Shown here: positions 1 to 64,000 of the stretch, in pieces
How positions within the stretch are numbered: position 1 is the stretch's first letter
Layout: every line of letters begins with the position of its first letter
Position numbers and translations under genes: made by a program
The notes under the pieces: model-generated
What the model saw: only the letters and a program-made list of their open reading frames with translations
Databases searched by the model: none
Told to the model about the DNA's origin: nothing
Assembly: GCA_023897205.1 (NCBI GenBank)
Contig: JAHWDD010000012.1
Span: 62,001 to 126,000, forward strand
DNA: 64,000 nucleotides
Direction of reading: 5' to 3'
Source of the DNA: Exophiala sp. HKRS030
Lineage: Eukaryota > Ascomycota > Eurotiomycetes > Chaetothyriales > Herpotrichiellaceae

Positions 1-947
1 AAGCTTTCAGGCCAAAGGCTGCGGAGACATCGACTCAGACATTTTCACATTAGTTCCACTGACGTGATTGTACCTTCTTGAGGTAGCTTTGTCTCTGAGC
101 CATCCAGTCGTGACTCCTGTGCTCTTTGCTTTTGACACGGCGTTCTTCCCTACCAGCACAGTTGGAAACCTCAGAACAATTGTTCATGAGGTTGAAGGAT
201 GGAGAACAAGGACACTCTGATCCTAGAGCAGTCTAGCTTGTTGAGGGCCTGCTGCTTCACTCCGAACTACTCGTAAGGTTGCAGGCACGTCCTGAGATAT
301 CTTCTTCGGAGTCACCAGCGTTCTCAATGCCATTACGTACTTCCCGCCGAACAGCCATTGAGTGAGTGCTGTTGATGTTTGACCTCCAGCTTGCCATCGA
401 TGACTCCCAGTGTAAGGGGAAACTATTGAACTCACAGTTTTCGGAGCGATGACCGGCCCGCAAAATCCTCCGGTTTTCCGAACATTCATGGCATTACTGG
501 AGCTCTTACTACACTGCTTATGCCATTTACTGCAGGGCAGCGCATTGATCAACCATGACCATGACTCGTTTAAAGAGAACTGATTCGTCGAGAAGGACTC
601 TTTGCACACGACCAGCCGTTCAGCGCGTTGATGCCGGAACCCCATTGACCTCTACGTAAGCAGATCTGCGTTGGTGTTCCTCTCCTTCTCTCATGTGGAG
701 TCTTTTTTGAGCGGGACCCCGATTTTCGAGGTCATGTACCCCGGAGCTTTCGCCTGGTCCAAGTCTATGGTTCATTTTGTGGAGAAATTATGAAATCAAA
801 CCCAGGAAAATTTACCCAGGTACAGTCAAGGGCTGGCTGATGCTCTGATCCGACAGGAACGCAAGGTTGATCGTATCTTGTCTTACAACTGGACTGAAAA
901 ATATACACATGTAGTGTTTGTCTCTATCATTGCAACCGCTTTCAACA
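1..947. other. No supported gene; leader of the first regulator
   Basis: I see no gene that I can support here. A 140-codon open frame lies on the minus strand (223-645), but it resembles no family I know and has no splice partner. The last 100-200 bases are presumably the promoter and leader of the regulator starting at 948. Confidence 0.4.
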
Positions 948-3630
948 ATGTCAGCTGCAGATAGTGCTGCTCACCAGGGCTTAACAGTCCCGAAAAGAGC
1001 CCGTGCTTGTGATTTTTGCAGGCTGAAGAAGATCCGCTGTATGATCACCTCCCTAAAACTCTCTACCTGACTGATGATGGGAAGGCATTGGTACACATCC
1101 CTGTGACAATTGTATAGAACACGGCGAGAGCTGCATTTTTTCAGAAAGGCAGCGGCGCAAAAAGAGGCGAACTCACCATGATCTGGCACGTCGACTTGCT
1201 GAATTCGAGAGTTTTCTTGATGCTGCACGGGAAGATCAAAATCTGGCCAGAATCTTTGTCCGGAACGATGCGCATCAACCCTTTGGATCTGAGCAGACTC
1301 AGGTGTCCAACGCCATAAATCGCGGACGACAAGACAGACCGCCTACCTCCAATTCCGAGACTAGGTTCAATGATATCTCGAATACCGTTCCGCTCGATCG
1401 AGGGCCCTCCCCTGTAGGGCTGCCAGTTCAGGAAGCCCAGCAACAACAATCTCGACCAAGCCCACGAGAATGGGAACGAATAGAAATTGCCTCACAAGCA
1501 TCACCAAAAGCCTCCAAATCCTCAACATTTCCATACACTCCTACCCAGCCCAGCACAAAAGACACTAGCGGGTACGAAACAGTAAAGGTATGTCATCAGT
1601 GGCGCCATTGATCCTACACTCTCCATACTAATCTCTCCGACAGACAGGAATCGAGTACTGGGGTAAGCTTCAAAAGATGTTCCGTTGTGTATCGTCGAAC
1701 TGACAGAGAGCAGGGCCAAGGACGAACATGGCTCTTTGCTCGAAACCTGGTATAGCCTGGGTAAAAGCGAGAGTTAGACAGCCAGACTTCGAGGCGATTG
1801 CCTCACAATTTGCCCTTGATCTTGCAAAACGACTGAAGATGGACAAGAGACCCTCAGCAGAGCGAAAACCGGAGCCGTCTCTTGACGTTGCGCTACAATT
1901 CTCGCGAGGTAAGACAGACTTACTTGGCAACTCTGTGCTATTTTTCTTACTGGACTGGCTGCAGCATACTTTGAAGAAGGCACACAGGCATCACTAGGCA
2001 TAATTCAGCGCTGTTCGTTCGAGACGAGGCTCCGGACTTTCTTGAGTGGCAGTCAAATCGATGATGATCCAGCGTGGTACGCCTTACGCAATACCGTCTA
2101 CGCCTCGGGATGCCGCATCGAATTATCGAAAAGTGCTACTTTTCGAGAAGCTCAACGGGAATCTTGGGCATGGTTCGAGAATGCACTATCAGTACATTCG
2201 GAATTACTCTTCTGTCACACATCGCTGACAGGCGTGCAAGCACTGGCACTCATGGTGCGTGACCTCCAACTTGCGAGGAACTCTTCACTAATCTTCGTCA
2301 GGCATATGTCATAGAAGGTATCAGTTGTCCTATTTTACAATACATGTTGTGCGCAAACGCCTTGAGACTGGCCGTGACTCAAGGACTACATCGCCACCCC
2401 ATACAGTCATGGAATCTGCCAGAACATGAAGTTGCGATGCGGAATTGCACGTTCTGGGCTCTATATTGTCTCGACAAGGATCTTGCTTGGAGGGCTGGAA
2501 GGCCTTCAGTGGGTGTCTTTCCAGTCTTCATTGATGTTGAGCTAATTCATAACAGACAATGGACGATGACGATATCACCTGCGAAGTACCGCCATCGATG
2601 TACTTCCAGGGACTTGTCAGAATAAGTCGACTTTCATCGATTGCGTACAGAAAATTGGCGAGCGCTTCTGCACTTCAAAGCACACCCGCAGAGTGGGTGA
2701 ACAATGTTGTACAGATGGACACGATGCTGGAGGAACTTCGACAGTCGTTGAAAGACTCCCTCCAACTCCATTTTCCACTCGATCTGGCAAACGTTCCAGC
2801 CTTCCTAAACAATCACGAAGCTGTCTCCCTTCAATTTCTTTTTAACACACTCACATGGGATATACATTCAGCGTTGGCGCATCCTTGGTGTCGAGATATC
2901 TTCAACCTAGACAAAAGCCACGAGTACAGAAGCCAGATCGAACGTTCGTCGAAAATCCTGGCTGAGACTTCCAAAGCAGCGATACTCGAGTGCAGGTTTG
3001 TTCATTGTGACGCAAATTGTTCACTAGTGTAAGTCCCTTAGCACTGGGTGACTGAAGCTCGCTCTGTCATACTGGTCACAGAAAGCTGGCTGACAGGTTG
3101 TAGGAAGGGTTACTACACTCCGCTGTATGCGGTGATCAATCTCTTTGTTTCCATACTTCAGAACTTGGCATGCGCCACACCATCAGATCTAGCACTCATG
3201 GACGTGGGCGCTGGCCATTTTGCACGTCTTTCATTCGCAACGGAATCCGACTTCAATGTGCCACTGGTGAAGAATCTGGCTCTCCTCGCCAACAACGCCC
3301 TGGAAGTATACAAAACAATACAACCAAGTCAGACTTCAACTCTAGGCCAGCTGGACAATGACGGTTCCTCCTTTCTGTCTGTTGCTCCTCCATTCGTAAC
3401 GGCTCCGGAGGGAGTGCCTGGGTCATTCTCCGAAGAACACCTACATCAAGATGTAAGTGAATACCTTCAGACTTTGAAAACCCAGCGGTTGCTAATACGA
3501 TAAACCCTAGTGGTTGGATGCAAGCCTCAACGAAGATTTTGAAATGTGGAGTATTTTCTACCCAGGAGGTCCAGAGAGTCATCTTCAAGATCCACCAATC
3601 TATGAAGAAAGTCGTCAGTCTATACCTTGA
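948..3630 (+). CDS. Zn2Cys6 transcription factor with fungal middle homology domain
   Basis: Nine exons (948-1038, 1085-1587, 1644-1662, 1714-1908, 1965-2254, 2302-2508, 2556-2995, 3104-3452, 3511-3630) join in frame to a 737-residue protein. The zinc cluster lies at about residues 21-47 (CDFC, then six residues to C31, then C37, CDNC and C47). Its third and fourth cysteines are separated by the first intron, and the 46-nt splice restores normal spacing. A basic linker (RRKKRR) follows, then a Ser/Gln/Pro-rich stretch. The fungal_trans domain is recognised by CSKPGIAWV, then LRLAVTQGLHRHP and CTFWALYCLDKDLAWRAGRPS. It should be a nuclear DNA-binding regulator. The P450 only 0.5 kb downstream on the same strand is a plausible target, but that is inference. 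Confidence 0.88.
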
Positions 3631-4123
3631 ACATTGATTACGTACGAGTAGCAGTGGGAAATTCAATCGCAGATGAGCCAGCGATCAACATCTCTGCAAA
3701 TGTAGATCCCAGATTGTTTATTGCTCGATATCCAAGACTAAAGTCGTTCGGTTCGAATACGTTGTTCGGAACAAGACATGGTTGATTCCGGACCTGTGGC
3801 ACTTCCCCGGACGCTGTAGACCGTGTGTTGTTCTCCAGACTACGGAGTATTTTTCCCCAGTTTGTTCGGTGTATGATCGACTTTTTCGGAATCACGCCCG
3901 GAGGTTATCTTGCTCCGGCGGTTGATACCCTGATTCGAATGGCCCTTTAGAGAGCGTATACTTAAGAAACCAAGGGGGGAAGTCGACCATGGATAACCAC
4001 CTACGATGTGTCGCTCCCGAGAACAAGGGACAAGGACATTGTATATCTAGCAATACCTACGTACACAAGTGACATAGTCTGAGACACACACTTCTCTCGA
4101 CAACAGCACAAAAAACAACAACC
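3631..4123. promoter_or_regulatory. Intergenic region upstream of the P450
   Basis: This is the 3' flank of the regulator and the promoter of the P450. It contains one exact TACGGAGTA (3841-3849) and several CGG/CCG triplets, but no regular paired site that I can defend. No open frame is convincing. Confidence 0.4.
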
Positions 4124-5853
4124 ATGTCTACCCCGACGGCTTTGGCGGCGTCGACACTGGCACACCTACAAGAAAATGTCAACATCAAGTGGACGGCGGT
4201 GTGGACGTTGCCGGTCGTGTACGTCTTCGCGGTGGTCGTTTACCGAATCTTTTTCCACCCTCTGGCGAAATACCCAGGGCCCTTTTTGGCGAAGTTCACC
4301 GACATCTACCCGATCCTCCAAATGGTCAAGATGACGCGGATCTACTGGCAGCTCGAAATGATCGAGACCTACGGCAGCCCCGTCCGGGTCGCCACGAACG
4401 AACTGTACTTTGCGGACGCGAAATCGTGGGTGGACATTTACGGCCAGAGCTCGAACCCTTGCCCGAAAGAACCCGTCTTTTACGACATGTTCACCGCGAC
4501 GGGCGCCACGAGCGTGTTGAACGAGAGGGACAAGACGGCGCACGCTCGGGTCCGCCGTTTGTTGTCGCACGCTTTTTCGTTGAAGGCATTGCTCCAGGAT
4601 GAACCTCTGGTCCACCAGAAAGTCGAAGAGCTGGTCGACGGTGTCTTTGCACCCGCCGCAAAGAACCAAAAATCCGTGGACATCTTCGGTATGATGATGT
4701 GTCATTACCTGGACATTGTCAGTTATCTTAGCTTTGGCAAGTCGTTCGATTCGGTGTCGGGACATGGAGAAATCTCCCACCACGATATGGATTGCTTGTG
4801 AGTTTTTTTCACCCGTTCTGTTCTGGTCCTTATGGCTGGCTGGCTGACTAGTTTGTTTGCCTTCGGTTTGGGTTTCTTCTTGCTCCGTGCGCTTACTAAC
4901 AAACAAATCATCACAGCATGGTCGTCGTGCCAGTACAATCTTTCTTTCCATTCCTGCGCTACGTACCCATCCCGAAGATCCAAGAAGGGTACCGCGGTTT
5001 GAGAAAGTTGATCAACTTTGCACAGAGAAGTGTCATAGAGTTTCAAGAAAAGGTCAAAAAGGAAGGCGATGGCTTCGCTCAAGGCACATTCCTCAGGAAC
5101 CTGATCGACGCTCGGGACGAAGAGACCGGCGGAAGCAAGTTGACATTTGAAGAACTCGTCGAGAACACCATCATTTTCTTGATTGCCGGGAGCGACACCA
5201 CGGCCGTGACCACCATGTACATCATATGGGAGTGTGGCAAGAACCCACAGGTCAAGAAGAAGTTGGTGGACGAGATTAGGACCGCGTTTCCGGACCCCAA
5301 GCACGCACCAACATATCAAGAAGCGTCCAAGTTGGTAAGTTTCTGTGCTTTTGAAATTACTTGAGTTGTGTGTTCCTCGAAGAGCGTTCAGATGCTAATG
5401 ACCTTCGTTTCTCAGCCATATCTCAACGCGTGTATCGATGAGGCATTGAGACTGTGGGGCCCTCTCAATGCAGGTTTCCCACGGGTCTCGTCTGGGAAAG
5501 TCATCGGAAACGAATACATTCCCGAGGGCGTGACCGTGTCGACGATTCCATACGCCACTCACCGTGATCCAAAAGTGTTTCCCAATCCGGAGGAATTCAT
5601 CCCTGACCGGTGGCTAAACTCGTCGGCTGAGATGCGTGGCATGTTGAAACCCTTCAGTCACGGGCCAAGGAACTGTATCGGGAAGCACCTGGCGGAGATT
5701 GGTATGCACTTGACGCTGACGAGACTGTACCAATTGTACGACATCGAGAATGATCCGAGTATGACCGATGCTATGATGAGGCAGAAAGATCGTGGTGTCG
5801 CGGCACCTTGGGATGCGAAGTTTTTGATCAGGCCGACTCCTGCGAAGAGATGA
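4124..5853 (+). CDS. Cytochrome P450 monooxygenase (fungal class II type)
   Basis: Three exons (4124-4797, 4917-5334, 5416-5853) give 509 residues, normal for a microsomal P450. One N-terminal membrane anchor (residues about 25-45) precedes the proline hinge HPLAKYPGPF. The I-helix motif AGSDTTA is present for oxygen activation, the ExxR pair is E373/R376 (EALR), and the haem loop FSHGPRNCIGK carries the ligand Cys451. All key residues are present, so the enzyme should be active with an NADPH-P450 reductase at the ER. I cannot name the substrate. The sequence style recalls the pisatin demethylase/benzoate hydroxylase branch, but this is a weak assignment. Its neighbour is a Zn2Cys6 regulator on the same strand. 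Confidence 0.93.
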
Positions 5854-6234
5854 TGAAGACTATGAGATGATTGGATGGAGTACAGTTTGAGATAAGAACA
5901 CGCATTGAGATTATCGAGATTGGATTACTCCATGAGGGATGTCGTAGAGTACGAATGAGTTCCATGCAGAGATATCAATATTGCCGAGGAATTTGGTCAA
6001 ATAGCGCATATGCATATATCCTTCGCCGTATGGAATATAGTACTTGAAATGCAAAGCTTGTGATTGGTCTCTCGGATGCGAGCTTCGGAAGTAAACGCCT
6101 TGGCCCAACGCCGCAGTTCGTCTGCTGCTGTTGCTTGAACGCAATCGTTGTGTCTTTCCATCGCATCGCCAAACCACCACAAACAACCTCGAGAAGACGC
6201 AAGATCCCGAGGCCACACCTCTCACAGCATAACG
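5854..6234. promoter_or_regulatory. P450 3' flank and SDH4 promoter
   Basis: No gene is seen. An inverted CCAAT box (ATTGG) lies at 6063-6067, about 170 bases before the SDH4 start. That would suit HAP/CBC control of a respiratory gene, but one pentamer is weak evidence. Confidence 0.35.
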
Positions 6235-7063
6235 ATGGCAGCGTCGTCGAGATCCGCCGTGCTCCGCTCAGCGCAATTGTTGTCGTCGTCACGATCGTTC
6301 GCGACCACTTCGCCGACACAATCGCTTCGACTGCTCCGACCTGCTCCGTCTTCCTTCCTCCAACCCAGACAGCTCCTCGTACCTTCGTGGGCGAACGCGA
6401 GCAGCAGCAGATATGCAGCTTTCTCGACGACCTCGAAGCGCGACATCCTCCCTCCCGGACCACAGGTCATCCAGGGCGGCGTCAACGATCCCGCGCCCGT
6501 GCCGAAGCCGGATCCTCTCCACGGTAGCTACCACTGGACCTTTGAACGACTCCTGTCCGCTGGCCTCGTGCCTCTCACCATGGTTCCCTTTGCCTCGGGG
6601 AGCGTCAGCCCGACACTCGACGCTGTCTTGATCTTTGGAATTATTGTGCACAGTCATATCGGGTTCCAGTACGTGTTTCTTTTTTTCGGGCCTGCCTGCT
6701 TTTTATTTGGGGACTACCCTGGGCTGGCCCTGGGACTGTCTCTGTCCTGGCAGCCAGGAAAAGACGATAAGGCCAACCGCAATTACTTTTGAGGTGATAA
6801 CTGACACGAGTGTAAATTATAGGTCTATGGTGATTGATTACATCCCAATCAACAAACACCCAACTATGCGAAAGGCCTTCATGTGGGCGTTGAACCTCGC
6901 GACTTTGATTGTTGGAATTGGTTTCTATGAGTTCGAGACGAACGATGTCGGAGTCACCGAGGCCGTGAAGAGGTTATGGCATGCTGGCGAGAACGATGCG
7001 ACCATCGGAAAAGCCGACTTGTCGGGCCTCGGACACGATGGAAAGTTGAAGCACTTGAAGTAA
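6235..7063 (+). CDS. SDH4: Succinate dehydrogenase membrane anchor subunit (CybS, SDHD)
   Basis: Two exons (6235-6668, 6823-7063) give 224 residues. This subunit anchors complex II in the inner mitochondrial membrane and helps form the ubiquinone and haem b sites. The first 75 or so residues are rich in Ser, Arg and Ala with no acidic cluster, a typical mitochondrial presequence. The family signature is rebuilt across the intron: HSHIGFQ at the exon 1 end joins SMVIDYIP, giving the His haem ligand and the Asp-Tyr pair at the quinone site. Three hydrophobic helices follow the usual CybS layout. The intron (6669-6822) contains in-frame stops, so splicing is required. The gene is convergent with the Maf gene. 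Confidence 0.93.
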
Positions 7064-7399
7064 ATTTAAAATAGGGCAGAAGGACGAGGTGGTGGTGGTG
7101 GTGATGCTCCTGCTGGCGAGTCTCTGAAGACGACTCATGTATATGTGAAACACAAACGCACATCCCAATGCAGGTGCACACTACAAATGGGTGTTCCAAC
7201 ACATGGCGATGAAGATCCGGACGTTCTTGCGCCAAGTTGATCATGTGCCTTTTTTGGTTCAAAGATTCAAACTAAACTCATATGCTCGCTCAAGTCAGGT
7301 CTATGTTTTGGGGAGTGTGTGTATATCCATATCGTCTTATTCCATTTCATGTCACGCTCCACGTCCCGATAACGCCCTATAAATGCGTGTTGGTTGTCA
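7064..7399. other. Convergent 3' region between SDH4 and the Maf gene
   Basis: This is 3' untranslated sequence of two convergent genes. A short GGT repeat (about 7090-7102) is the only structure that stands out. I see no gene. Confidence 0.4.
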
Positions 7400-8257
7400 T
7401 CATTCCTCTTCCTCCTCAGCCAACAAATCCTCATCGCCCAAATGATCATCATCATCGGCCTTCATCATGACCTTTTCCATGAGTTTCAACGTCAACCGTA
7501 GCGGCAAGCCCACAACATTGTCGAAACTCCCTTCTATCTTCTCCACGAGTATCGCGCCTGTGCCTTGGATCCCGTACCCTCCCGCCTTGTCCGCACCCTC
7601 TCTCGTGCGGACGTACGCGAGCAACAATTCGTCCGAGATCTCCGGGTCGAATTTGACTATCGTCTCCTCCGTCCCCGTCTCGAGAGCGTACCCCGGATCC
7701 CTCGCACTGGCCAACGGCGCGATCAGGGCGACCGCCGTGTAGACTCTGTGCGTGCCGGTATCGCGCAGGCCCTGGAGCATCTTGATGTGGTGCGCTTCGG
7801 ATCGGGGCTTTTCGAGGATCTCGCCCATCGCCGACACGACGATGGTGTCGGCCGCTATGATCAGGGCCGGCTCGGGTTTGGACTCATCTTGGATGGAGGT
7901 GCGGTAGACGGAGAGGGCCTTTTGGGTCGCCGTCGCCGACACGTATTCCCACGGGGACAGCGTGTGAGGGAGGTTCTCCGCAAAGTTGGACGGTATCGTC
8001 TCTACTTGGGTCAGGCCGATCTGGGCGAGCAGGGCTCTCCGCCGAGGGGACTGTGAGGCGAGGATGACGCGACGCCCGCGGAGGATGTTCAGGGCCGGAA
8101 TGTCTAGAGGAGGTGGTGGGCGAAGTCTTCGAGGGCCACCAGGCTGTGGGGATGATTGCGATTGCGATTGCGGTTGTGACTGTGCTTCAGGAGGGATGGA
8201 GAGGGCTTCGTAGGATGGAGGGGCGTCGGTGGACACAGGCTCCTTTTTGTCCGTCAT
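7400..8257 (-). CDS. Maf/HAM1-fold nucleotide pyrophosphatase
   Basis: A single exon of 285 residues. The Maf signature ILASQSPRRRALL lies near residue 66, followed by the AADTIV metal/catalytic aspartate segment, EKP, and the late GGYGIQG and GLPL motifs of the family. Maf proteins hydrolyse non-canonical or excess nucleotides (dTTP, UTP or modified bases) to monophosphates, acting as house-cleaning enzymes in the cytosol. The first 60 residues are a Gln/Ser/Pro-rich disordered extension beyond the bacterial core, and the C-terminus is an acidic tail of Asp and Glu. The gene is divergent from LYS1, with 417 bases between the two starts. Confidence 0.92.
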   Translation of the reverse strand: MTDKKEPVSTDAPPSYEALSIPPEAQSQPQSQSQSSPQPGGPRRLRPPPPLDIPALNILRGRRVILASQSPRRRALLAQIGLTQVETIPSNFAENLPHTLSPWEYVSATATQKALSVYRTSIQDESKPEPALIIAADTIVVSAMGEILEKPRSEAHHIKMLQGLRDTGTHRVYTAVALIAPLASARDPGYALETGTEETIVKFDPEISDELLLAYVRTREGADKAGGYGIQGTGAILVEKIEGSFDNVVGLPLRLTLKLMEKVMMKADDDDHLGDEDLLAEEEEE

Positions 8258-8674
8258 GGTTTACGTGTGTACTGTACCTCGGTCTCTGTAGTTTTCAAAA
8301 AGGCTGATGAAGATGTCGATGATGGTGATCAGGAGGGGCCAATGGAGGTTAGGTAGGTATTCAGGAACAGGTTACCTTCCTACAGCCTAACGAGCCTCGT
8401 AATGCCTGGCCTGGCGGGATGGACATTCTCGTGAGTAGTACAGCATACGTCAGCCGAAGATTCAGGTACTGGCCCAATGGGCGGCGGCAGAAAAAAGTTG
8501 GTGTGGGGGGGGAATTTTCGGAGCATCTCATCATACTGTATCATGCGAGTTGCGCCCTGCGTCCTGCTCGTATTGAGTCATATTGTGTTTTGATGAGATC
8601 CAAATAAATACAATCGGCCACTCTCGCTACAACATCGCAACCTTTATTGTCATTCCAAGCACAAGAACCCAATC
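8258..8674. promoter_or_regulatory. Divergent promoter, Maf gene / LYS1
   Basis: Shared upstream region of two divergent genes. It contains a Gcn4/CpcA-type site (listed separately), an AGGTAGGT run (about 8347-8356) and a G-rich stretch near 8505-8512. I see no gene. Confidence 0.5.
8574..8580. promoter_or_regulatory. TGAGTCA, candidate Gcn4/CpcA site
   Basis: An exact TGAGTCA lies about 95 bases upstream of the LYS1 start. Fungal Gcn4/CpcA binds TGA(C/G)TCA and activates amino-acid biosynthetic genes, including lysine genes, under starvation. Identity of the site is seen directly; its function here is inferred. Confidence 0.6.
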
Positions 8675-9920
8675 ATGGCGACCATACTACATCTACGCTC
8701 AGAGTGCAAGCCTCTTGAGCACCGCTCAGCTCGTACGTCCGATCTCTTTGCGCTTGTCTTGTCAAGACCTTGTACTAACGTACTGCAGTCACGCCCACCA
8801 CTACCAAAGCTCTCCTCGACGCTGGATACAAGGTCAACGTCGAAAGAAGTCCAGAACGCATCTTCGACGACTCCGAGTTCGAAGCTGTAGGAGCAACTCT
8901 TGTTCCTGAAGGATCATGGGTCGATGCTCCAAAGGACCACATCATAATTGGTCTTAAGGAGCTGCCTGTAGATAAATGTACTGCTTTCATTTCTATATTT
9001 GCAGCCACAGACTATGCTAACACTTCCCAGTCGCATTGAAGCACACGCACGTCCAGTTCGCACATTGCTACAAAGGCCAAGGTGGCTGGCAAGACGTTCT
9101 CTCCCGCTTTCCCCAAGGTGGTGGCACCCTCCTCGATCTCGAATTCCTCCAAGATGACACCGGTCGACGTGTCGCTGCGTTCGGATATCATGCCGGCTAT
9201 GCTGGTGCAGCCCTCGCTGTCGAAGCATGGGCTTATCAACTACAACACCCCGACGCCGAGAGCATGCCTTCTGTATCGAGTTATCCCAACCAGGATCTCC
9301 TCCTGAAGGATGTCGGCGCGCGACTAGCAGAGGGTGAAAAGGTCACTGGGCGCAAGCCTCGAGTTTTGGTCATCGGTGCCCTCGGCCGTTGTGGTCGCGG
9401 CGCTGTCGACCTCTGCAAGCAGGTCGGCATTCCCGACGAGAACATTTTGAAGTGGGATATGGCAGAGACAGCCAAGGGAGGCCCGTTCTCTGAGATTGTG
9501 GAGAGCGATATCTTCGTCAACTGCATTTACCTCTCCGACCCCATCCCACCTTTCCTCAACCAAGAATCTCTGTCGTCGGAAAAGAGAAAGCTGACCGTCG
9601 TATGCGACGTGTCCTGCGACACGACAAACCCGCACAACCCGGTGCCAATATACACCAAGAACAGCACATTTTCGAGCCCGACGATAAAGGTTGAAGGGTA
9701 CGACAATCCACCGCTGTGTGTCATTAGCATAGACCACCTGCCTTCTCTGTTGCCTCGGGAGGCCAGTGAGGCATTTAGTGAAGCCTTGCTGCCAAGCTTG
9801 TTGACGCTGAAGGATCGTAAGAGCAGCCGTGTCTGGCAACAAGCCGAGGATCTATTTAGCACCAAGGTCGCTTCTTTGCCTGAAGCCATGAGGACAGCTG
9901 TGAAGAGTGTTACGGGATGA
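8675..9920 (+). CDS. LYS1: Saccharopine dehydrogenase (NAD+, L-lysine-forming)
   Basis: Three exons (8675-8732, 8789-8977, 9031-9920) give 378 residues, the usual length. The enzyme oxidises saccharopine to lysine and 2-oxoglutarate, the last step of the fungal alpha-aminoadipate pathway. Family marks are the N-terminus LHLRSECKPLEHRSALTP, HVQFAHCYKGQGGW with the active-site His/Lys region, GYHAGYAGAALAVEAWAYQL, and a Rossmann segment RVLVIGALGRCG. The first intron carries a TACTAAC branch site. The protein ends in VTG, so a C-terminal peroxisomal signal of the SRL type is absent. A Gcn4-type site lies upstream. Confidence 0.95.
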
Positions 9921-10148
9921 TTGGATATATATGATATGACAAGAAAGATCAAAGCCAAAGAGATTCATCATGATAGACTTGAGGTGTATATAAATGTTTC
10001 ATTAGTGTTGGAACTTTTAGCATCGCACTGTACAGCAATATACGCTTCCGTTGCTGCCTTTTGTCTGCACAACACCATGCCTGCCAAGCTTCGGAACCAT
10101 GTCGAGACGCTTTTATATGTCTATTTCTCTGGCAAGCTTTCAGGCTCA

Positions 10149-10928
10149 TCAACCCTGCATCACATCATCACTTGAAACATCTCCGAGTTTTCGCTTGGAG
10201 CCGGTTGGTGTCTGTGGTGTTGCACTGCCGTCGTCAAAGAATTCTGAAATCTCCCATTCGACTCTAGTATTGCCATCCGGACTCACACCGACTCCTTTTC
10301 GGAAGTTGTGAGTACGACCTAGTCTGCTGCCATCCAGCATTTCCTCAAACCAGGACAAGCCTCCCGATCGTCCGCTGCGTTCCGTCCGGGTCAAACCTTG
10401 ACTTTGCTCTTGACTCGAAGGTGCTTGAACAGCTGTCGACGACTGTCCCTGGACATCTTGCGGCTCCAGGTCCCCAGGAAGCAGATCCAGCTCTTGTAAT
10501 GCTTGTATGTCCTCGCCCAATAAGCTACCTAGGGTGATGTTCATAAATTCGGCTTCGGATGAGGGGTTCTCGGTCCAGAAGGACAAGTGGGTGCCACAAT
10601 ATCCGCAGAATACACGTTGAGTGTGTGGGCTATGTAAAGGAGAAAAGATTCGTCGGATAGACGTGTGGGTTTCGTCGGGGAAGAATGCTTGGGTTGAGGA
10701 AGAGTACCAGGTCAATGGCACTCTCAGCCATGCTGTCAACGGTGTGCCTTGACTTCGTCCTAGTCGTGGCTTTAGCATGCATCTGTAACACAACACAACT
10801 CACTTACTACTCTCACTACTGTCATCAAAAAAGACTTCTGCCCGTTCGGTAGAGTCTACAGGCACAATAACGGCGTAGTGATTGCGACCGCAGTTGCATG
10901 AGCCACGGAGGGGTCGTACATTGCTCAT
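10149..10928 (-). CDS. GFA/CENP-V fold zinc protein
   Basis: Two exons (10808-10928 and 10149-10759) joined by a 48-nt intron give 243 residues. The GFA fold binds structural and catalytic zinc through CxC and CxxC motifs. Here they are GSCNCGRNHY near residue 10 and FCGYCGTHLSFW in the middle, with the family segment RSQGTPLTAWLRVPLTWY between them. That segment is continuous only if the splice GTAAGT..CTAG is used, which supports the model. Founders of the family were described as glutathione-dependent formaldehyde-activating enzymes, but most fungal members have no proven substrate. The C-terminal 110 residues are polar and probably disordered. It is divergent from the bHLH gene. Confidence 0.85.
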
Positions 10929-11419
10929 GTTGGTCAAGTAAGGAGTGTTCTGATATCACGGTGAGCTTGAGCAACTTGTGACAGATTGTTGATTCGAGAT
11001 TGACATGCAGTAGAAGAACGATAGGAGAAAGGCAAAAACGCTCAACTAAATGATTGTCATCGTGTGATGGTTGATGATGGCGGGATCGACTTACAAAAGA
11101 ATCCCCGGATTTAACCTCATGCATGTCGGTGTTAAGGGCCGAGCCAATGACGAAAATGATTGGAGGAGACTCCCGACTACCTCCTTCTACTACGTGAACG
11201 ACAACGACGTCTCTCGTTGCCATCAATCTGTCCTTTGGCCCATCTCCTCCTCGAACAAATTTACACTCTGATTATAGAGATACAAGAACTTCTCTACTAG
11301 TCACAGCCATCCCTGCCACTGTCGTCGTCAAAGTTGATCATACCTCGATTATCAGTTCAGTTGGCAACGAGGATCAACCCTCAAAACCTCAATCAGTCTT
11401 TTAATTCAGCCTGAAAAAG
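10929..11419. promoter_or_regulatory. Divergent promoter, GFA gene / bHLH gene
   Basis: The upstream sequence of both genes. It carries no coding frame I can support and no motif I recognise with confidence. Confidence 0.35.
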
Positions 11420-11896
11420 ATGTCGAAAGAAGACGAAACAGAGTATGGCATCAAATCACGAGCGTCTTCGACAGAGCCTGAGGACAACAGCAATGCTAGA
11501 GAGCCTGGAAGCTCTTCGAAGAAGAACTCCAAAGTCGCCAAATCCAGGTTAACCGAGGATCAGAGAAATTTCAACCACAAAGATGCAGAGAACAAGCGCC
11601 GGACGGCTATCAGAGAACGATTCACCGAGCTCTCTCGTATGGTGCCTGGTGCATTGGGTCAGGAAAAGAGCGAGCAAGCCATGTTGAGCAAGACCGCCGA
11701 CTACTTGAGGGAAATGATGGAGGAGCAGCGAAAACTCGAGGCGATTGCTGACTCGCAAGGTATTCAAATTGATGACGCTGGACGTCTCAAGGATGAAGAC
11801 TATGGAGGTCCTAATTGGAGGCAACTGAACATGGAACAATACGAGGCCAGCAAGCAAATGAAAGAAGGTCCAAATAACAATGATAATAATGATTGA
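11420..11896 (+). CDS. Basic helix-loop-helix transcription factor, Ino4-like
   Basis: A single exon of 158 residues. The bHLH domain spans about residues 50-110: the basic region HKDAENKRRTAIRERF shows the His-Glu-Arg residues that read an E-box CANNTG, followed by helix 1, a short loop and helix 2 (LSKTADYLREMMEEQRKL). The N-terminus is Ser/Glu-rich and the C-terminus is Asn/Asp-rich. Size and basic region are closest to yeast Ino4 and its filamentous counterparts, which work as heterodimers. The partner and targets in this organism cannot be read from the sequence, so I give no symbol. Confidence 0.88.
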   Translation: MSKEDETEYGIKSRASSTEPEDNSNAREPGSSSKKNSKVAKSRLTEDQRNFNHKDAENKRRTAIRERFTELSRMVPGALGQEKSEQAMLSKTADYLREMMEEQRKLEAIADSQGIQIDDAGRLKDEDYGGPNWRQLNMEQYEASKQMKEGPNNNDNND

Positions 11897-12273
11897 ATGA
11901 AATACGACTGCATCTTGGCATGGACATTGTATCACTTGAGCAAACTGCTGGTCAGCCCTACTGCAGTCATTGGCAAGCTGCTGGTATTTTCTGTTGATGG
12001 AAGAGGCGTTCGCGGATATATCAGATGCGAAGTGCATTTGAACGGGAGGGCGTCGAGAACATTTTTCCAAGGGCCAATGATTTTGGAATGGAGAGCTCCA
12101 GTATGTCCTCCTCGCTGCCGCAACATGACAACGCGATCGCAGTGAAGGTCAAAGTAACGATCACATCGCCAAAACAAATCAACGTCTTCACCTGACGCGC
12201 CTGAAAACACTACAACACCCCATAGATTCTACTCAACGTTTCAATGGTTGAATATCAATAGTTCAATTCAGTC
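11897..12273. other. Intergenic, bHLH 3' flank and next promoter
   Basis: No gene and no clear motif. It serves as the 3' flank of the bHLH gene and the promoter of the large gene that follows on the same strand. Confidence 0.35.
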
Positions 12274-15200
12274 ATGTCTCTTCGTCGAAAGACCCATGGT
12301 ATCTCTGCAGACGTTCAATCAACCATGAACCCTGCGGGACTTCATATTCGGAGCACCACATTCAATACGCCTGTATCGAACTCCAGCAATGATCGTACTG
12401 CATCAACCTCTAAGATGGCAATCCGCGACACCGGGACGAGGTCACCTTCCCCTGTCACCGTTCAACCTCAATCTGTGTCTTTTGTGTCGTCTGAGCAAAA
12501 AGGAAAGAAGAAGGACTGGGTAGGAAGCGCCTCAAAGCGTCTTCGACTCCCAAAGCTACGCGAAAAGGCTAGCTCGACACAGGTTCAGGAAGCATTAATA
12601 AATTCTAAAGACACCACGCGGAAGCTCATTGTATGCCTTCTTCAACCATGGTGCCACCGACAATATTGACTAGATTCTAGATTGGATCAACGAAGAGCAG
12701 TGCCACAACTCCGACTCAAACTCAACGTCCACAGCAGAGCAAATTGGACCGCTCCGAGCCCCCCAAAAAGTCCTCCAGCCCAATCGACAAACCATTGCCT
12801 AGTCTTCCTGTTGCAATTGTCGACTACAAATCCCCTGTCCGCAGATCACTTATCGACTGCGCTGAACGCCCTTTGCGACGTTCAGTGTCTCCTCTAGATG
12901 GTGGACTATTAAACGAAGAAGTTTGGCCTTCAATGCAGCCTTCAAATGGCACGACTACCACTTTTCCAGAACCTTGCAAAGGTCAGACCAAGCCAAGTTT
13001 GGGCGAGAGTATTATCGATGGTCTTCGAAGCCTGAACCTGCAAGACAATGAAGATATAACAGACAATAAGTACTCGGCCGTCGACTTTGAAAATCCTCTT
13101 ATCAAAAAAGACTTCAACTCCCAAGCTTCAGAGAAAAATACGCACTCACCTTTAAAAGTCTGTGACAATGACTCTAACCGCCCACTATCGTCGAGTCAAT
13201 TGCCAAAGCCACGCGACTCAATGTTGCATTCTCTTAGACGACACAACGAGAACCCTGTCATTCGCCAAACAAAGACCTCGGCTATGAGACTTCAGAATGC
13301 GATGGGGAAGAGAACCTGGAGCTCTGGTGAGAAGAGTGAGGCCAACGAAGATGCCCTTTCGTCAATTCAAGAACACCCAAAACTATTGAGCAAATCCAAA
13401 CAGATTCATGGCTATGTGCCAGGTCCGATTCGATCTGCGTCCCGAGGCCGACATGCAGTCACAGTCCGTGGCTCACCTTACATCATCCCTTCTCGTGCCC
13501 CTTCAAGAGCGAACACGGCATCGCCTGCTAATCAGCAAGAAATGAACTTGGCGGATCAAAGCATGATGGTGTCCATCGGTCTACAGACTCCTACTTCGAA
13601 TGGTCTTGACAATTCTGGACGAAAGGTATCTACTGCAAGAGATGGTTCCAGACAAAGCTCACTCCCGATTCCGAGCCGTTTGAAAGATGAACGAGCAAGC
13701 GCGGGTAGAGCGAGTGTCTCTCCTCAACAACAATCCCCTCCGGACGAAACATTGAAGTCAGCAGAGAGCCGAGAAATCGAGGAAATTCGCGCCACAGCAA
13801 CTGATCCTGCAAATTCTCAGTCATCTGACCAATCTCCAACTGTTGAAGATAGCTGCATTGATCTTCGAGATGCGTTGTCGTCGCCTGTGCCACAAGATCA
13901 AAACTCAGCAGTACGCAGAACCGACAATTCTCACAGCTCAACACGTGGCTATGATGCCCATGGTGGTTTTCGTCTCAAACATCTTGGCAATGGACTGCTT
14001 GATGGTCCGACACTGCGTATCAACGACTCTGCAAGTCGTATATTGCTAGGTACCGACGAGACAGCAGCCACCAGCGCAGTTGCTCTACCTCCACGCTCCA
14101 GCGTCACAAACCGCCGCAAAAGAAGTGCTCCAGAACTCAGTCAGCGTAAGGACCAAAAGATTAGCAGCCGGCCTACCAGTGCTCTTTTCGACCGTCCCCT
14201 GTCATTCATCGCGAGAAACATTGCTGATCGTACAAGTGAAATCAAAGTACTTGACGATGATGAAGTGCGCAAATTGATAGGCGAGGGTAGCTCTCCATCG
14301 AAATCTGAACCGGCAGAGCTGCCTGGGAGTGATGTGGTGTTCGTCTGTGATTCAAGACCTAGTTCACTCATTGCGAAACATGTGACACAGGATTCTTGGG
14401 AGAATCAAAAAAGCCCACTCCACGTACAGTGTGACTGGCCTGGCAAAGACTTTGCAGAGTTCAATCTCTGTCCAAGTCCTGATCGATCCCCTCCGAAAGC
14501 CAAGGAGCCCTCGCTCTCCAAAAATGGCGACTCTAGTAAAAGCAAGTCTTCAATCTACACGGATGCCGAACCACCAAAAACGGGCTCGGCAAGTATCAAG
14601 TCGATCACATCCAGGCCATCTACTATTGCCCTACGTGCACCACCGAGCAAGGAGATTGCGCCTTTTCTGTTTCAGAATGCCGGAAATCTGGAAAAGAAAG
14701 GCAAGGAACCTGTTCGAAAGGTGTCTGCCCATTTGGATGTCCCTGGTAGTGCTGGCAGCGGCGACTCTACCGCGACATATCCACCACGGATCTCCTCCAG
14801 AAAACCAAAACCACCTCCGATCATTGTGTCGCCTCCACAGAATACCGGCCCAACAATCAGCATCCAGCCTCGTGCGTTGAATACTCGTGAAGTCGACCCT
14901 GATTCTCTCAAGAAGCCGAGAAATGTCAAAACCTTCTCTCAGAGTGTCAGTCCACACGCCGATTCGACAAAGGCTCGGAAGGCCGTCCACAAACTGGGAT
15001 ACGCCCCTTCTTCGAGCAGCAAGAAAGTCATTTCGAATATCCGAGGACTCTTTCACAAACGTTCCGTCGAGTCAGATACGACTACCAACGATAATGGGGC
15101 TGGTTCTTTCCGACACAGTCTCGTACCTAATCCTTTGCGAATAAATCCATCGGATGGTGCTGGCGGTGGGGTGGACTCTGACGATTCTCGAGGTCCGGAA

Positions 15201-15677
15201 CATGCTAGGACCCGTGCTGGTGCACGCAACTTGATCCGAAATCCATTCATCAGCCCAACCACGCCGTTCACCGCGACTGTGAAGCCGTCACCGTACCCTA
15301 GTAGGCTCCTCAGTAGTTCGTCGACGCAGCAGCGTGACAATGCTAAGGAGGACGGGAGTGCGGAAGAAGCAACGTCAATACCGCCCCCACTCCCTTCTCC
15401 AGCCGAGACACTCTCCAACGCCACGACTTTGACTCATTCTCTTTTGGACCTCGCTCACATAGAGACCGACCTGCAGCGAAAGAGCCATTTGATTCAGATG
15501 AGCAAATGCATGGTCGAGGTGGTTGGTGCTGCGCGAGATGCCGAAAAGGCAATGGAAAAGGCCAAGATGGAAGCTGCACGAGCAGAGGTCTCCTGGCTCA
15601 AGGTACAAAAGACCATGGGTGAGATGGTGGAGCATGTCGTCAAAGTTGATAGCTTGTCGAGAAGGCGTATCGAGTAA
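12274..15677 (+). CDS. Large Ser/Pro-rich protein of unknown function with C-terminal coiled coil
   Basis: Two exons (12274-12630, 12681-15677) give 1117 residues. I do not recognise the family. Almost the whole chain is rich in Ser, Pro, Arg and Lys with many SP/TP and RxxS motifs, so it is probably disordered and phosphorylated. A conserved-looking short block, VISNIRGLFHKRS, lies near residue 930. The last 80 or so residues (LLDLAHIETDLQRKSHLIQM and on) are heptad-like and charged, predicting a coiled coil. The layout suggests a cortical or cytoskeletal scaffold, but that is a guess. The 50-nt intron is needed to keep the frame open. The gene is intact, without internal stops. Confidence 0.8.
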
Positions 15678-16403
15678 CTCTGCCTCGAGCCTTGTGGATC
15701 GTCGTTTTAGGTGAAGTTGAAGATTGTACACGTCTTGAACTCCCACCGAGGCCCGGTTACTGGTTGGGCGAAAATTGCATGTTACGTGTTGGATCATCAG
15801 CAATGGAAAATAGAGAACGACACCTTCCGAATAGGTTGGCTTGTTCCTTCTATGGTCTTGGAAAAAGATATTCCCAGGCAGTGAGATTAAGAGTGCTTGG
15901 TTACCGTTGGGTTTTGGTTTGCTACTTTGGTTTACGATGGGGCTGACCGAGAAACTGGATACTGCTGAGTGATTGATGCGTTTTCCTTGAAATTTCTTTG
16001 GTTTTTTGGGATCAGTGGTCAAAACAAGCACGTCTTGTGTCCAACCGAATCGAAGGCCAGGGACATGGTATTCTTTTATTTTGTTTTTTGTCAGGCTTCA
16101 TCAATCTTTACGTGTGTGGATTAGCTCTCAAGAGACAAAACGAGCATGGAAATCTGCTTGGACGAAAAATAAAATGAGAACGCTCGATCTCGTCGAATGC
16201 AACGTAGCTTACGTATCTTGAAACGATCACTACTTGAAAGTACTCTGCTGTCAAGGACAATTCGCTGTTTATCCATCACTCTATACTCGATTCCATCAGT
16301 ATACCGCCCCCCCCCCCCCCCGTTCTCATCCCGCTTCACGATACCACCCTGTTTACTTTCTTGATCTTACGTCTATTAGTTCGTCCGTGCGACTTGTCTT
16401 GTC
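15678..16403. other. Convergent 3' region with a C15 run
   Basis: Between the 3' ends of two convergent large genes. It holds T-rich stretches and a cytosine homopolymer (listed separately). No gene is supported. Confidence 0.45.
16307..16321. repeat. Poly(C) tract, 15 bases
   Basis: Fifteen consecutive cytosines on the + strand, about 85 bases beyond the stop codon of the minus-strand gene. It probably lies in that gene's 3' UTR as poly(G). The exact length may be a sequencing artefact. Confidence 0.9.
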
Positions 16404-19400
16404 TCATCCCTGACTCTCTGCTATCTTCTTCCTCGCCAAAGCGGTGACGGACGACAGGGCTCTTGTCGACGCGATGGTCCGGTCCACCACCACGTCTTCG
16501 ACAGTCATTACGGGTGGCGTGAACAAGGTGGTGACGTCGAGCGACGTGGGTGTGTTTGTTGTTGCCGCCACCAACGACGCCCTCGCCGCCTCGACGGACC
16601 TAGTCAGATCCGTAACCGCGTCGCGCACTCCGTGGGCAGTTCGTTGTTCCAGGTGTCGAGCCCAAGCGAGCAAAGTGACGACGTAGTGTCTCGCGGCGGT
16701 CGCCGGGAGACCCAAGGCGTCCCCTACACGGGTGACGACCGACGACGGAATGGTCTGTAATCGTCTGACCAGAGCAGAGTCCGACAGTGCCGCCACCATC
16801 TCGTCAAAGTGACGGCCGAGTACGCCCCTGTCGGCGGACAAAATGTACGCCAACAGTCCACCCGCCATGGAACTCGCGACCAGCCATTCGCCGACGTGAT
16901 ATTCTCGGATCAAATTCATCGTGGAACCAATGTACGAGTCGTCCTCTGTTTGTCCTCGCAAGTCGCGTCGCCGCAATTTGGCGCGGACAATGGCATCTTC
17001 CAACGACTCGTTCGTACTGCGTCGTTGCAGCTGTGGCAAGTCGTCGCCAAGGTCTGGAAATCGTGTAGGTCTAGCTTTGGATGTCCATGCACAATAGACG
17101 TTTGTCGGTGCAAGTCGATTGTAATACGTTACGAAACAACCTCTTTCTGGACCTGGAGCTCTTTTGTCGGTACCGTTGCGTCGTCGACGACCGTGACGGT
17201 TGTTGTCATCCTCATCGTCCCCCTCAAAGACGTGATCTTTGGCCGACACACGAGCCATTGAAGCTCCCCATTCTGTGCCAGGAATAACTGGCAGGTCTTC
17301 AACCGCGGCACGACCTTCAGGGGTAGTTTGTAGTTCGTAAGGGAGCGGAGGAAAAACTTCATCTTCGTATTGTTCCCAGGTGAAAGTCTCCGGTGCGTCT
17401 GGGTCTTGATGTTCCATTTGGAACTTTTCCAATTCCAACCTGTTCTTACCGTGGGGGACGACCCCTTCAAGTCTGCACCAGCAGGTCATGTAGATGCGCA
17501 ACGTCGCGGGAGTAGTGTCCGCCGGGCACGTGGCGTTGCAGTGATCCGCATTGACACAGATATTGTCCGTCGAGTCTGCGATGTGGTACTCGGTCCCCTT
17601 TGAATAGGCTTCAACGAGGCGGATGATGGTACCGTCGATACCCGTGAATCGGATAGACAACGACAACCCGCCCATGTACTTAATCAAGGCGGTGAGATCG
17701 GCCTCTATGGCGCGTCCCGCGGACACCTTTCTGCTGTTCTCGCCAAAGTTTCGTGGACCGTGAGGGTGGAGTGGGTCGAAGATCGGGGGAGGAAGGATCA
17801 GTTCCAATTGTTCCATGATGTGAGACGCTAGTTCTGTGGCGTCCTTGTCGAGACTGACCGCGTACTTCGAAGGGAAGTAATTCTCGCTTGGGTCGGAGGC
17901 GGCCGCTGATGACGCTGGTGATGTTCCAGACGGAGCCCAGGGAACTGCTGCTGCTGCTGCTGCTGCTGCTCCTGGCAAGACCAGTGTTGGGATTGGTGCT
18001 GATGCTGCGGTGTTCTCTTCGACATTGTGAACATTCTCGTCAATGGAATACCAATCTTCCACCTTGTCAAATTTGAGTTCTTCGAGATACTCGGCTCGCA
18101 CTTTACTCCGAACAAAGGCATCGTATTTGAGGTAACTGCGATCAATCTCGGCCAACCTGTTGACTTTGTCCCGACCGAGACCGAAACCGGGGATCTTGAA
18201 GATGTTGTTCTTGAATCGCTCTCCTAGAACCCCATGGACAAAAGGCACGCGATGTTGCGGGGTTGTGAAGAACTCTCGCCATCCGCAGTGATTGGCGTCC
18301 ACGAGGAACCTGGCCATGTTGAAAAACGATCGATACTTTTGTTCGTCGAGTCGATGCAAGGGCCACTCTTCTTGCTGTTCTTCGGTCAAGTCGAAACTGA
18401 AATGCTTTTGGGAGAACCGCATGCATTTCTCCTGAAGACAAACAAAAAGCGCTGCGATCTCACCGAGTTCTAACTTTCTAGGCATGAGTACAATTTCTTC
18501 AAAAAGTCGATCGGCATCTGCAATTGTGAGATGATCATCATCCTGCTGAGGAGGAGGAGGAGGTTGCGTAGAGGAGGCGCGGGGCTTAGAAGATGATGAG
18601 CCTACAGCATGTAGTGTTGTATTTTCGAACCTTGGACGCTTGGGAGACCGAGAGAGACGACCATCACCATCACTGACTGGAGCAGGGCGCTTAGGTGACT
18701 TTGGCGAAGGTCGAGGACTTGGTGATGGCCTCGTGTGTCTTGTGCTCGGACTCGGACTTGCTCGTGGAAGTGGATCGTCAATCCGAGCCCCAGACGTTGC
18801 TGTGCGAAATATGTTGGGGTTGCTGCGGACGTCACCGGATGCTGACCGGCGTCTAGGATCTGGAGTGGCCGGTCTAGGTGAAGAAGCCTTCTTCACCTTC
18901 AAAGTGATCTTGATAGGTCTACGCTTTGGATTTCTTGGGTCGGAAAGACCTTCCTTTGGTGGTGGGTGTGTCTTTGCGGAGTCACCATCTTCAGGGATGG
19001 GTACAAAAGGTATCGGTGTCGGCTTTCTGATCGATCTCTTCGTCGACCGTGGTTTTCGAGTGGTTTTTACGGATGCTTCATCATCTGACTCGTCGCCACC
19101 AGGTCTATAAGCACCATCTTTGACCGGAGTCTTGAAAGGCTTTCCTCTCCTTTTCGGTGGGGTTTCGGCGTTGGGTTGTTGCTGCACGGGAGTTTCAGCT
19201 TCGTCGTCACTTGATTCAGTCGGATCTGGCCTAAAGGTCGCATCTTTCGGTGGACTCTTTTTTTTCTTCTTCTCTACCGCAGACTTTCGTTGGGCCTTTG
19301 ACGGGGTGGTGCTGGTGGTGGTCGATCTTTCTTTAGCTTGTGTCTTTTTGATACCTTTTGGCCTAGTCTTGCGAGATATTGTTGTGCTTCGGGACGTTGG

Positions 19401-19514
19401 TGTAGTAGACTTGCTTGCGGGCTTGTAAGGGGTCTGCTGAGGAGGATCAGTGTGCTCAGCCTGAGTGGCTCGACCTTTGCGAGGCCTCAATCTCTGGGCT
19501 ATAGGGTCATCCAT
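16404..19514 (-). CDS. Large protein of unknown function with basic disordered N-terminus
   Basis: A single exon of 1036 residues. I do not recognise the family. Residues 1 to about 320 are low-complexity: Lys/Arg/Pro/Ser/Thr-rich with repeated KRP and SPRP motifs, as in chromatin-associated or nuclear proteins. A folded part begins near DADRLFEEIVLMPRKLELGEI, with many conserved-looking aromatic and acidic residues and one cysteine group (CVNADHCNATC). An alanine run (AAAAAAAA, from GCT/GCC codons near 17950) splits the middle. Near the C-terminus, WLVASSMAGGLLAYIL is hydrophobic enough to be a membrane segment or buried helix. Localisation and role are open. Confidence 0.78.
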   Translation of the reverse strand: MDDPIAQRLRPRKGRATQAEHTDPPQQTPYKPASKSTTPTSRSTTISRKTRPKGIKKTQAKERSTTTSTTPSKAQRKSAVEKKKKKSPPKDATFRPDPTESSDDEAETPVQQQPNAETPPKRRGKPFKTPVKDGAYRPGGDESDDEASVKTTRKPRSTKRSIRKPTPIPFVPIPEDGDSAKTHPPPKEGLSDPRNPKRRPIKITLKVKKASSPRPATPDPRRRSASGDVRSNPNIFRTATSGARIDDPLPRASPSPSTRHTRPSPSPRPSPKSPKRPAPVSDGDGRLSRSPKRPRFENTTLHAVGSSSSKPRASSTQPPPPPQQDDDHLTIADADRLFEEIVLMPRKLELGEIAALFVCLQEKCMRFSQKHFSFDLTEEQQEEWPLHRLDEQKYRSFFNMARFLVDANHCGWREFFTTPQHRVPFVHGVLGERFKNNIFKIPGFGLGRDKVNRLAEIDRSYLKYDAFVRSKVRAEYLEELKFDKVEDWYSIDENVHNVEENTAASAPIPTLVLPGAAAAAAAAVPWAPSGTSPASSAAASDPSENYFPSKYAVSLDKDATELASHIMEQLELILPPPIFDPLHPHGPRNFGENSRKVSAGRAIEADLTALIKYMGGLSLSIRFTGIDGTIIRLVEAYSKGTEYHIADSTDNICVNADHCNATCPADTTPATLRIYMTCWCRLEGVVPHGKNRLELEKFQMEHQDPDAPETFTWEQYEDEVFPPLPYELQTTPEGRAAVEDLPVIPGTEWGASMARVSAKDHVFEGDDEDDNNRHGRRRRNGTDKRAPGPERGCFVTYYNRLAPTNVYCAWTSKARPTRFPDLGDDLPQLQRRSTNESLEDAIVRAKLRRRDLRGQTEDDSYIGSTMNLIREYHVGEWLVASSMAGGLLAYILSADRGVLGRHFDEMVAALSDSALVRRLQTIPSSVVTRVGDALGLPATAARHYVVTLLAWARHLEQRTAHGVRDAVTDLTRSVEAARASLVAATTNTPTSLDVTTLFTPPVMTVEDVVVDRTIASTRALSSVTALARKKIAESQG

Positions 19515-20015
19515 CTTCAGGTGAGTTCAAAAGATATAGTCTTTCCCTTACTTGTTGTCAATAATAAAGTGCTCCTTGAGAGAAAAAAAAGCAATAACAT
19601 GAAAGAAAAACCGTGAGACATGAAAAGAAGGTTGGGGAATTGTTCGCCATATAGCGCGATTGCAGACACGATTCTTGGGAAATCTCATGAAGCACCTGAA
19701 AGCGGCAGGATGGACAATGGAAAAGTGAAGTTAGCTGTTTTCAATCAGCACAGTACCATAGTCATTGTTGTTCATTGTTATTGACAGTCTTCCGCTTGTG
19801 TCAGTTCAGCAAACGAGACTAGAGAATTGTTTTGTTCTTGTCAACCTGTATAGATAGCATCGAAATGACAGGGTTCCTGTAGAGTGAAGGACACAGTTGT
19901 ACTCTCCGTACAGGTCTCATGTCCTCCTCTACCTAAAGCTTTGACCCAGCTGTCTCATTCCTGGTGACAGTCAATCATCAGAAGTCCGTTTGGATGTGGA
20001 GTATGGAACATGCCC
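19515..20015. other. Intergenic, no gene seen
   Basis: Upstream region of the large minus-strand gene and 3' flank of the RidA gene. I see only A-rich stretches and no recognisable element. Confidence 0.35.
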
Positions 20016-20576
20016 TCACAGATGTGCGATGCATTCAATCTCGACCTAGAGCAAATGTCAGTAGACTAGAAGTATCCAGACTTGCTCCTCGACGTCAACC
20101 TACATCTGTCTTGCCTGGGAGTTCCTTGACGCAAACGCACGTTCTGGCTGGCTTTGGGTCTGGAATGGTGTCGAGGACTGATCAATTGTCCGGATTAGTG
20201 AATGGAGTGTTGGAATGTTCCGAAAGCGCGGAGGATGCTACGCACAGACTTTGTTCATGGCAGCATAGTCGCCCATGTCGACAAGATAGATGTTCATCTT
20301 AACAATGTTCTGCAGGCTGCTTCCAGCCTCCTCCAAGACATTCTTGATGTTTTCGAAGATTTGCTTCTGCTCGGAAGTTTAGCACTGGTCAAGAGTCAAT
20401 GCGTACAGGTGTTCACCCACGGTTCGGTCGGCCACAGACCCTTCAATCATCTTGCTGGTCTTTGGGTCCATTCCGACATTGCCAGAGCAGTAAACAGTAC
20501 CGTTGTGGACGATCGCCTGGGAGAACAATGGGGACTTGATGCCCTTGTCAGAGTTAATTGGTTGTTTCGGAGCCAT
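20016..20576 (-). CDS. RidA (YjgF/YER057c/UK114) enamine/imine deaminase
   Basis: Five short exons (20421-20576, 20246-20366, 20104-20177, 20016-20045, read right to left, with small introns) join in frame to 126 residues. Only 65 codons are open without splicing. RidA hydrolyses reactive enamine/imine intermediates released by PLP enzymes such as threonine dehydratase, giving 2-oxo acids and ammonia. The family pattern is complete: SPLFSQAIVHNGTVYCSGNVGMDP, NVLEEAGSSLQNIV, DMGDYAAMNKV, PKPART with the catalytic Arg104, and the C-terminus DVEIECIAHL. No mitochondrial presequence is seen, so the cytosolic form is likely. A PLP serine/threonine-type enzyme lies 9 kb away, but linkage is loose. 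Confidence 0.9.
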
Positions 20577-21112
20577 TGTTTCGAGAAATTTCAGTCTAAT
20601 AGGGCTACTTGACGGAATGTGAGATCGAGATGAAGAATTAACGAAAGATCAAGCTCTGGATTCCAACGAGAAAGTAGAGAGATGTATCCTTTTTCTCTCA
20701 CATTTCATTATTAATATACTACGCCTTTTGAGTCGACGGAGAAGAGCGATGTCGAGAAAACGGATATTGTCGTCGTCCTATTTCTTGGTGTTGATGGTCT
20801 AGTGGAGCAGCTCATAGTCTAATAGGGCTCAGACGCCCCTAAAGAAGGGAGGTCTAGGCGTGAACATTGTTAAGCAAAGGCCTGCTACGCAGTTACCTTA
20901 CCTAACTATAGGGAATGACGGAGTACCCCTACAATAATGAATAAGAGCCCAGAGCCTCGTTACTCGCAGCCTTATGAAATCCAACCTCAAATAACTCAGA
21001 CAACATCTGAGTATCTCATCATTTCTATCCTCATCATCACAAGCAACCGATCGTGTCCGTCTACACTGACAACTCCAGGACAATCGCACCAATAACCCTT
21101 CAACAACCATCG
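20577..21112. other. Intergenic, RidA promoter side
   Basis: Promoter of RidA and 3' flank of the next minus-strand gene. It contains one ACGGAGTA near 20918. A tRNA-like GGTCTAGTGG near 20795 has no T-arm partner, and no gene is supported. Confidence 0.35.
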
Positions 21113-21886
21113 TTACCAATCATGACGCCTATGATGCACCCTCCGACGATGGTGATCTCTCTCACGGCGATCTCGATCGCGCTCTCGCTCATGTTGTCGA
21201 CGTAAATCTCGCACCATTTGTTCGGCAACCCTCATTCTCTCCTGTACTCTGCGCTCGACGTCCCTACGCTCTTCGGCCTGATTTCGTCGTCCTTCGTTCT
21301 GTTGCATCCGCTCCACAGCATCCCGTATCTCTTGCAACTGTCGCTGCGGATCACCAACTCCTCGACCATTTATTTCTGCGTCAGCAGCCAATGCCTGTTG
21401 GTACTCTTGGATTCTGTCCCAATACCGCACGTCGATCGCATTGATCTCGGCGTTGAGCTCCCCCATACGATTCTCGAATCTCTGTGCTCTGAACTGTTCG
21501 AGCTCTTGCAGGTCATTTGCGATCACTCGGTCGATGTCGTGAGACTGCGCCGGTGCCGGTGCATCGTCGACATGATGATACCGCCACGGGCCAGGGTGTA
21601 GTTCACGCTCTCGAAACCCTGCGTACTGTCGGGCAAGGTCGCGCCCATTGTCGTCGTCGCCGCCGTGACCGAAATCCAACATTGGTCGGTTCCGGTTGAC
21701 TGATCGAGTTACGTATGCAGACTCTGGATCGAGTCCGACGACCCTCAGAAACGTCCGGACAGTTCGAGAGTTTCGGCCTCGATAGTGTTCTTCTACAGGC
21801 ACCCAGTCAGTTCGCTTGCAAGGGCCCCAGCCACTGGTGATTGGTATACGTCGTCTCTCATAATGCCACTCGTCGTCCGCAGGCAT
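21113..21886 (-). CDS. Charged coiled-coil protein of unknown function
   Basis: One exon of 257 residues that I do not recognise. The first 100 residues are mixed and contain aromatic residues (WHYERRRIPI, GWGPCKRTDW). From about residue 120 onward the chain is a long stretch of Glu/Arg/Gln heptads with almost no glycine, predicting a coiled coil. It ends in an Arg/His/Asp-rich tail (RRERDHHRRRVHHRRHDW). Such tails occur in RNA- or nucleic-acid-binding scaffolds, but this composition alone proves nothing. The continuous frame and typical codon use make a real gene likely. A missed upstream exon is possible. Confidence 0.6.
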   Translation of the reverse strand: MPADDEWHYERRRIPITSGWGPCKRTDWVPVEEHYRGRNSRTVRTFLRVVGLDPESAYVTRSVNRNRPMLDFGHGGDDDNGRDLARQYAGFRERELHPGPWRYHHVDDAPAPAQSHDIDRVIANDLQELEQFRAQRFENRMGELNAEINAIDVRYWDRIQEYQQALAADAEINGRGVGDPQRQLQEIRDAVERMQQNEGRRNQAEERRDVERRVQERMRVAEQMVRDLRRQHERERDRDRRERDHHRRRVHHRRHDW

Positions 21887-22699
21887 GGTGGATGGGTTGT
21901 CTCTACTCCTCTGAACTCTGTGTTTGTTGATGGAATAGAATATTGTTGTTCAGCCGAAATGTCCACAATGTCTACAATTTTGTCAGAAATGCGTCAAATA
22001 AATGGGATCTTATGTTACTGGGCCTTGATCTGAAGACGGGGATTACGGCCTGGGGGGTTTGAGTCGAAACATTACTTACTATCAATTGTTACACGAGCAC
22101 AACAGCACCAAGTTCAAGGCAACTTTTGACCTGTCGACAGCGAAGCATCCACTGACGACTCCTTTGACTCTGCAAAGGACGGGAGATGACAGCACGCAGC
22201 ACGCGGTTGACCTGTTGATAACTTTCCATGTTTTCCTCAAAACAGTCATTCAATGCCCACTTTGATTAACGAAAGAAGTCAACAATGAGGGTCGCATTGT
22301 GTACAATAATCGTCACTTGTTCGGCCACCGTCACCGTGTCATGTTGTACAGTGCCAGCTTTTTGCTGCCTTGCACATTAACGTGAGGTAAGTGTCTACCT
22401 GAAGGCAGTGCCAGCAGGTACATTGATTTCCTTTCATCCGAAGGTTCACCATTTCACAGAATTCATGCCAAGAGTAAAAAAGGACTTATCATTCCAGGTA
22501 GACGTATAAGTGACTTTGCAGCTCATGACGGGTCTCATCTCAACTCCTACAGAGCCTTTTCTCAATACACGACTGGTCTCATCTCAACTCATGCAACCAT
22601 GCCATCAGATCGGACAAATCATCGCCGTCATCATCAGTGAGTGTCCCCCGGATCCCCGTTCCCCGGACCAAAGATTTCTCTAATCTCTAGTCTGTGGCC
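21887..22699. other. Intergenic, no gene seen
   Basis: About 0.8 kb of promoter and 3' flank between two minus-strand genes. I find no coding frame above 70 codons with sensible composition and no RNA gene. Confidence 0.35.
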
Positions 22700-23088
22700 T
22701 CAATAATCATACCCCGTCAAGTCCTTGAGTCGCTTCTGCAAATCCGCGATGTGAGCATCAGCTTTATTGGTTCGATCAATGTAGTCTCGAGCCTCCTGGT
22801 CATATTTCCAACATCTCCACTTGTTGATGGGGGATTCCCAACGGTCCGGATTCCACAAGTAATCTTCGTGATCCGGGTCCCACGAGTTGGGCAGGTCGTG
22901 AGGCTTCTTTGGGGGTTCTGGCTCCTTCTTTTCTTCTTCTTGGGCTGGTTGATTATTGTTATTGTTGCTAAAGAGAGGCGGGGAGAGAAACGTTAGTCAT
23001 TCCGAATTTTCCTGAAGACCGACGTGTTCTTTCGTGATGAGAGAGAGAGGTTTAGGACTGTTTTGGGTACTTACGCTTCTGCCGCCAT
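22700..23088 (-). CDS. Small acidic protein of unknown function, 93 residues
   Basis: Exon 1 is only 14 nt (23075-23088, MAAEA with the fifth codon split) and exon 2 is 22700-22967. The join GTAAGT..TTTAG keeps frame and avoids stops just inside exon 2 in the other phases. The product starts with an Asn/Gln/Glu/Lys-rich segment, followed by a compact block with many Trp, Asp and Tyr (NSWDPDHEDYLWNPDRWESP, INKWRCWKYDQEARDYIDRT). It ends in a short amphipathic helix (DLQKRLKDLTGYDY). The Trp-rich block looks conserved, but I cannot name it. The promoter region above it is AGGT-rich. Confidence 0.65.
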
Positions 23089-23684
23089 GGTTAAATAGAC
23101 CTCGGTAAATTGTAAGTCTTGGAACAGGAAAGAGAAATGTCGGTTCTTAAGATAAGTCGAATCCGGACTTGAGAGGTTGCGCGAAGAAAGCTAGGACTTG
23201 ATCAAGGTGGTATGCTGAATGGACTCTCCCAAGGCTGGGTCAGAAGAATCAGTGTTCGAGATGTGTAAGATAAAATGAGAATCAAAGGTCGTCGAGACTC
23301 CTTTATATATTGATCAGAGTGACGGAGAGTCGTTTGAATCTATACATATTATAACAACAAAACAACACGTCACGATACACCATTGAAGTTGATGGGTGAT
23401 GAAAACACCTAATCCGAAACATCAGGTAGGTAAGGTAGGTACGCGTATGTCAACCTGTTGTCATTTAGAGTGATTCTATTCAAACACCGACAATTGCTGT
23501 GTTTCACATCCTTCCAGAACTCCTTCGCTATGCAGACAACAGACCTTGAAGAATCTCCCTTCCCTAGGAGGAAACAAACCCCCGAGCCTAGCTAGTGACG
23601 AGCTAACTACCACAACGCCGAGCTGTCTATATATAAACGCCGATTCAAGGCATCTTCCAAATCGAACCATGATACTCTGTACAT
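23089..23684. other. Intergenic with an AGGT-rich run
   Basis: Promoter of the small gene at 22.7-23.1 kb and 3' flank of the MFS gene. An imperfect AGGT repeat (about 23424-23441) is the only notable element. No gene is supported. Confidence 0.4.
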
Positions 23685-25743
23685 TCACACCTTGTCCTCG
23701 CCCGTCTCGTCATTCGTGGGTTCTTCAGAATGCGATTGTCGATTCATATTGCTCAAGGCTCTAATCTTGGGGCCGTAAAAGTAAAACACCACGGGGATGG
23801 GAATCATGACGGCCGCAAGACACCCCAGCAGCGTACCAGCCCACTGAATTCCCAAATTGTCAAACATCTGGTCGGCAAAAAGAGGAAAACCGGCTCCAAA
23901 GAAGGACCGGAGAAGCGAGTTTGCTGCAATAGCTGAGGCGGCACTGTTGAAGGAGGGATCGAGTCAGTACGTGAGGCACTTTTGGGTGAGCCAAGGGAGC
24001 CATTTATGAACTCACAACATGAGATAAGTGTCAATGAGGTAATTGAAGCATTGTAAAAAGATACAAAGAATGCCAAAACCTGTTACAACCCCACTGGCAG
24101 TCGGCGCAAGCCAGTGAATGTCCTTGGAGAAGCCGGTCCAGCCGAACCTGTTACAGCAAATATTTAGGTCACCGCCATCGAAGAGAGGGAGTGGGAAAAA
24201 AACAAGGCTTACCAGAACAACCCAATACTGAAACACACTGCTCCTATAATGACGGGAGGTAGACGCCACTCTGGAACTTGCACGCCATGATTCCTGGCCA
24301 GTTTCTTCTTGTATTGTGTCTGGTCAATCATGATGTACACACCACCACAAATTTGACCGAGAATCAAGGCGATGAATGGTAGACCGCCAACACCCAGGTT
24401 CATGCCTCTGACTTTCTGAAAGACGAGCGGGTATGCGCCGAGAAACAGGTACATCAGACCGTAAATGAAGCTCATGTATAGCGTGATGAGGAAGACGATG
24501 GGCTCAGTGCAGAGCATCCTGATCGGCCGCATGAAGTTGTGGTTGATCAGCTCTGCCATGTCGACTTCGATCTCTTCTTGTTTCGCGTGGATGGCAAAGT
24601 TTTTGCTTTCGCGACGAATCCGACCGGCCTTGCCGACTAGGATAGTCGGGGCATAACTCTCGTGAAGGAACAGTGTGAGTCCGGTGCCCAACCAACCCAT
24701 GATACTGACAATGTACATCGTCCAGCGCCAGCCGAGGTAGCTCTGGGTAATGAAGCCGCCTGTGAAGGGACTTGCAAAGGGCCCGCAGAATACTGCCATG
24801 GCGAATGCAGTGATGGCGATCCCGCGCTGGCTGTCGTCGAACATGTCAGCGAAGCAGGCTGGGACGACGGCGAGCGGGCCGGCAGAGAAGAAACCGCTAA
24901 AGAAGCGCGACAGCATGAGCGTTTGATAATCTTTCGATGTGGCGGCTGCGAGGGCGAAGATGCTGAACCCGAACATGGCGACGACAAGAGGTTGTTTGCG
25001 GCCCAGGATCTCGGACAGCGGTCCCCAGAGAATGGGGCCGAATGCGAACCCGAGGACGTACAGGGACACACCGAGCACACCGACCTCGGTGCTGACGTGA
25101 AAGTGGTGGGACACTTGACCGACGGCAGGGGAAAAGATGGCCGAGCCAAAAGATGCACTGAAAGTGATGTATGAGAGAATCAGCGACATAACGACCCTGG
25201 AATCAACGTCAGTAAAAAGAACATACAATAGCATGATGGTATGCAAAGCGACGTACTTTCTGCTGAAGGGCCAATTCAGTGGATGTTCCGGATCGTCCAC
25301 TCCCTCGAATTCTACCACGAATTCCTCCCTATTGTCTGACGGAGGCAATGGCTTCCCTGCTCCCAGTGTCGTGACCGTTCTGAGGGTAGCTGTTGATCTT
25401 CGTCTTGAACCTGCAGGTCGCCCCACGGTTTCCTGATGCTGGGTTCTTTGCCGACTAATTCTGTCCAACTCGATGGGGTCGAGTCCCAGACGTGAGCGTT
25501 GTGACCTATGAGTGGTGTACTGCGATAATTGTCAGCAGATGCAGCTACGGCTGCGTTTATTATACATACTGTACTGATGTTTGTTAGATCTCCATGGGTC
25601 GTGGTCCGGTGTGGTCTTGATTCATCATGGGCCCAGTCTCTCTCGATATCGGGTCCATATGTAGCTATGTGTGACAGCGTGTCGGGTCGGTTCGCATTTG
25701 CATCCACCTCAGCACGGATGAGGTCTCTGTCAAGGGTATCCAT
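23685..25743 (-). CDS. MFS multidrug/polyamine-type exporter (DHA1, 12 TM)
   Basis: Five exons (25570-25743, 25257-25519, 24213-25196, 24016-24147, 23685-23943) give 603 residues. The soluble N-terminus of about 100 residues ends in the block [14 protein letters not shown] typical of fungal DHA1 pumps. Then come about 12 hydrophobic segments with the motif A loop [13 protein letters not shown] and the antiporter motif C segment near [14 protein letters not shown]. The chain ends [11 protein letters not shown] plus an acidic tail, as in the Tpo1/Flu1-like group. Proton-driven export of drugs or polyamines at the plasma membrane is the family role; the substrate is unknown. I placed the start at the first true ATG (25743). 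Confidence 0.9.
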
Positions 25744-27101
25744 GATTGATTTTCTCACTTGTCGATATTGTGCTGTGCGTCGTTTCCTTTTGAGTAAACT
25801 TGATTTTATCCAAACTTGAACCAGGCGTCAGTCGACTCCAGGAGCAGCCTCGCGCCATACTGATATACATGTTGAATGTACAGCATGTCAAATTCTTGAC
25901 GGCAGACTCGGATCACAGACATGTATCTCAAAAGCTTGCGTGTACGGCCTGAGGCTTCGTACAGTGCGACGAAGTCGGATAGGAAACTTCGATATGAGCG
26001 AGAAGGAATTGTGGCCGCATCTTCAAAAAGGGAGCACTTGTTCTCCAATGAGACCATCGAGGCCGAGATCCTCTTCGCGAGCATCTGCTGGGATTTGATA
26101 GACGCATAGTTGAGAGGTTTAACAGGTTGAAAGCCGAAAGCGCGAGGCGGAATGAAATAACGACTTTGTCAGCTAGCGAGCTGGTAACAAACTGCTCGCT
26201 ACTGGTCCCTGTACAAAATTTGCTCACTATCGTACTCCGTACAAGGCTGTTGATCCGTAGAACCCCTGATAGCGACGACGTCACAGCTTGGTGTAAGTGC
26301 GGAATCGAGTCTCGCGCACGGTCGATCGTTGATTTCCGCCATGGGAATCTTTCGGCGCTTGCCTAATATCTTGATAAGAGGACAGGGGTTGTAGAAGGGC
26401 CTAAATGTCCAGAACCCTGGCCACCCTGATGAATCTTCTGCCGGACACTGGATCAATGTGAATGGTGTGTCCATGATTTTGATAGCATAAACCAGGATCT
26501 TCTTCGCCTTGCTTGAATGTTGACCTTGGCATCTGCAGTCTCAGAGCCAGGATTACAGATTCCATCGCCGGATCCAAGGAGGAAGAGTGTGAGGGAGAAG
26601 TCGATCTCACCGTCGCAACAAACCGATCAATCATCTCCCACTCTTTCTTCCGGCCTACCCTCGTGTCAAGACGCAGATCAAGACTATGTAAGCCCGGAGG
26701 ATTCCAGCAGGATGGTAGAACAGATCTGCTGCATAGTCCTCCAAGCACAGGCGCATGTAAGTACTCGCTCAATCAAGTGCCTTAGCGTGCTTAGAACCGT
26801 ACTTCATTCGACGTTAATCTAGGCGTGATTTTAGGCACTCAATGCTCCTCCCGCGCCCTTAAATAATAAATAAAGATGCAGATCGCTTGGGGTCGAGTCG
26901 CAAGGCTGACCCCTCATAACAACAAACCCTTCATCACGTATTTGTGGGTGATAGTCTATCTTCCACGACACGACAGGATCATCTCTACAATGGTCTGAGG
27001 GTGTCTACGTGATGAGGGCAGTTTGGTCCTTACACTCAGAAACCATGGTACTCAGAAACATTTGTGGTAACTAATGATCCATTCAAATCGACCCTACAAT
27101 C
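25744..27101. other. 1.36 kb without a supported gene; possible relics
   Basis: Several short overlapping frames (for example 25806-26084 and 26401-26772 on the minus strand) have protein-like composition but cannot be joined into a family I know. One exact TACTCCGTA lies at 26233-26241. The last 100-200 bases are the NPR2 promoter. A decayed gene is possible but not shown. Confidence 0.35.
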
Positions 27102-28673
27102 ATGTCCATCAAAGCCATCTTCTACAGCAAATTTGACCCCCATGAAGGTGAGTCTGTTCAGTCTGGTCCATTGCATCGGCTAACCTCTTCATCAGGACCA
27201 AAGATTGTTCACCAAGTGCCAGAAGACTCGATCCTGACGACGACCACCGAAATCCCCGCAAGCAATGCCACCTCATCTTCTCCGCTTCTATCCTTTCCCA
27301 CCATATCACGCTTCGTGATACCTCGTCAGTCACTCTGTGGGAACCTCATATCATTGTCACCGCCTCCTCTGACACCAAATACACCACCTACGCTTGTCCT
27401 CTCGTACCCGATCTGCTTGACGTCTCCGCATTATCCGCGAAATGAATTCATTTTCAACTTTGCGCTTTTGCTGGGCGAGCCCAGTACCACGGATGTCGCA
27501 TCATACAAGTCCGTGGTCAAGAAGCTGGCACATCTGATGCGCAGTCTGGAGGAACAATCAAGGTTCTTGAGTGACGATGCGTCTCCTCCAAACTCTGGCA
27601 AGATATACAGTTTATGCGAAATGCTCATGGAGGATCTGAACAATTACTGTGAATGCATGATCCCAATTGACGAGCTCAATACCTTGAACATCAAGCTGTT
27701 CCCTTCGCTGCCGAATCCCGCCAGTGTCAAGCCGTGGTATGTACCGCTGTTCACGGTGAGAATCGAGACCATGATCGACGAAAACTGGGATTTGACCATG
27801 TTACGGATCATTCCTTACATCAACGGTGTCAACAGCGTCAAGAGGATAGCAATGTTGGCCGATGCCGATCTCAAGCTCACCAAGAAGTGCGTCAAGCATT
27901 TGCTGTACTATGGCTGCGCTATCCTACTCGACATATTCAGCTTCAACGCGATCTACGCCCCGACGGCCGAGTTTTCCAACCTGATCGCCAAAGATCCCGC
28001 CATGCAACTGGAATGCGCTCGTTATGTCAACACGGCACTCGCCCCGGCGGCCCAAGAAGAAGCCATCATAGATAGCGCCACGGAACGGAGGACCAGCGGC
28101 TTGACGTCGCTCACATTACAAGACGATGACATCTGGCCGCTCACTGGCAAAGGTGATCCCATCGACGGCGTCGGCATAGTCCAGCTCTTTGCTTGTCTCA
28201 GACAAGGGTTAACCGTTCGGGAATGGTACGCACAAAATGCGGACATGCTCGCAAACATCGACATGCGACGGTTCATCACTTTTGGTGTCATCAAGGGTTT
28301 TTTGTATCGTGTACACCGGTACGCTATCAGAACTCAAAAGGCACTCGGTCCAAATTCTCAGATCCATAACCATCATCATGATCGTAATCATAATCAGCAT
28401 TCCGATTACGACTCGGAGGACCTCACCAGAAGCATGTCGAGTGAGCGACATTTGACTGAGGATACATCCAGGCGGAAGGGGAAGAACGTCGTTAGGAGGA
28501 CGTCCGATCGAGGGGGGGTGTCTGATCGTCATATCAACCATAGAATCATTGAATTTCTGGATGGTACACACTGTTTCGATGAGATCTGTACGGAATTGGA
28601 CATTAGCGAAAAGGAATTGATGGACAGATTAAAGAGTCGAGATATTGGTGAAGCAGTTGTGATATGTAGATGA
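27102..28673 (+). CDS. NPR2: Nitrogen permease regulator 2 homologue (SEACIT/GATOR1 subunit)
   Basis: Two exons (27102-27147, 27196-28673) give 507 residues. The 48-nt intron has no stop and a length divisible by three, so an unspliced reading frame also exists. Splicing gives the family N-terminus IFYSKFDPHEGPKIVHQVPE, which settles the model. Npr2 pairs with Npr3 and Iml1 as the GAP complex for the Gtr/Rag GTPases at the vacuole, restraining TORC1 when amino acids are scarce. Typical blocks RNEFIFNFALLLG, KPWYVPLF and the winged-helix part (INGVNSVKRIAMLADADLKL) are present. A His/Asn/Asp-rich linker precedes the last 60 residues, and the C-terminus RIIEFLDGTHCFDEICTELDIS is normal. Confidence 0.93.
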   Translation: MSIKAIFYSKFDPHEGESVQSGPLHRLTSSSGPKIVHQVPEDSILTTTTEIPASNATSSSPLLSFPTISRFVIPRQSLCGNLISLSPPPLTPNTPPTLVLSYPICLTSPHYPRNEFIFNFALLLGEPSTTDVASYKSVVKKLAHLMRSLEEQSRFLSDDASPPNSGKIYSLCEMLMEDLNNYCECMIPIDELNTLNIKLFPSLPNPASVKPWYVPLFTVRIETMIDENWDLTMLRIIPYINGVNSVKRIAMLADADLKLTKKCVKHLLYYGCAILLDIFSFNAIYAPTAEFSNLIAKDPAMQLECARYVNTALAPAAQEEAIIDSATERRTSGLTSLTLQDDDIWPLTGKGDPIDGVGIVQLFACLRQGLTVREWYAQNADMLANIDMRRFITFGVIKGFLYRVHRYAIRTQKALGPNSQIHNHHHDRNHNQHSDYDSEDLTRSMSSERHLTEDTSRRKGKNVVRRTSDRGGVSDRHINHRIIEFLDGTHCFDEICTELDISEKELMDRLKSRDIGEAVVICR

Positions 28674-28682
28674 GCACGTACA

Positions 28683-28700
28683 TACCTAGGTACCTAGGTA
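28683..28700. repeat. Perfect 18-bp palindrome, two copies of TACCTAGG(T)
   Basis: TACCTAGGTACCTAGGTA reads identically on both strands. It starts ten bases after the NPR2 stop codon. Exact TACCTAGG also occurs at 31197-31204 and 31366-31373. It may be a 3'-end hairpin or a protein site. Confidence 0.7.
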
Positions 28701-28933
28701 TTCAACAAGACATGCCTTACGAGTCCTCTAGACTTTTCAATGATACTAGGTGCTACGGAGGAAATGGGTACATACTGACCCTAGTATTGAACACCCCCAG
28801 TTCGGCTTGTTTAGGCGCACTGATGTCGCCTCCAATAGGCCTCGAGTGGGTATCCCCGACCCGCAAACAATCGTAACGTTGTATACCATGGTGGTCGAAA
28901 ATTGACTTAATTTCTCCCGGGAGGATGGCCGAG

Positions 28934-28998
28934 GTAAATAATCCCAACCCTTTCCTTCTATTTTGTTCCTCGATACTAACAAAGGGCTTTGCGAACAG
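28934..28998 (+). other. 65-nt spliceosomal-like insert in the tRNA D-loop
   Basis: The insert lies between tRNA positions 15 and 16. It begins GTAAAT, has a pyrimidine-rich middle, a perfect TACTAAC at 28974-28980 and ends AACAG, with the branch A 19 nt from the 3' edge. These are the same signals seen in protein-gene introns nearby, such as LYS1 intron 1, which also has TACTAAC. It also splits the internal A-box. Confidence 0.75.
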
Positions 28999-29021
28999 TG
29001 GTTTAAGGCGGCAGATTTAAG

Positions 29022-29051
29022 TACAGATCCATGGTCTACATTCTTAAAATT
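29022..29051 (+). other. Canonical tRNA intron after anticodon position 37
   Basis: A 30-nt intron at the universal nuclear tRNA intron site. CTTAAA within it (29043-29048) is exactly complementary to the anticodon-loop TTTAAG, the usual intron-anticodon helix recognised by the tRNA splicing endonuclease. Confidence 0.82.
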
Positions 29052-29097
29052 CTCTGCTTTCCGTAAGGAAGCGTGGGTTCGAACCCCACTCCTCTCA

Positions 29098-29434
29098 ATT
29101 ATTCTCTTTTTTAATTTTTTGCATTCTCGATTATTTGTATAGTTGAATAATGGGTAGAGTACAGTGGATGGAGGAGGGGAGTTTGGATTTCTCTCTTTCG
29201 GCGTCAAGACTAGATGGACGAGTACCTTTCGCAGTGATCACGATGACGCAGAGCTATATTCATGGCATCATCATATCGGTCCGTCTAGTAGATATCTGAG
29301 TTTTGATATACTTCTTTCTATCTTCACACCAGAGTATCATAATCCAATATATATCCGTATACTCCGTATATAACAGCAGTAATAGGTATATACGCAAATG
29401 TCAAGAAGTACTCCGTCATCACATCTACCTCTCT
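29098..29434. other. Intergenic after the tRNA
   Basis: Holds the Pol III terminators, one exact TACTCCGTA (29360-29368) and the 3' flank of the minus-strand PLP enzyme gene. I see no gene. Confidence 0.4.
29107..29112 (+). terminator. Pol III T6 terminator
   Basis: Six thymines begin ten bases after the discriminator base of the tRNA. A second T6 lies at 29115-29120. Confidence 0.75.
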
Positions 29435-30888
29435 CTATCCAGCAACATCCTCTGCCATTCTTGATCCATCCCTTCCGACCTTTCCTGCCTGCCTTTCTTT
29501 TGTGTCCTTTGCGTCTGTCTCATCCTCCCCAAACAACTTCGCAATGGCCTTCATGGTAGTATTCCCACCCGAAAACACGACCCCGACGTCCCACCCGTCC
29601 TTTTCCAATCCCATCTGTCTCTGGGAGCACATGGCCCTGAATTCCTGGTTGAACAACACCACGGCCAACCCGACACAACCGCTCGGCTCGACCACGACCT
29701 TTAACCTCTCAAACACCAACCTCATGGCCATTTTGATCTCGTCTTCGGTCACGGAGTAGACCCCCTCCAACTTTCTCCTGTTGCTCAGAACACCCCAGTT
29801 TGTCACCCCAACCGGTGTCCTCAGACCGTCGGCGATGGTCAACGTCTTGACGTGTTCGATCCTTTTTCCTTGTGCTAAGCCACGTCTTCCGTCGTCGCCA
29901 CCTTGGAAACTCGGTTCGGCTCCAAACACCAAAGTACCTGGTTTGTCGGAAAAGTATGTAGCCACACCCGACAACAAACCTCCACCGCCGAGGGGTGTTA
30001 TCACCGCGTCCAGACCTTCGAGTTTTGTCCGAGTAGAAGAACCATCATCGTCATCACCATCCTTTGAGGAGGATGTCTCCTTCTTCTCCGTAAGTCGTTG
30101 GAGTTGTAATTCACGGACTTGTGACTCGAGTTCCAACCCTACGGTTCCTTGACCTAGAATGATGTCGGGATGGTCATAAGGTGGGACCAGTATGGCACCC
30201 TTGTCGGCAATGACTTCTGCCACCACTGCTTCACGTTCTTGACTCGTCGAACCGGAAAAGATGACGTTGGGTGTGTACAACCTCGTCCCGGCGATCTTGG
30301 AAGGTGTACTTATACTCGGCATCACGATGTAACTTGGTATTTTGAAAGTCGAGGCCGCCAGAGCCAAAGCTTGTGCGTGGTTACCTAGACACAGAACACA
30401 AAGAGAGGGGTGTCAGTATAGTGATTGTGCTAGGATACAACTAGACCATCTCGTTGCTCGACCAAAGCACACAACGAAAAAACAGATGTAGCTGAGAAAA
30501 AAAGGAAAACAGAATGCATACCACTGCTATGAGTGACCACTCCACGTCTCCTGACCTCTTCTACGCCCATCTCCTCCACGAGTCTGGCCACGGCGTGGAA
30601 GGCACCTCGGGCCTTGAAAGCACCAATCTTTTGGAAGTTCTCACACTTGAACCAGACGCGAAACCGAGGCGTCGTCTCGGCGTTCGACCCCTTCGCTCGT
30701 GACGCTTCGGCTTCCTCGAACGTCGGGGGGGTGTCGCCGAGGAACACCCTGGGGTCGGGAGCACTCGCGATGGCGTCCAACGACCTCGACGTCAAGACGG
30801 GCGTATGGTGGATGTGACCCTGGATTTTGGCGTGAGCCGCCACGATGGACGACGGCAAAAGTGGTGGACAGGTGTTCGGGTCGGCCAT
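29435..30888 (-). CDS. PLP-dependent serine racemase / serine-threonine dehydratase family
   Basis: Two exons (30522-30888 and 29435-30384) give 438 residues. The fold type II PLP enzyme marks are clear: FKARGA with the Schiff-base Lys92, HSSGNHAQALA (rebuilt across the intron) and the phosphate-binding loop PLGGGGLLSG, with SGGN near the end. These enzymes racemise L-serine or eliminate ammonia from serine, threonine or hydroxyaspartate. Sequence alone does not choose between them. No mitochondrial presequence or regulatory ACT domain is present, so it is not the biosynthetic Ilv1. An acidic SSSKDGDDDDGSS insert near the middle and an N-terminal insert (PPTFEEAEASRAKG) are unusual for the family. 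Confidence 0.88.
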
Positions 30889-31626
30889 GTCGAATGAGTA
30901 ATGCTTGGACTCAAAAGGAATACCCCCCTTTTCTTATCAGGGTAGTCTTGACCTGGAAATTTGTACTCGGGTTACCCTGGAGGGGTATACTTGACGGATG
31001 GACCTCACTCCCGTATCGTCACTTGTTGCTTCCTAAGTTGAATGATATTCAATTGGGATTGACGATAAAAGGACGTGTCCTTTCATCGCTCTAGACGACA
31101 ACACAAAATTTCGTTTGGTAGTTTGTGGTGCTAGTTTCTGCGAGAGACTTGTGGATATGAGTGAGTAGGCATAAACAGCAGATGGTGCTGAATATCTACC
31201 TAGGAAGTGGGTGGTCTGTCCTAGGCTGGCGTGATCGCATTTACAAAAAATAGTTTGTCCTGCGGGGACATATTTACCCTACACCCTGTACATCGCAGCC
31301 CACCATCCCTCATTCTATGTATCATCTAGGGACAATTTACGATCTTACGAGTCTCATCATATCTATACCTAGGCAAGGATAGTTGTCGAGTGACTTCAAT
31401 TGCAACGGAAATTCAAGGCAAAAGCAAATGAACATTCAATTGGCATTACTCCAGAATCTCGATCCTTTTTGGTTCATTCTTTTCATCTCTGGAAAAAAAG
31501 ATAAACAATGACCACCATTTGATACATAGTTCACTTTTGACTAACGCCGTGCTATCTTCTGAATTACACTGGAAAGCGTAAGCCCCTCACAACTACTTAA
31601 GGTACCCAACCCAGATGTAAGGTAGC
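30889..31626. other. Intergenic, PLP enzyme promoter and ILV5 3' flank
   Basis: No gene is supported. Two TACCTAGG motifs (31197-31204, 31366-31373) are noted. The last part is ILV5 3' UTR. Confidence 0.4.
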
Positions 31627-33058
31627 TTAGTTGTTCTCTGGTCGCAGAGAGCTGGAAAATTATTGTCAGTCAAAGCACAAACAACACAAGAGACAAATAA
31701 AACTTACCGGACAGCCTTTCCGGCACGCCAGATTTCCATGCCCCGGATGTCCTCCATCTCCTTCTCAAACTTCTGTCTATAGTCCTTTTGGCTGTTGTAC
31801 TCCAAGCTGCGCTTGGTCTCGGTGCCGTTCTTCACGCTGTCGTACAGATCGTTGAAGACGGGTTTGAGGGCATCCTTGAACTTGCCTTGCCAGTCGATGG
31901 CACCCCGACGGGCGGTGGTCGAGCAAGCAGAGTACATCCAGTCCATACCGTTGGCACCAATGAGAGGGTACAGGGATTGGGTGGCCTCCTCCACAGTCTC
32001 GTTGAAGGCCTCCGAGGGTGAGTGACCACGCTCGCGGAGAACCTCGTACTGGGCGAGGAACATGCCGTGGATACCACCCATCAAGCAACCTCGCTCACCG
32101 TACAGGTCAGAGTAGACTTCCTTCTCGAATGTGGTCTCGTAGAGGTAGCCGGAACCGACTGCGACACCCATGGCGATAGCCTTCTCTTTAGCCTTGCCGG
32201 TAACATCCTGGAACACGGCAATGGAGGAGTTGATGCCTCGACCTTCACGGAAGAGGGATCGGACAGTTCGGCCGGAACCCTTGGGGGCCACGAGGATAAC
32301 ATCGATATCCTTGGGCACATCGACCTTGGTAAGGTCCTTGAAGACGGGAGAGAAACCGTGGGAGAAGTACAGGGTCTAAAATGGACAGTTAGAAGCTGTT
32401 TTCTCGCGGAAAAGGCAGGGTTTCGAGATCATACCTTTCCCTTGGTCAATTGGGGCTTGATAGCTGGCCAGGTCTCACTCTGGGCGGCATCACTGAGCAA
32501 GTTCATGATGATGCTTCCCCGGGAGATGGCCTCGTCAACCTCGAACAAGTTCTTGCCTGGGATCCAGCCATCTTGTTCTGCCTCCTTCCATGAAGCTCCG
32601 TTCTTTCGAACACCGATGATGACATTCAAGCCGTTGTCACGGAGGTTGAGACCTTGACCATGGCCTTGCGAACCGTAGCCGATCAGTGCTAGGGTGTCGT
32701 TCTTGAAGTAGTCCTGCAATTTTGTCAGATCTTGTCGTCCCAGGAGACAGAATTTAGCATACGAGGAGTTTCTCGCGAGGCCAGTCAGCACGCTCTAAAC
32801 AAGATGTCAGTAAAGCTTCGTCGAACTGGACCAGAAAAACCATGTACCGTAGACCTCTTCTTTCGTGCCAGCAAAGTCAATGGTCTTGACACCTCTTGTC
32901 TGTTGCTGAGCGGGAGCTGCGAATGAGGTTCTCTGAGAAGCTGCCACAACGGGTCTGGTTGCTCCGGCAGAGACAAACGACCGCTTGGGGACGGAGGGAG
33001 TCGAGAGCTTCTGCTTGGAAGCAGTGCGCAGGGTTCTAGCAAATGTCTTGGAAGCCAT
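31627..33058 (-). CDS. ILV5: Ketol-acid reductoisomerase, mitochondrial
   Basis: Five exons (32848-33058, 32763-32794, 32435-32713, 31708-32375, 31627-31651) give 404 residues. The enzyme rearranges and reduces acetolactate/acetohydroxybutyrate with NADPH, the second common step of valine and isoleucine synthesis. The presequence (MASKTFARTLRTASKQKL..) is Arg/Ser/Ala-rich with no acid, typical for matrix import. The Rossmann motif LIGYGSQGHGQGLNLRDNGL is complete. VAPKGSGRTVR, LYGERGCLMGG and the metal-binding Glu region follow, ending in LRPENN. Exon 2 encodes only RADWPREKLL plus a split codon, and the last exon eight residues, so the gene is easily mis-modelled. Confidence 0.95.
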
Positions 33059-33592
33059 TTTGTCAATCAAGTTGAACAAGGAGAGGAGATTCTGAAGTTG
33101 TGCGAATTGTAAGAATTGAGAAATCCTGGGGAAATTTTTGATACTTTATTACTCGACGCACTCGCACTCTGCGCAGCGAGCTCTTCATTGCCGGTGTCTC
33201 TCCTCATTGGCCCCCCAACCTTGGGCTTGGCTCCGAGAACGGATAGAGGTTTCGGACAATTTCTAGTCTCCCCGAGTCGCAGTCTGGACCAAGGCATAGG
33301 AATATCACCGCCTTATTGGTATCTATTCGCAGTACGGATATTTAAGAGCAGTCTTGCAGGCATTGTCACGGCTGTTCAGGCTTGCCCTTGGGTTGCTGCC
33401 AATATCTGGAATTTTCATTTCTTGTATCGGTATACAGCTTTTCTGTACATCACCCTCGCCATCTCCCGGGATGCCTCTTCTCTAAGTATGCAAGGCGACC
33501 TCCAAACACCTTGACGGAGACTCTTGCAAGTCCTGATCAGTATGAAGTTGTGTCATTCGTCGTATCTATCGTGTCTAAGATCTTTGGAGGTA
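33059..33592. promoter_or_regulatory. ILV5 promoter region
   Basis: Upstream of ILV5 on the minus strand. One inverted CCAAT box (ATTGG, about 33196-33200) is present. No Gcn4 or Leu3-type site is convincing. No gene is seen. Confidence 0.4.
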
Positions 33593-34296
33593 TCACCGCA
33601 ACACGCGGTCGTAGGTTTGGCCTCTAACCGAACCACCACCCATTGCTGTTCGTGCATTTCTTCTAAATCCTTCTCGGTTATTTCTCAGGTCCTCGGCCGC
33701 TTCTTTGTTCAATGGATCGGAAGCATTGGGTTCTAAGAAGAGAAACTGTATTGAGTGTTAGTGACCGCTGCCTCTTTTGATCTGGAAACACCTACCTGCA
33801 TGCCGACGATGACAGCGTTCAAGTTCAACACAGGCTTCCAGTCTTCTCGCAGAATGTTTAAGCACACGTTTCCTTCTAGGTCGATGTTTGGATGGTAGAT
33901 CTTCTGAATGCATTTGACCTTAGGTGGGTCGTGAGGGTAATTCTGGTTGATGGCGAAATTAAATACGAAGCTGCCACCCTTGTACATGCCTTCATCCGGT
34001 TCGATAGTAAGTTGAAAGTTGAGGATATCGTCAGGGTTTGGAAATGTAGTCTTCATGGTTGATCCGAGAGAAACCTCACTCAGATCTTGTACTGGTTAGA
34101 CCAAATCGTCACCTAACGGAGTAGCAGATCCCACCTTTTTGTACACGCAATTGCGCTGCCGTGACTTTCTTCTTCTTCTGTGTTGTTCCTTGCGCTTGCT
34201 CATCCTTCTGCTGCTGCTGCTTCTGTATACCACTGTCAGCCAGGTTCGAAATGTCCTGTCCACAGTTCCACCTACCATTGACCATATTTTCATCAT
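33593..34296 (-). CDS. UBC12: NEDD8-conjugating enzyme E2 (Ubc12)
   Basis: Four exons (34276-34296, 34135-34222, 33796-34085, 33593-33745) give 183 residues. Ubc12 takes Nedd8/Rub1 from the Uba3 complex and passes it to cullins with Dcn1 and Rbx1. The N-terminus [16 protein letters not shown] is the short extension that docks on the E1. [19 protein letters not shown], the HPN element ([21 protein letters not shown]) with catalytic Cys111, and the C-terminal [10 protein letters not shown] helix are all present. The first exon is 21 nt; ATG at 34293 would start one residue later. Introns are 49-53 nt, each with good GT..AG ends. Confidence 0.94.
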
Positions 34297-34946
34297 CTTG
34301 GCGGTTTGTATGGTAGAGGCAGAGGTCTCGTTAATGGCTCGGGGTCTCAAAAATCGTGTTAGGCGATCGCTGTGAGTGTCTGGCAAAGCCTGTGATCGAA
34401 GAGCGCAGTGAAATAGCAGAGGCAAAGGGCACAAGATGGACGACCAGCAGGATGAGTAACGATTGAGGGAAATGGAGTGGCGAAGACCGGATCGAGGCAA
34501 GACTGGTCGTACTTGGTAGCGCAAAGGCCGCAAAGTACAATATATGTGAAGAAGACGTGGTGGAAGCTAAAATAATATAAAGGAATGGTTGTTATTAGAC
34601 AGTGAAAGTATTCAGTCGTAGTTGCGTTGGCTGTTCGCCGTTGGCCGCAGCCCTCACATGACGCAGTTCGGCCGTATATGAGGCTATTCTCCGATACCAA
34701 TAGTTGTACGGAGTATGGAGTACTCTGTACTCGTACTGTGCGGATTTTTGCAATCGAAAGTCCCATCGATTGATAAATCCTTTTGAATAGATTTACTGTC
34801 TACGACTGAAGCACGATTTACGTCTGTAGCAGCACACGCAGGTGGTACATTTTTATTTTGATTCTTCTGACAGAAAATGTCCAAATCTCCAGATTTTGCC
34901 GACCTTCGCCCTGATCTCATGCTTATGCAGCACCCTCTATGATTGA
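34297..34946. other. UBC12 promoter and chitin synthase 3' flank
   Basis: Contains one exact TACGGAGTA (34707-34715). A near-complete B-box look-alike at 35005-35015 is coding sequence of the chitin synthase, not a tRNA. No gene is supported. Confidence 0.4.
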
Positions 34947-37786
34947 CTATCTTCGATTGAAACAACACAGCAACCCTGTCCTGCCCAAGAACCAACAACA
35001 CCCAGTGAATCGAACCAGGGACAAAGCTGCCGTGGTCCAGAGCAGAGCTTGGAAAAAGTGACTACTTCGGCTCGTGGCTTGAGACTGTGCATCTATTTAG
35101 CGAAACTTCTGCCTCCAAAGAAAAGAGAACTTACAGTGAATCCAAATTTGTCGACATTGTCACTAGTAATTGCCACTGCCAGCAGAGCATTTGAAAAGAG
35201 CCAGGTGGCGACAAGTCGAGTTCGGAAGTTCTTGTACGAATCTTCAAGCGTCTTTTCCTCTTTCTCCTCTGGAGCCTTGTATGGTGCCAAGGCACGTCGT
35301 ACGGTGGCTTCGAATTGACTGTCGATATCCGCCTGTGGTTTGTCGATTTCTTCGATGACTGCCGTTTTGCCCTTCTCGTCCTTCTTCGACTGGGCGGAGG
35401 GTAAAGCTTCTGCCTTGTCAGAGCCCTTCGTACCCCAGGAGACATCGTGCCAATTGCTAAAAGCATAAATCATGAGGATGTTGATAAATGATGGCATCAG
35501 GAGTAGATATTGACCGAAAGAGGTGAACATGTGCCACGGATCCAAGTACAGGAAGGAGGCGACGAAATACAAGCCGAAAGTGGCCGCCAATGCAATGATG
35601 ACAATTCCAGGTCCTGTTGATGCGAAGAACGATTTGACAAACTCATTGGCACCCTCATTTGTGACTATGTCGGTGCCGTCTTTGGTCGTAAATGCTCGAA
35701 CCACCAGGTACATGGACAGAACAATAACATACAACTGAATAAGCGCAAACAGGATGAATGACATGACGTAGGCCATCTTCGAACCTTTCGGTCGATTACC
35801 AAGCGCGAGGATGAATTGGAGCAGGAGGAAGGCCAGATAAAGATATTGTAAAACCGTGTTGATAATGGGAGTCGCCTTATCACCAAAAGGAAATGCCGTG
35901 TTGTTGTTTTGACTGCTAGGTTGACCAACAAGATCCATAAGAATTTTGGTTGTGAGCCAGAAAGACGCCAGAGAAAACCAGGAAAGCAGGACCGAGACAA
36001 TGTTGTAGAGCATTTGAACGTGGAGGAAGAACATTCGAATGAGGTTGTGGCCGGATTTGTACATGCGAGAGAAATGCATGAGGGAATAGATGGAGGCGGC
36101 AAATGAACCGTTCAACCAACGTCGACGTTGTCCGATGAATTCAGGAGCTCCTTCAGGTACATCGGTTTCGGCTCTGGATGCCTTGACGTATGAAAGGTGC
36201 CATTTGGATCCAGCCTTTGCCACCAATTCGAAACACAAGATACGATCTTCTGCCAAAAACATGTTCTTCTTGAAAATGTTCATGCCCTCGATACCTTTCT
36301 TGCCCAGACGTGCGGAGAGGGTGTGATCGCCGTGGAAGTACTGCTCGAGAGGGCGACCCATAATGGCTCTAAAGCGATACGCAGAGAATGCACCAGGCAA
36401 GACACTAACGTAGCCGAATGAACTTTCCAATGGTTTGTCCAGAATGTTACTGATCTTGTACTCGAAGTTCTGAGCCGCGACCAGAGGATTCAACAGTTTT
36501 CTCCCAAAGACACCTCCGCGTCCCAACATGGCATGGATTTCTCCACAAGCACCACCAAGGTCTTTGTCGTTGTAGAATGCCTCCCAAAGAGCCATCAAAG
36601 ACTTGGGACCAGGCTTTGTGCCTGCATCGAGCAAGATGCAAACTTCTGGGTTCAAGATACGTCCGAAGCCATTGAAGAGCCATCGATGGGAATTGATCTT
36701 CTTACTATTCTTCTGCTTCAGACAGAATATCATCTGGACGGGAGGCAAGGACGTCGAATCGTTGTCGTTGGGTCGGATCAATTGCTGATTAGGTGTCACT
36801 GAAAGCTGGGTCGTGTACTCGAAGATATGCACCACTGTGTCCTTCCCATCAACGTCCTTTTTCATGACTCCATCTTGGTAGATACCAACAGTGGCCAGCA
36901 GATCCAGTGTATTCTTGTCACAAGGGTCGATACCATCGAAAACCAGACACACAACAATCTTCTGCCAGGCGGGACCACCCTTGTTCCAAAACTCGGACTT
37001 TTTCAGATTCACAATGTCACGAATGTTCTGCATCACACCATGGAGCGTGCGCGCCGTCAAGACTTTATCCTCGTTGTAGTAGGTAATGGCGATCAACAAT
37101 TCGGTATGCCGATTGTACATGGCCGGTCGCAGATTATAGCCGTTCTTAAGGGTAAAATCGTCCGGGTCACACGTCGCCGCTGTGTATCGCATGTGTGTGA
37201 ACTCTTCACTGCCACCCTCGAGGTCGCCTCGATATTTCGACTGGATGGCATTTTGAATTGCGCTGGGCACCGGGTAATCGATACTCAGTACGCTCCCTTG
37301 AACTAGCTTGACTTTTCTTGTAGCATAGCGCTTGATTGTGCCGTACCCAGGAGCCTGCCTTTCCTGCCACGCATCTTGTGTGGTCATTGGGTTGCTGGGA
37401 TTCGGACCCCCCTGGGCGGGCAAGTTGTTCTGTGAATTGGAGCGGTAGGCTCCTTGCTGACCATATGGTTGCGGATTGTAGTTTGTTCCTGTGACTGGAA
37501 CTTTTGAGGGATCTCCTCCGACATATGACTCGTTCAGTGTGTAGACCGACTCTTGTCCCGGGGTCAACGGCCGTGAGTGGGAGTGAGGATCATCGTAGGG
37601 AACCTGGTATGCGGCGTTCTGATGCAACAGGGAGTGTTCTGCTTCGTCGTCTGAATGTCCAGGAGAGGGTCTGTAGTTCTGTCGCAGGATTTAGCACAAG
37701 GCCCAACCACTTCGCGCCTCTGAGATTTGACTTACATTGCCGTGTGAGAGATCATTGAGCTGGTGACCAGGATATTGGTGCGCCAT
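34947..37786 (-). CDS. Chitin synthase, division 1 (class I-III type)
   Basis: Three exons (37736-37786, 35135-37678, 34947-35084) give 910 residues. The polymerase adds GlcNAc from UDP-GlcNAc to chitin at the plasma membrane. The N-terminal 130 residues are disordered and Pro/Gln/Asn-rich. The catalytic core shows [34 protein letters not shown], the EDRIL motif and QRRRWLNGS, followed by about seven membrane helices. The last exon is essential: splicing out 50 nt at 35085-35134 restores the family C-terminus [18 protein letters not shown] and CCFNRR. Without it the frame stops after FAK. Exact class (I, II or III) is not decided here. Confidence 0.93.
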
Positions 37787-40678
37787 ATTTGCCAAATGGG
37801 ACTGCTGGATGGACCAGCAACGACGCAGCTTGTACTTGCAAGGTCTTGGTGTCTGTAGACAGCAACTTTCGGGGTTCAGAAGGTCTGGGGAATAATGATG
37901 AAATATTAAGAGTGACAGCCGCCAGGGCTGCTTTGAAGGGGGTTTGCTGTTGAACTGTAGGGTCGTGTGAAGTATTGGAAACAAAGTGAGACGGATGCGG
38001 AGAGTACGTGAAGTGAAAGACTCGAGCACAAAGAATGTTCTATCTGAATACCAAAGAAGGTAGCTCCGTGATACACACGGCTTTCCGAACTCGTAGTAAG
38101 TATGGGAGTGACCAGGTAAAGAAAGAAGAGGGATCAGAGGTGGTGTTTCAAGGTCTCGAAGTCCCTGCCCGTGGTTCAGGCCAATTCCCAAGATATCTCT
38201 CCCCTGAAGCAGACCGCCAGCTGATGTGCATCAACCTGGCAAGTAACAGGCTTACGACAGAATCTTAGCCACTCCAATCATTGGGCTCCATAGTATTTGA
38301 CTCGCTAAAGGGCGAAAAGAAGGCTGTGCAGCAATTGGTTTCTTCGCTGCCCTGGAACCTGCGCAGCAACAACGAGGCGTCTCCGCAAGTGGAATTCTAG
38401 TCAAGGGATGACGGTATCTACTACGACTTTGCTACCTGTGGCTCAATATGACCTGGGAGTCTCCGTACATGGCGAGAGGCATTGAACTGAAGGGTCTGTA
38501 CATACTCCGGTTCGCACTCCGTAATTATCGCGATCGTCACAAACCTCTACCCAGTATGTCTTTCCCCGGGTTTCATCGTCCTCACAGGGATGAAACAGCT
38601 AGAACGACTGAAATAGTCCTGGCGGCCTCCGATGATGGGTCTTATCGCCAACAGTGGCGTCACGGCTACAAGCGCAAGCCGCAAACCAGGGACCAAAGAA
38701 CCCGGGCTTGTTTCAGGGGACGAGGCTCCCTAAGCCGTTTAGGGCTTCATCTCTCCCCGCATGCGCGATCATATCACCTTGCTCATTACTGTTGGACGGA
38801 GGTACTCTTTCCACGACATACAGTCATGAAGAACGAGCGGAGGCCGAAACAGCACAAGGTGACAGGTTCGACGTACAGTACTGGCATTTGGTGCCACAAT
38901 CGGAGTTTTCACAGTCAGATCCATTTTTAGTACTTGTACTCCGTATAGTAATAAGGTAAAGCCCATTGCTGGCGGTGCAAGTTCTGCAAACAGCCGCGCC
39001 ACAACGCCCCTTTGACGATCAGCTACCTATTTTGTGCCTAGAGATCCAAGTAGCCGAGACTGGCAGTCGACATTTAAATGATGCCACAGATCTATCATCA
39101 ATTCACTGCTCAGGAGTAGTTCAACTGTGCGCAGCATTATTGATTACGAGTACTCACTCATCAGTTGTTCTCGCTGATCAAAAGACATGGTACGGAATAT
39201 CCGTATTATGGTGGCATAAGCACATTCGCCCATTATAGAACATTGGGTGTTGTTGTCCGGTGGCGGTGGCTGCGATGAGATGCAGTCGGGCTGCCTGATC
39301 AATCAGCAGCAGGCTGACTTTGCATTCCATATCAGAAGATAGAAATAATTTATGAGTAGGTATACTCGTAGAGAGTCGTGTATGTGTTTTTTTTTGACAT
39401 TGGTTGTTGACTCAGCATTCTTTTCGCTCGCACTTGTTACTATACAATACCTAAGAGTAACACATTCCCGTCTAGTTCTAATCAGCATTGCGAGTAAAAT
39501 CTCGTGGATCCAATGAGAACCAGAAAACACCGAGATCCTACGTAGAAAACAAAACATATCGTGGACTCACACGGTGAGCAACGTCAGTCAAGAAAGTGAC
39601 AGGCTGGATGACATGCGATTGAAAGGAAGCAATTTATCTTTTCTTCGCAGACGTGTGAGCGTCATGACTGTCGAGTGAGCCATGGAGAGTGTCCACGTAC
39701 TCGTATGTACTCGTACTCTAACTCGTCTTCCATATCCGTACAGCCACCAGCATCTCATGTGAGAAAGATCTCTCGGTGTGTTTGTCTATCTCACCTGCAG
39801 AAGCAGGTGGTAGAATCTCGCTTGAACCAGGCTCATCAGCCAACAAAGAGCCCTTTGTGCCTGGAGAGCGTGTGATTGGGAGAGGAGGATCACGGACACC
39901 TACGCCCTGGAAGATCCTGGTAAAAAGCAAGGGATCGTGTTTGAACGCGGCCCAGCGCCATTCCTTGGTGGGCGATGGTGTGCTGTGGTGTGCTCTTGGT
40001 CTGCTTGATCCTGCCGCGCGTTGTCGGCTGTCAACCAACAGCGTCCCAACTCCACTGCCCCTTCATCTCCCTCGTCTGCCCACTCACCTTCTGTTTTTCA
40101 TCCCTTCGTGCCCTTTCGCTCCTCTCAATCCATCCCCAGAAGGCGTTGCTTGTCCTTCGGTCGAGAACGAAGGATCTGCTCACCTTAACGACCCTCGATC
40201 GTCCTCAATTCCTTCCTCCTTCATCCAACTCGACCTCATTCTTTCACCTCTTACCTCGACCTTATCCAACTTCAATTCAGTCTTTCTCGCCATCCCTTTC
40301 AGATTTTATATTTTCGTCCCCGGTGGAACGCTCGTTGGGTCGCTGGAGAGACCAACCACATTCCATTCTCTATTCTTTGTCCTGCATTCGGTACCTTACA
40401 GCTGACAAGCTTTACGACCACCGGTCTACCACTTCTCTGAACAGCTCTTCCCCGCTTAGATTATTGTCCGTTATACGACGAGTATATGGGAATAGCCACT
40501 CTTTTGTTTTGAAAAGAACGGAAACCGGATTCGGGAGGATCGGCAAGAATCCAGACACTTCCTTGCGCTGCGCCCATTTTATCCCGAAAAAGCGACTGTA
40601 CCAAGAGAAGCTGGAATCCAAACCTACTTCAATCAACGGGCGACCAAGGTTGCGCACTAGAGGCTAAATACTATCGCC
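37787..40678. other. 2.9 kb intergenic between chitin synthase and OPY2
   Basis: The largest gap in the window. Overlapping + strand frames at 38448-38930, 39776-40405 and 39975-40667 have no recognisable domain. The last 600 bases are C/T-rich like a fungal promoter and leader of OPY2. One exact TACTCCGTA is at 38937-38945. A short or rapidly evolving gene or non-coding RNA cannot be excluded. Confidence 0.4.
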
Positions 40679-42054
40679 ATGGCGCACTCTGAGTGTGAGT
40701 CTCACCAGTTCTGCAGCAACAAAACTTGCTAACAATTGCATTAGCAGCAAGATCACACCCTAACCATCTCTTCCGGCGATGTGTACAATGCCCACCAGAG
40801 CCTCCCAGCTGCCCTCAATGTTCGGCAGATGAAAGATGTTCCTTGTCGGCTCAATCTTGCAGTTCATGTGCATCAACAACCTGCGTCAAGCTCAATACAA
40901 TCCCGGGCCAGTCATCGCCCAAGAAGTCTACCCCCGTCGGTGGAATCGTTGGTGGTGTGATCGGAGGTTTAATCTTTTTGGCTGTCGCCATATATTGCAT
41001 CTATCGGTTTCGATCTCGCAAGAAGAGACGCATTGAAACTTGGGATCCGCCCGAGAAACGAGATCAGTCTACCCTGCACCGATCTCATCGTCAATCTACA
41101 CGATCTGCGCACTCGATCGCGTCGACGGTGCTCACGCGAGCCTCGAATGTCATTCAGATCGCATACATTCCTGGTGTCACGGTTCGATCACCACCAGAAT
41201 CACCGGCACTCCTCGTTCCACCTGTTCCCGCTCTGCCTGGCAGCTTAGGCAATTCGACGACGTCCACGCCTGCTCTCGAGCAACACTTTTTCATGCCTGG
41301 GGATCTCAGAGATTCTACGTGGTCCGATACAGATTCGGTAGACGCTCGCTTTAGTGTTGCACCTAGCTTGGCTCGAAACAGTGTGGCAACTACGATTTAT
41401 CGAAGCGATGCCATCGTTCCGCCAATTCCGGCACAACAAGCATTCCGAGCACAAGCAAATGTTGTCAGCGTTAAATCGGGCGCCAATACACCAGGAACTT
41501 CTTCTACACCAAGCACCAGAACCCCTAAGATCCCACAGGTTCCTGCTATGGGAAGCTCGGGGAGTTCTATTGTAGCAAGAAATGTCACGGCCAGACCTAT
41601 TGAAGTCAAAAAGACCAATTCCGGTACAAGCGTTCCAACTTTGGCAAATCTCGCAAAGAAAGCGGCTCGTCAAAGTGGTACCCCTTCACCCACCACCGAA
41701 AAGAGCATACCCATCTACAGCGACGAAAAGGAAGTTGTTATTTCAAAGTCGACTGTTTCTTCTCCTAGTACTGCCATGATGGATGATCCCATTTCTCCCA
41801 TCACAATCCCACGACCTGCGTTTGCTGGCAATCAATCGACACGATCCTCTTCGGTCAGCGCGATCCTACCTCCGGATGCACTGAAGCAGTCTGCCAACAA
41901 CAATCCCATCAATGCCATGATTGCTGATGCAATCAATAGAGCAAGGGACCCTCAAGCCATCGGGGTGACAAGTCCGACTTCACGTCCTCCACTTGTCCAA
42001 CATGACTCTGGGCCATTTTCAGATTCTAACGAGGTCAAGGAAAACTTGTCTTGA
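40679..42054 (+). CDS. OPY2: Opy2-like membrane anchor of the HOG osmosensing pathway
   Basis: Two exons (40679-40694, 40745-42054) give 441 residues. The 16-nt first exon encodes MAHSE plus one base. The extracellular N-terminus is the Opy2 cysteine block (CVQCPPEPPSCPQCSADERC, then CSSCASTTCVKL), the domain that meets the mucin-like sensors. One membrane helix (GGIVGGVIGGLIFLAVAIYCIYRF) is followed by a basic stop-transfer RSRKKRR. The long cytosolic tail is Ser/Thr/Pro-rich and should dock Ste50. The gene is intact and is the only signalling-pathway gene in this block. Confidence 0.88.
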
Positions 42055-42455
42055 TGTATATATACTTGCTTCTTCTGAAATTTATGTGCCACGAGGCCAT
42101 TCTTATGAGTCTTTCAGCGATTTGAGATGTTTTAGATACCACGTAGAGCGATGATCAGTCACATTGTCGCGGAATGAAAAGTGTTTCCGACCATCAAGTA
42201 CCAATGTTCGTAGTGCTCTGAAATGGACTCCATGTTAACAAGGGTGAGCGTGAAATATGTGCCAATTAAGGAGTGCTATGTGCTGAGTCATACACACGTT
42301 CTCCAATGGGCGCGTCTCGCAGGCGCGTCTCGCCCGTTCATCAGTTATCATTTGTGCATCCGTCCTATGGATTCCGTACTTGGTATTTCCATTCCAGCCT
42401 GATACCATTTCTCTGATCTCTTAAGCAACTACTATCCTCAACGAAAATCTTCGTC
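42055..42455. promoter_or_regulatory. OPY2 3' flank and PRI1 promoter
   Basis: Contains the tandem GGCGCGTCTCGC element listed separately. No gene is seen. Confidence 0.45.
42309..42333. promoter_or_regulatory. Tandem GGCGCGTCTCGC repeat, candidate MBF sites
   Basis: Two copies of GGCGCGTCTCGC separated by one base, about 125 bases upstream of the PRI1 start. Each contains CGCGT, the core of the MluI cell-cycle box (ACGCGT) that drives G1/S genes such as primase in yeasts. The flanking base is not the consensus A, so the assignment is tentative. Confidence 0.45.
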
Positions 42456-44036
42456 ATGGGAATCAAGATGCCAGAGTCCTCCTCACCGCGCGAGTCTTCT
42501 CCTGTCAACGATGACGACGTAACTCTGCCTGATGCACCCCCTCTAGAGAGTGAAAGCGGGACTGCATTGGACCCGAACAAGCCAGATCAATCAAAAGTTG
42601 CGCTCGAAGACCTGTTCGATGATGATGATGGCGACCTTGAGGACGAAATTCTAGCTTCCGACGCAGCAAATCTGCCCTCTCCTCCTCCCCAGACTGCACC
42701 CGCAACATCAGCAAATGCTGCACCTGCTTCTCAACAGGAATCCTACTCAGACCCCAACTTGATGTTACAGTTCTATTCAAGACTGTTCCCATTTCGGTCG
42801 CTATTCCAATGGCTCAATCATTCCCCCAAACCGGGACCCGACTTTGCCAACAGAGAGTTCGCACTGACCCTGTCCAACGATGCATATCTTCGATATCAAT
42901 CCTACCCCACCGCAGATACTCTTCGTAAAGATATCCTACGGCTGAATCCCTCACGTTTCGAGATAGGGCCCGTGTACACCACGAACCCGAGAGACAGAAA
43001 AACCTTGAAGAAGAGTTCAATGTTCCGACCATTGAGCAAAGAGATAGTTTTCGATATTGATTTGACTGATTACGATGATATTCGGACGTGCTGCGAAAAG
43101 GCCAATATCTGTTCAAAATGTTGGTCCTTTGCAACGATGGCGATCAAAGTGGTTGACGTCGCGCTAAGAGATGATTTTGGCTTCGAGCACATTATTTGGA
43201 TATACTCAGGGCGTCGTGGTGTCCACGCATGGATTAGTGACAAAGATGCCCGCGAGCTGGACGACGACAAGCGGAAAGCGATAACTGGCTACTTTGAGGT
43301 CTTGAAGGGAGGCGTCCAGGGTGGCAAAAGAGTTAACCTCAAGCGGCCACTGCATCCTCATATCACGCGAAGTCTGGATATCCTCCGACCATACTTCCAA
43401 CAGGTTCTTGTTGACCAAGAACCCTTCATGTCACAGAATGGGCAAGATCGACTTTTACAATTGCTTCCCGACAAAGCACTGAACGAAGCACTGGCCAAGA
43501 AGTGGGCGAGCAGCCCCAATCGACCAAGTGCCCGTAAATGGGCTGATATAGACGCCTTGGCGGAGACCGGAGTCAGCAAAACGTTGAACACGAAAGCGTT
43601 GTTGGAGGCCAAACAGGACATCCTTCTTGAATACACCTATCCCAGACTCGATGTGGAAGTCGGCAAGAAACGCATTCATTTGTTGAAGAGCCCTTTTGTC
43701 GTGCATCCTGGAACTGGAAGAGTCTGTGTACCAATCACTGCAGCTGGAGACATGAAACGTGCCGAGGCTTTCGATCCGCTGTCAGTTCCTAGGGTCACTG
43801 AACTCCTCAAAGAAGTTGATGAGTTTGGAAGTGCCGATGACGGTGCGAACGTCAATGGGTTTGTTGAGGACGGTGTGACGATGAGGAAGTTGAACGATTG
43901 GGAGAAGACTAGGCTGAAGTCATACGTTGAATTATTTGACGGTCATATCAAAGCGTTAATGAAGAGTGAAATGGTTAGGGTCAAGCGAGAGAGGGACGAC
44001 GATGGCGTTACGGGGCCTGACGGAATGGAATTTTGA
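42456..44036 (+). CDS. PRI1: DNA primase small (catalytic) subunit
   Basis: A single exon of 526 residues. With Pri2 and DNA polymerase alpha it makes RNA primers for replication in the nucleus. The N-terminal 90 residues are acidic and disordered. The catalytic core starts at LMLQFYSRLFPFRSLFQWL. The metal-binding aspartates are in EIVFDIDLTDYD, the structural zinc residues in CCEKANICSKCW, and the nucleotide-binding IWIYSGRRGVHAWISDKDAR follows. C-terminal marks such as LLKSPFVVHPGTGRVCVP are present. Length is longer than yeast Pri1 mainly because of the acidic N-terminus and the C-terminal KRERDDD tail. Confidence 0.95.
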   Translation: MGIKMPESSSPRESSPVNDDDVTLPDAPPLESESGTALDPNKPDQSKVALEDLFDDDDGDLEDEILASDAANLPSPPPQTAPATSANAAPASQQESYSDPNLMLQFYSRLFPFRSLFQWLNHSPKPGPDFANREFALTLSNDAYLRYQSYPTADTLRKDILRLNPSRFEIGPVYTTNPRDRKTLKKSSMFRPLSKEIVFDIDLTDYDDIRTCCEKANICSKCWSFATMAIKVVDVALRDDFGFEHIIWIYSGRRGVHAWISDKDARELDDDKRKAITGYFEVLKGGVQGGKRVNLKRPLHPHITRSLDILRPYFQQVLVDQEPFMSQNGQDRLLQLLPDKALNEALAKKWASSPNRPSARKWADIDALAETGVSKTLNTKALLEAKQDILLEYTYPRLDVEVGKKRIHLLKSPFVVHPGTGRVCVPITAAGDMKRAEAFDPLSVPRVTELLKEVDEFGSADDGANVNGFVEDGVTMRKLNDWEKTRLKSYVELFDGHIKALMKSEMVRVKRERDDDGVTGPDGMEF

Positions 44037-44627
44037 TACATAGCCATGCTGAATCTTGCACGAATGACTATGCATCCGAGGCGAATGACAGACTCAAATC
44101 AGATCGAATATGGACGCTCCCACCAGTCTTCGAATGTGAGCTTCATTATTGAAAGATTCTCTGATCAGTCACCGCACGACTTTTCGATTCCAGTGACCTT
44201 GGCTGGCCTGGTCCCAACACGACACTATGAGTAGAAGGCTTGGTTGACCAGCGTCAATGGAAAGAAAGGAGAGGAAAGGCTGGGGCTAACCTAATTGGGC
44301 AAATGCCGCAGTACGATCATTCGCTGTTCTGTCGCGATTTGTCAGCACTATCGCGTAACGTGACCTGACGTTTGCCATGTTTTCCGGAACAGCGATTGCA
44401 ATCTTTTGCGATGCTTATGGTAGAATTTTGCATGCCGAGGGAAAACCTCATCTGTACACTTACTCTACGACGCATTAATGATCTAATTTGGAATATGACC
44501 ACTGAGAGTACGCAAATGTGAAACTGTCATCACTTACATCCTTGACTATTTCCTAAAACCAGTATTGCCGTGGAGGAGCTAGACAAATCTACGGATATCG
44601 TGATACATCATCTGGGATATGCCGGCT
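44037..44627. other. Intergenic before the accessory region
   Basis: PRI1 3' flank and promoter of the next regulator. I find no gene or clear motif. Confidence 0.35.
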
Positions 44628-46669
44628 ATGAGTGTCCAGCCTGTCAAACACGGCAACACAGTACAGGTGAGCATGATCCTCGACCTACATGCTCTGACCA
44701 CGGAGGCTGATGCACAAATAGGCATGTGATTTATGCCGATTGAAGAAGCGAAAGTGTGACCTCAAAGACGGCGTGGGAAAGTGTTCATCATGTGAGAAGG
44801 CAGATGCGGTTTGCCAAATCACCCATGTTACGAAACCACGAGAGAGGCGGAAGAAGTAAGTGGACTTTACGGATGTCATCTTCCGGTGCGGCGGTTTAAT
44901 GCATGAATAGGAAACAAATGGAGAGTCTCCAGGATCGATTGCAAAGCTTGGAAGATCTAATCAAAACTTCTCTGATCGCAAAGGCCTCGCCACCTCAGCC
45001 TCAGATGCAACCAAGCCCTTCGACTGCTTCTCCAATGGCTCCATCACAGCCTGCACTCACGTCTCCACTGGCCTCTGATTCGTATTCTGCAAGTCAAATG
45101 TCAGAATACCTGGGACGTTCATCGTCACTAGAACAAAACCTCCAGGGGTATCGAAGCGCACATGCTTTTACACCAAGTGGACCCAAGCCTTCAGACGAGG
45201 TGTACGCCCAGCTGACCTCAGAGATATCTCATTTTTTCAACACCCCAGGCTCCGTCGAGGCTGAGCGAGTTTCTGGTAGTCTTGACGCAATGGATATCGA
45301 CTTAAGGCCCCGATCAAGAACACTCGGTGTCAGGAAATGCTCCATGCCGCCACCTCAAGGAGGCTTGTTCTTGCTGCAAGAATATTTGGTCGACTTCAAC
45401 ACCGCCACCCCCCTGTTTGATGCGGCAACTATCAGCGGACTGTTCTTGGATTGCTACAACGGACGTGCTGACGGTCAAATGGTATCATGGGTCACTGTGA
45501 AAATCGTCCTGGCGATTGCTCATCGACTACGGGCAATGAGCCCTCTTGGTGTCCCCCAGGACACAGAGAATGTTCAGATATATCTAGAAGAAGTGATCGC
45601 GGAGCTTCCAAGTCTCATTCTAATGGAGCCGTCTCTTCTCATCGCGCAACTCTATCTTGGTACTGCCATTGTTCTATCAACATCTGCCCGGCCCCAACCT
45701 ACTTCGACATTAGTTTCAATGGCGCTCAGAGTGCTGCAGGACATCCGCACCAACGATCCAGACGGGGATCACTCGGTAATGCCAACAGATCTACAGTGCC
45801 GAGAACGTGTGTTTTGGATTGCATACAGCATGGATACAGACATTAGCCTACGGACGAAGAGAGCGCCGGGCCTATCTTCGAGACTGATTAATCTGCAATT
45901 GCCCATTGAGGATCAGCCCGATGGGGCTGGACGGCTGCGTGCTGCTGAAGGTGACTTCACAATCGACATATTCCGACTGCGAGCCGAGCTTGCACTCTTT
46001 CAAGCCCAACTATTGGAATGTGTCCTTGCTCCAGCGCTTGCTGAGCAGACGGGTTTAGCATTGCAGGAGATGGCAGCAAACTTACGCAAATGGAGAGGCC
46101 ATTACGTGTTTCGACTTGAACCCACAGAACTTCGGGCCATGCTCCATCGTTCGGATCTCGTCCACGTCATTATCCTCGAATCCATATACTTCACGACTGC
46201 GTACCTTACTCAATTCTACAATTTTAGCGGCCACGCTTTGAGGTACAATGTACTTTCAGCTGACGGGCTGTCTGCTTCCACGGCACTAAGCGACGACGTG
46301 TTACCATATGATGACGCCCGACGCTTCATGCAATTCTTGAAATTGTTGACAGATGAAGAAATACTCTGCAATTGGTGAGGCGATCTGTTCTTGACCTGGG
46401 ATAGGTATGCTAATGGCTTCCAATTTAGGCTGAGCATCGAGGCTGTTGCTTCGGCCGCTGTAGTCACACTCATGCATATCATGCACAACGCGGGCAATAG
46501 CGACGCCCAGGCAGATCTTGACATCGCCCGGCCTGCGCTTCACATTCTCTACAGATTGATCGACTTCAGGAAAGACGGGGACTTCTCGCAACTCCGCTAT
46601 ATTTGCGCCGATTTGTACATGAGGGCTGACAGCATGGTCAGGCAGAATAATAGTGTCTCTGATAGATGA
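44628..46669 (+). CDS. Zn2Cys6 transcription factor, 625 residues
   Basis: Four exons (44628-44666, 44722-44855, 44911-46374, 46429-46669). The zinc cluster is almost at the N-terminus (C15 DLC18, six residues, C25, then C34, C37, C44: ACDLCRLKKRKCD .. KCSSCEKADAVC). It is followed by a basic linker RERRKKK and a short coiled coil (MESLQDRLQSLEDLIK), the usual dimer element. The middle homology region is recognisable (ALRVLQDIRTND, RERVFWIAYSMDTDISLRTKRAPG). The exon 1/2 junction puts the zinc cluster in frame with a clean start. Targets are unknown; the second regulator is 0.35 kb downstream on the same strand. Confidence 0.88.
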
Positions 46670-47015
46670 ATCGGTTGCAACAATGGGATCTGCCATGCAA
46701 TATATAGGTTGGAAGAGGTGTCTAGTTCAAGGAGTAACGAGTTTCGTAGACAAAGAGTACGGACTCTTTGGAGTGCTTTCGGCTAAGTTGCACTTCCCCC
46801 CGCACATCTGGAGCTAGTTGGGGTACTATTACTATTTAGGCCAAGTGCAAATCAGACCTGGTTAAGTGTGCTTGTGATTCCCCGCGCTTCGTGCATTCAT
46901 TGCCTTTCACTCACTTACAGTATCTTCATGTCTATCCACATCAGAAGCCCGAGTGGTCGTGAATGCCGCTCGGGGACGCAATGCATAGCCCGTTAGATCC
47001 CACACAAACACTCTA
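46670..47015. promoter_or_regulatory. Intergenic between two regulators, with an inverted repeat
   Basis: A perfect 8-bp inverted repeat, CAAAGAGT-ACGG-ACTCTTTG, lies at 46751-46770. It could be a 3'-end hairpin of the upstream gene or an operator of the downstream one. No gene is seen. Confidence 0.5.
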
Positions 47016-49588
47016 ATGGCTTCCCAGCCTGCCGTGCAATCCGAGCAGAACAAAGGCAAAGGCAAGCATGTGAGCACTGCCTGCTCGGGTTGCAGACGCC
47101 GAAAAATCAAATGCGACGGCATTACTCCTCGATGTTCCAATTGCGTCCTCTACGACCAAGAGTGCATTTTCCAATATGGTGTGGACAAGCGCAAGATCGC
47201 CCCCAAGGAGAGACTCCAAGCATTGACAGCATACTGTCATGAACTCGAGGCTGTTCTGGGCCTCCATGGAATTCTGTTACCTACACCACCTCCACTGCAC
47301 GTCCAGAACGATCGTCAAAGCCAGTTGAGTCCTACGCAAGCTGGAAATGCCGACTTCACATCCTCCGCCGTCCCCACGGGCTGGCCAAGCATCGAGACTC
47401 AAAGTAAGTGCTTTCCTCATCCGTCTATAATCTCTGACGTGTGGCAGATCAAAGGACTCATAACGAGCACGCTATCTCTGATACCTCTGGAGTTCCATCC
47501 TTAGATAACAACGACTTCTATCTTAATGGCAGACTAGACCCATCTGCCACAGAAGTGGTTCAATCGAGTTCGGAACCTGATATCCTTGTCGATCAGTTAT
47601 CTGGCCGGATGGGGTCTCTGCAGGTTGCTGAGGATGGCCAATTGCGATTCTATGGAGCAACTTCTAATTTGCATATCTTGCACAATGGTCCGATGTCGTT
47701 GTCTCGATCGAGATTCCGATCTCTTTCGGAGGAAGGAAATAATCTCCTCCAGGGTGCAGGCGTCGGCCATCTCGTTGACCAAGACCTTGAAGATCATCTA
47801 CTCAAACTTTACTTTTGTTGGGAAGACCCCACCATCCATGTTGTCGAGGAGTCCGTTTTCTGGCGGGAGCGTAGGAAGTACTTGTCAGGCCAGCACTTCA
47901 GCCCCTTTTACTCGGAAGTCTTGTCAAATGCAATGTGAGCTTCGACACCCTACGAGAAGGTTGTTCCACTGACATAAGAGCTGTATAGGTGCTCTGTGGG
48001 AGCCACGATGACTTCGAGGAAATGTCCGCACTTACCCGAACCACTGCCCGACTTTTTCGCCACCAGGTCTAAACTACTACTGGACCTTGAAATGGATGCT
48101 CCTACGCTCTCGACTGTGCAGTCATTTGTTATCCTCAGTGCCATAGAGGCTGCTCTCACAAGAGACGCCCGCGGTTGGCTCGATAGCGGTTAGCATATCA
48201 GTCGTCCTCCGTTCAAGAAATAGGCTGACTGGTCACATACAGGCATGGCAGTAAGACTCGCGGTTGACCTAGGCCTCCATCTGGACCCCGAGCCCTACGT
48301 ACAAGCAGGTGTTATTACACGCGAGGAGGAGATGATCCGTAAGGTAATTTGGGGTGGTGTCTTTGTCCATGACAGGTGAGGGGACTTTGCAAATCTGCAG
48401 ATGCATGTGAACAACTAGTAATCACATATTACTAGGATGTGGAGCCTTTACGTTGGCAGACCTGTTGCTTTGGACGACAAGCATATTACTGTGCGATGGT
48501 CACAGCCGGAAAATCCCATGGGAAATATTCCCAAGTATTGGACCCCTTATACTGATGACGGCGAGGGTCCCGACTTGCCGGTTGTCCTCGACCCAATCGA
48601 TGACCTATGCATTTGGAATATTAAACTCTGTGCCCATATGACGGCAATCCGAGAGACTCTGTAGGCGCGAGTAAGCCTCACTGTTGACCTTGATACTAAC
48701 CCCAATTAGTTACCCTGATGGGATGGGCGATGCGCGAAGTCTGAGGCAGCTTTGCGACTTTGCCTCTCGAATGAGCCAAGCATTAATGGAGTGGAAAAAT
48801 GGGCTACCTGAAAGCCTCTCTGTCGACTACGATGATACTACAACATACTATCTCCCACATGTACTACAGTTGCAGTAAGTTAACGTCCGATCGTTCGCAA
48901 ATGTCATCTTACAGATTTTCCTAGTATGCAATATCACTGTGTGATGATCATTACGAATCGTCCCTTTTTTGTTTCGACAAGGAAGATCATTGATCTTACT
49001 CCTTTGGAGATTTCCAGACGCAGGGATACCTGCACAGACGCCGCAGATGACTTGGCTAAGTTGGTCGATATTTACCGGCGGCTTTACGGTCTCAAAAGGA
49101 TCAATATACAAGCTGTTCATCTTCTGTTTACTGCCACGCTGATACATGTGTTCACCGCCTGCGGCGCGCTGGACAAAACAAAAAGCGATCATGCTTGGAA
49201 GAGTCTCGAAATATGCTGCCAGGCACTTAGCGAGATGAGTCTCTCGTTTAGAAATGCTGGGAGGGCTTTCGAAGTGATCATGAGTATCAAAAGCGATCTC
49301 TTGAAGAGATCCCGATCAAGATTGAAGCGAGCGAATCCTTGGCATGATGGACAGGACCTGGATATCGACTACCAAAGGAAAAGACGCTCGACCATGCCTG
49401 AGAGTGAATTGCTACCCTTCGAAGACCTTGAGGCTTCTGGCTTTGATCCTGCCTTTGGCTCGACTGTACCACTGAATTTCTTCGATACATCCTATGACGA
49501 CTTCTCACTTGATAGTCTATTCTGGAATGGATTCAACTCGTTGGAACTGCCGCACCTTCCACCTCAAAATCAACATGATGAGTCTTGA
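47016..49588 (+). CDS. Zn2Cys6 transcription factor, 753 residues
   Basis: Seven exons (47016-47403, 47448-47934, 47989-48188, 48243-48375, 48436-48660, 48710-48874, 48925-49588) join in frame. The zinc cluster ACSGCRRRKIKCDGITPRCSNCVLYDQEC is followed by VDKRKIAPKERLQAL and a short leucine-rich helix, the order seen in nirA/nit-4 and similar activators. The fungal_trans domain reads GMAVRLAVDLGLHLDPEPY, then VIWGGVFVHDRMWSLYVGRPVALD. The C-terminal third carries Asp/Phe-rich segments that could activate transcription. Five of the six introns are supported by continuity of that domain. It is convergent with the SDR gene. Confidence 0.9.
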
Positions 49589-49639
49589 CCAATTACACTT
49601 TCAAGCATTCGCAACGTTCTGCCATCACAGTGGACATAT

Positions 49640-50861
49640 CTACAACCGCCCAGCATGCAATCCTCCAGTCACAAGAATATCAGTTCCAGTGGTATATGCC
49701 GCAGCATCGCTGCACAGATATGCGACCACGGTCTTCAGGTCGGCCCTGTCGCCTATCCTTTGAAGTGGAGCGGCAGAATTGAAAACAGACAGTAATGTGG
49801 GATTTGTCGCAGCTAGACGATTCGTCATCTCCGTCGAAATATATCCAGGTGATATCGTATTGACACGAATATTCGACGGACTCAGTTCGACCGAGAGCTG
49901 TCTGCAAAGACCTTTCACGGCACCTTTGGAAGCTCCATAAATCGACAGGTGCTGGGAAGGCAGAGCGGCTCGCGCTGCAACCGAGGCAACCATGACAATA
50001 CTGCCTCCTGAATTTTGTGCCTGCATTTGTTTCGCAGCCAATTGAGCACTCAGATATGTGCCCATGACCTGGGGATGTTGTGTTAGACCTTCCCAATTTC
50101 CAACAACGATGACAATGCCTGAGGGATTACATACATTCACATCCAGAACTTTCATCCCTTCTTCCGCTGTGGTTTCCAGAAACGGCTTATCTACCGCTAT
50201 TCCAGCTGCAGTTACACTAGTAGAATCAATCAGCAAGGGATTCTCGCAGACATCACGAACGCACCAGTTATCTATCCTGCCGAAATCTGCGATGACTTGT
50301 TCGAAAGTCTGAGATAACGTCGCCGGATTGGTCACGCTCGTTCTAAAGCCAGTACCGTTACCACATGATCGCTTCTAATGGAGAAACAGCTTCACCTGTA
50401 ATACTTTGCACGGACACCAAGGTCTTTTTGGAAATCGAGAAATGCATCGCTCGGTTTCTCGAGGATGTCAAGTACTGCGACATCACTGCCGAGCTCAGCA
50501 GTGCCTCGGGCTAGGGCGAGACCGATTCCACGTGCACCTCCTGTAATCAAAATGAGTTCGACGGTTTGCAAAAGGCATAGTTGGGGAATTCCTGACCCGT
50601 AACGACCGTTACCCTCCCCTTCAGCGACAACAGATCCTGTACAGAGTGTGTTCTGAACTTCTCGGTGTCAGCTTCCACCTTGTGCGCGGGAGCCTTCTTG
50701 CTCTGGGATTCAGCAAACCCGCTGGCCCACGTCGTTTGCGTTGTTGAAAACGCTCTGGAAACTTGTCCCAGGCCAAATGTCGGTCGGCTTCGACACTTTG
50801 TCCCTAGACACACACGTCCGGACAATCCTCTGCCCACGATGAATACATTGCGCATCTCCAT
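49640..50861 (-). CDS. Short-chain dehydrogenase/reductase with N-terminal mitochondrial-like extension
   Basis: Five exons (50597-50861, 50396-50540, 50265-50342, 50135-50216, 49640-50068) give 332 residues. The classical SDR core begins after about 85 residues: TGGARGIGLALARG (NAD(P) loop), DILEKP at the second strand, VTAAGIA, catalytic Ser in MVASVAAR, and YGASKGA with Tyr and Lys. The loop after the second strand has Asp, favouring NAD over NADP. The extension (MEMRNVFIVGRGLSGRV .. SRAFSTTQ) is basic and hydroxylated like a presequence, resembling fungal arabinitol/sorbitol-type polyol dehydrogenases. Substrate is not proven. Next to a sugar porter (51.7 kb), a polyol role would fit. The exon 1 donor GTCAGG is non-consensus. 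Confidence 0.87.
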
Positions 50862-51656
50862 GGCTCACGAGAAACCCCCAAAATGTGAAGATGTCGAGTT
50901 TGTCGATATGTTGGCAAAAATGCAACAGCTCAAAAAGGGACTTTGTCGTCGGCACTAGTTTGATTTCGGAGAATGTAAACCTCGGGTATGCCTTCTTGAT
51001 CGATCTCCACAGAAACAGACCCTTCTTCATAAACGGACCACGGTGTCTATTGTCTCAACGAACTTTCGTCTTGGGGTGAACTTCAGAAACAAGAGGTTGA
51101 GAAAGCTGAGGCCCAGAACTATTTACAAGCCACCGCCGACTGTCAGATTCCTCACTAAAATAATTCCACAAATATGCGAGAATGGACCGTGCACAGTATG
51201 GCCTCAGTGATGACGGGATAATAGGGGGCGCCGGAATTGTGCTTTTCTCCAATCAAGGCGGCCGTACAACCAATAGGCTACGGGTCCTATGCCTTCGGAG
51301 CACCAGTTTTTCTCTCCCTGGAAATATGGTGAATTGACTCCCCCGGGATTCGAAACCCGTGAAGATGTGGGGGTGGATATTGCTTCTCTACCCGGGACTC
51401 CAATCAAATACCACCGTCAGCTTCGACTTAGCCGGTTACCTTGAATGTACGGAGGGGATCCTGGGGCAATCTCCATGGTATCAAGGTCATTCATACATAT
51501 ATCTCCAGATCTACCACATTGTTTGCTCGTTCCGTATCCTTGGGTCTTTCAAGAGGATTCTACTTTTCTTTTTTCTCTCTCTCCCAAGCTTACACCCAGG
51601 ACTTCATCCTCTCCTATTGTCATCCCTCCAGTACACCTTTAGTCTCTTGCGTCACC
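50862..51656. promoter_or_regulatory. Divergent promoter, SDR / sugar porter
   Basis: Shared 0.8 kb upstream region of the SDR and the MFS transporter. A stem-loop with TTCGAA in its loop lies at about 51338-51360 but is not a full tRNA. The last 200 bases are C/T-rich, as in a fungal leader. No gene is supported. Confidence 0.4.
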
Positions 51657-53592
51657 ATGAGGTTCCTCAAAGAACTTCGGGGGCGGACCCTTTACCGGGT
51701 GATGAGCGTGTGCTGCTCGCTCGTAAGTACTTGACCGTTTTCATTCTTTTCTCAGTCTCGATCCATACTCACGATATGGTGTGGAAAATCTAGTCCTTTT
51801 GCATGTACGGGTACGATGCCGGCGTCCTCGGCGGCGTGCAGACCACGAAACCTTTCCTCGAAGCGATGCACCATCCGACCGGCACGTACGTGATTCCCAT
51901 GATTGCGTCCTCGTACACCCTGGCGGCGGCGGTCTGTTCCCTGGCCGTGACGATGCTCGGCATGCCCCTCGGCCGACGGGGTTGCATCTTGATGGGGGAC
52001 GCGTTCGTCATCGTCGGCGCCAGCATCCAGGCCTCGGCGTGGTCTGTCCCCCAGATCATCATCGGCCGTGTGCTCTGTGGCTTCGGTATCGGTTTCATCT
52101 CCTGCTCCGTGCCGACCTACATGGCCGAGATGAGCATCGACTCCAAAGAACGCGGGCCCGAGGTCGCCGTCCAGTGCGTCTGGCTCATTTCCGGGGTCGC
52201 GCTCGCGTACTGGATGGACTTCGGCTTCACGCGCATGACGAACCAGGTGTCTTGGAGGTTCCCCATCGCCTTCCAGGCCGCCTTCGCCACCATCTCGATC
52301 GTGGGCATGTGGTTCCTCCCCGACACCCCCCGTTGGTACTACGCCAAGGGCCGGGAGGCCGAGGGCGACGATGTCATCGAGAGGCTCCACGATCGACCTC
52401 GAGACGACCCGCGCGTTCAGGCCATGAGGGACGAGATCCTGGCCTCGATCAAGCTGGAAGAGGAGGACGAACACAAGTTCAACCCGATCGACTTGCTTTG
52501 GGACCGGAGTGACTTGAGAGCGGGTCGTAGAATCAGGATCTCGTTCATGATTTTGTCCTTGCAACAGATGATGGGTATGCTCTCCACGTTCCCACGCTTT
52601 GTCGCCACACTCTCCCGAGGATGATTGACTGACCTACGTGACGCCAGGAATCAACCTGTCCGTGTACTACTCGACCGTCATCTTTTCTCAAGTTGGCCTG
52701 TCGGACTTTTTGTCCCAACTACTCGCGGCCGTCATGAACACCGGGTTCGCCGCGGGGACCTATTTCCTTCCACCGACGATCGAACGCATCGGCCGGCGTA
52801 AGGTCATGATCTGGTCGGCCGTCGTCTTGACGATATGTATGCTCATCTTTGTCATCATGATCGGTCTCCCGAACCCTTCGATAGCCATGCAGTGGACCGC
52901 CGTGGCGATGATTGTCATTTATAATTTTGTCTTTGGGTGAGTTTTTTTTGGTGCTTTTTCTCGCTTTTTCTCTCCCTCGTCCCACACCATGGAAGAGTGT
53001 TACAAGAAGCACACGTCTATTGAAGAGACAAATACTGACTGGAATGATTGCAAACTTCAGGTATGGATGGATTGGTGTCCCCTGGTTATATGGTCCCGAA
53101 GTAAGTTTTTTTTTTCTTCTTCTTTCTTTTACTGCCCCCTGTGTGGCCCCGTATGTACTGACGCGAGATGTTGCAGATCGCACCACTCAAACTTCGACAT
53201 CTCGGTGGCGCAGCTGGTGCATTCGGCGAATGGCTGTTCAGTTTCATCACGGTGTTCGCGGGTGGTATCGCCTTGCAAAACGTCGGTTGGAAGATTTGGA
53301 TCTGGATGTTGCTGTCTTGCGCGGTCGCCGTTCCATTTGTGTACTATCTATGCCCAGAGGTAAGTTTGAAACATTTTGCCCATCACGCCCGGGACGGAGA
53401 GAATTCCGATGCTGACTGCTTACTGCAAAACTATAGACCACAGGAAAGACTTTGGAAGAAATCGACCTCATCTTTGCGAAACCGGATATCCGAGATTCGG
53501 CACTCGCGGCGAGAATGGTACACGATCCACGCAACCACGGAGACGCCGTCAAACTTGACAATGTCGAATACGAGGAGAAGGAGGATGTGTGA
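51657..53592 (+). CDS. MFS sugar porter (12 TM)
   Basis: Six exons (51657-51722, 51794-52574, 52648-52936, 53061-53100, 53177-53359, 53437-53592) give 504 residues. Sugar-porter signatures are present: YGYDAGVLGGVQ in TM1, LGRRGCIL, the PETPR-type motif WFLPDTPRWYYAKGR after TM6, the QQMMGINLSVYY segment of TM7 and GWIGVPWLYGPE in TM10. The central loop and the C-terminal TTGKTLEEIDLIF are standard. It should import a sugar or polyol by proton symport at the plasma membrane. Exon 2 is noticeably richer in G/C at third positions than neighbouring genes. It shares a promoter region with the SDR gene. Confidence 0.92.
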
Positions 53593-53932
53593 GATGACAT
53601 GTGTCGTGACGTTTCGGGGTTTGGTGGGAAGAAACGGATGGTAATCGGGGTTGGGTCTGGCTGTTCATAGCTCAGCAGTCGTCTTGGGTAGTATTAAGAA
53701 ATTGGATACACATATATGTATATATAGACACGCGCGGAACACAATTTTGAAAACCGAAGAAGGTGACAAAGTTGCTGTCCCCGGATAAAAGGTCTTGGTA
53801 GAGAGTGATCTCTATACGAGGACCAAAATCTAGACTGGGCTGAAAATGCGCACCCCTTTAGCAAATACTTGACGTGAGTTCGCCCAGGTAATGCCATTGT
53901 TTGATTTCTAAAAGCGAGATAGATACATGTTT
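53593..53932. other. Convergent 3' region
   Basis: 3' flanks of the sugar porter and the F-box-like gene, with an AT-rich run (TATATGTATATATA near 53710). No gene. Confidence 0.4.
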
Positions 53933-55361
53933 TCAGATATACCCCCTTACGCGCTGAAAATCGTCCGCCGGCTGTTGAGACGTCTTCCCTTTGCCTTGAT
54001 GAGGCACCGGAGGCGGACTTTGTCCCGGCGGGTATATGACCTTGGTCTCATCGCTCGGGCTCCACCAACCCCTACCACCCAGAGCGTATATTTGAGCTCT
54101 CCTCGGGCACTTCTCCCGATAAGGCCCTGTCCGGACCTCCTCGATTTCGTAGTAACGATAGGGTGACACCCAAGGCGATTGGAAAACCGGCCAAGTCTCT
54201 AGTCGAGAACGATCCCAGAAAACATAGCCTCGCTCACGCAGCCCTTTTGTTCCTTTGGAATAGACAAAAGCTTCCCTGGTCTCATGCTGATGTGCCCAAC
54301 TCCATGCCTCGGAGGGGCCTGTGTCTGGTTCACGAAAGAAGGGTGCAAAAAGGTGTTCGGCGCGCCCTTCACCGCCATGTCGGTCATGGTATTCGGAGAG
54401 TTGAACCCCATCGAACCGCTCGTTGGCAAGAATTAGCCCTTCACGTAGGAATTCCGTGTTAGCCGCGGGATAAGGTGTATAGAACAATCGACGCCTTTCA
54501 TCGTAAGTCTTTGCGACAGCTATGGCGTGAAGCTTTGCCAACCCCAAGGACAAGATGTGCTGTATGTAAGGAGAGTCCAATTCGTGTGCGTCTTGAATTC
54601 CTGTCGCGCCCCAGGTCACGTCGTGTTCCGTGATCTCGATAAAAACTGGTCGTCACTGTTAGCCTTGTGAGGATCAATACAAGGCTATGAGTCAATTAAA
54701 TGGATCGGCCCGACCAACCTGGAGACGCCTTGTGGAAAAGATAATCATGTATGCAACCCAACTGCTCATTCTCCCAAGGCGAAAACTTGGAGAAGAAGAC
54801 CGTCCTATGCTCGTCGACGTCGAAGGCGGCGGCGGGAGGTTTTTTCCGGGCCCTGAACAGGTTGCAGTATATCTCGAACCGATAAAGCGTACGTTGTATG
54901 CGACGAATCTCGGTGGGCGTGGGGAATCCTTCCCAGAAGAGTTTCACGTCGACTTCTGCCACCGGATTTTCAGAACAGTGTGAGGCAAAGTCCAGACTGA
55001 GATGCGCGACATGGCGTTGAAGATGACCGAGTTGCAGAGCTTGAGACAGGGTCCATGACAATAGTGCTGGATCTTGTCGAGATCGCAGTTGGTCATTTAC
55101 AAAGTCTTCAATGTTGCTCCTGGTAAATGGAGCCACCAAACAAGAGGACTTCCAAGCCGCAACTGCCTCGGGAAGTACATCCTCATGGATGAGATTCCTG
55201 ACAACCCGTGAAGTTATTGACACTTGGACTTGGATGAATGCAGCGTACACCTTGGACGAGGCTAGGACCGCTGACAGTAGAGAAGAAATATCAGGTAGGA
55301 AACAAAGGATCTGTTGTATCAGCTCTAGTGGAAGGCTTTCGAGAAAGGAGCTTGAGGACAT
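53933..55361 (-). CDS. F-box-like protein of unknown function
   Basis: Two exons (54719-55361 and 53933-54645) give 451 residues. The N-terminus FLESLPLELIQQILCFLPDISSLLSAVLASSKVYAAF fits an F-box, the Skp1-binding domain of SCF ubiquitin ligases. The rest has no repeats (no LRR, WD or Kelch) and carries scattered Trp, Tyr and charged residues. It resembles the many fungal proteins of this type that are specific to species or genera. The second exon keeps frame only with an acceptor at GACCAG, and the donor GTTGGT is non-consensus, so the junction is the weak point. Its position between two sugar porters seems incidental. Confidence 0.7.
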
Positions 55362-56005
55362 TTTACTTCTCTTTTCGGTTCTTTCTCGTTTCTTCTCTCG
55401 TTCATGTTATCGTGGGAGGGAAAAGAGAAATCAGGTTGAACGTGAAATGATGGCAGCGCTTACAAGTTACAATCAGACGAGGCAAGAATTTAGCGCCGCG
55501 GTTACATCATCAGCCTTACATTTATATGCTATATATGTATATATATACGGAGTATATCTATATATATATAAAGAAGTGAATCTTCACCCAACAAAGAAGC
55601 CGCCTTGATGGCCACTAATTCAAGACTCACCACGTCGAAGTGCGACTCTTTGGTCTAATTGGTTTGGAGGTTGGGCTTATCCTTGGAAACCTACGCTTCA
55701 GTGGATTAAACTTGGGAGTCGGCTGGGTTTCCATGACTACTGTAGTATCTTCTGTCATAGAAGGTATGAAGGGTTCATAGTCGGGATAAGTATCAGAAGC
55801 CGGAGGTTCGAATCTCCAAACTTTTTGTTTTTCCTGCAGGATCAGGATTTTTTTGTTCTTTTTTGGAGGGAGAGGTGAAGGTAGTGAATGTAGTGACGAA
55901 GGTGACGGCAGTATCTCAAATGGTAAGGAAGTCCTAGTATCCGAGAGTGAATGCATTTCCAATAACAACCACCATCACCATCGCCCTATCCTTATCATGC
56001 TATCA
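55362..56005. other. Intergenic with AT microsatellite and tRNA-like boxes
   Basis: An imperfect AT-rich run spans about 55523-55570 with one exact TACGGAGTA (55546-55554) inside it. A TGGTCTAATTGG (A-box-like, about 55651) and GGTTCGAATCT (B-box-like, about 55806) are followed by T5, but the stems do not pair. I see no functional gene. Confidence 0.4.
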
Positions 56006-57784
56006 TCACAAACCATCTTCAACTTCATCGAGGTCATAACTTCCCATTTTCCTAGGAGGGACCCGATGATGAAACAGATAATCAATCTCCTGGAAAGTGC
56101 GACCTTTGAGCTCGGGAATGTAAAAGTAGCTCCATATGGTCCCAAGCAGGCAAGCACCGCCAAAGACAAATCCGACCTTGCCTTTCAAGTTCGCCTTGTC
56201 CGGGTTGACCATATACGGTACGACGATGTTCATGACGGTCCCAAAAACAGCCTGGCAAGCGGTGGCCAGTCCGACCGTCTTTGCACGGAGAGAAGGGGTG
56301 GAAACTTCGCCGAGGAGTGCAAATGCAATGCATCCGATGGTGATTTGGTAAATGAGAGCGTACACCACGGTGCAAGACGCTTGGACCCAGCGAGCGGCGG
56401 AGGTGTGGACAACGTCGAGGATGCCCATGAGCACAAGCACAATCGTCATGCCGATCATGCCCCAGACGAAGAGTTTCCTGCGACCCAGAGTGTTGATGGC
56501 CATCCAAGAAATCATGACGCCGACGACACCGCAAGCCGTAACACCAACACCCAAGTCGAACGCGTGGCTGGTTTGGATACCCGCGAGTTCGAAAAAGTAG
56601 GTCGAAAAGCCGAGGACGAACACAATTCCGGACAAGTGTTGACAAGCAAAGGCACCGACGGAAATCGTGGTGCGGACAAGGTTGGTGCCTTGGAAGCACT
56701 GGATCCATCTCGCGGATTTGGATAGTTCCATGTCTTCCTCGACGGTTCGGACGATCATGGCAAGTCTAGGGGTGACGTCGACATCGTGGCCGTGGAGGCG
56801 CTGTAGCGAGCGTCGTGCATCCTCGATTTGACCGTGTCGAACGAAATGCCATGGGGATTCAGGAGCAAACCATACCCCCACAAGAAGGATTGCTGATCAA
56901 TTATAAGGTCAGTAAGCGTCCTTCAAAGTCAGGACTTTGCAATTTTATTGCTCACTCACCAACAAACAGAAATTGCACCGCAAAAGGCCCCCTAAACGCC
57001 CAACGGTCATCTCTGTCTCCAAATCCCTTGATGACTGCGTTGGACAAAAGTTGGCCAATGACTATTGCGAAATTGATACCTCCAGTGATCATTCCACGGA
57101 GGACAACCGGGGCCACCTCGGAACAGTACAAGGGTCCAATGGTGAGGTAGAAACCTAGTCCGACACCCAGGATCAATTTGCCGATGAGAAAGGCTGGTCG
57201 AGTGCTCGAAAAGACCTCTCCGAAGATACCGCCAGTCACAAAGGCTAGACCCATGAGAAGAGACTTCTTGCGGCCGATGCGGTCAGAAAGCCACGAGCAG
57301 GCAAATCCACCAAAGAACTGTCCGACGCTGGAAATGCTATTGAAGCCACTTTGCCAACTCGCCGGAATGACTGCTTGACCTTGGTAGATGTACCTATGTA
57401 GAAGAAGCGATTAGGGTGGGCTTGTCTCTCTCGAGTGTAGGAACTGCATGGAGCATACTTACCCGAACGTGAGGCGAAACTGTGGTACTGAGATCATGGC
57501 ACCATTGACCTGTGCATCAAATCCCCTGTAGTGTCATGTAAGTAAAGCGTGCAGACCAAGATTCTTGATAAACCAGGAACATACCATCCGATAGCACTGA
57601 AGGCGAAAAAAACACACCAGAACACCACGACCTTGTTCTTGGTCAGAGCATCCCAAACCGAAAGTTGATGTTCCTCTTCGGCAGCCACTCGTGCTTGTTC
57701 GACTTTGGGAGCGAGATCCTCAACCATGGTCGTCTCACCTGGTTTTGTCGTTACATCGTGGAAGACTTCAACTGTCTTTTCCAT
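56006..57784 (-). CDS. MFS sugar porter, alpha-glucoside/maltose permease-like
   Basis: Four exons (57585-57784, 57463-57525, 56960-57393, 56006-56892) give 527 residues. Motifs are GFDAQVNGAMISVPQF in TM1, SDRIGRKKSL after TM2, WFAPESPWHFVRHGQ after TM6, INTLGRRKLFVWG, and the C-terminal IPELKGRTFQEIDYLFHHRVP. The long soluble N-terminus (about 55 residues, Glu/Val-rich) and the APESPW variant are characteristic of the Mal/alpha-glucoside permease branch. It should import an oligosaccharide or glycoside with protons. It is divergent from a Zn2Cys6 regulator; the two share a promoter with two identical CGG-N4-CCG sites, so this regulator probably controls it. Confidence 0.91.
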
Positions 57785-57975
57785 TGCGTGTGAGAGATGA
57801 CTATTATGTTAGGAGGTTTACCCCGTTTCGTTGCTGGTCTTTGAGGACAAATGGATCTCTTTAAATGCTTGCACAAACCCATCCACTTCGTAGCTTCATG
57901 GTGATCAAAGAGCGGTGACCATCCCCAGATACAAGGACGTAGTCATCGTCGTGGAATTCCTGGAAAAGACGATAT

Positions 57976-57986
57976 CCGGCATTCCG
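57976..57986. promoter_or_regulatory. CGG-N4-CCG site 1
   Basis: CCGGCATTCCG contains inverted CGG triplets four bases apart, about 190 bases upstream of the porter gene. This is the architecture bound by Zn2Cys6 dimers. Confidence 0.55.
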
Positions 57987-58519
57987 CTGGGAACCCATGA
58001 AGGGCAATGGCACCACGGCAAAGATCTGGGTAGTGAGGAACAAGTGTTGGGTTGCAGTGGGCGTTCGACCGGGTCGGGAGTCCGTTGTACCCCGCCTAGA
58101 ATCCTGCCACCTCCCACCTCCCTAGCAGGGGTAATGGACTCTTTCTCCCCTGCATCAGACGGTCCAGGCCACGCGGTCAAAATCTCATGATGCCACCCAC
58201 AGATCGTCGACTGCCTCGGATGTCACTAATCTTCTCCCATAGACAAACCGCCAGAGTCTACGCTCTGGGAGACTCTTTCGAAAACATTCGACTCCCATCG
58301 GAGATGGCATGTCGTAGTCCGCATTCATGTTCGAGGTCCACTAGTCACAATAAGCTCCAACGTACTGCCGTGGAAGTCTTCTAGAATCTGTGCCAACAAT
58401 GTGTATGTCGCTAGAGCAGTAGGCCCTGGTCGTTCGTTCGGCCGTCGTCCCCACCTCCTACGGCCACCACCGCAGAACCATCTTTCCAGCACTCCGCTGC
58501 TGGCACGACTTTATCAATC

Positions 58520-58530
58520 CCGGCATTCCG
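58520..58530. promoter_or_regulatory. CGG-N4-CCG site 2, identical core
   Basis: The same 11-mer CCGGCATTCCG recurs about 105 bases before the regulator's start codon, which fits autoregulation. An exact repeat of an 11-mer within one promoter is unlikely by chance. Confidence 0.55.
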
Positions 58531-58633
58531 CCCCATCAACTTCATCTTCCATCCCCCGTATCTCTTCCCCAGATCTTGCCCCCGTGGTGCTTGCTGGTGG
58601 AGCGGACCCTCCATCAGCGTATCGTATGGTGAT

Positions 58634-60750
58634 ATGGAAAGCTCGCTTCGAAATATTCTGCATGCCAACGAGCCGACTTATGACTCAACTGTCCTTCCTT
58701 CCGGACATCTACCGGAGTCGAGCAACAGTGTTCTCGAAGCGCAGCATGGAGGGAATGAGACTCGAAAGCGCCCTGCTACGCGGATCAAGTCGACTTATCC
58801 GCGGAAAAGAGCCATTCAAGCATGTCAAAAGTGCCGGATAAGGCGAACAAAGTGCAACAATGCCCGACCTACTTGCTCTTCATGCTCGTCGATTGGTACC
58901 GAGTGTACATATGCCGAGGGGGACAATTCCACGTATGTTCCAGCAATACGGGAGATTTGCAGCACGAGTCAAGTTCATTGTGTTGGCCGGGACTGAGATC
59001 TGCGGCATGAGTTCCATCATACTGACTGGTACTAGTTTCGATTCGGCGAGTTTAGCAATACTTGACAAGCTCAACACCATCGAAGAACTCCTGAGAGGAG
59101 GCACCAATGATCGAGCCCAGGTTCACCAGGCTGCAGTAGCCGCTGCGACAAGCATCGCCGAGACAGACGCTCGAGGCACCTTATCACGGCTAAAGTCCCT
59201 GAATTCCCCGAGCCTCGAGCGGGCCAAAGATTCGGCTCCTTTCCACATGAACATCGAGGGTGTGCTCTCGTGGTCTGTATTTGATGACCTCAGCCCGAAT
59301 CTCGATTTGAAAGGCCTTTTGAATTCCAGTAACCAACCCGTACCTCTAATTCCGTCCGTGGATACAGAATTTGATGAACATGTCGCGGAGGAGACGCTTG
59401 TGGCACGCTTCATGAGCAATGTCTTCATATATAATCCTGTTCTCGAGGAAGCCAAGGTCCATCGGTACATGCGTGATGCCAGATATATTGGAATTGGCTG
59501 GGATGCTCAGTCATGCTTGTTGGTACGGCGCTTTGCCTCTCTGCGCAAACACTTGATTTTCTAATTGACCAAAAAACAGCTCTTGATCTATGCTCACGGC
59601 TCCATCGCGGGACCATTCGATGGAGGCCATCAACAAGAAGCTTCGGCGTTCCGCACTACGCCTCAGTTCAAGCAGGCTGAATCATTCTTCTCTGCGGCCC
59701 AAAAGCGTATGGGGTTGTTATTGTGCAAGACTGGCGTTCTGGAAGCGCAATGCTTCTTTCTTGCTGGGGTATACTTGATGGCGACATTACGTCCCATGGA
59801 AGCCTGGAAGATGTTCGTGCAGGCCCTTGCGTGCTGTCAGGCATTCTACACCGAAAAGGAGTCTCCTGAGGCCGACAGGGAGGGCGAACAGAGACTGCGT
59901 GAAAGTATATACTGGACGTGCTTCAAGTCTGAGCTGTGAGTCGACCACTATTTGAGGATGACGATCATGGCTGACTCAAAGTACTATTTTCAGCGAGCTT
60001 CGACTCGAGCTCAATGTGTCCGAGACTTCCATATGGGATCTGACGTACCCGGCATTCTTCCCTTCGCCACCAGACGGCCTCCGGTCTCAGAGGGAGATTG
60101 TCTGGTACTTTTACCTAGCCGAAATCGCACTGAGGCGACTGGGCAATAGGATATTGAACTATGTGTATGACACGAAAGCCGCCAGCTCATTAGCGGCCAT
60201 TGCCGAGTCGACTGTCGGCTTCGAACAGCAGGCCGCAGACTGGCTTCGGTCGCTGCCACAAGCACTCGATTTAGACTCAACAGTCGACGGTGAAGATGGT
60301 AGGTTGCACAACTCGCTCAAATTTATCCTCAAGGGTCATTTGCTGGATTGTTATGAGATGATGTATTGGCCTTTCATCGTGTATGCGGTCAATTACGATG
60401 CAGTGGAAAGAAACGATGCAACAATCCCCAAACCGATGATGGACTCGTTCGTGCAAAAAGCCCTGACGATCTGCGTTGAGAGAATCGAGAAAAATGAAGA
60501 AGGCTTCCGATATCGTCACCATGGGACGTGGTTGATGTTGAGGTCTTGTACGAGAAGTGCTTTTGTTCTTCTCGCTGCCGCACGGATCGAAAAACTTACA
60601 TTGTTGCTGCCGGAGAGGTGGCGATATGCCATTGAAAAGGTGATTGAGATGTTGAGATACTGGAGGCGAGAAAGTAGGGATGTAGAGGATAGGCTGAGGT
60701 TGGTCGAGTTGCTTCTCGATGGCCTGATGAATGGTCATCAGGGAGAGTGA
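58634..60750 (+). CDS. Zn2Cys6 transcription factor, likely local regulator of the transport/hydrolase module
   Basis: Exons are 58634-58932, 59036 to about 59536, about 59576 to 59937, and about 59994-60750. The first junction is firm (SerThr then PheAspSer). The zinc cluster is near residue 65: ACQKCRIRRTKCNNARPTCSSCSSIGTEC. It is preceded by a basic KSTYPRKRAIQ and followed by a dimer helix LAILDKLNTIEELLRG. The middle homology region is weaker but recognisable (MGLLLCKTGVLEAQCFFLAGVYLMATLRP). This gene sits between the divergent sugar porter and a convergent hydrolase. All three flanking promoters carry CGG-N4-CCG, so it is the natural candidate regulator. Confidence 0.87.
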
Positions 60751-60873
60751 CGACGCCGGGGTGGATGGGGACATGAGGTGCACATGTAATGAAGTGATGA
60801 ATGGGAATTCATGCAAAGCGAAGCTGGAAATGGGACGTATAAAAAGTATATATATTGATTGAGCTTGGGAGGA

Positions 60874-62400
60874 TCACGCATCTACTTCGCGGATCTTATA
60901 TTCAAACATTTCATTCGACGGGACACTGCTCTTATCGACCATCTTTTTTGATATCTCGATTCCGGCAGCAGGGACCTGATACTCGAGCTTCTTACCTGGT
61001 GTTGGTGTCTTCCCGTCCGGCAAGACGTATGGGTATGGTAGATATTCAGGCATGAGACCCAGTTGTATGAGGACAGACGCTTGGTCCCAAGAGATGTGTT
61101 CGTGGTAGAGACGGTCACCTCGTATACAGACTACGGCGGTGAAAGGGATTTCGACCCGCTTTCCCGTCGGAGGAATGCCTGGGATCCTTCAAGGCAAGCA
61201 TGAGTTTTTAGACTTTCACTTTTCATGTTCGGAACAAGAACAAACTTACATCCAATCAATCACCCGATCGTGCGTAAATTTGAAAATGAATTCGTCCACG
61301 ACACGATCGATGCCCAGTGTCCTGCTCACGAGTTGTAGCTCCGTGTCGTCGGGGTTGTTGTGGATGAAGTTGTATTGGTAAAACCACGTCAGCTTCTCGC
61401 GACCGATCTCACCCGTCATCTGCATACCACGAAAGCAAGGAATCAAGTCAGCTAAAAAAAACAGAGCAGAATGATAAGAAGGTACTTGTTGGTTAAGAGA
61501 ACAAAGCCAGGGTAGCAGAGGACAGCTAGTCTCACCGTCGGGATATGATTGACATATGGCTCTTGAACCATGGTCCCCATCGTCTTTGCTGCCGAGCGGT
61601 CGGCGAATTCGTAGTAAGTGTGTTCATCCCAGATGGCTTCTAGGTCGAATTCAGCGCCTTGAATGAACTTTTTCAGATGCGTCAGATTGCGAGTATGCGC
61701 GACGGATTCGTCGGCGCCGTTGAAGTCGGCTTGTGAGGGGAGAGCAAAGTTGGACGCTCGGGAAGTCGGGTACGTATAGATTTTGAAACCTGGGCTGCTT
61801 TTCGGTGGTGGTGTGGCGGAGCCAGAGAGATGGCACAGAATTGGCAAGGTCGATGAGAAGGATTTGTGTTCGGACGTGGTGCCGAAGATGACGGCTGCTT
61901 TGACTTTAGAGTCGAATGTGATCTCGGCCATGTATTTGGTCCAGAGACCCTCGCCGTAGACTGTTGTGCACAAACACATGTGAGCGTACATCGTGGGGCG
62001 AGGCCATCTACAATTGAACTTGTACAAGGAAGGGGAGCTGATTGACCTTACCGATAAGACCGATACCGTCGTTCTCGTTGCACTTGTCACATCGTTCTAG
62101 AGCGGCGACGGCCTTCGCGATGGCCTCCTGAGCGCCAGATGCAGACTTGAATGCCGGTTCGCGAACCTCGACCACCGCAAACCCTTCCTCCGCCCACTTG
62201 AGGAGAGGCGGAGGTGTTTGGTTGACGCAGACGGTGCCGCCTTCAGGATAAGTTGGGGTGTTTTGAGGAAGAACGAGAATTAGACCTGGACCCTTGCCTC
62301 GTCGTGAGAGCGGTGGTAAGAGCGAGATGTGTTCGCCGACTTTACTGAGTTCGGCGGTGGGTAGTGTCACTGGCGGCTCCATTTCTGCTGGTCCAGCCAT
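60874..62400 (-). CDS. Two-domain protein: dienelactone-hydrolase-like N-terminus, SnoaL-like C-terminus
   Basis: Four exons (62052-62400, 61536-61960, 61250-61419, 60874-61186) give 418 residues. The first 235 or so residues follow the dienelactone hydrolase order: LPPLSRRGKGPGLILVLP, WAEEGFAVVEVREP, NDGIGLI, KAAVIFGTT, and a late His region. The expected nucleophile motif GxCxGG is replaced by VYGEGLW, so no catalytic Cys or Ser is visible at that place. The remainder (TWFYQYNFIHNNPDD.. VDEFIFKFTHD.. VEIPFTAVVCIRGDRLYHEHISWDQASVL) matches the SnoaL/NTF2-like fold. This fused layout occurs in fungal proteins annotated as carboxymethylenebutenolidase. A role in aromatic or lactone breakdown is inferred only. 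Confidence 0.8.
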
Positions 62401-63046
62401 GATGTGGGATTGAACTTGTGAGTTCTCTGACTTTTGGTGACAGGGTTGGGTTGTGAATAATATAGATACGAAGGAGATAATCGGCCTTTTGAAGGCTCGG
62501 TCGTAGGATGAAAAGGCTCAGTGATAGACAGAAAGAGAGGGTCTTACTTGGGTAGTGCTCACACCACCACGTCTTCGTAAGAGAGGTGTCCAAAGTCAGA
62601 GTGTGTACGGTAACCCGGGTTTGATTAAAGTATTTGTCGTTCGTTGGGTATTACCGTAAATTTGATTGGAGAAAGAGGTGTTGTGAGCAGTTAGTGGCCG
62701 TACTTTATGGATTGAACAGACTTTGTTATATGCATATGCATACTCTATCAGTGCTGTTCTGTGTTGGTCAGTGCCTTATCCGTTAGGTTTCCACGGTGCG
62801 CGGCCCGCTTCGATATACCACAGATGAACGCCGTATCTCGGATTGAATGATGAGGGTCGAGATCCATATGCCTCGGCTGAGTTGCCCTTAATAGTTGGGG
62901 AGAGGCTAGGTACAAATGAGGTTAGCCGCCCATCTGTTATCACCGCATAAGGCCGAAGCGCAGAAAAAAAGTTGCAAACCAGACACAGACACAGACCTCG
63001 CCAACTACCCACCACCACTACCCATCTCACTCTCACAGCAGCAGCA
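62401..63046. promoter_or_regulatory. Divergent promoter, hydrolase / HAS1
   Basis: 646 bases between divergent starts. It contains one CGG-N4-CCG (62608-62617). The last 60 bases before HAS1 are CA/CT-rich leader. I see no gene. Confidence 0.5.
62608..62617. promoter_or_regulatory. CGG-N4-CCG site upstream of the hydrolase
   Basis: CGGTAACCCG has the same spacing as the two sites in the porter/regulator promoter but a different core. It lies about 210 bases before the hydrolase start. Confidence 0.4.
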
Positions 63047-64000
63047 ATGGATCTCCACGGAGATAAGTCGAAGAAGCGCAAGAGGAAGCACGCGAAATTG
63101 GCAACTGCATCGGCAGAGTCTGCAGCCACAGCGCCATCAACAGCCCTGAAAAAATCCCATCCTCCTACAGACCAATCCAGAGAAAAGAGCAAAAAGAGAA
63201 GGAAGACATCACACACCAGCGATGATGAGTCAGATGATGATATTGAGGAAGAGCCGTTAGGACAAGAAGTGCCGGTGTCAGCAAGTGGCCCCAATGGCAC
63301 AGAAGGAGAGAACGACGCCGCCCCAAGCGACGACGACAATGCTGGTTCTGAACTCGAAGAAACAGTTAACACCATCAACGGAAACGCCGAAATCACTTCT
63401 GCAGAATCAGATCTCCCAACCGACACAGTCCCCTCCCTCCCTGGTACAGATGTCACGCCGCAACAGTTCAGCGACCTCTCTCTGTCCGAGCGCACCATGG
63501 AAGCCTTGGCTGACATGAATTTCACCAATATGACTGAAATCCAACGACGGGGCATCCCGCCTTTGCTCGCCGGTCGTGATGTTCTGGGTGCCGCCAAAAC
63601 TGGTTCAGGAAAAACATTGGCTTTCCTCATTCCCGCAATCGAGATGCTACACGCTCTTCGTTTCAAGCCTCGCAACGGCACCGGTGTCATTGTCGTCAGT
63701 CCCACCCGCGAATTGGCCCTCCAGATATTCGGCGTCGCACGAGAACTCATGGCCCATCACACTCAGACCTTTGGCATCGTGATTGGTGGAGCCAATAAGC
63801 CCGCTGAAGCAGACAAATTGACCAAGGGTGTCAACCTCCTCATCGCGACCCCCGGACGTCTTCTAGATCATCTGCAGACCACAAAGGGCTTCGTGTACAA
63901 GAATCTGAAAGCGCTCGTCATCGATGAGGCAGATCGTATCTTGGAAGTCGGGTTCGAAGATGAAATGCGCCAGATCGTCAAGATTTTGCCCAAGGAAAAC
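63047..64000 (+). CDS. HAS1: DEAD-box RNA helicase Has1, cut by the window end
   Basis: Open from 63047 to the edge, 318 codons without a stop. Has1 unwinds snoRNA-pre-rRNA duplexes in the nucleolus during both 40S and 60S assembly. The first 135 or so residues are the Lys/Glu/Asp/Ser-rich nuclear tail of the family. The core then shows the Q motif ([19 protein letters not shown] .. TEIQ), motif [10 protein letters not shown], Ia PTRELA, the GG motif (VIGGANK), Ib TPGRLLDHL, and motif II DEAD ([16 protein letters not shown]). The combination of motif I with Ala-Lys and the DRILEVGFE block is typical of Has1. Helicase domain 2 lies beyond the window. Confidence 0.95.

Follow-up and report, generated by a model that had tools for sequence, protein, structure and literature searches.

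A candidate spliceosomal intron in the D loop of a tRNA-Leu(UAA) gene in a hybrid-like black-yeast genome

Here we describe a tRNA-Leu(UAA) gene in the assembly of Exophiala sp. HKRS030 which, on the evidence of ARAGORN and of exon comparison, consists of three exons and two inserts. It occupies positions 28919-29097 (+) of the window, by which we mean the whole 64,000-nucleotide stretch of DNA that was analysed. The second insert lies at the canonical position of nuclear tRNA introns; the first lies in the D loop and has the anatomy of an mRNA intron. We consider it probable (about 0.7) that this first insert is a spliceosomal (U2-type) intron in a gene transcribed by RNA polymerase III (Pol III), and that it is removed before the second insert is taken out by the tRNA endonuclease. 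The feature is well formed and, within the reach of our searches, single in the genome, and most likely represents a spliceosomal intron of a tRNA gene that works.

Results

Elsewhere in the assembly, DNA similarity located a second tRNA-Leu(UAA) gene, at C4:199647-199788 (-). It has the same gene as its neighbour, and it serves below as the intact reference (the C4 gene). The layout of the window gene and of its upstream neighbour is as follows.

27102..28673 (+): NPR2 gene, the upstream neighbour, which served for phylogenetic placement of the locus
28919..28933 (+): tRNA exon 1, with the acceptor 5' strand, T8 and the 5' half of the D arm up to A14-G15; found by ARAGORN once insert 1 is removed, and equal to the C4 gene
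28934..28998 (+): insert 1, 65 nt, between tRNA positions 15 and 16, with the spliceosomal-intron anatomy GTAAAT ... TACTAAC ... AACAG; absent from the C4 gene
28999..29021 (+): tRNA exon 2, with the remaining D arm and the 5' half of the anticodon arm; found by ARAGORN, and equal to the C4 gene
29018-29020 (+): anticodon TAA, in exon 2
29021 (+): G37, in exon 2
29022..29051 (+): insert 2, 30 nt, at the canonical tRNA intron position 37/38; found by ARAGORN, and the C4 gene is interrupted there too
29052..29097 (+): tRNA exon 3, with base 38, the anticodon 3' strand, the variable arm, the T arm, the acceptor 3' strand and discriminator A; found by ARAGORN

With both inserts present, ARAGORN called no tRNA when introns were disallowed, and its sole call when they were permitted, a tRNA-Gly(tcc) with an intron of 105 nt, was spurious. 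Deletion of 28934-28998 yielded a tRNA-Leu(taa) with a 30-nt anticodon-loop intron, and deletion of both inserts yielded an 84-nt uninterrupted tRNA-Leu(taa) (plus one spurious overlapping Arg call if introns were permitted), whose cloverleaf, as drawn by the program, has a UAA anticodon and not one mismatched stem pair. The first-pass annotation had placed a tRNA-Leu(UAA) with these same two inserts here and had held that every stem pairs once they are taken out; its coordinates, bases and pairing all hold. The Rfam tRNA model, at its gathering score, did not report the gene at 28919-29097, and a covariance model built from six leucine and serine tRNAs matched 28982-29097 (38.7 bits, in the region 28700-29300) with the first part of the match aligned onto insert 1. 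Decayed exons, by which a tRNA pseudogene would be recognised, are not what we found: no stem is broken, and all but 1 of the 84 exon bases agree with those of the intact copy.

In the C4 gene, GGGAGGATGGCCGAG runs straight into TGGTTTAAGGCGGCAGATTTAAG, i.e., there is no D-loop insert, and this junction places insert 1 exactly between positions 15 and 16, as had been proposed. Exons 1 and 2 are identical in the two genes, and 83 of the 84 exon bases agree overall; the single difference, in the variable-arm loop, is T in the window gene and A in the C4 gene, so that reads of the two tRNAs are distinguishable. (ARAGORN labels the C4 gene Glu(ttc) with a 40-nt intron; the Leu assignment was made from the identical exons.) The C4 gene has a 40-nt insert at 37/38, unlike the 30-nt insert of the window gene. 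Placement of insert 2 at 37/38 comes from reading the exons against the C4 gene, and that of ARAGORN agrees with it to a base or two; site and shared occupancy both fit the earlier description of insert 2 as an ordinary tRNA intron. Because the C4 gene fixes them independently, the exon borders do not rest on modelling alone. As a separate observation, ARAGORN reported anticodon-loop introns in 23 of 30 readable tRNA loci, in a sample that is biased towards the best-scoring genes and includes some mislabelled calls.

The splicing signals of insert 1 are these.

28934..28939 (+): 5' splice site GTAAAT, which with the preceding GAG matches CAGGTAAGT at 7 of 9 positions
28974..28980 (+): branch-site match TACTAAC (intron positions 41-47), with the branch A at 28979, intron position 46, 19 nt from the end
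28994..28998 (+): 3' splice site AACAG

All three had been noted from the letters alone, together with a pyrimidine-rich middle, and all three were recovered; the middle proved to be 80% pyrimidines at intron positions 11-40. The insert begins with GT and ends with AG (GTAAAT ... AACAG), as U2-type introns do, and it contains an RCTRAC branch motif (ACTAAC inside TACTAAC) at 19 nt from the acceptor. For fungal introns, section 3.2 of PMC5832005 gives RCTRAC as the branch, 6-36 nt as the branch-to-acceptor distance, YAG as the acceptor and GTRWGT as the donor consensus, the last with a G at position +5, where insert 1 has A. Its donor, branch site and acceptor are thus workably spaced and, except at donor +5, within fungal ranges, which supports the spliceosomal reading. 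The 7/9 agreement of GAG/GTAAAT with CAG/GTAAGT is reached by 68 of about 64,000 plus-strand nine-mers.

As a joint signature we scored GT[AG] at the start, [CT]AG at the end and, in the last 40 to 8 bases, TACTAAC. When both strands of the window were taken as 127,870 stretches of 65 nt, it was present in 1, and insert 1 satisfies it; in a first-order Markov simulation it appeared in 3 of 3,999,360 65-mers. Genome-wide, the strict pattern GTAAATN{25,55}TACTAACN{6,26}CAG had 12 matches (3 + 9 by strand) against 12 (5 + 7) for the reversed control, so the GTAAAT/TACTAAC/CAG combination is no preferred intron signature here. Alone it is no evidence; its weight derives from its coincidence with an exact interruption of a tRNA. 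The same-site D-loop pattern GGCCGAGGTN{32,62}AGYGGNNNAAGGC, intended for other Leu and Ser tRNA genes, had a single genome match, the window gene itself (control, 0), and a similar D-loop intron pattern was met in 0 stretches of a prokaryotic genome collection. When the D-loop pattern was loosened further, there were 36 matches (control, 32), and two tRNA-Leu(UAA) genes and one ARAGORN tRNA-Ser locus were recognised among the 36. In a genome search at E values up to 10, insert 1 matched only itself, and neither a second copy nor an intron source or donor sequence was found. Membership in a family of introner-like elements was considered and rejected on the same result, multiple near-identical copies being the mark of such a family.

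The Pol III signals are partly intact.

28926..28937 (+): A-box remnant TGGCCGAGGTAA, a 10/12 match to what we take to be the A-box consensus; insert 1 takes the place of GG at 18-19
29076..29085 (+): B box GGTTCGAACC, intact by direct reading and identified by what we take to be the B-box motif
29107..29120 (+): two T6 runs, Pol III-type terminators

A further A-box match (11/12), at 28999 (+), is attributable to chance. Insert 1 itself contains a four-T run (28961-28964); a run of this length is probably too weak to terminate transcription in fungi.

Elsewhere in the assembly, a firm mRNA intron is present in the adjacent NPR2 gene and supports the spliceosomal reading. It spans 27148-27195 (48 nt, GTGAGT..GGCTAAC..CAG) and is omitted by the Knufia peltigerae gene model; being in frame and free of stops, it leaves the unspliced NPR2 reading frame open. 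A U6 core pattern matched the genome twice, both times on contig C5 (control, 0). One of these U6 genes, at C5:2143871-2144024 (-), is interrupted by a 53-nt mRNA-type insert exactly between AGAGAAG and ATTAGC (GTTCGT..ATAACTAAC..CAACAG, branch A 10 nt from the end). The other, at C5:5283494-5283592, has no interruption. We also ran a motif-guided intron-candidate script on 15 gaps between exons conserved in both parental copies (see below); it returned 21 top-ranked candidates at 11 of the gaps and none at the other 4. Nineteen of these are 47-79 nt long (the others, 105 and 123 nt), a span that takes in the 65 nt of insert 1, though such motifs were required or favoured by the script. Because a loose branch motif was required, this result shows only that introns of such size and kind are plausible here.

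The assembly (59.8 Mb, 50 contigs) comprises, as judged from gene matches and trees, two diverged Chaetothyriales parental gene sets, and is in this sense a hybrid-like black-yeast genome, with one set of the E. viscosa/K. peltigerae type and one of the E. aquamarina/mesophila type. Window positions 27102-44036 and 56204-64000 match C4:179001-219000 in two oppositely oriented runs, with an inversion between the blocks; DNA identity is 66-79% in pieces longer than 100 bases, two short pieces reaching 84-89%. A primase tree of 41 proteins (the two copies and 39 of 120 listed relatives) puts the window copy in a group that includes Exophiala viscosa (99/96) and the C4 copy in one that includes E. 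aquamarina (98/91). NPR2 likewise occurs twice, on C12 (the contig of the window) and on C4. In a tree of 38 NPR2 proteins (36 of the 120 listed relatives and the two copies), with long outgroup branches that the program flagged, the window copy is sister to K. peltigerae (100/99) and the C4 copy groups with E. mesophila (100/99). Of 507 aligned residues, the window NPR2 shares 504 with the K. peltigerae protein. This points to a recent merger, provided that K. peltigerae is not itself a hybrid. Among the database proteins listed for the C4 NPR2, none is near-identical, the best matches being 80% over its length and 86% over 73%. The condensin subunit 2 family has two genes, 69% identical, on one contig (C5:822751-823890 and C5:5281995-5283035), which suggests that the two parental genomes share chromosomes. 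Since this pair and both U6 genes lie on C5, a hybrid nucleus is favoured over a mix of two cultures, unless C5 is a chimeric scaffold. Base composition gave no separation of the two parental genomes.

In the primase gene, 113 of 158 fourfold sites differ between these parental types, compared with 1 of 84 tRNA exon bases. Judged by this comparison, strong constraint has acted on the tRNA exons, over a time of which some part may precede the gain of the intron. Beyond the genes, the 100 bases downstream align no better than shuffles (score, 40.0; shuffle mean, 40.8). The 100 bases upstream score 46, and the highest of 100 shuffles scores 42, so on that side some similarity may persist.

As to copy number, the exact pattern GTGGTTTAAGGCG occurs twice in the genome, and the looser GGNNNAAGGCGNNNGANTNAA occurs four times (control, 2), two of the four being the tRNA-Leu(UAA) genes and two being judged by eye not to be tRNA genes. 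By similarity and pattern searches, with 63 of 1,707 tRNA family candidates scored, there are at least two genes for tRNA-Leu(UAA), and the two that were found belong one to each parental type. Several intact UAA copies elsewhere, which the first-pass annotation had named among the things that would tell against its proposal, were not encountered within that scope; there was one, and it belongs to the other parental type. Given one gene per parental type, the ancestor of the window copy may have had no other UAA gene; given the intact C4 gene, the window copy might now be dispensable. UUA codons are in use: five reading frames of the window contain 2-5 of them apiece.

Discussion

We suggest that the D loop gained a U2-type intron directly 3' of A14-G15, an AG protosplice site that is common to most tRNAs of this type. 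The precursor would be a Pol III transcript, as the intact B box, the partly retained A box and the downstream T runs would allow. Excision of 28934-28998 by the spliceosome would then restore the D arm, and the precursor, once refolded, would be a normal substrate from which the tRNA endonuclease and ligase take out 29022-29051. Pol III transcription, spliceosomal removal and the order of the two reactions, spliceosome before endonuclease, are what we infer from this arrangement; that the D arm contacts the Sen54 subunit of the endonuclease is reported in PMC4090602.

The first-pass annotation had left three options standing for insert 1: removal by the spliceosome, an ectopic endonuclease intron and a dead copy. 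The spliceosomal option is now the best supported of these, because the insertion is exact when set against an intact paralogue, the exons are nearly unchanged despite deep divergence and a comparable insert is found in U6; the other two retain lower odds. The chemistry that it needs has a precedent, and the anatomy of that precedent is repeated here: U6 of S. pombe is a Pol III transcript from which the spliceosome removes an mRNA-type intron (PMC8917221), and this assembly has an interrupted U6 gene of its own. Against the spliceosomal reading we count the intact copy on C4, the parity of the strict pattern with its control, the A at donor +5, the splitting of the A box (10/12 left) and the lack of an intron source in the genome.

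Two of these counts are also what speaks for a dead or dying copy, in which the insertion would have struck a redundant tRNA gene after the parental genomes merged and the gene would now be unexpressed or unprocessed: there is an intact tRNA-Leu(UAA) gene elsewhere in the assembly, and the A box is damaged. We nonetheless think this unlikely. The cloverleaf is clean, the exons have diverged from those of the C4 copy at a single base, and a complete set of splicing signals is rare by chance, as the simulated 65-mers show. Moreover, the failure of insert 1 to match any donor in the genome argues against a very recent insertion, whereas the merger itself is suggested to be recent if K. peltigerae is no hybrid. 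Less probable still, and in our estimate improbable altogether, is an ectopic tRNA intron of the kind known from Cyanidioschyzon merolae and the nucleomorphs, with the tRNA splicing endonuclease as the enzyme that removes it. D-arm and D-loop introns do exist in some algae (PMC3978253, PMC4090602), as the first-pass annotation had noted for the D arm, and across the junctions of insert 1 one non-standard four-base pairing is possible, as is another of three bases with one flanking exon pair. The annotation had also named a bulge-helix-bulge around the insert as a sign of ordinary endonuclease processing; among 27 arrangements (three registers by nine bulge splits), not one had both 3 or more central pairs and, in exon or intron, a flanking stem of at least 2. 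The canonical introns of both genes served as controls, however, and fared little better: none of these gave a proper motif, the nearest being one C12 arrangement with 3 central, 1 exon and 2 intron pairs. The test therefore has little power to discriminate. What tells further against endonuclease removal is that it leaves the spliceosomal motifs unexplained.

The position of the tRNA gene, on the same strand as NPR2 and 245 nt 3' of its stop codon, raises the further prospect of Pol II read-through, in which the 3' UTR of NPR2 would extend into the tRNA gene and have the intron spliced out of it, no tRNA being made. Of all the readings we find this the hardest to credit, as joining at the borders restores the tRNA exactly, which is not to be expected of an intron in a 3' UTR, and the tRNA sequence is kept in the exons.

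If the window gene is expressed with its D-loop intron spliced out, two splicing systems would act serially on one small RNA, and the A14-G15 protosplice site would be a place where tRNA genes can acquire spliceosomal introns. Gene finders would overlook such genes, as both ARAGORN and the Rfam tRNA model missed the present one. A bolder proposition, to which we would give even odds, is that in the Knufia peltigerae/Rhinocladiella similis lineage the sole tRNA-Leu(UAA) gene has a D-loop spliceosomal intron, such that the decoding of UUA needs the spliceosome and then the endonuclease. Were this so, translation would depend directly on pre-mRNA splicing.

In the open-access literature, covered mostly at the level of titles and abstracts, we found no nuclear tRNA gene with a spliceosomal intron. 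Eukaryotic tRNA genes are described in PMC8450103 as limited to one intron, and canonical nuclear tRNA introns lie at 37/38; insert 2 is like these, whereas insert 1 differs in lying at 15/16. The nearest likeness in position is with C. merolae, Guillardia theta and the chlorarachniophyte nucleomorphs, for which D-arm or D-loop tRNA introns, and more than one intron in some genes, are reported (PMC3978253, PMC4090602). For the ectopic introns of C. merolae, however, bulge-helix-bulge motifs are considered critical in those accounts, and the non-canonical inserts of Guillardia are given as 3-24 nt, in contrast to the 65 nt and spliceosomal motifs of insert 1. Introner-like elements of ascomycetes are described as spliceosomal introns that insert at new sites (PMC4457414, PMC9860276), but they spread genome-wide as copies, whereas insert 1 has no second match.

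In mechanism, the closest parallels are other fungal small RNAs. As stated in 2017, U3 and U6 were the only small structured RNAs known as often interrupted by introns (PMC5832005). The introns of fungal U3 snoRNA resemble insert 1 in being short GT-AG introns with an RCTRAC branch in a structured non-coding RNA (PMC5832005, section 3.2), although the host is another class of RNA. The U6 genes of fungi (S. pombe and others) would share with the present gene a spliceosomal intron in a small structured Pol III RNA, as is stated for S. pombe, and the anatomy is also seen in one U6 gene here; unlike U6, the present host would be a tRNA, a non-spliceosomal RNA that is also interrupted at the canonical tRNA intron site.
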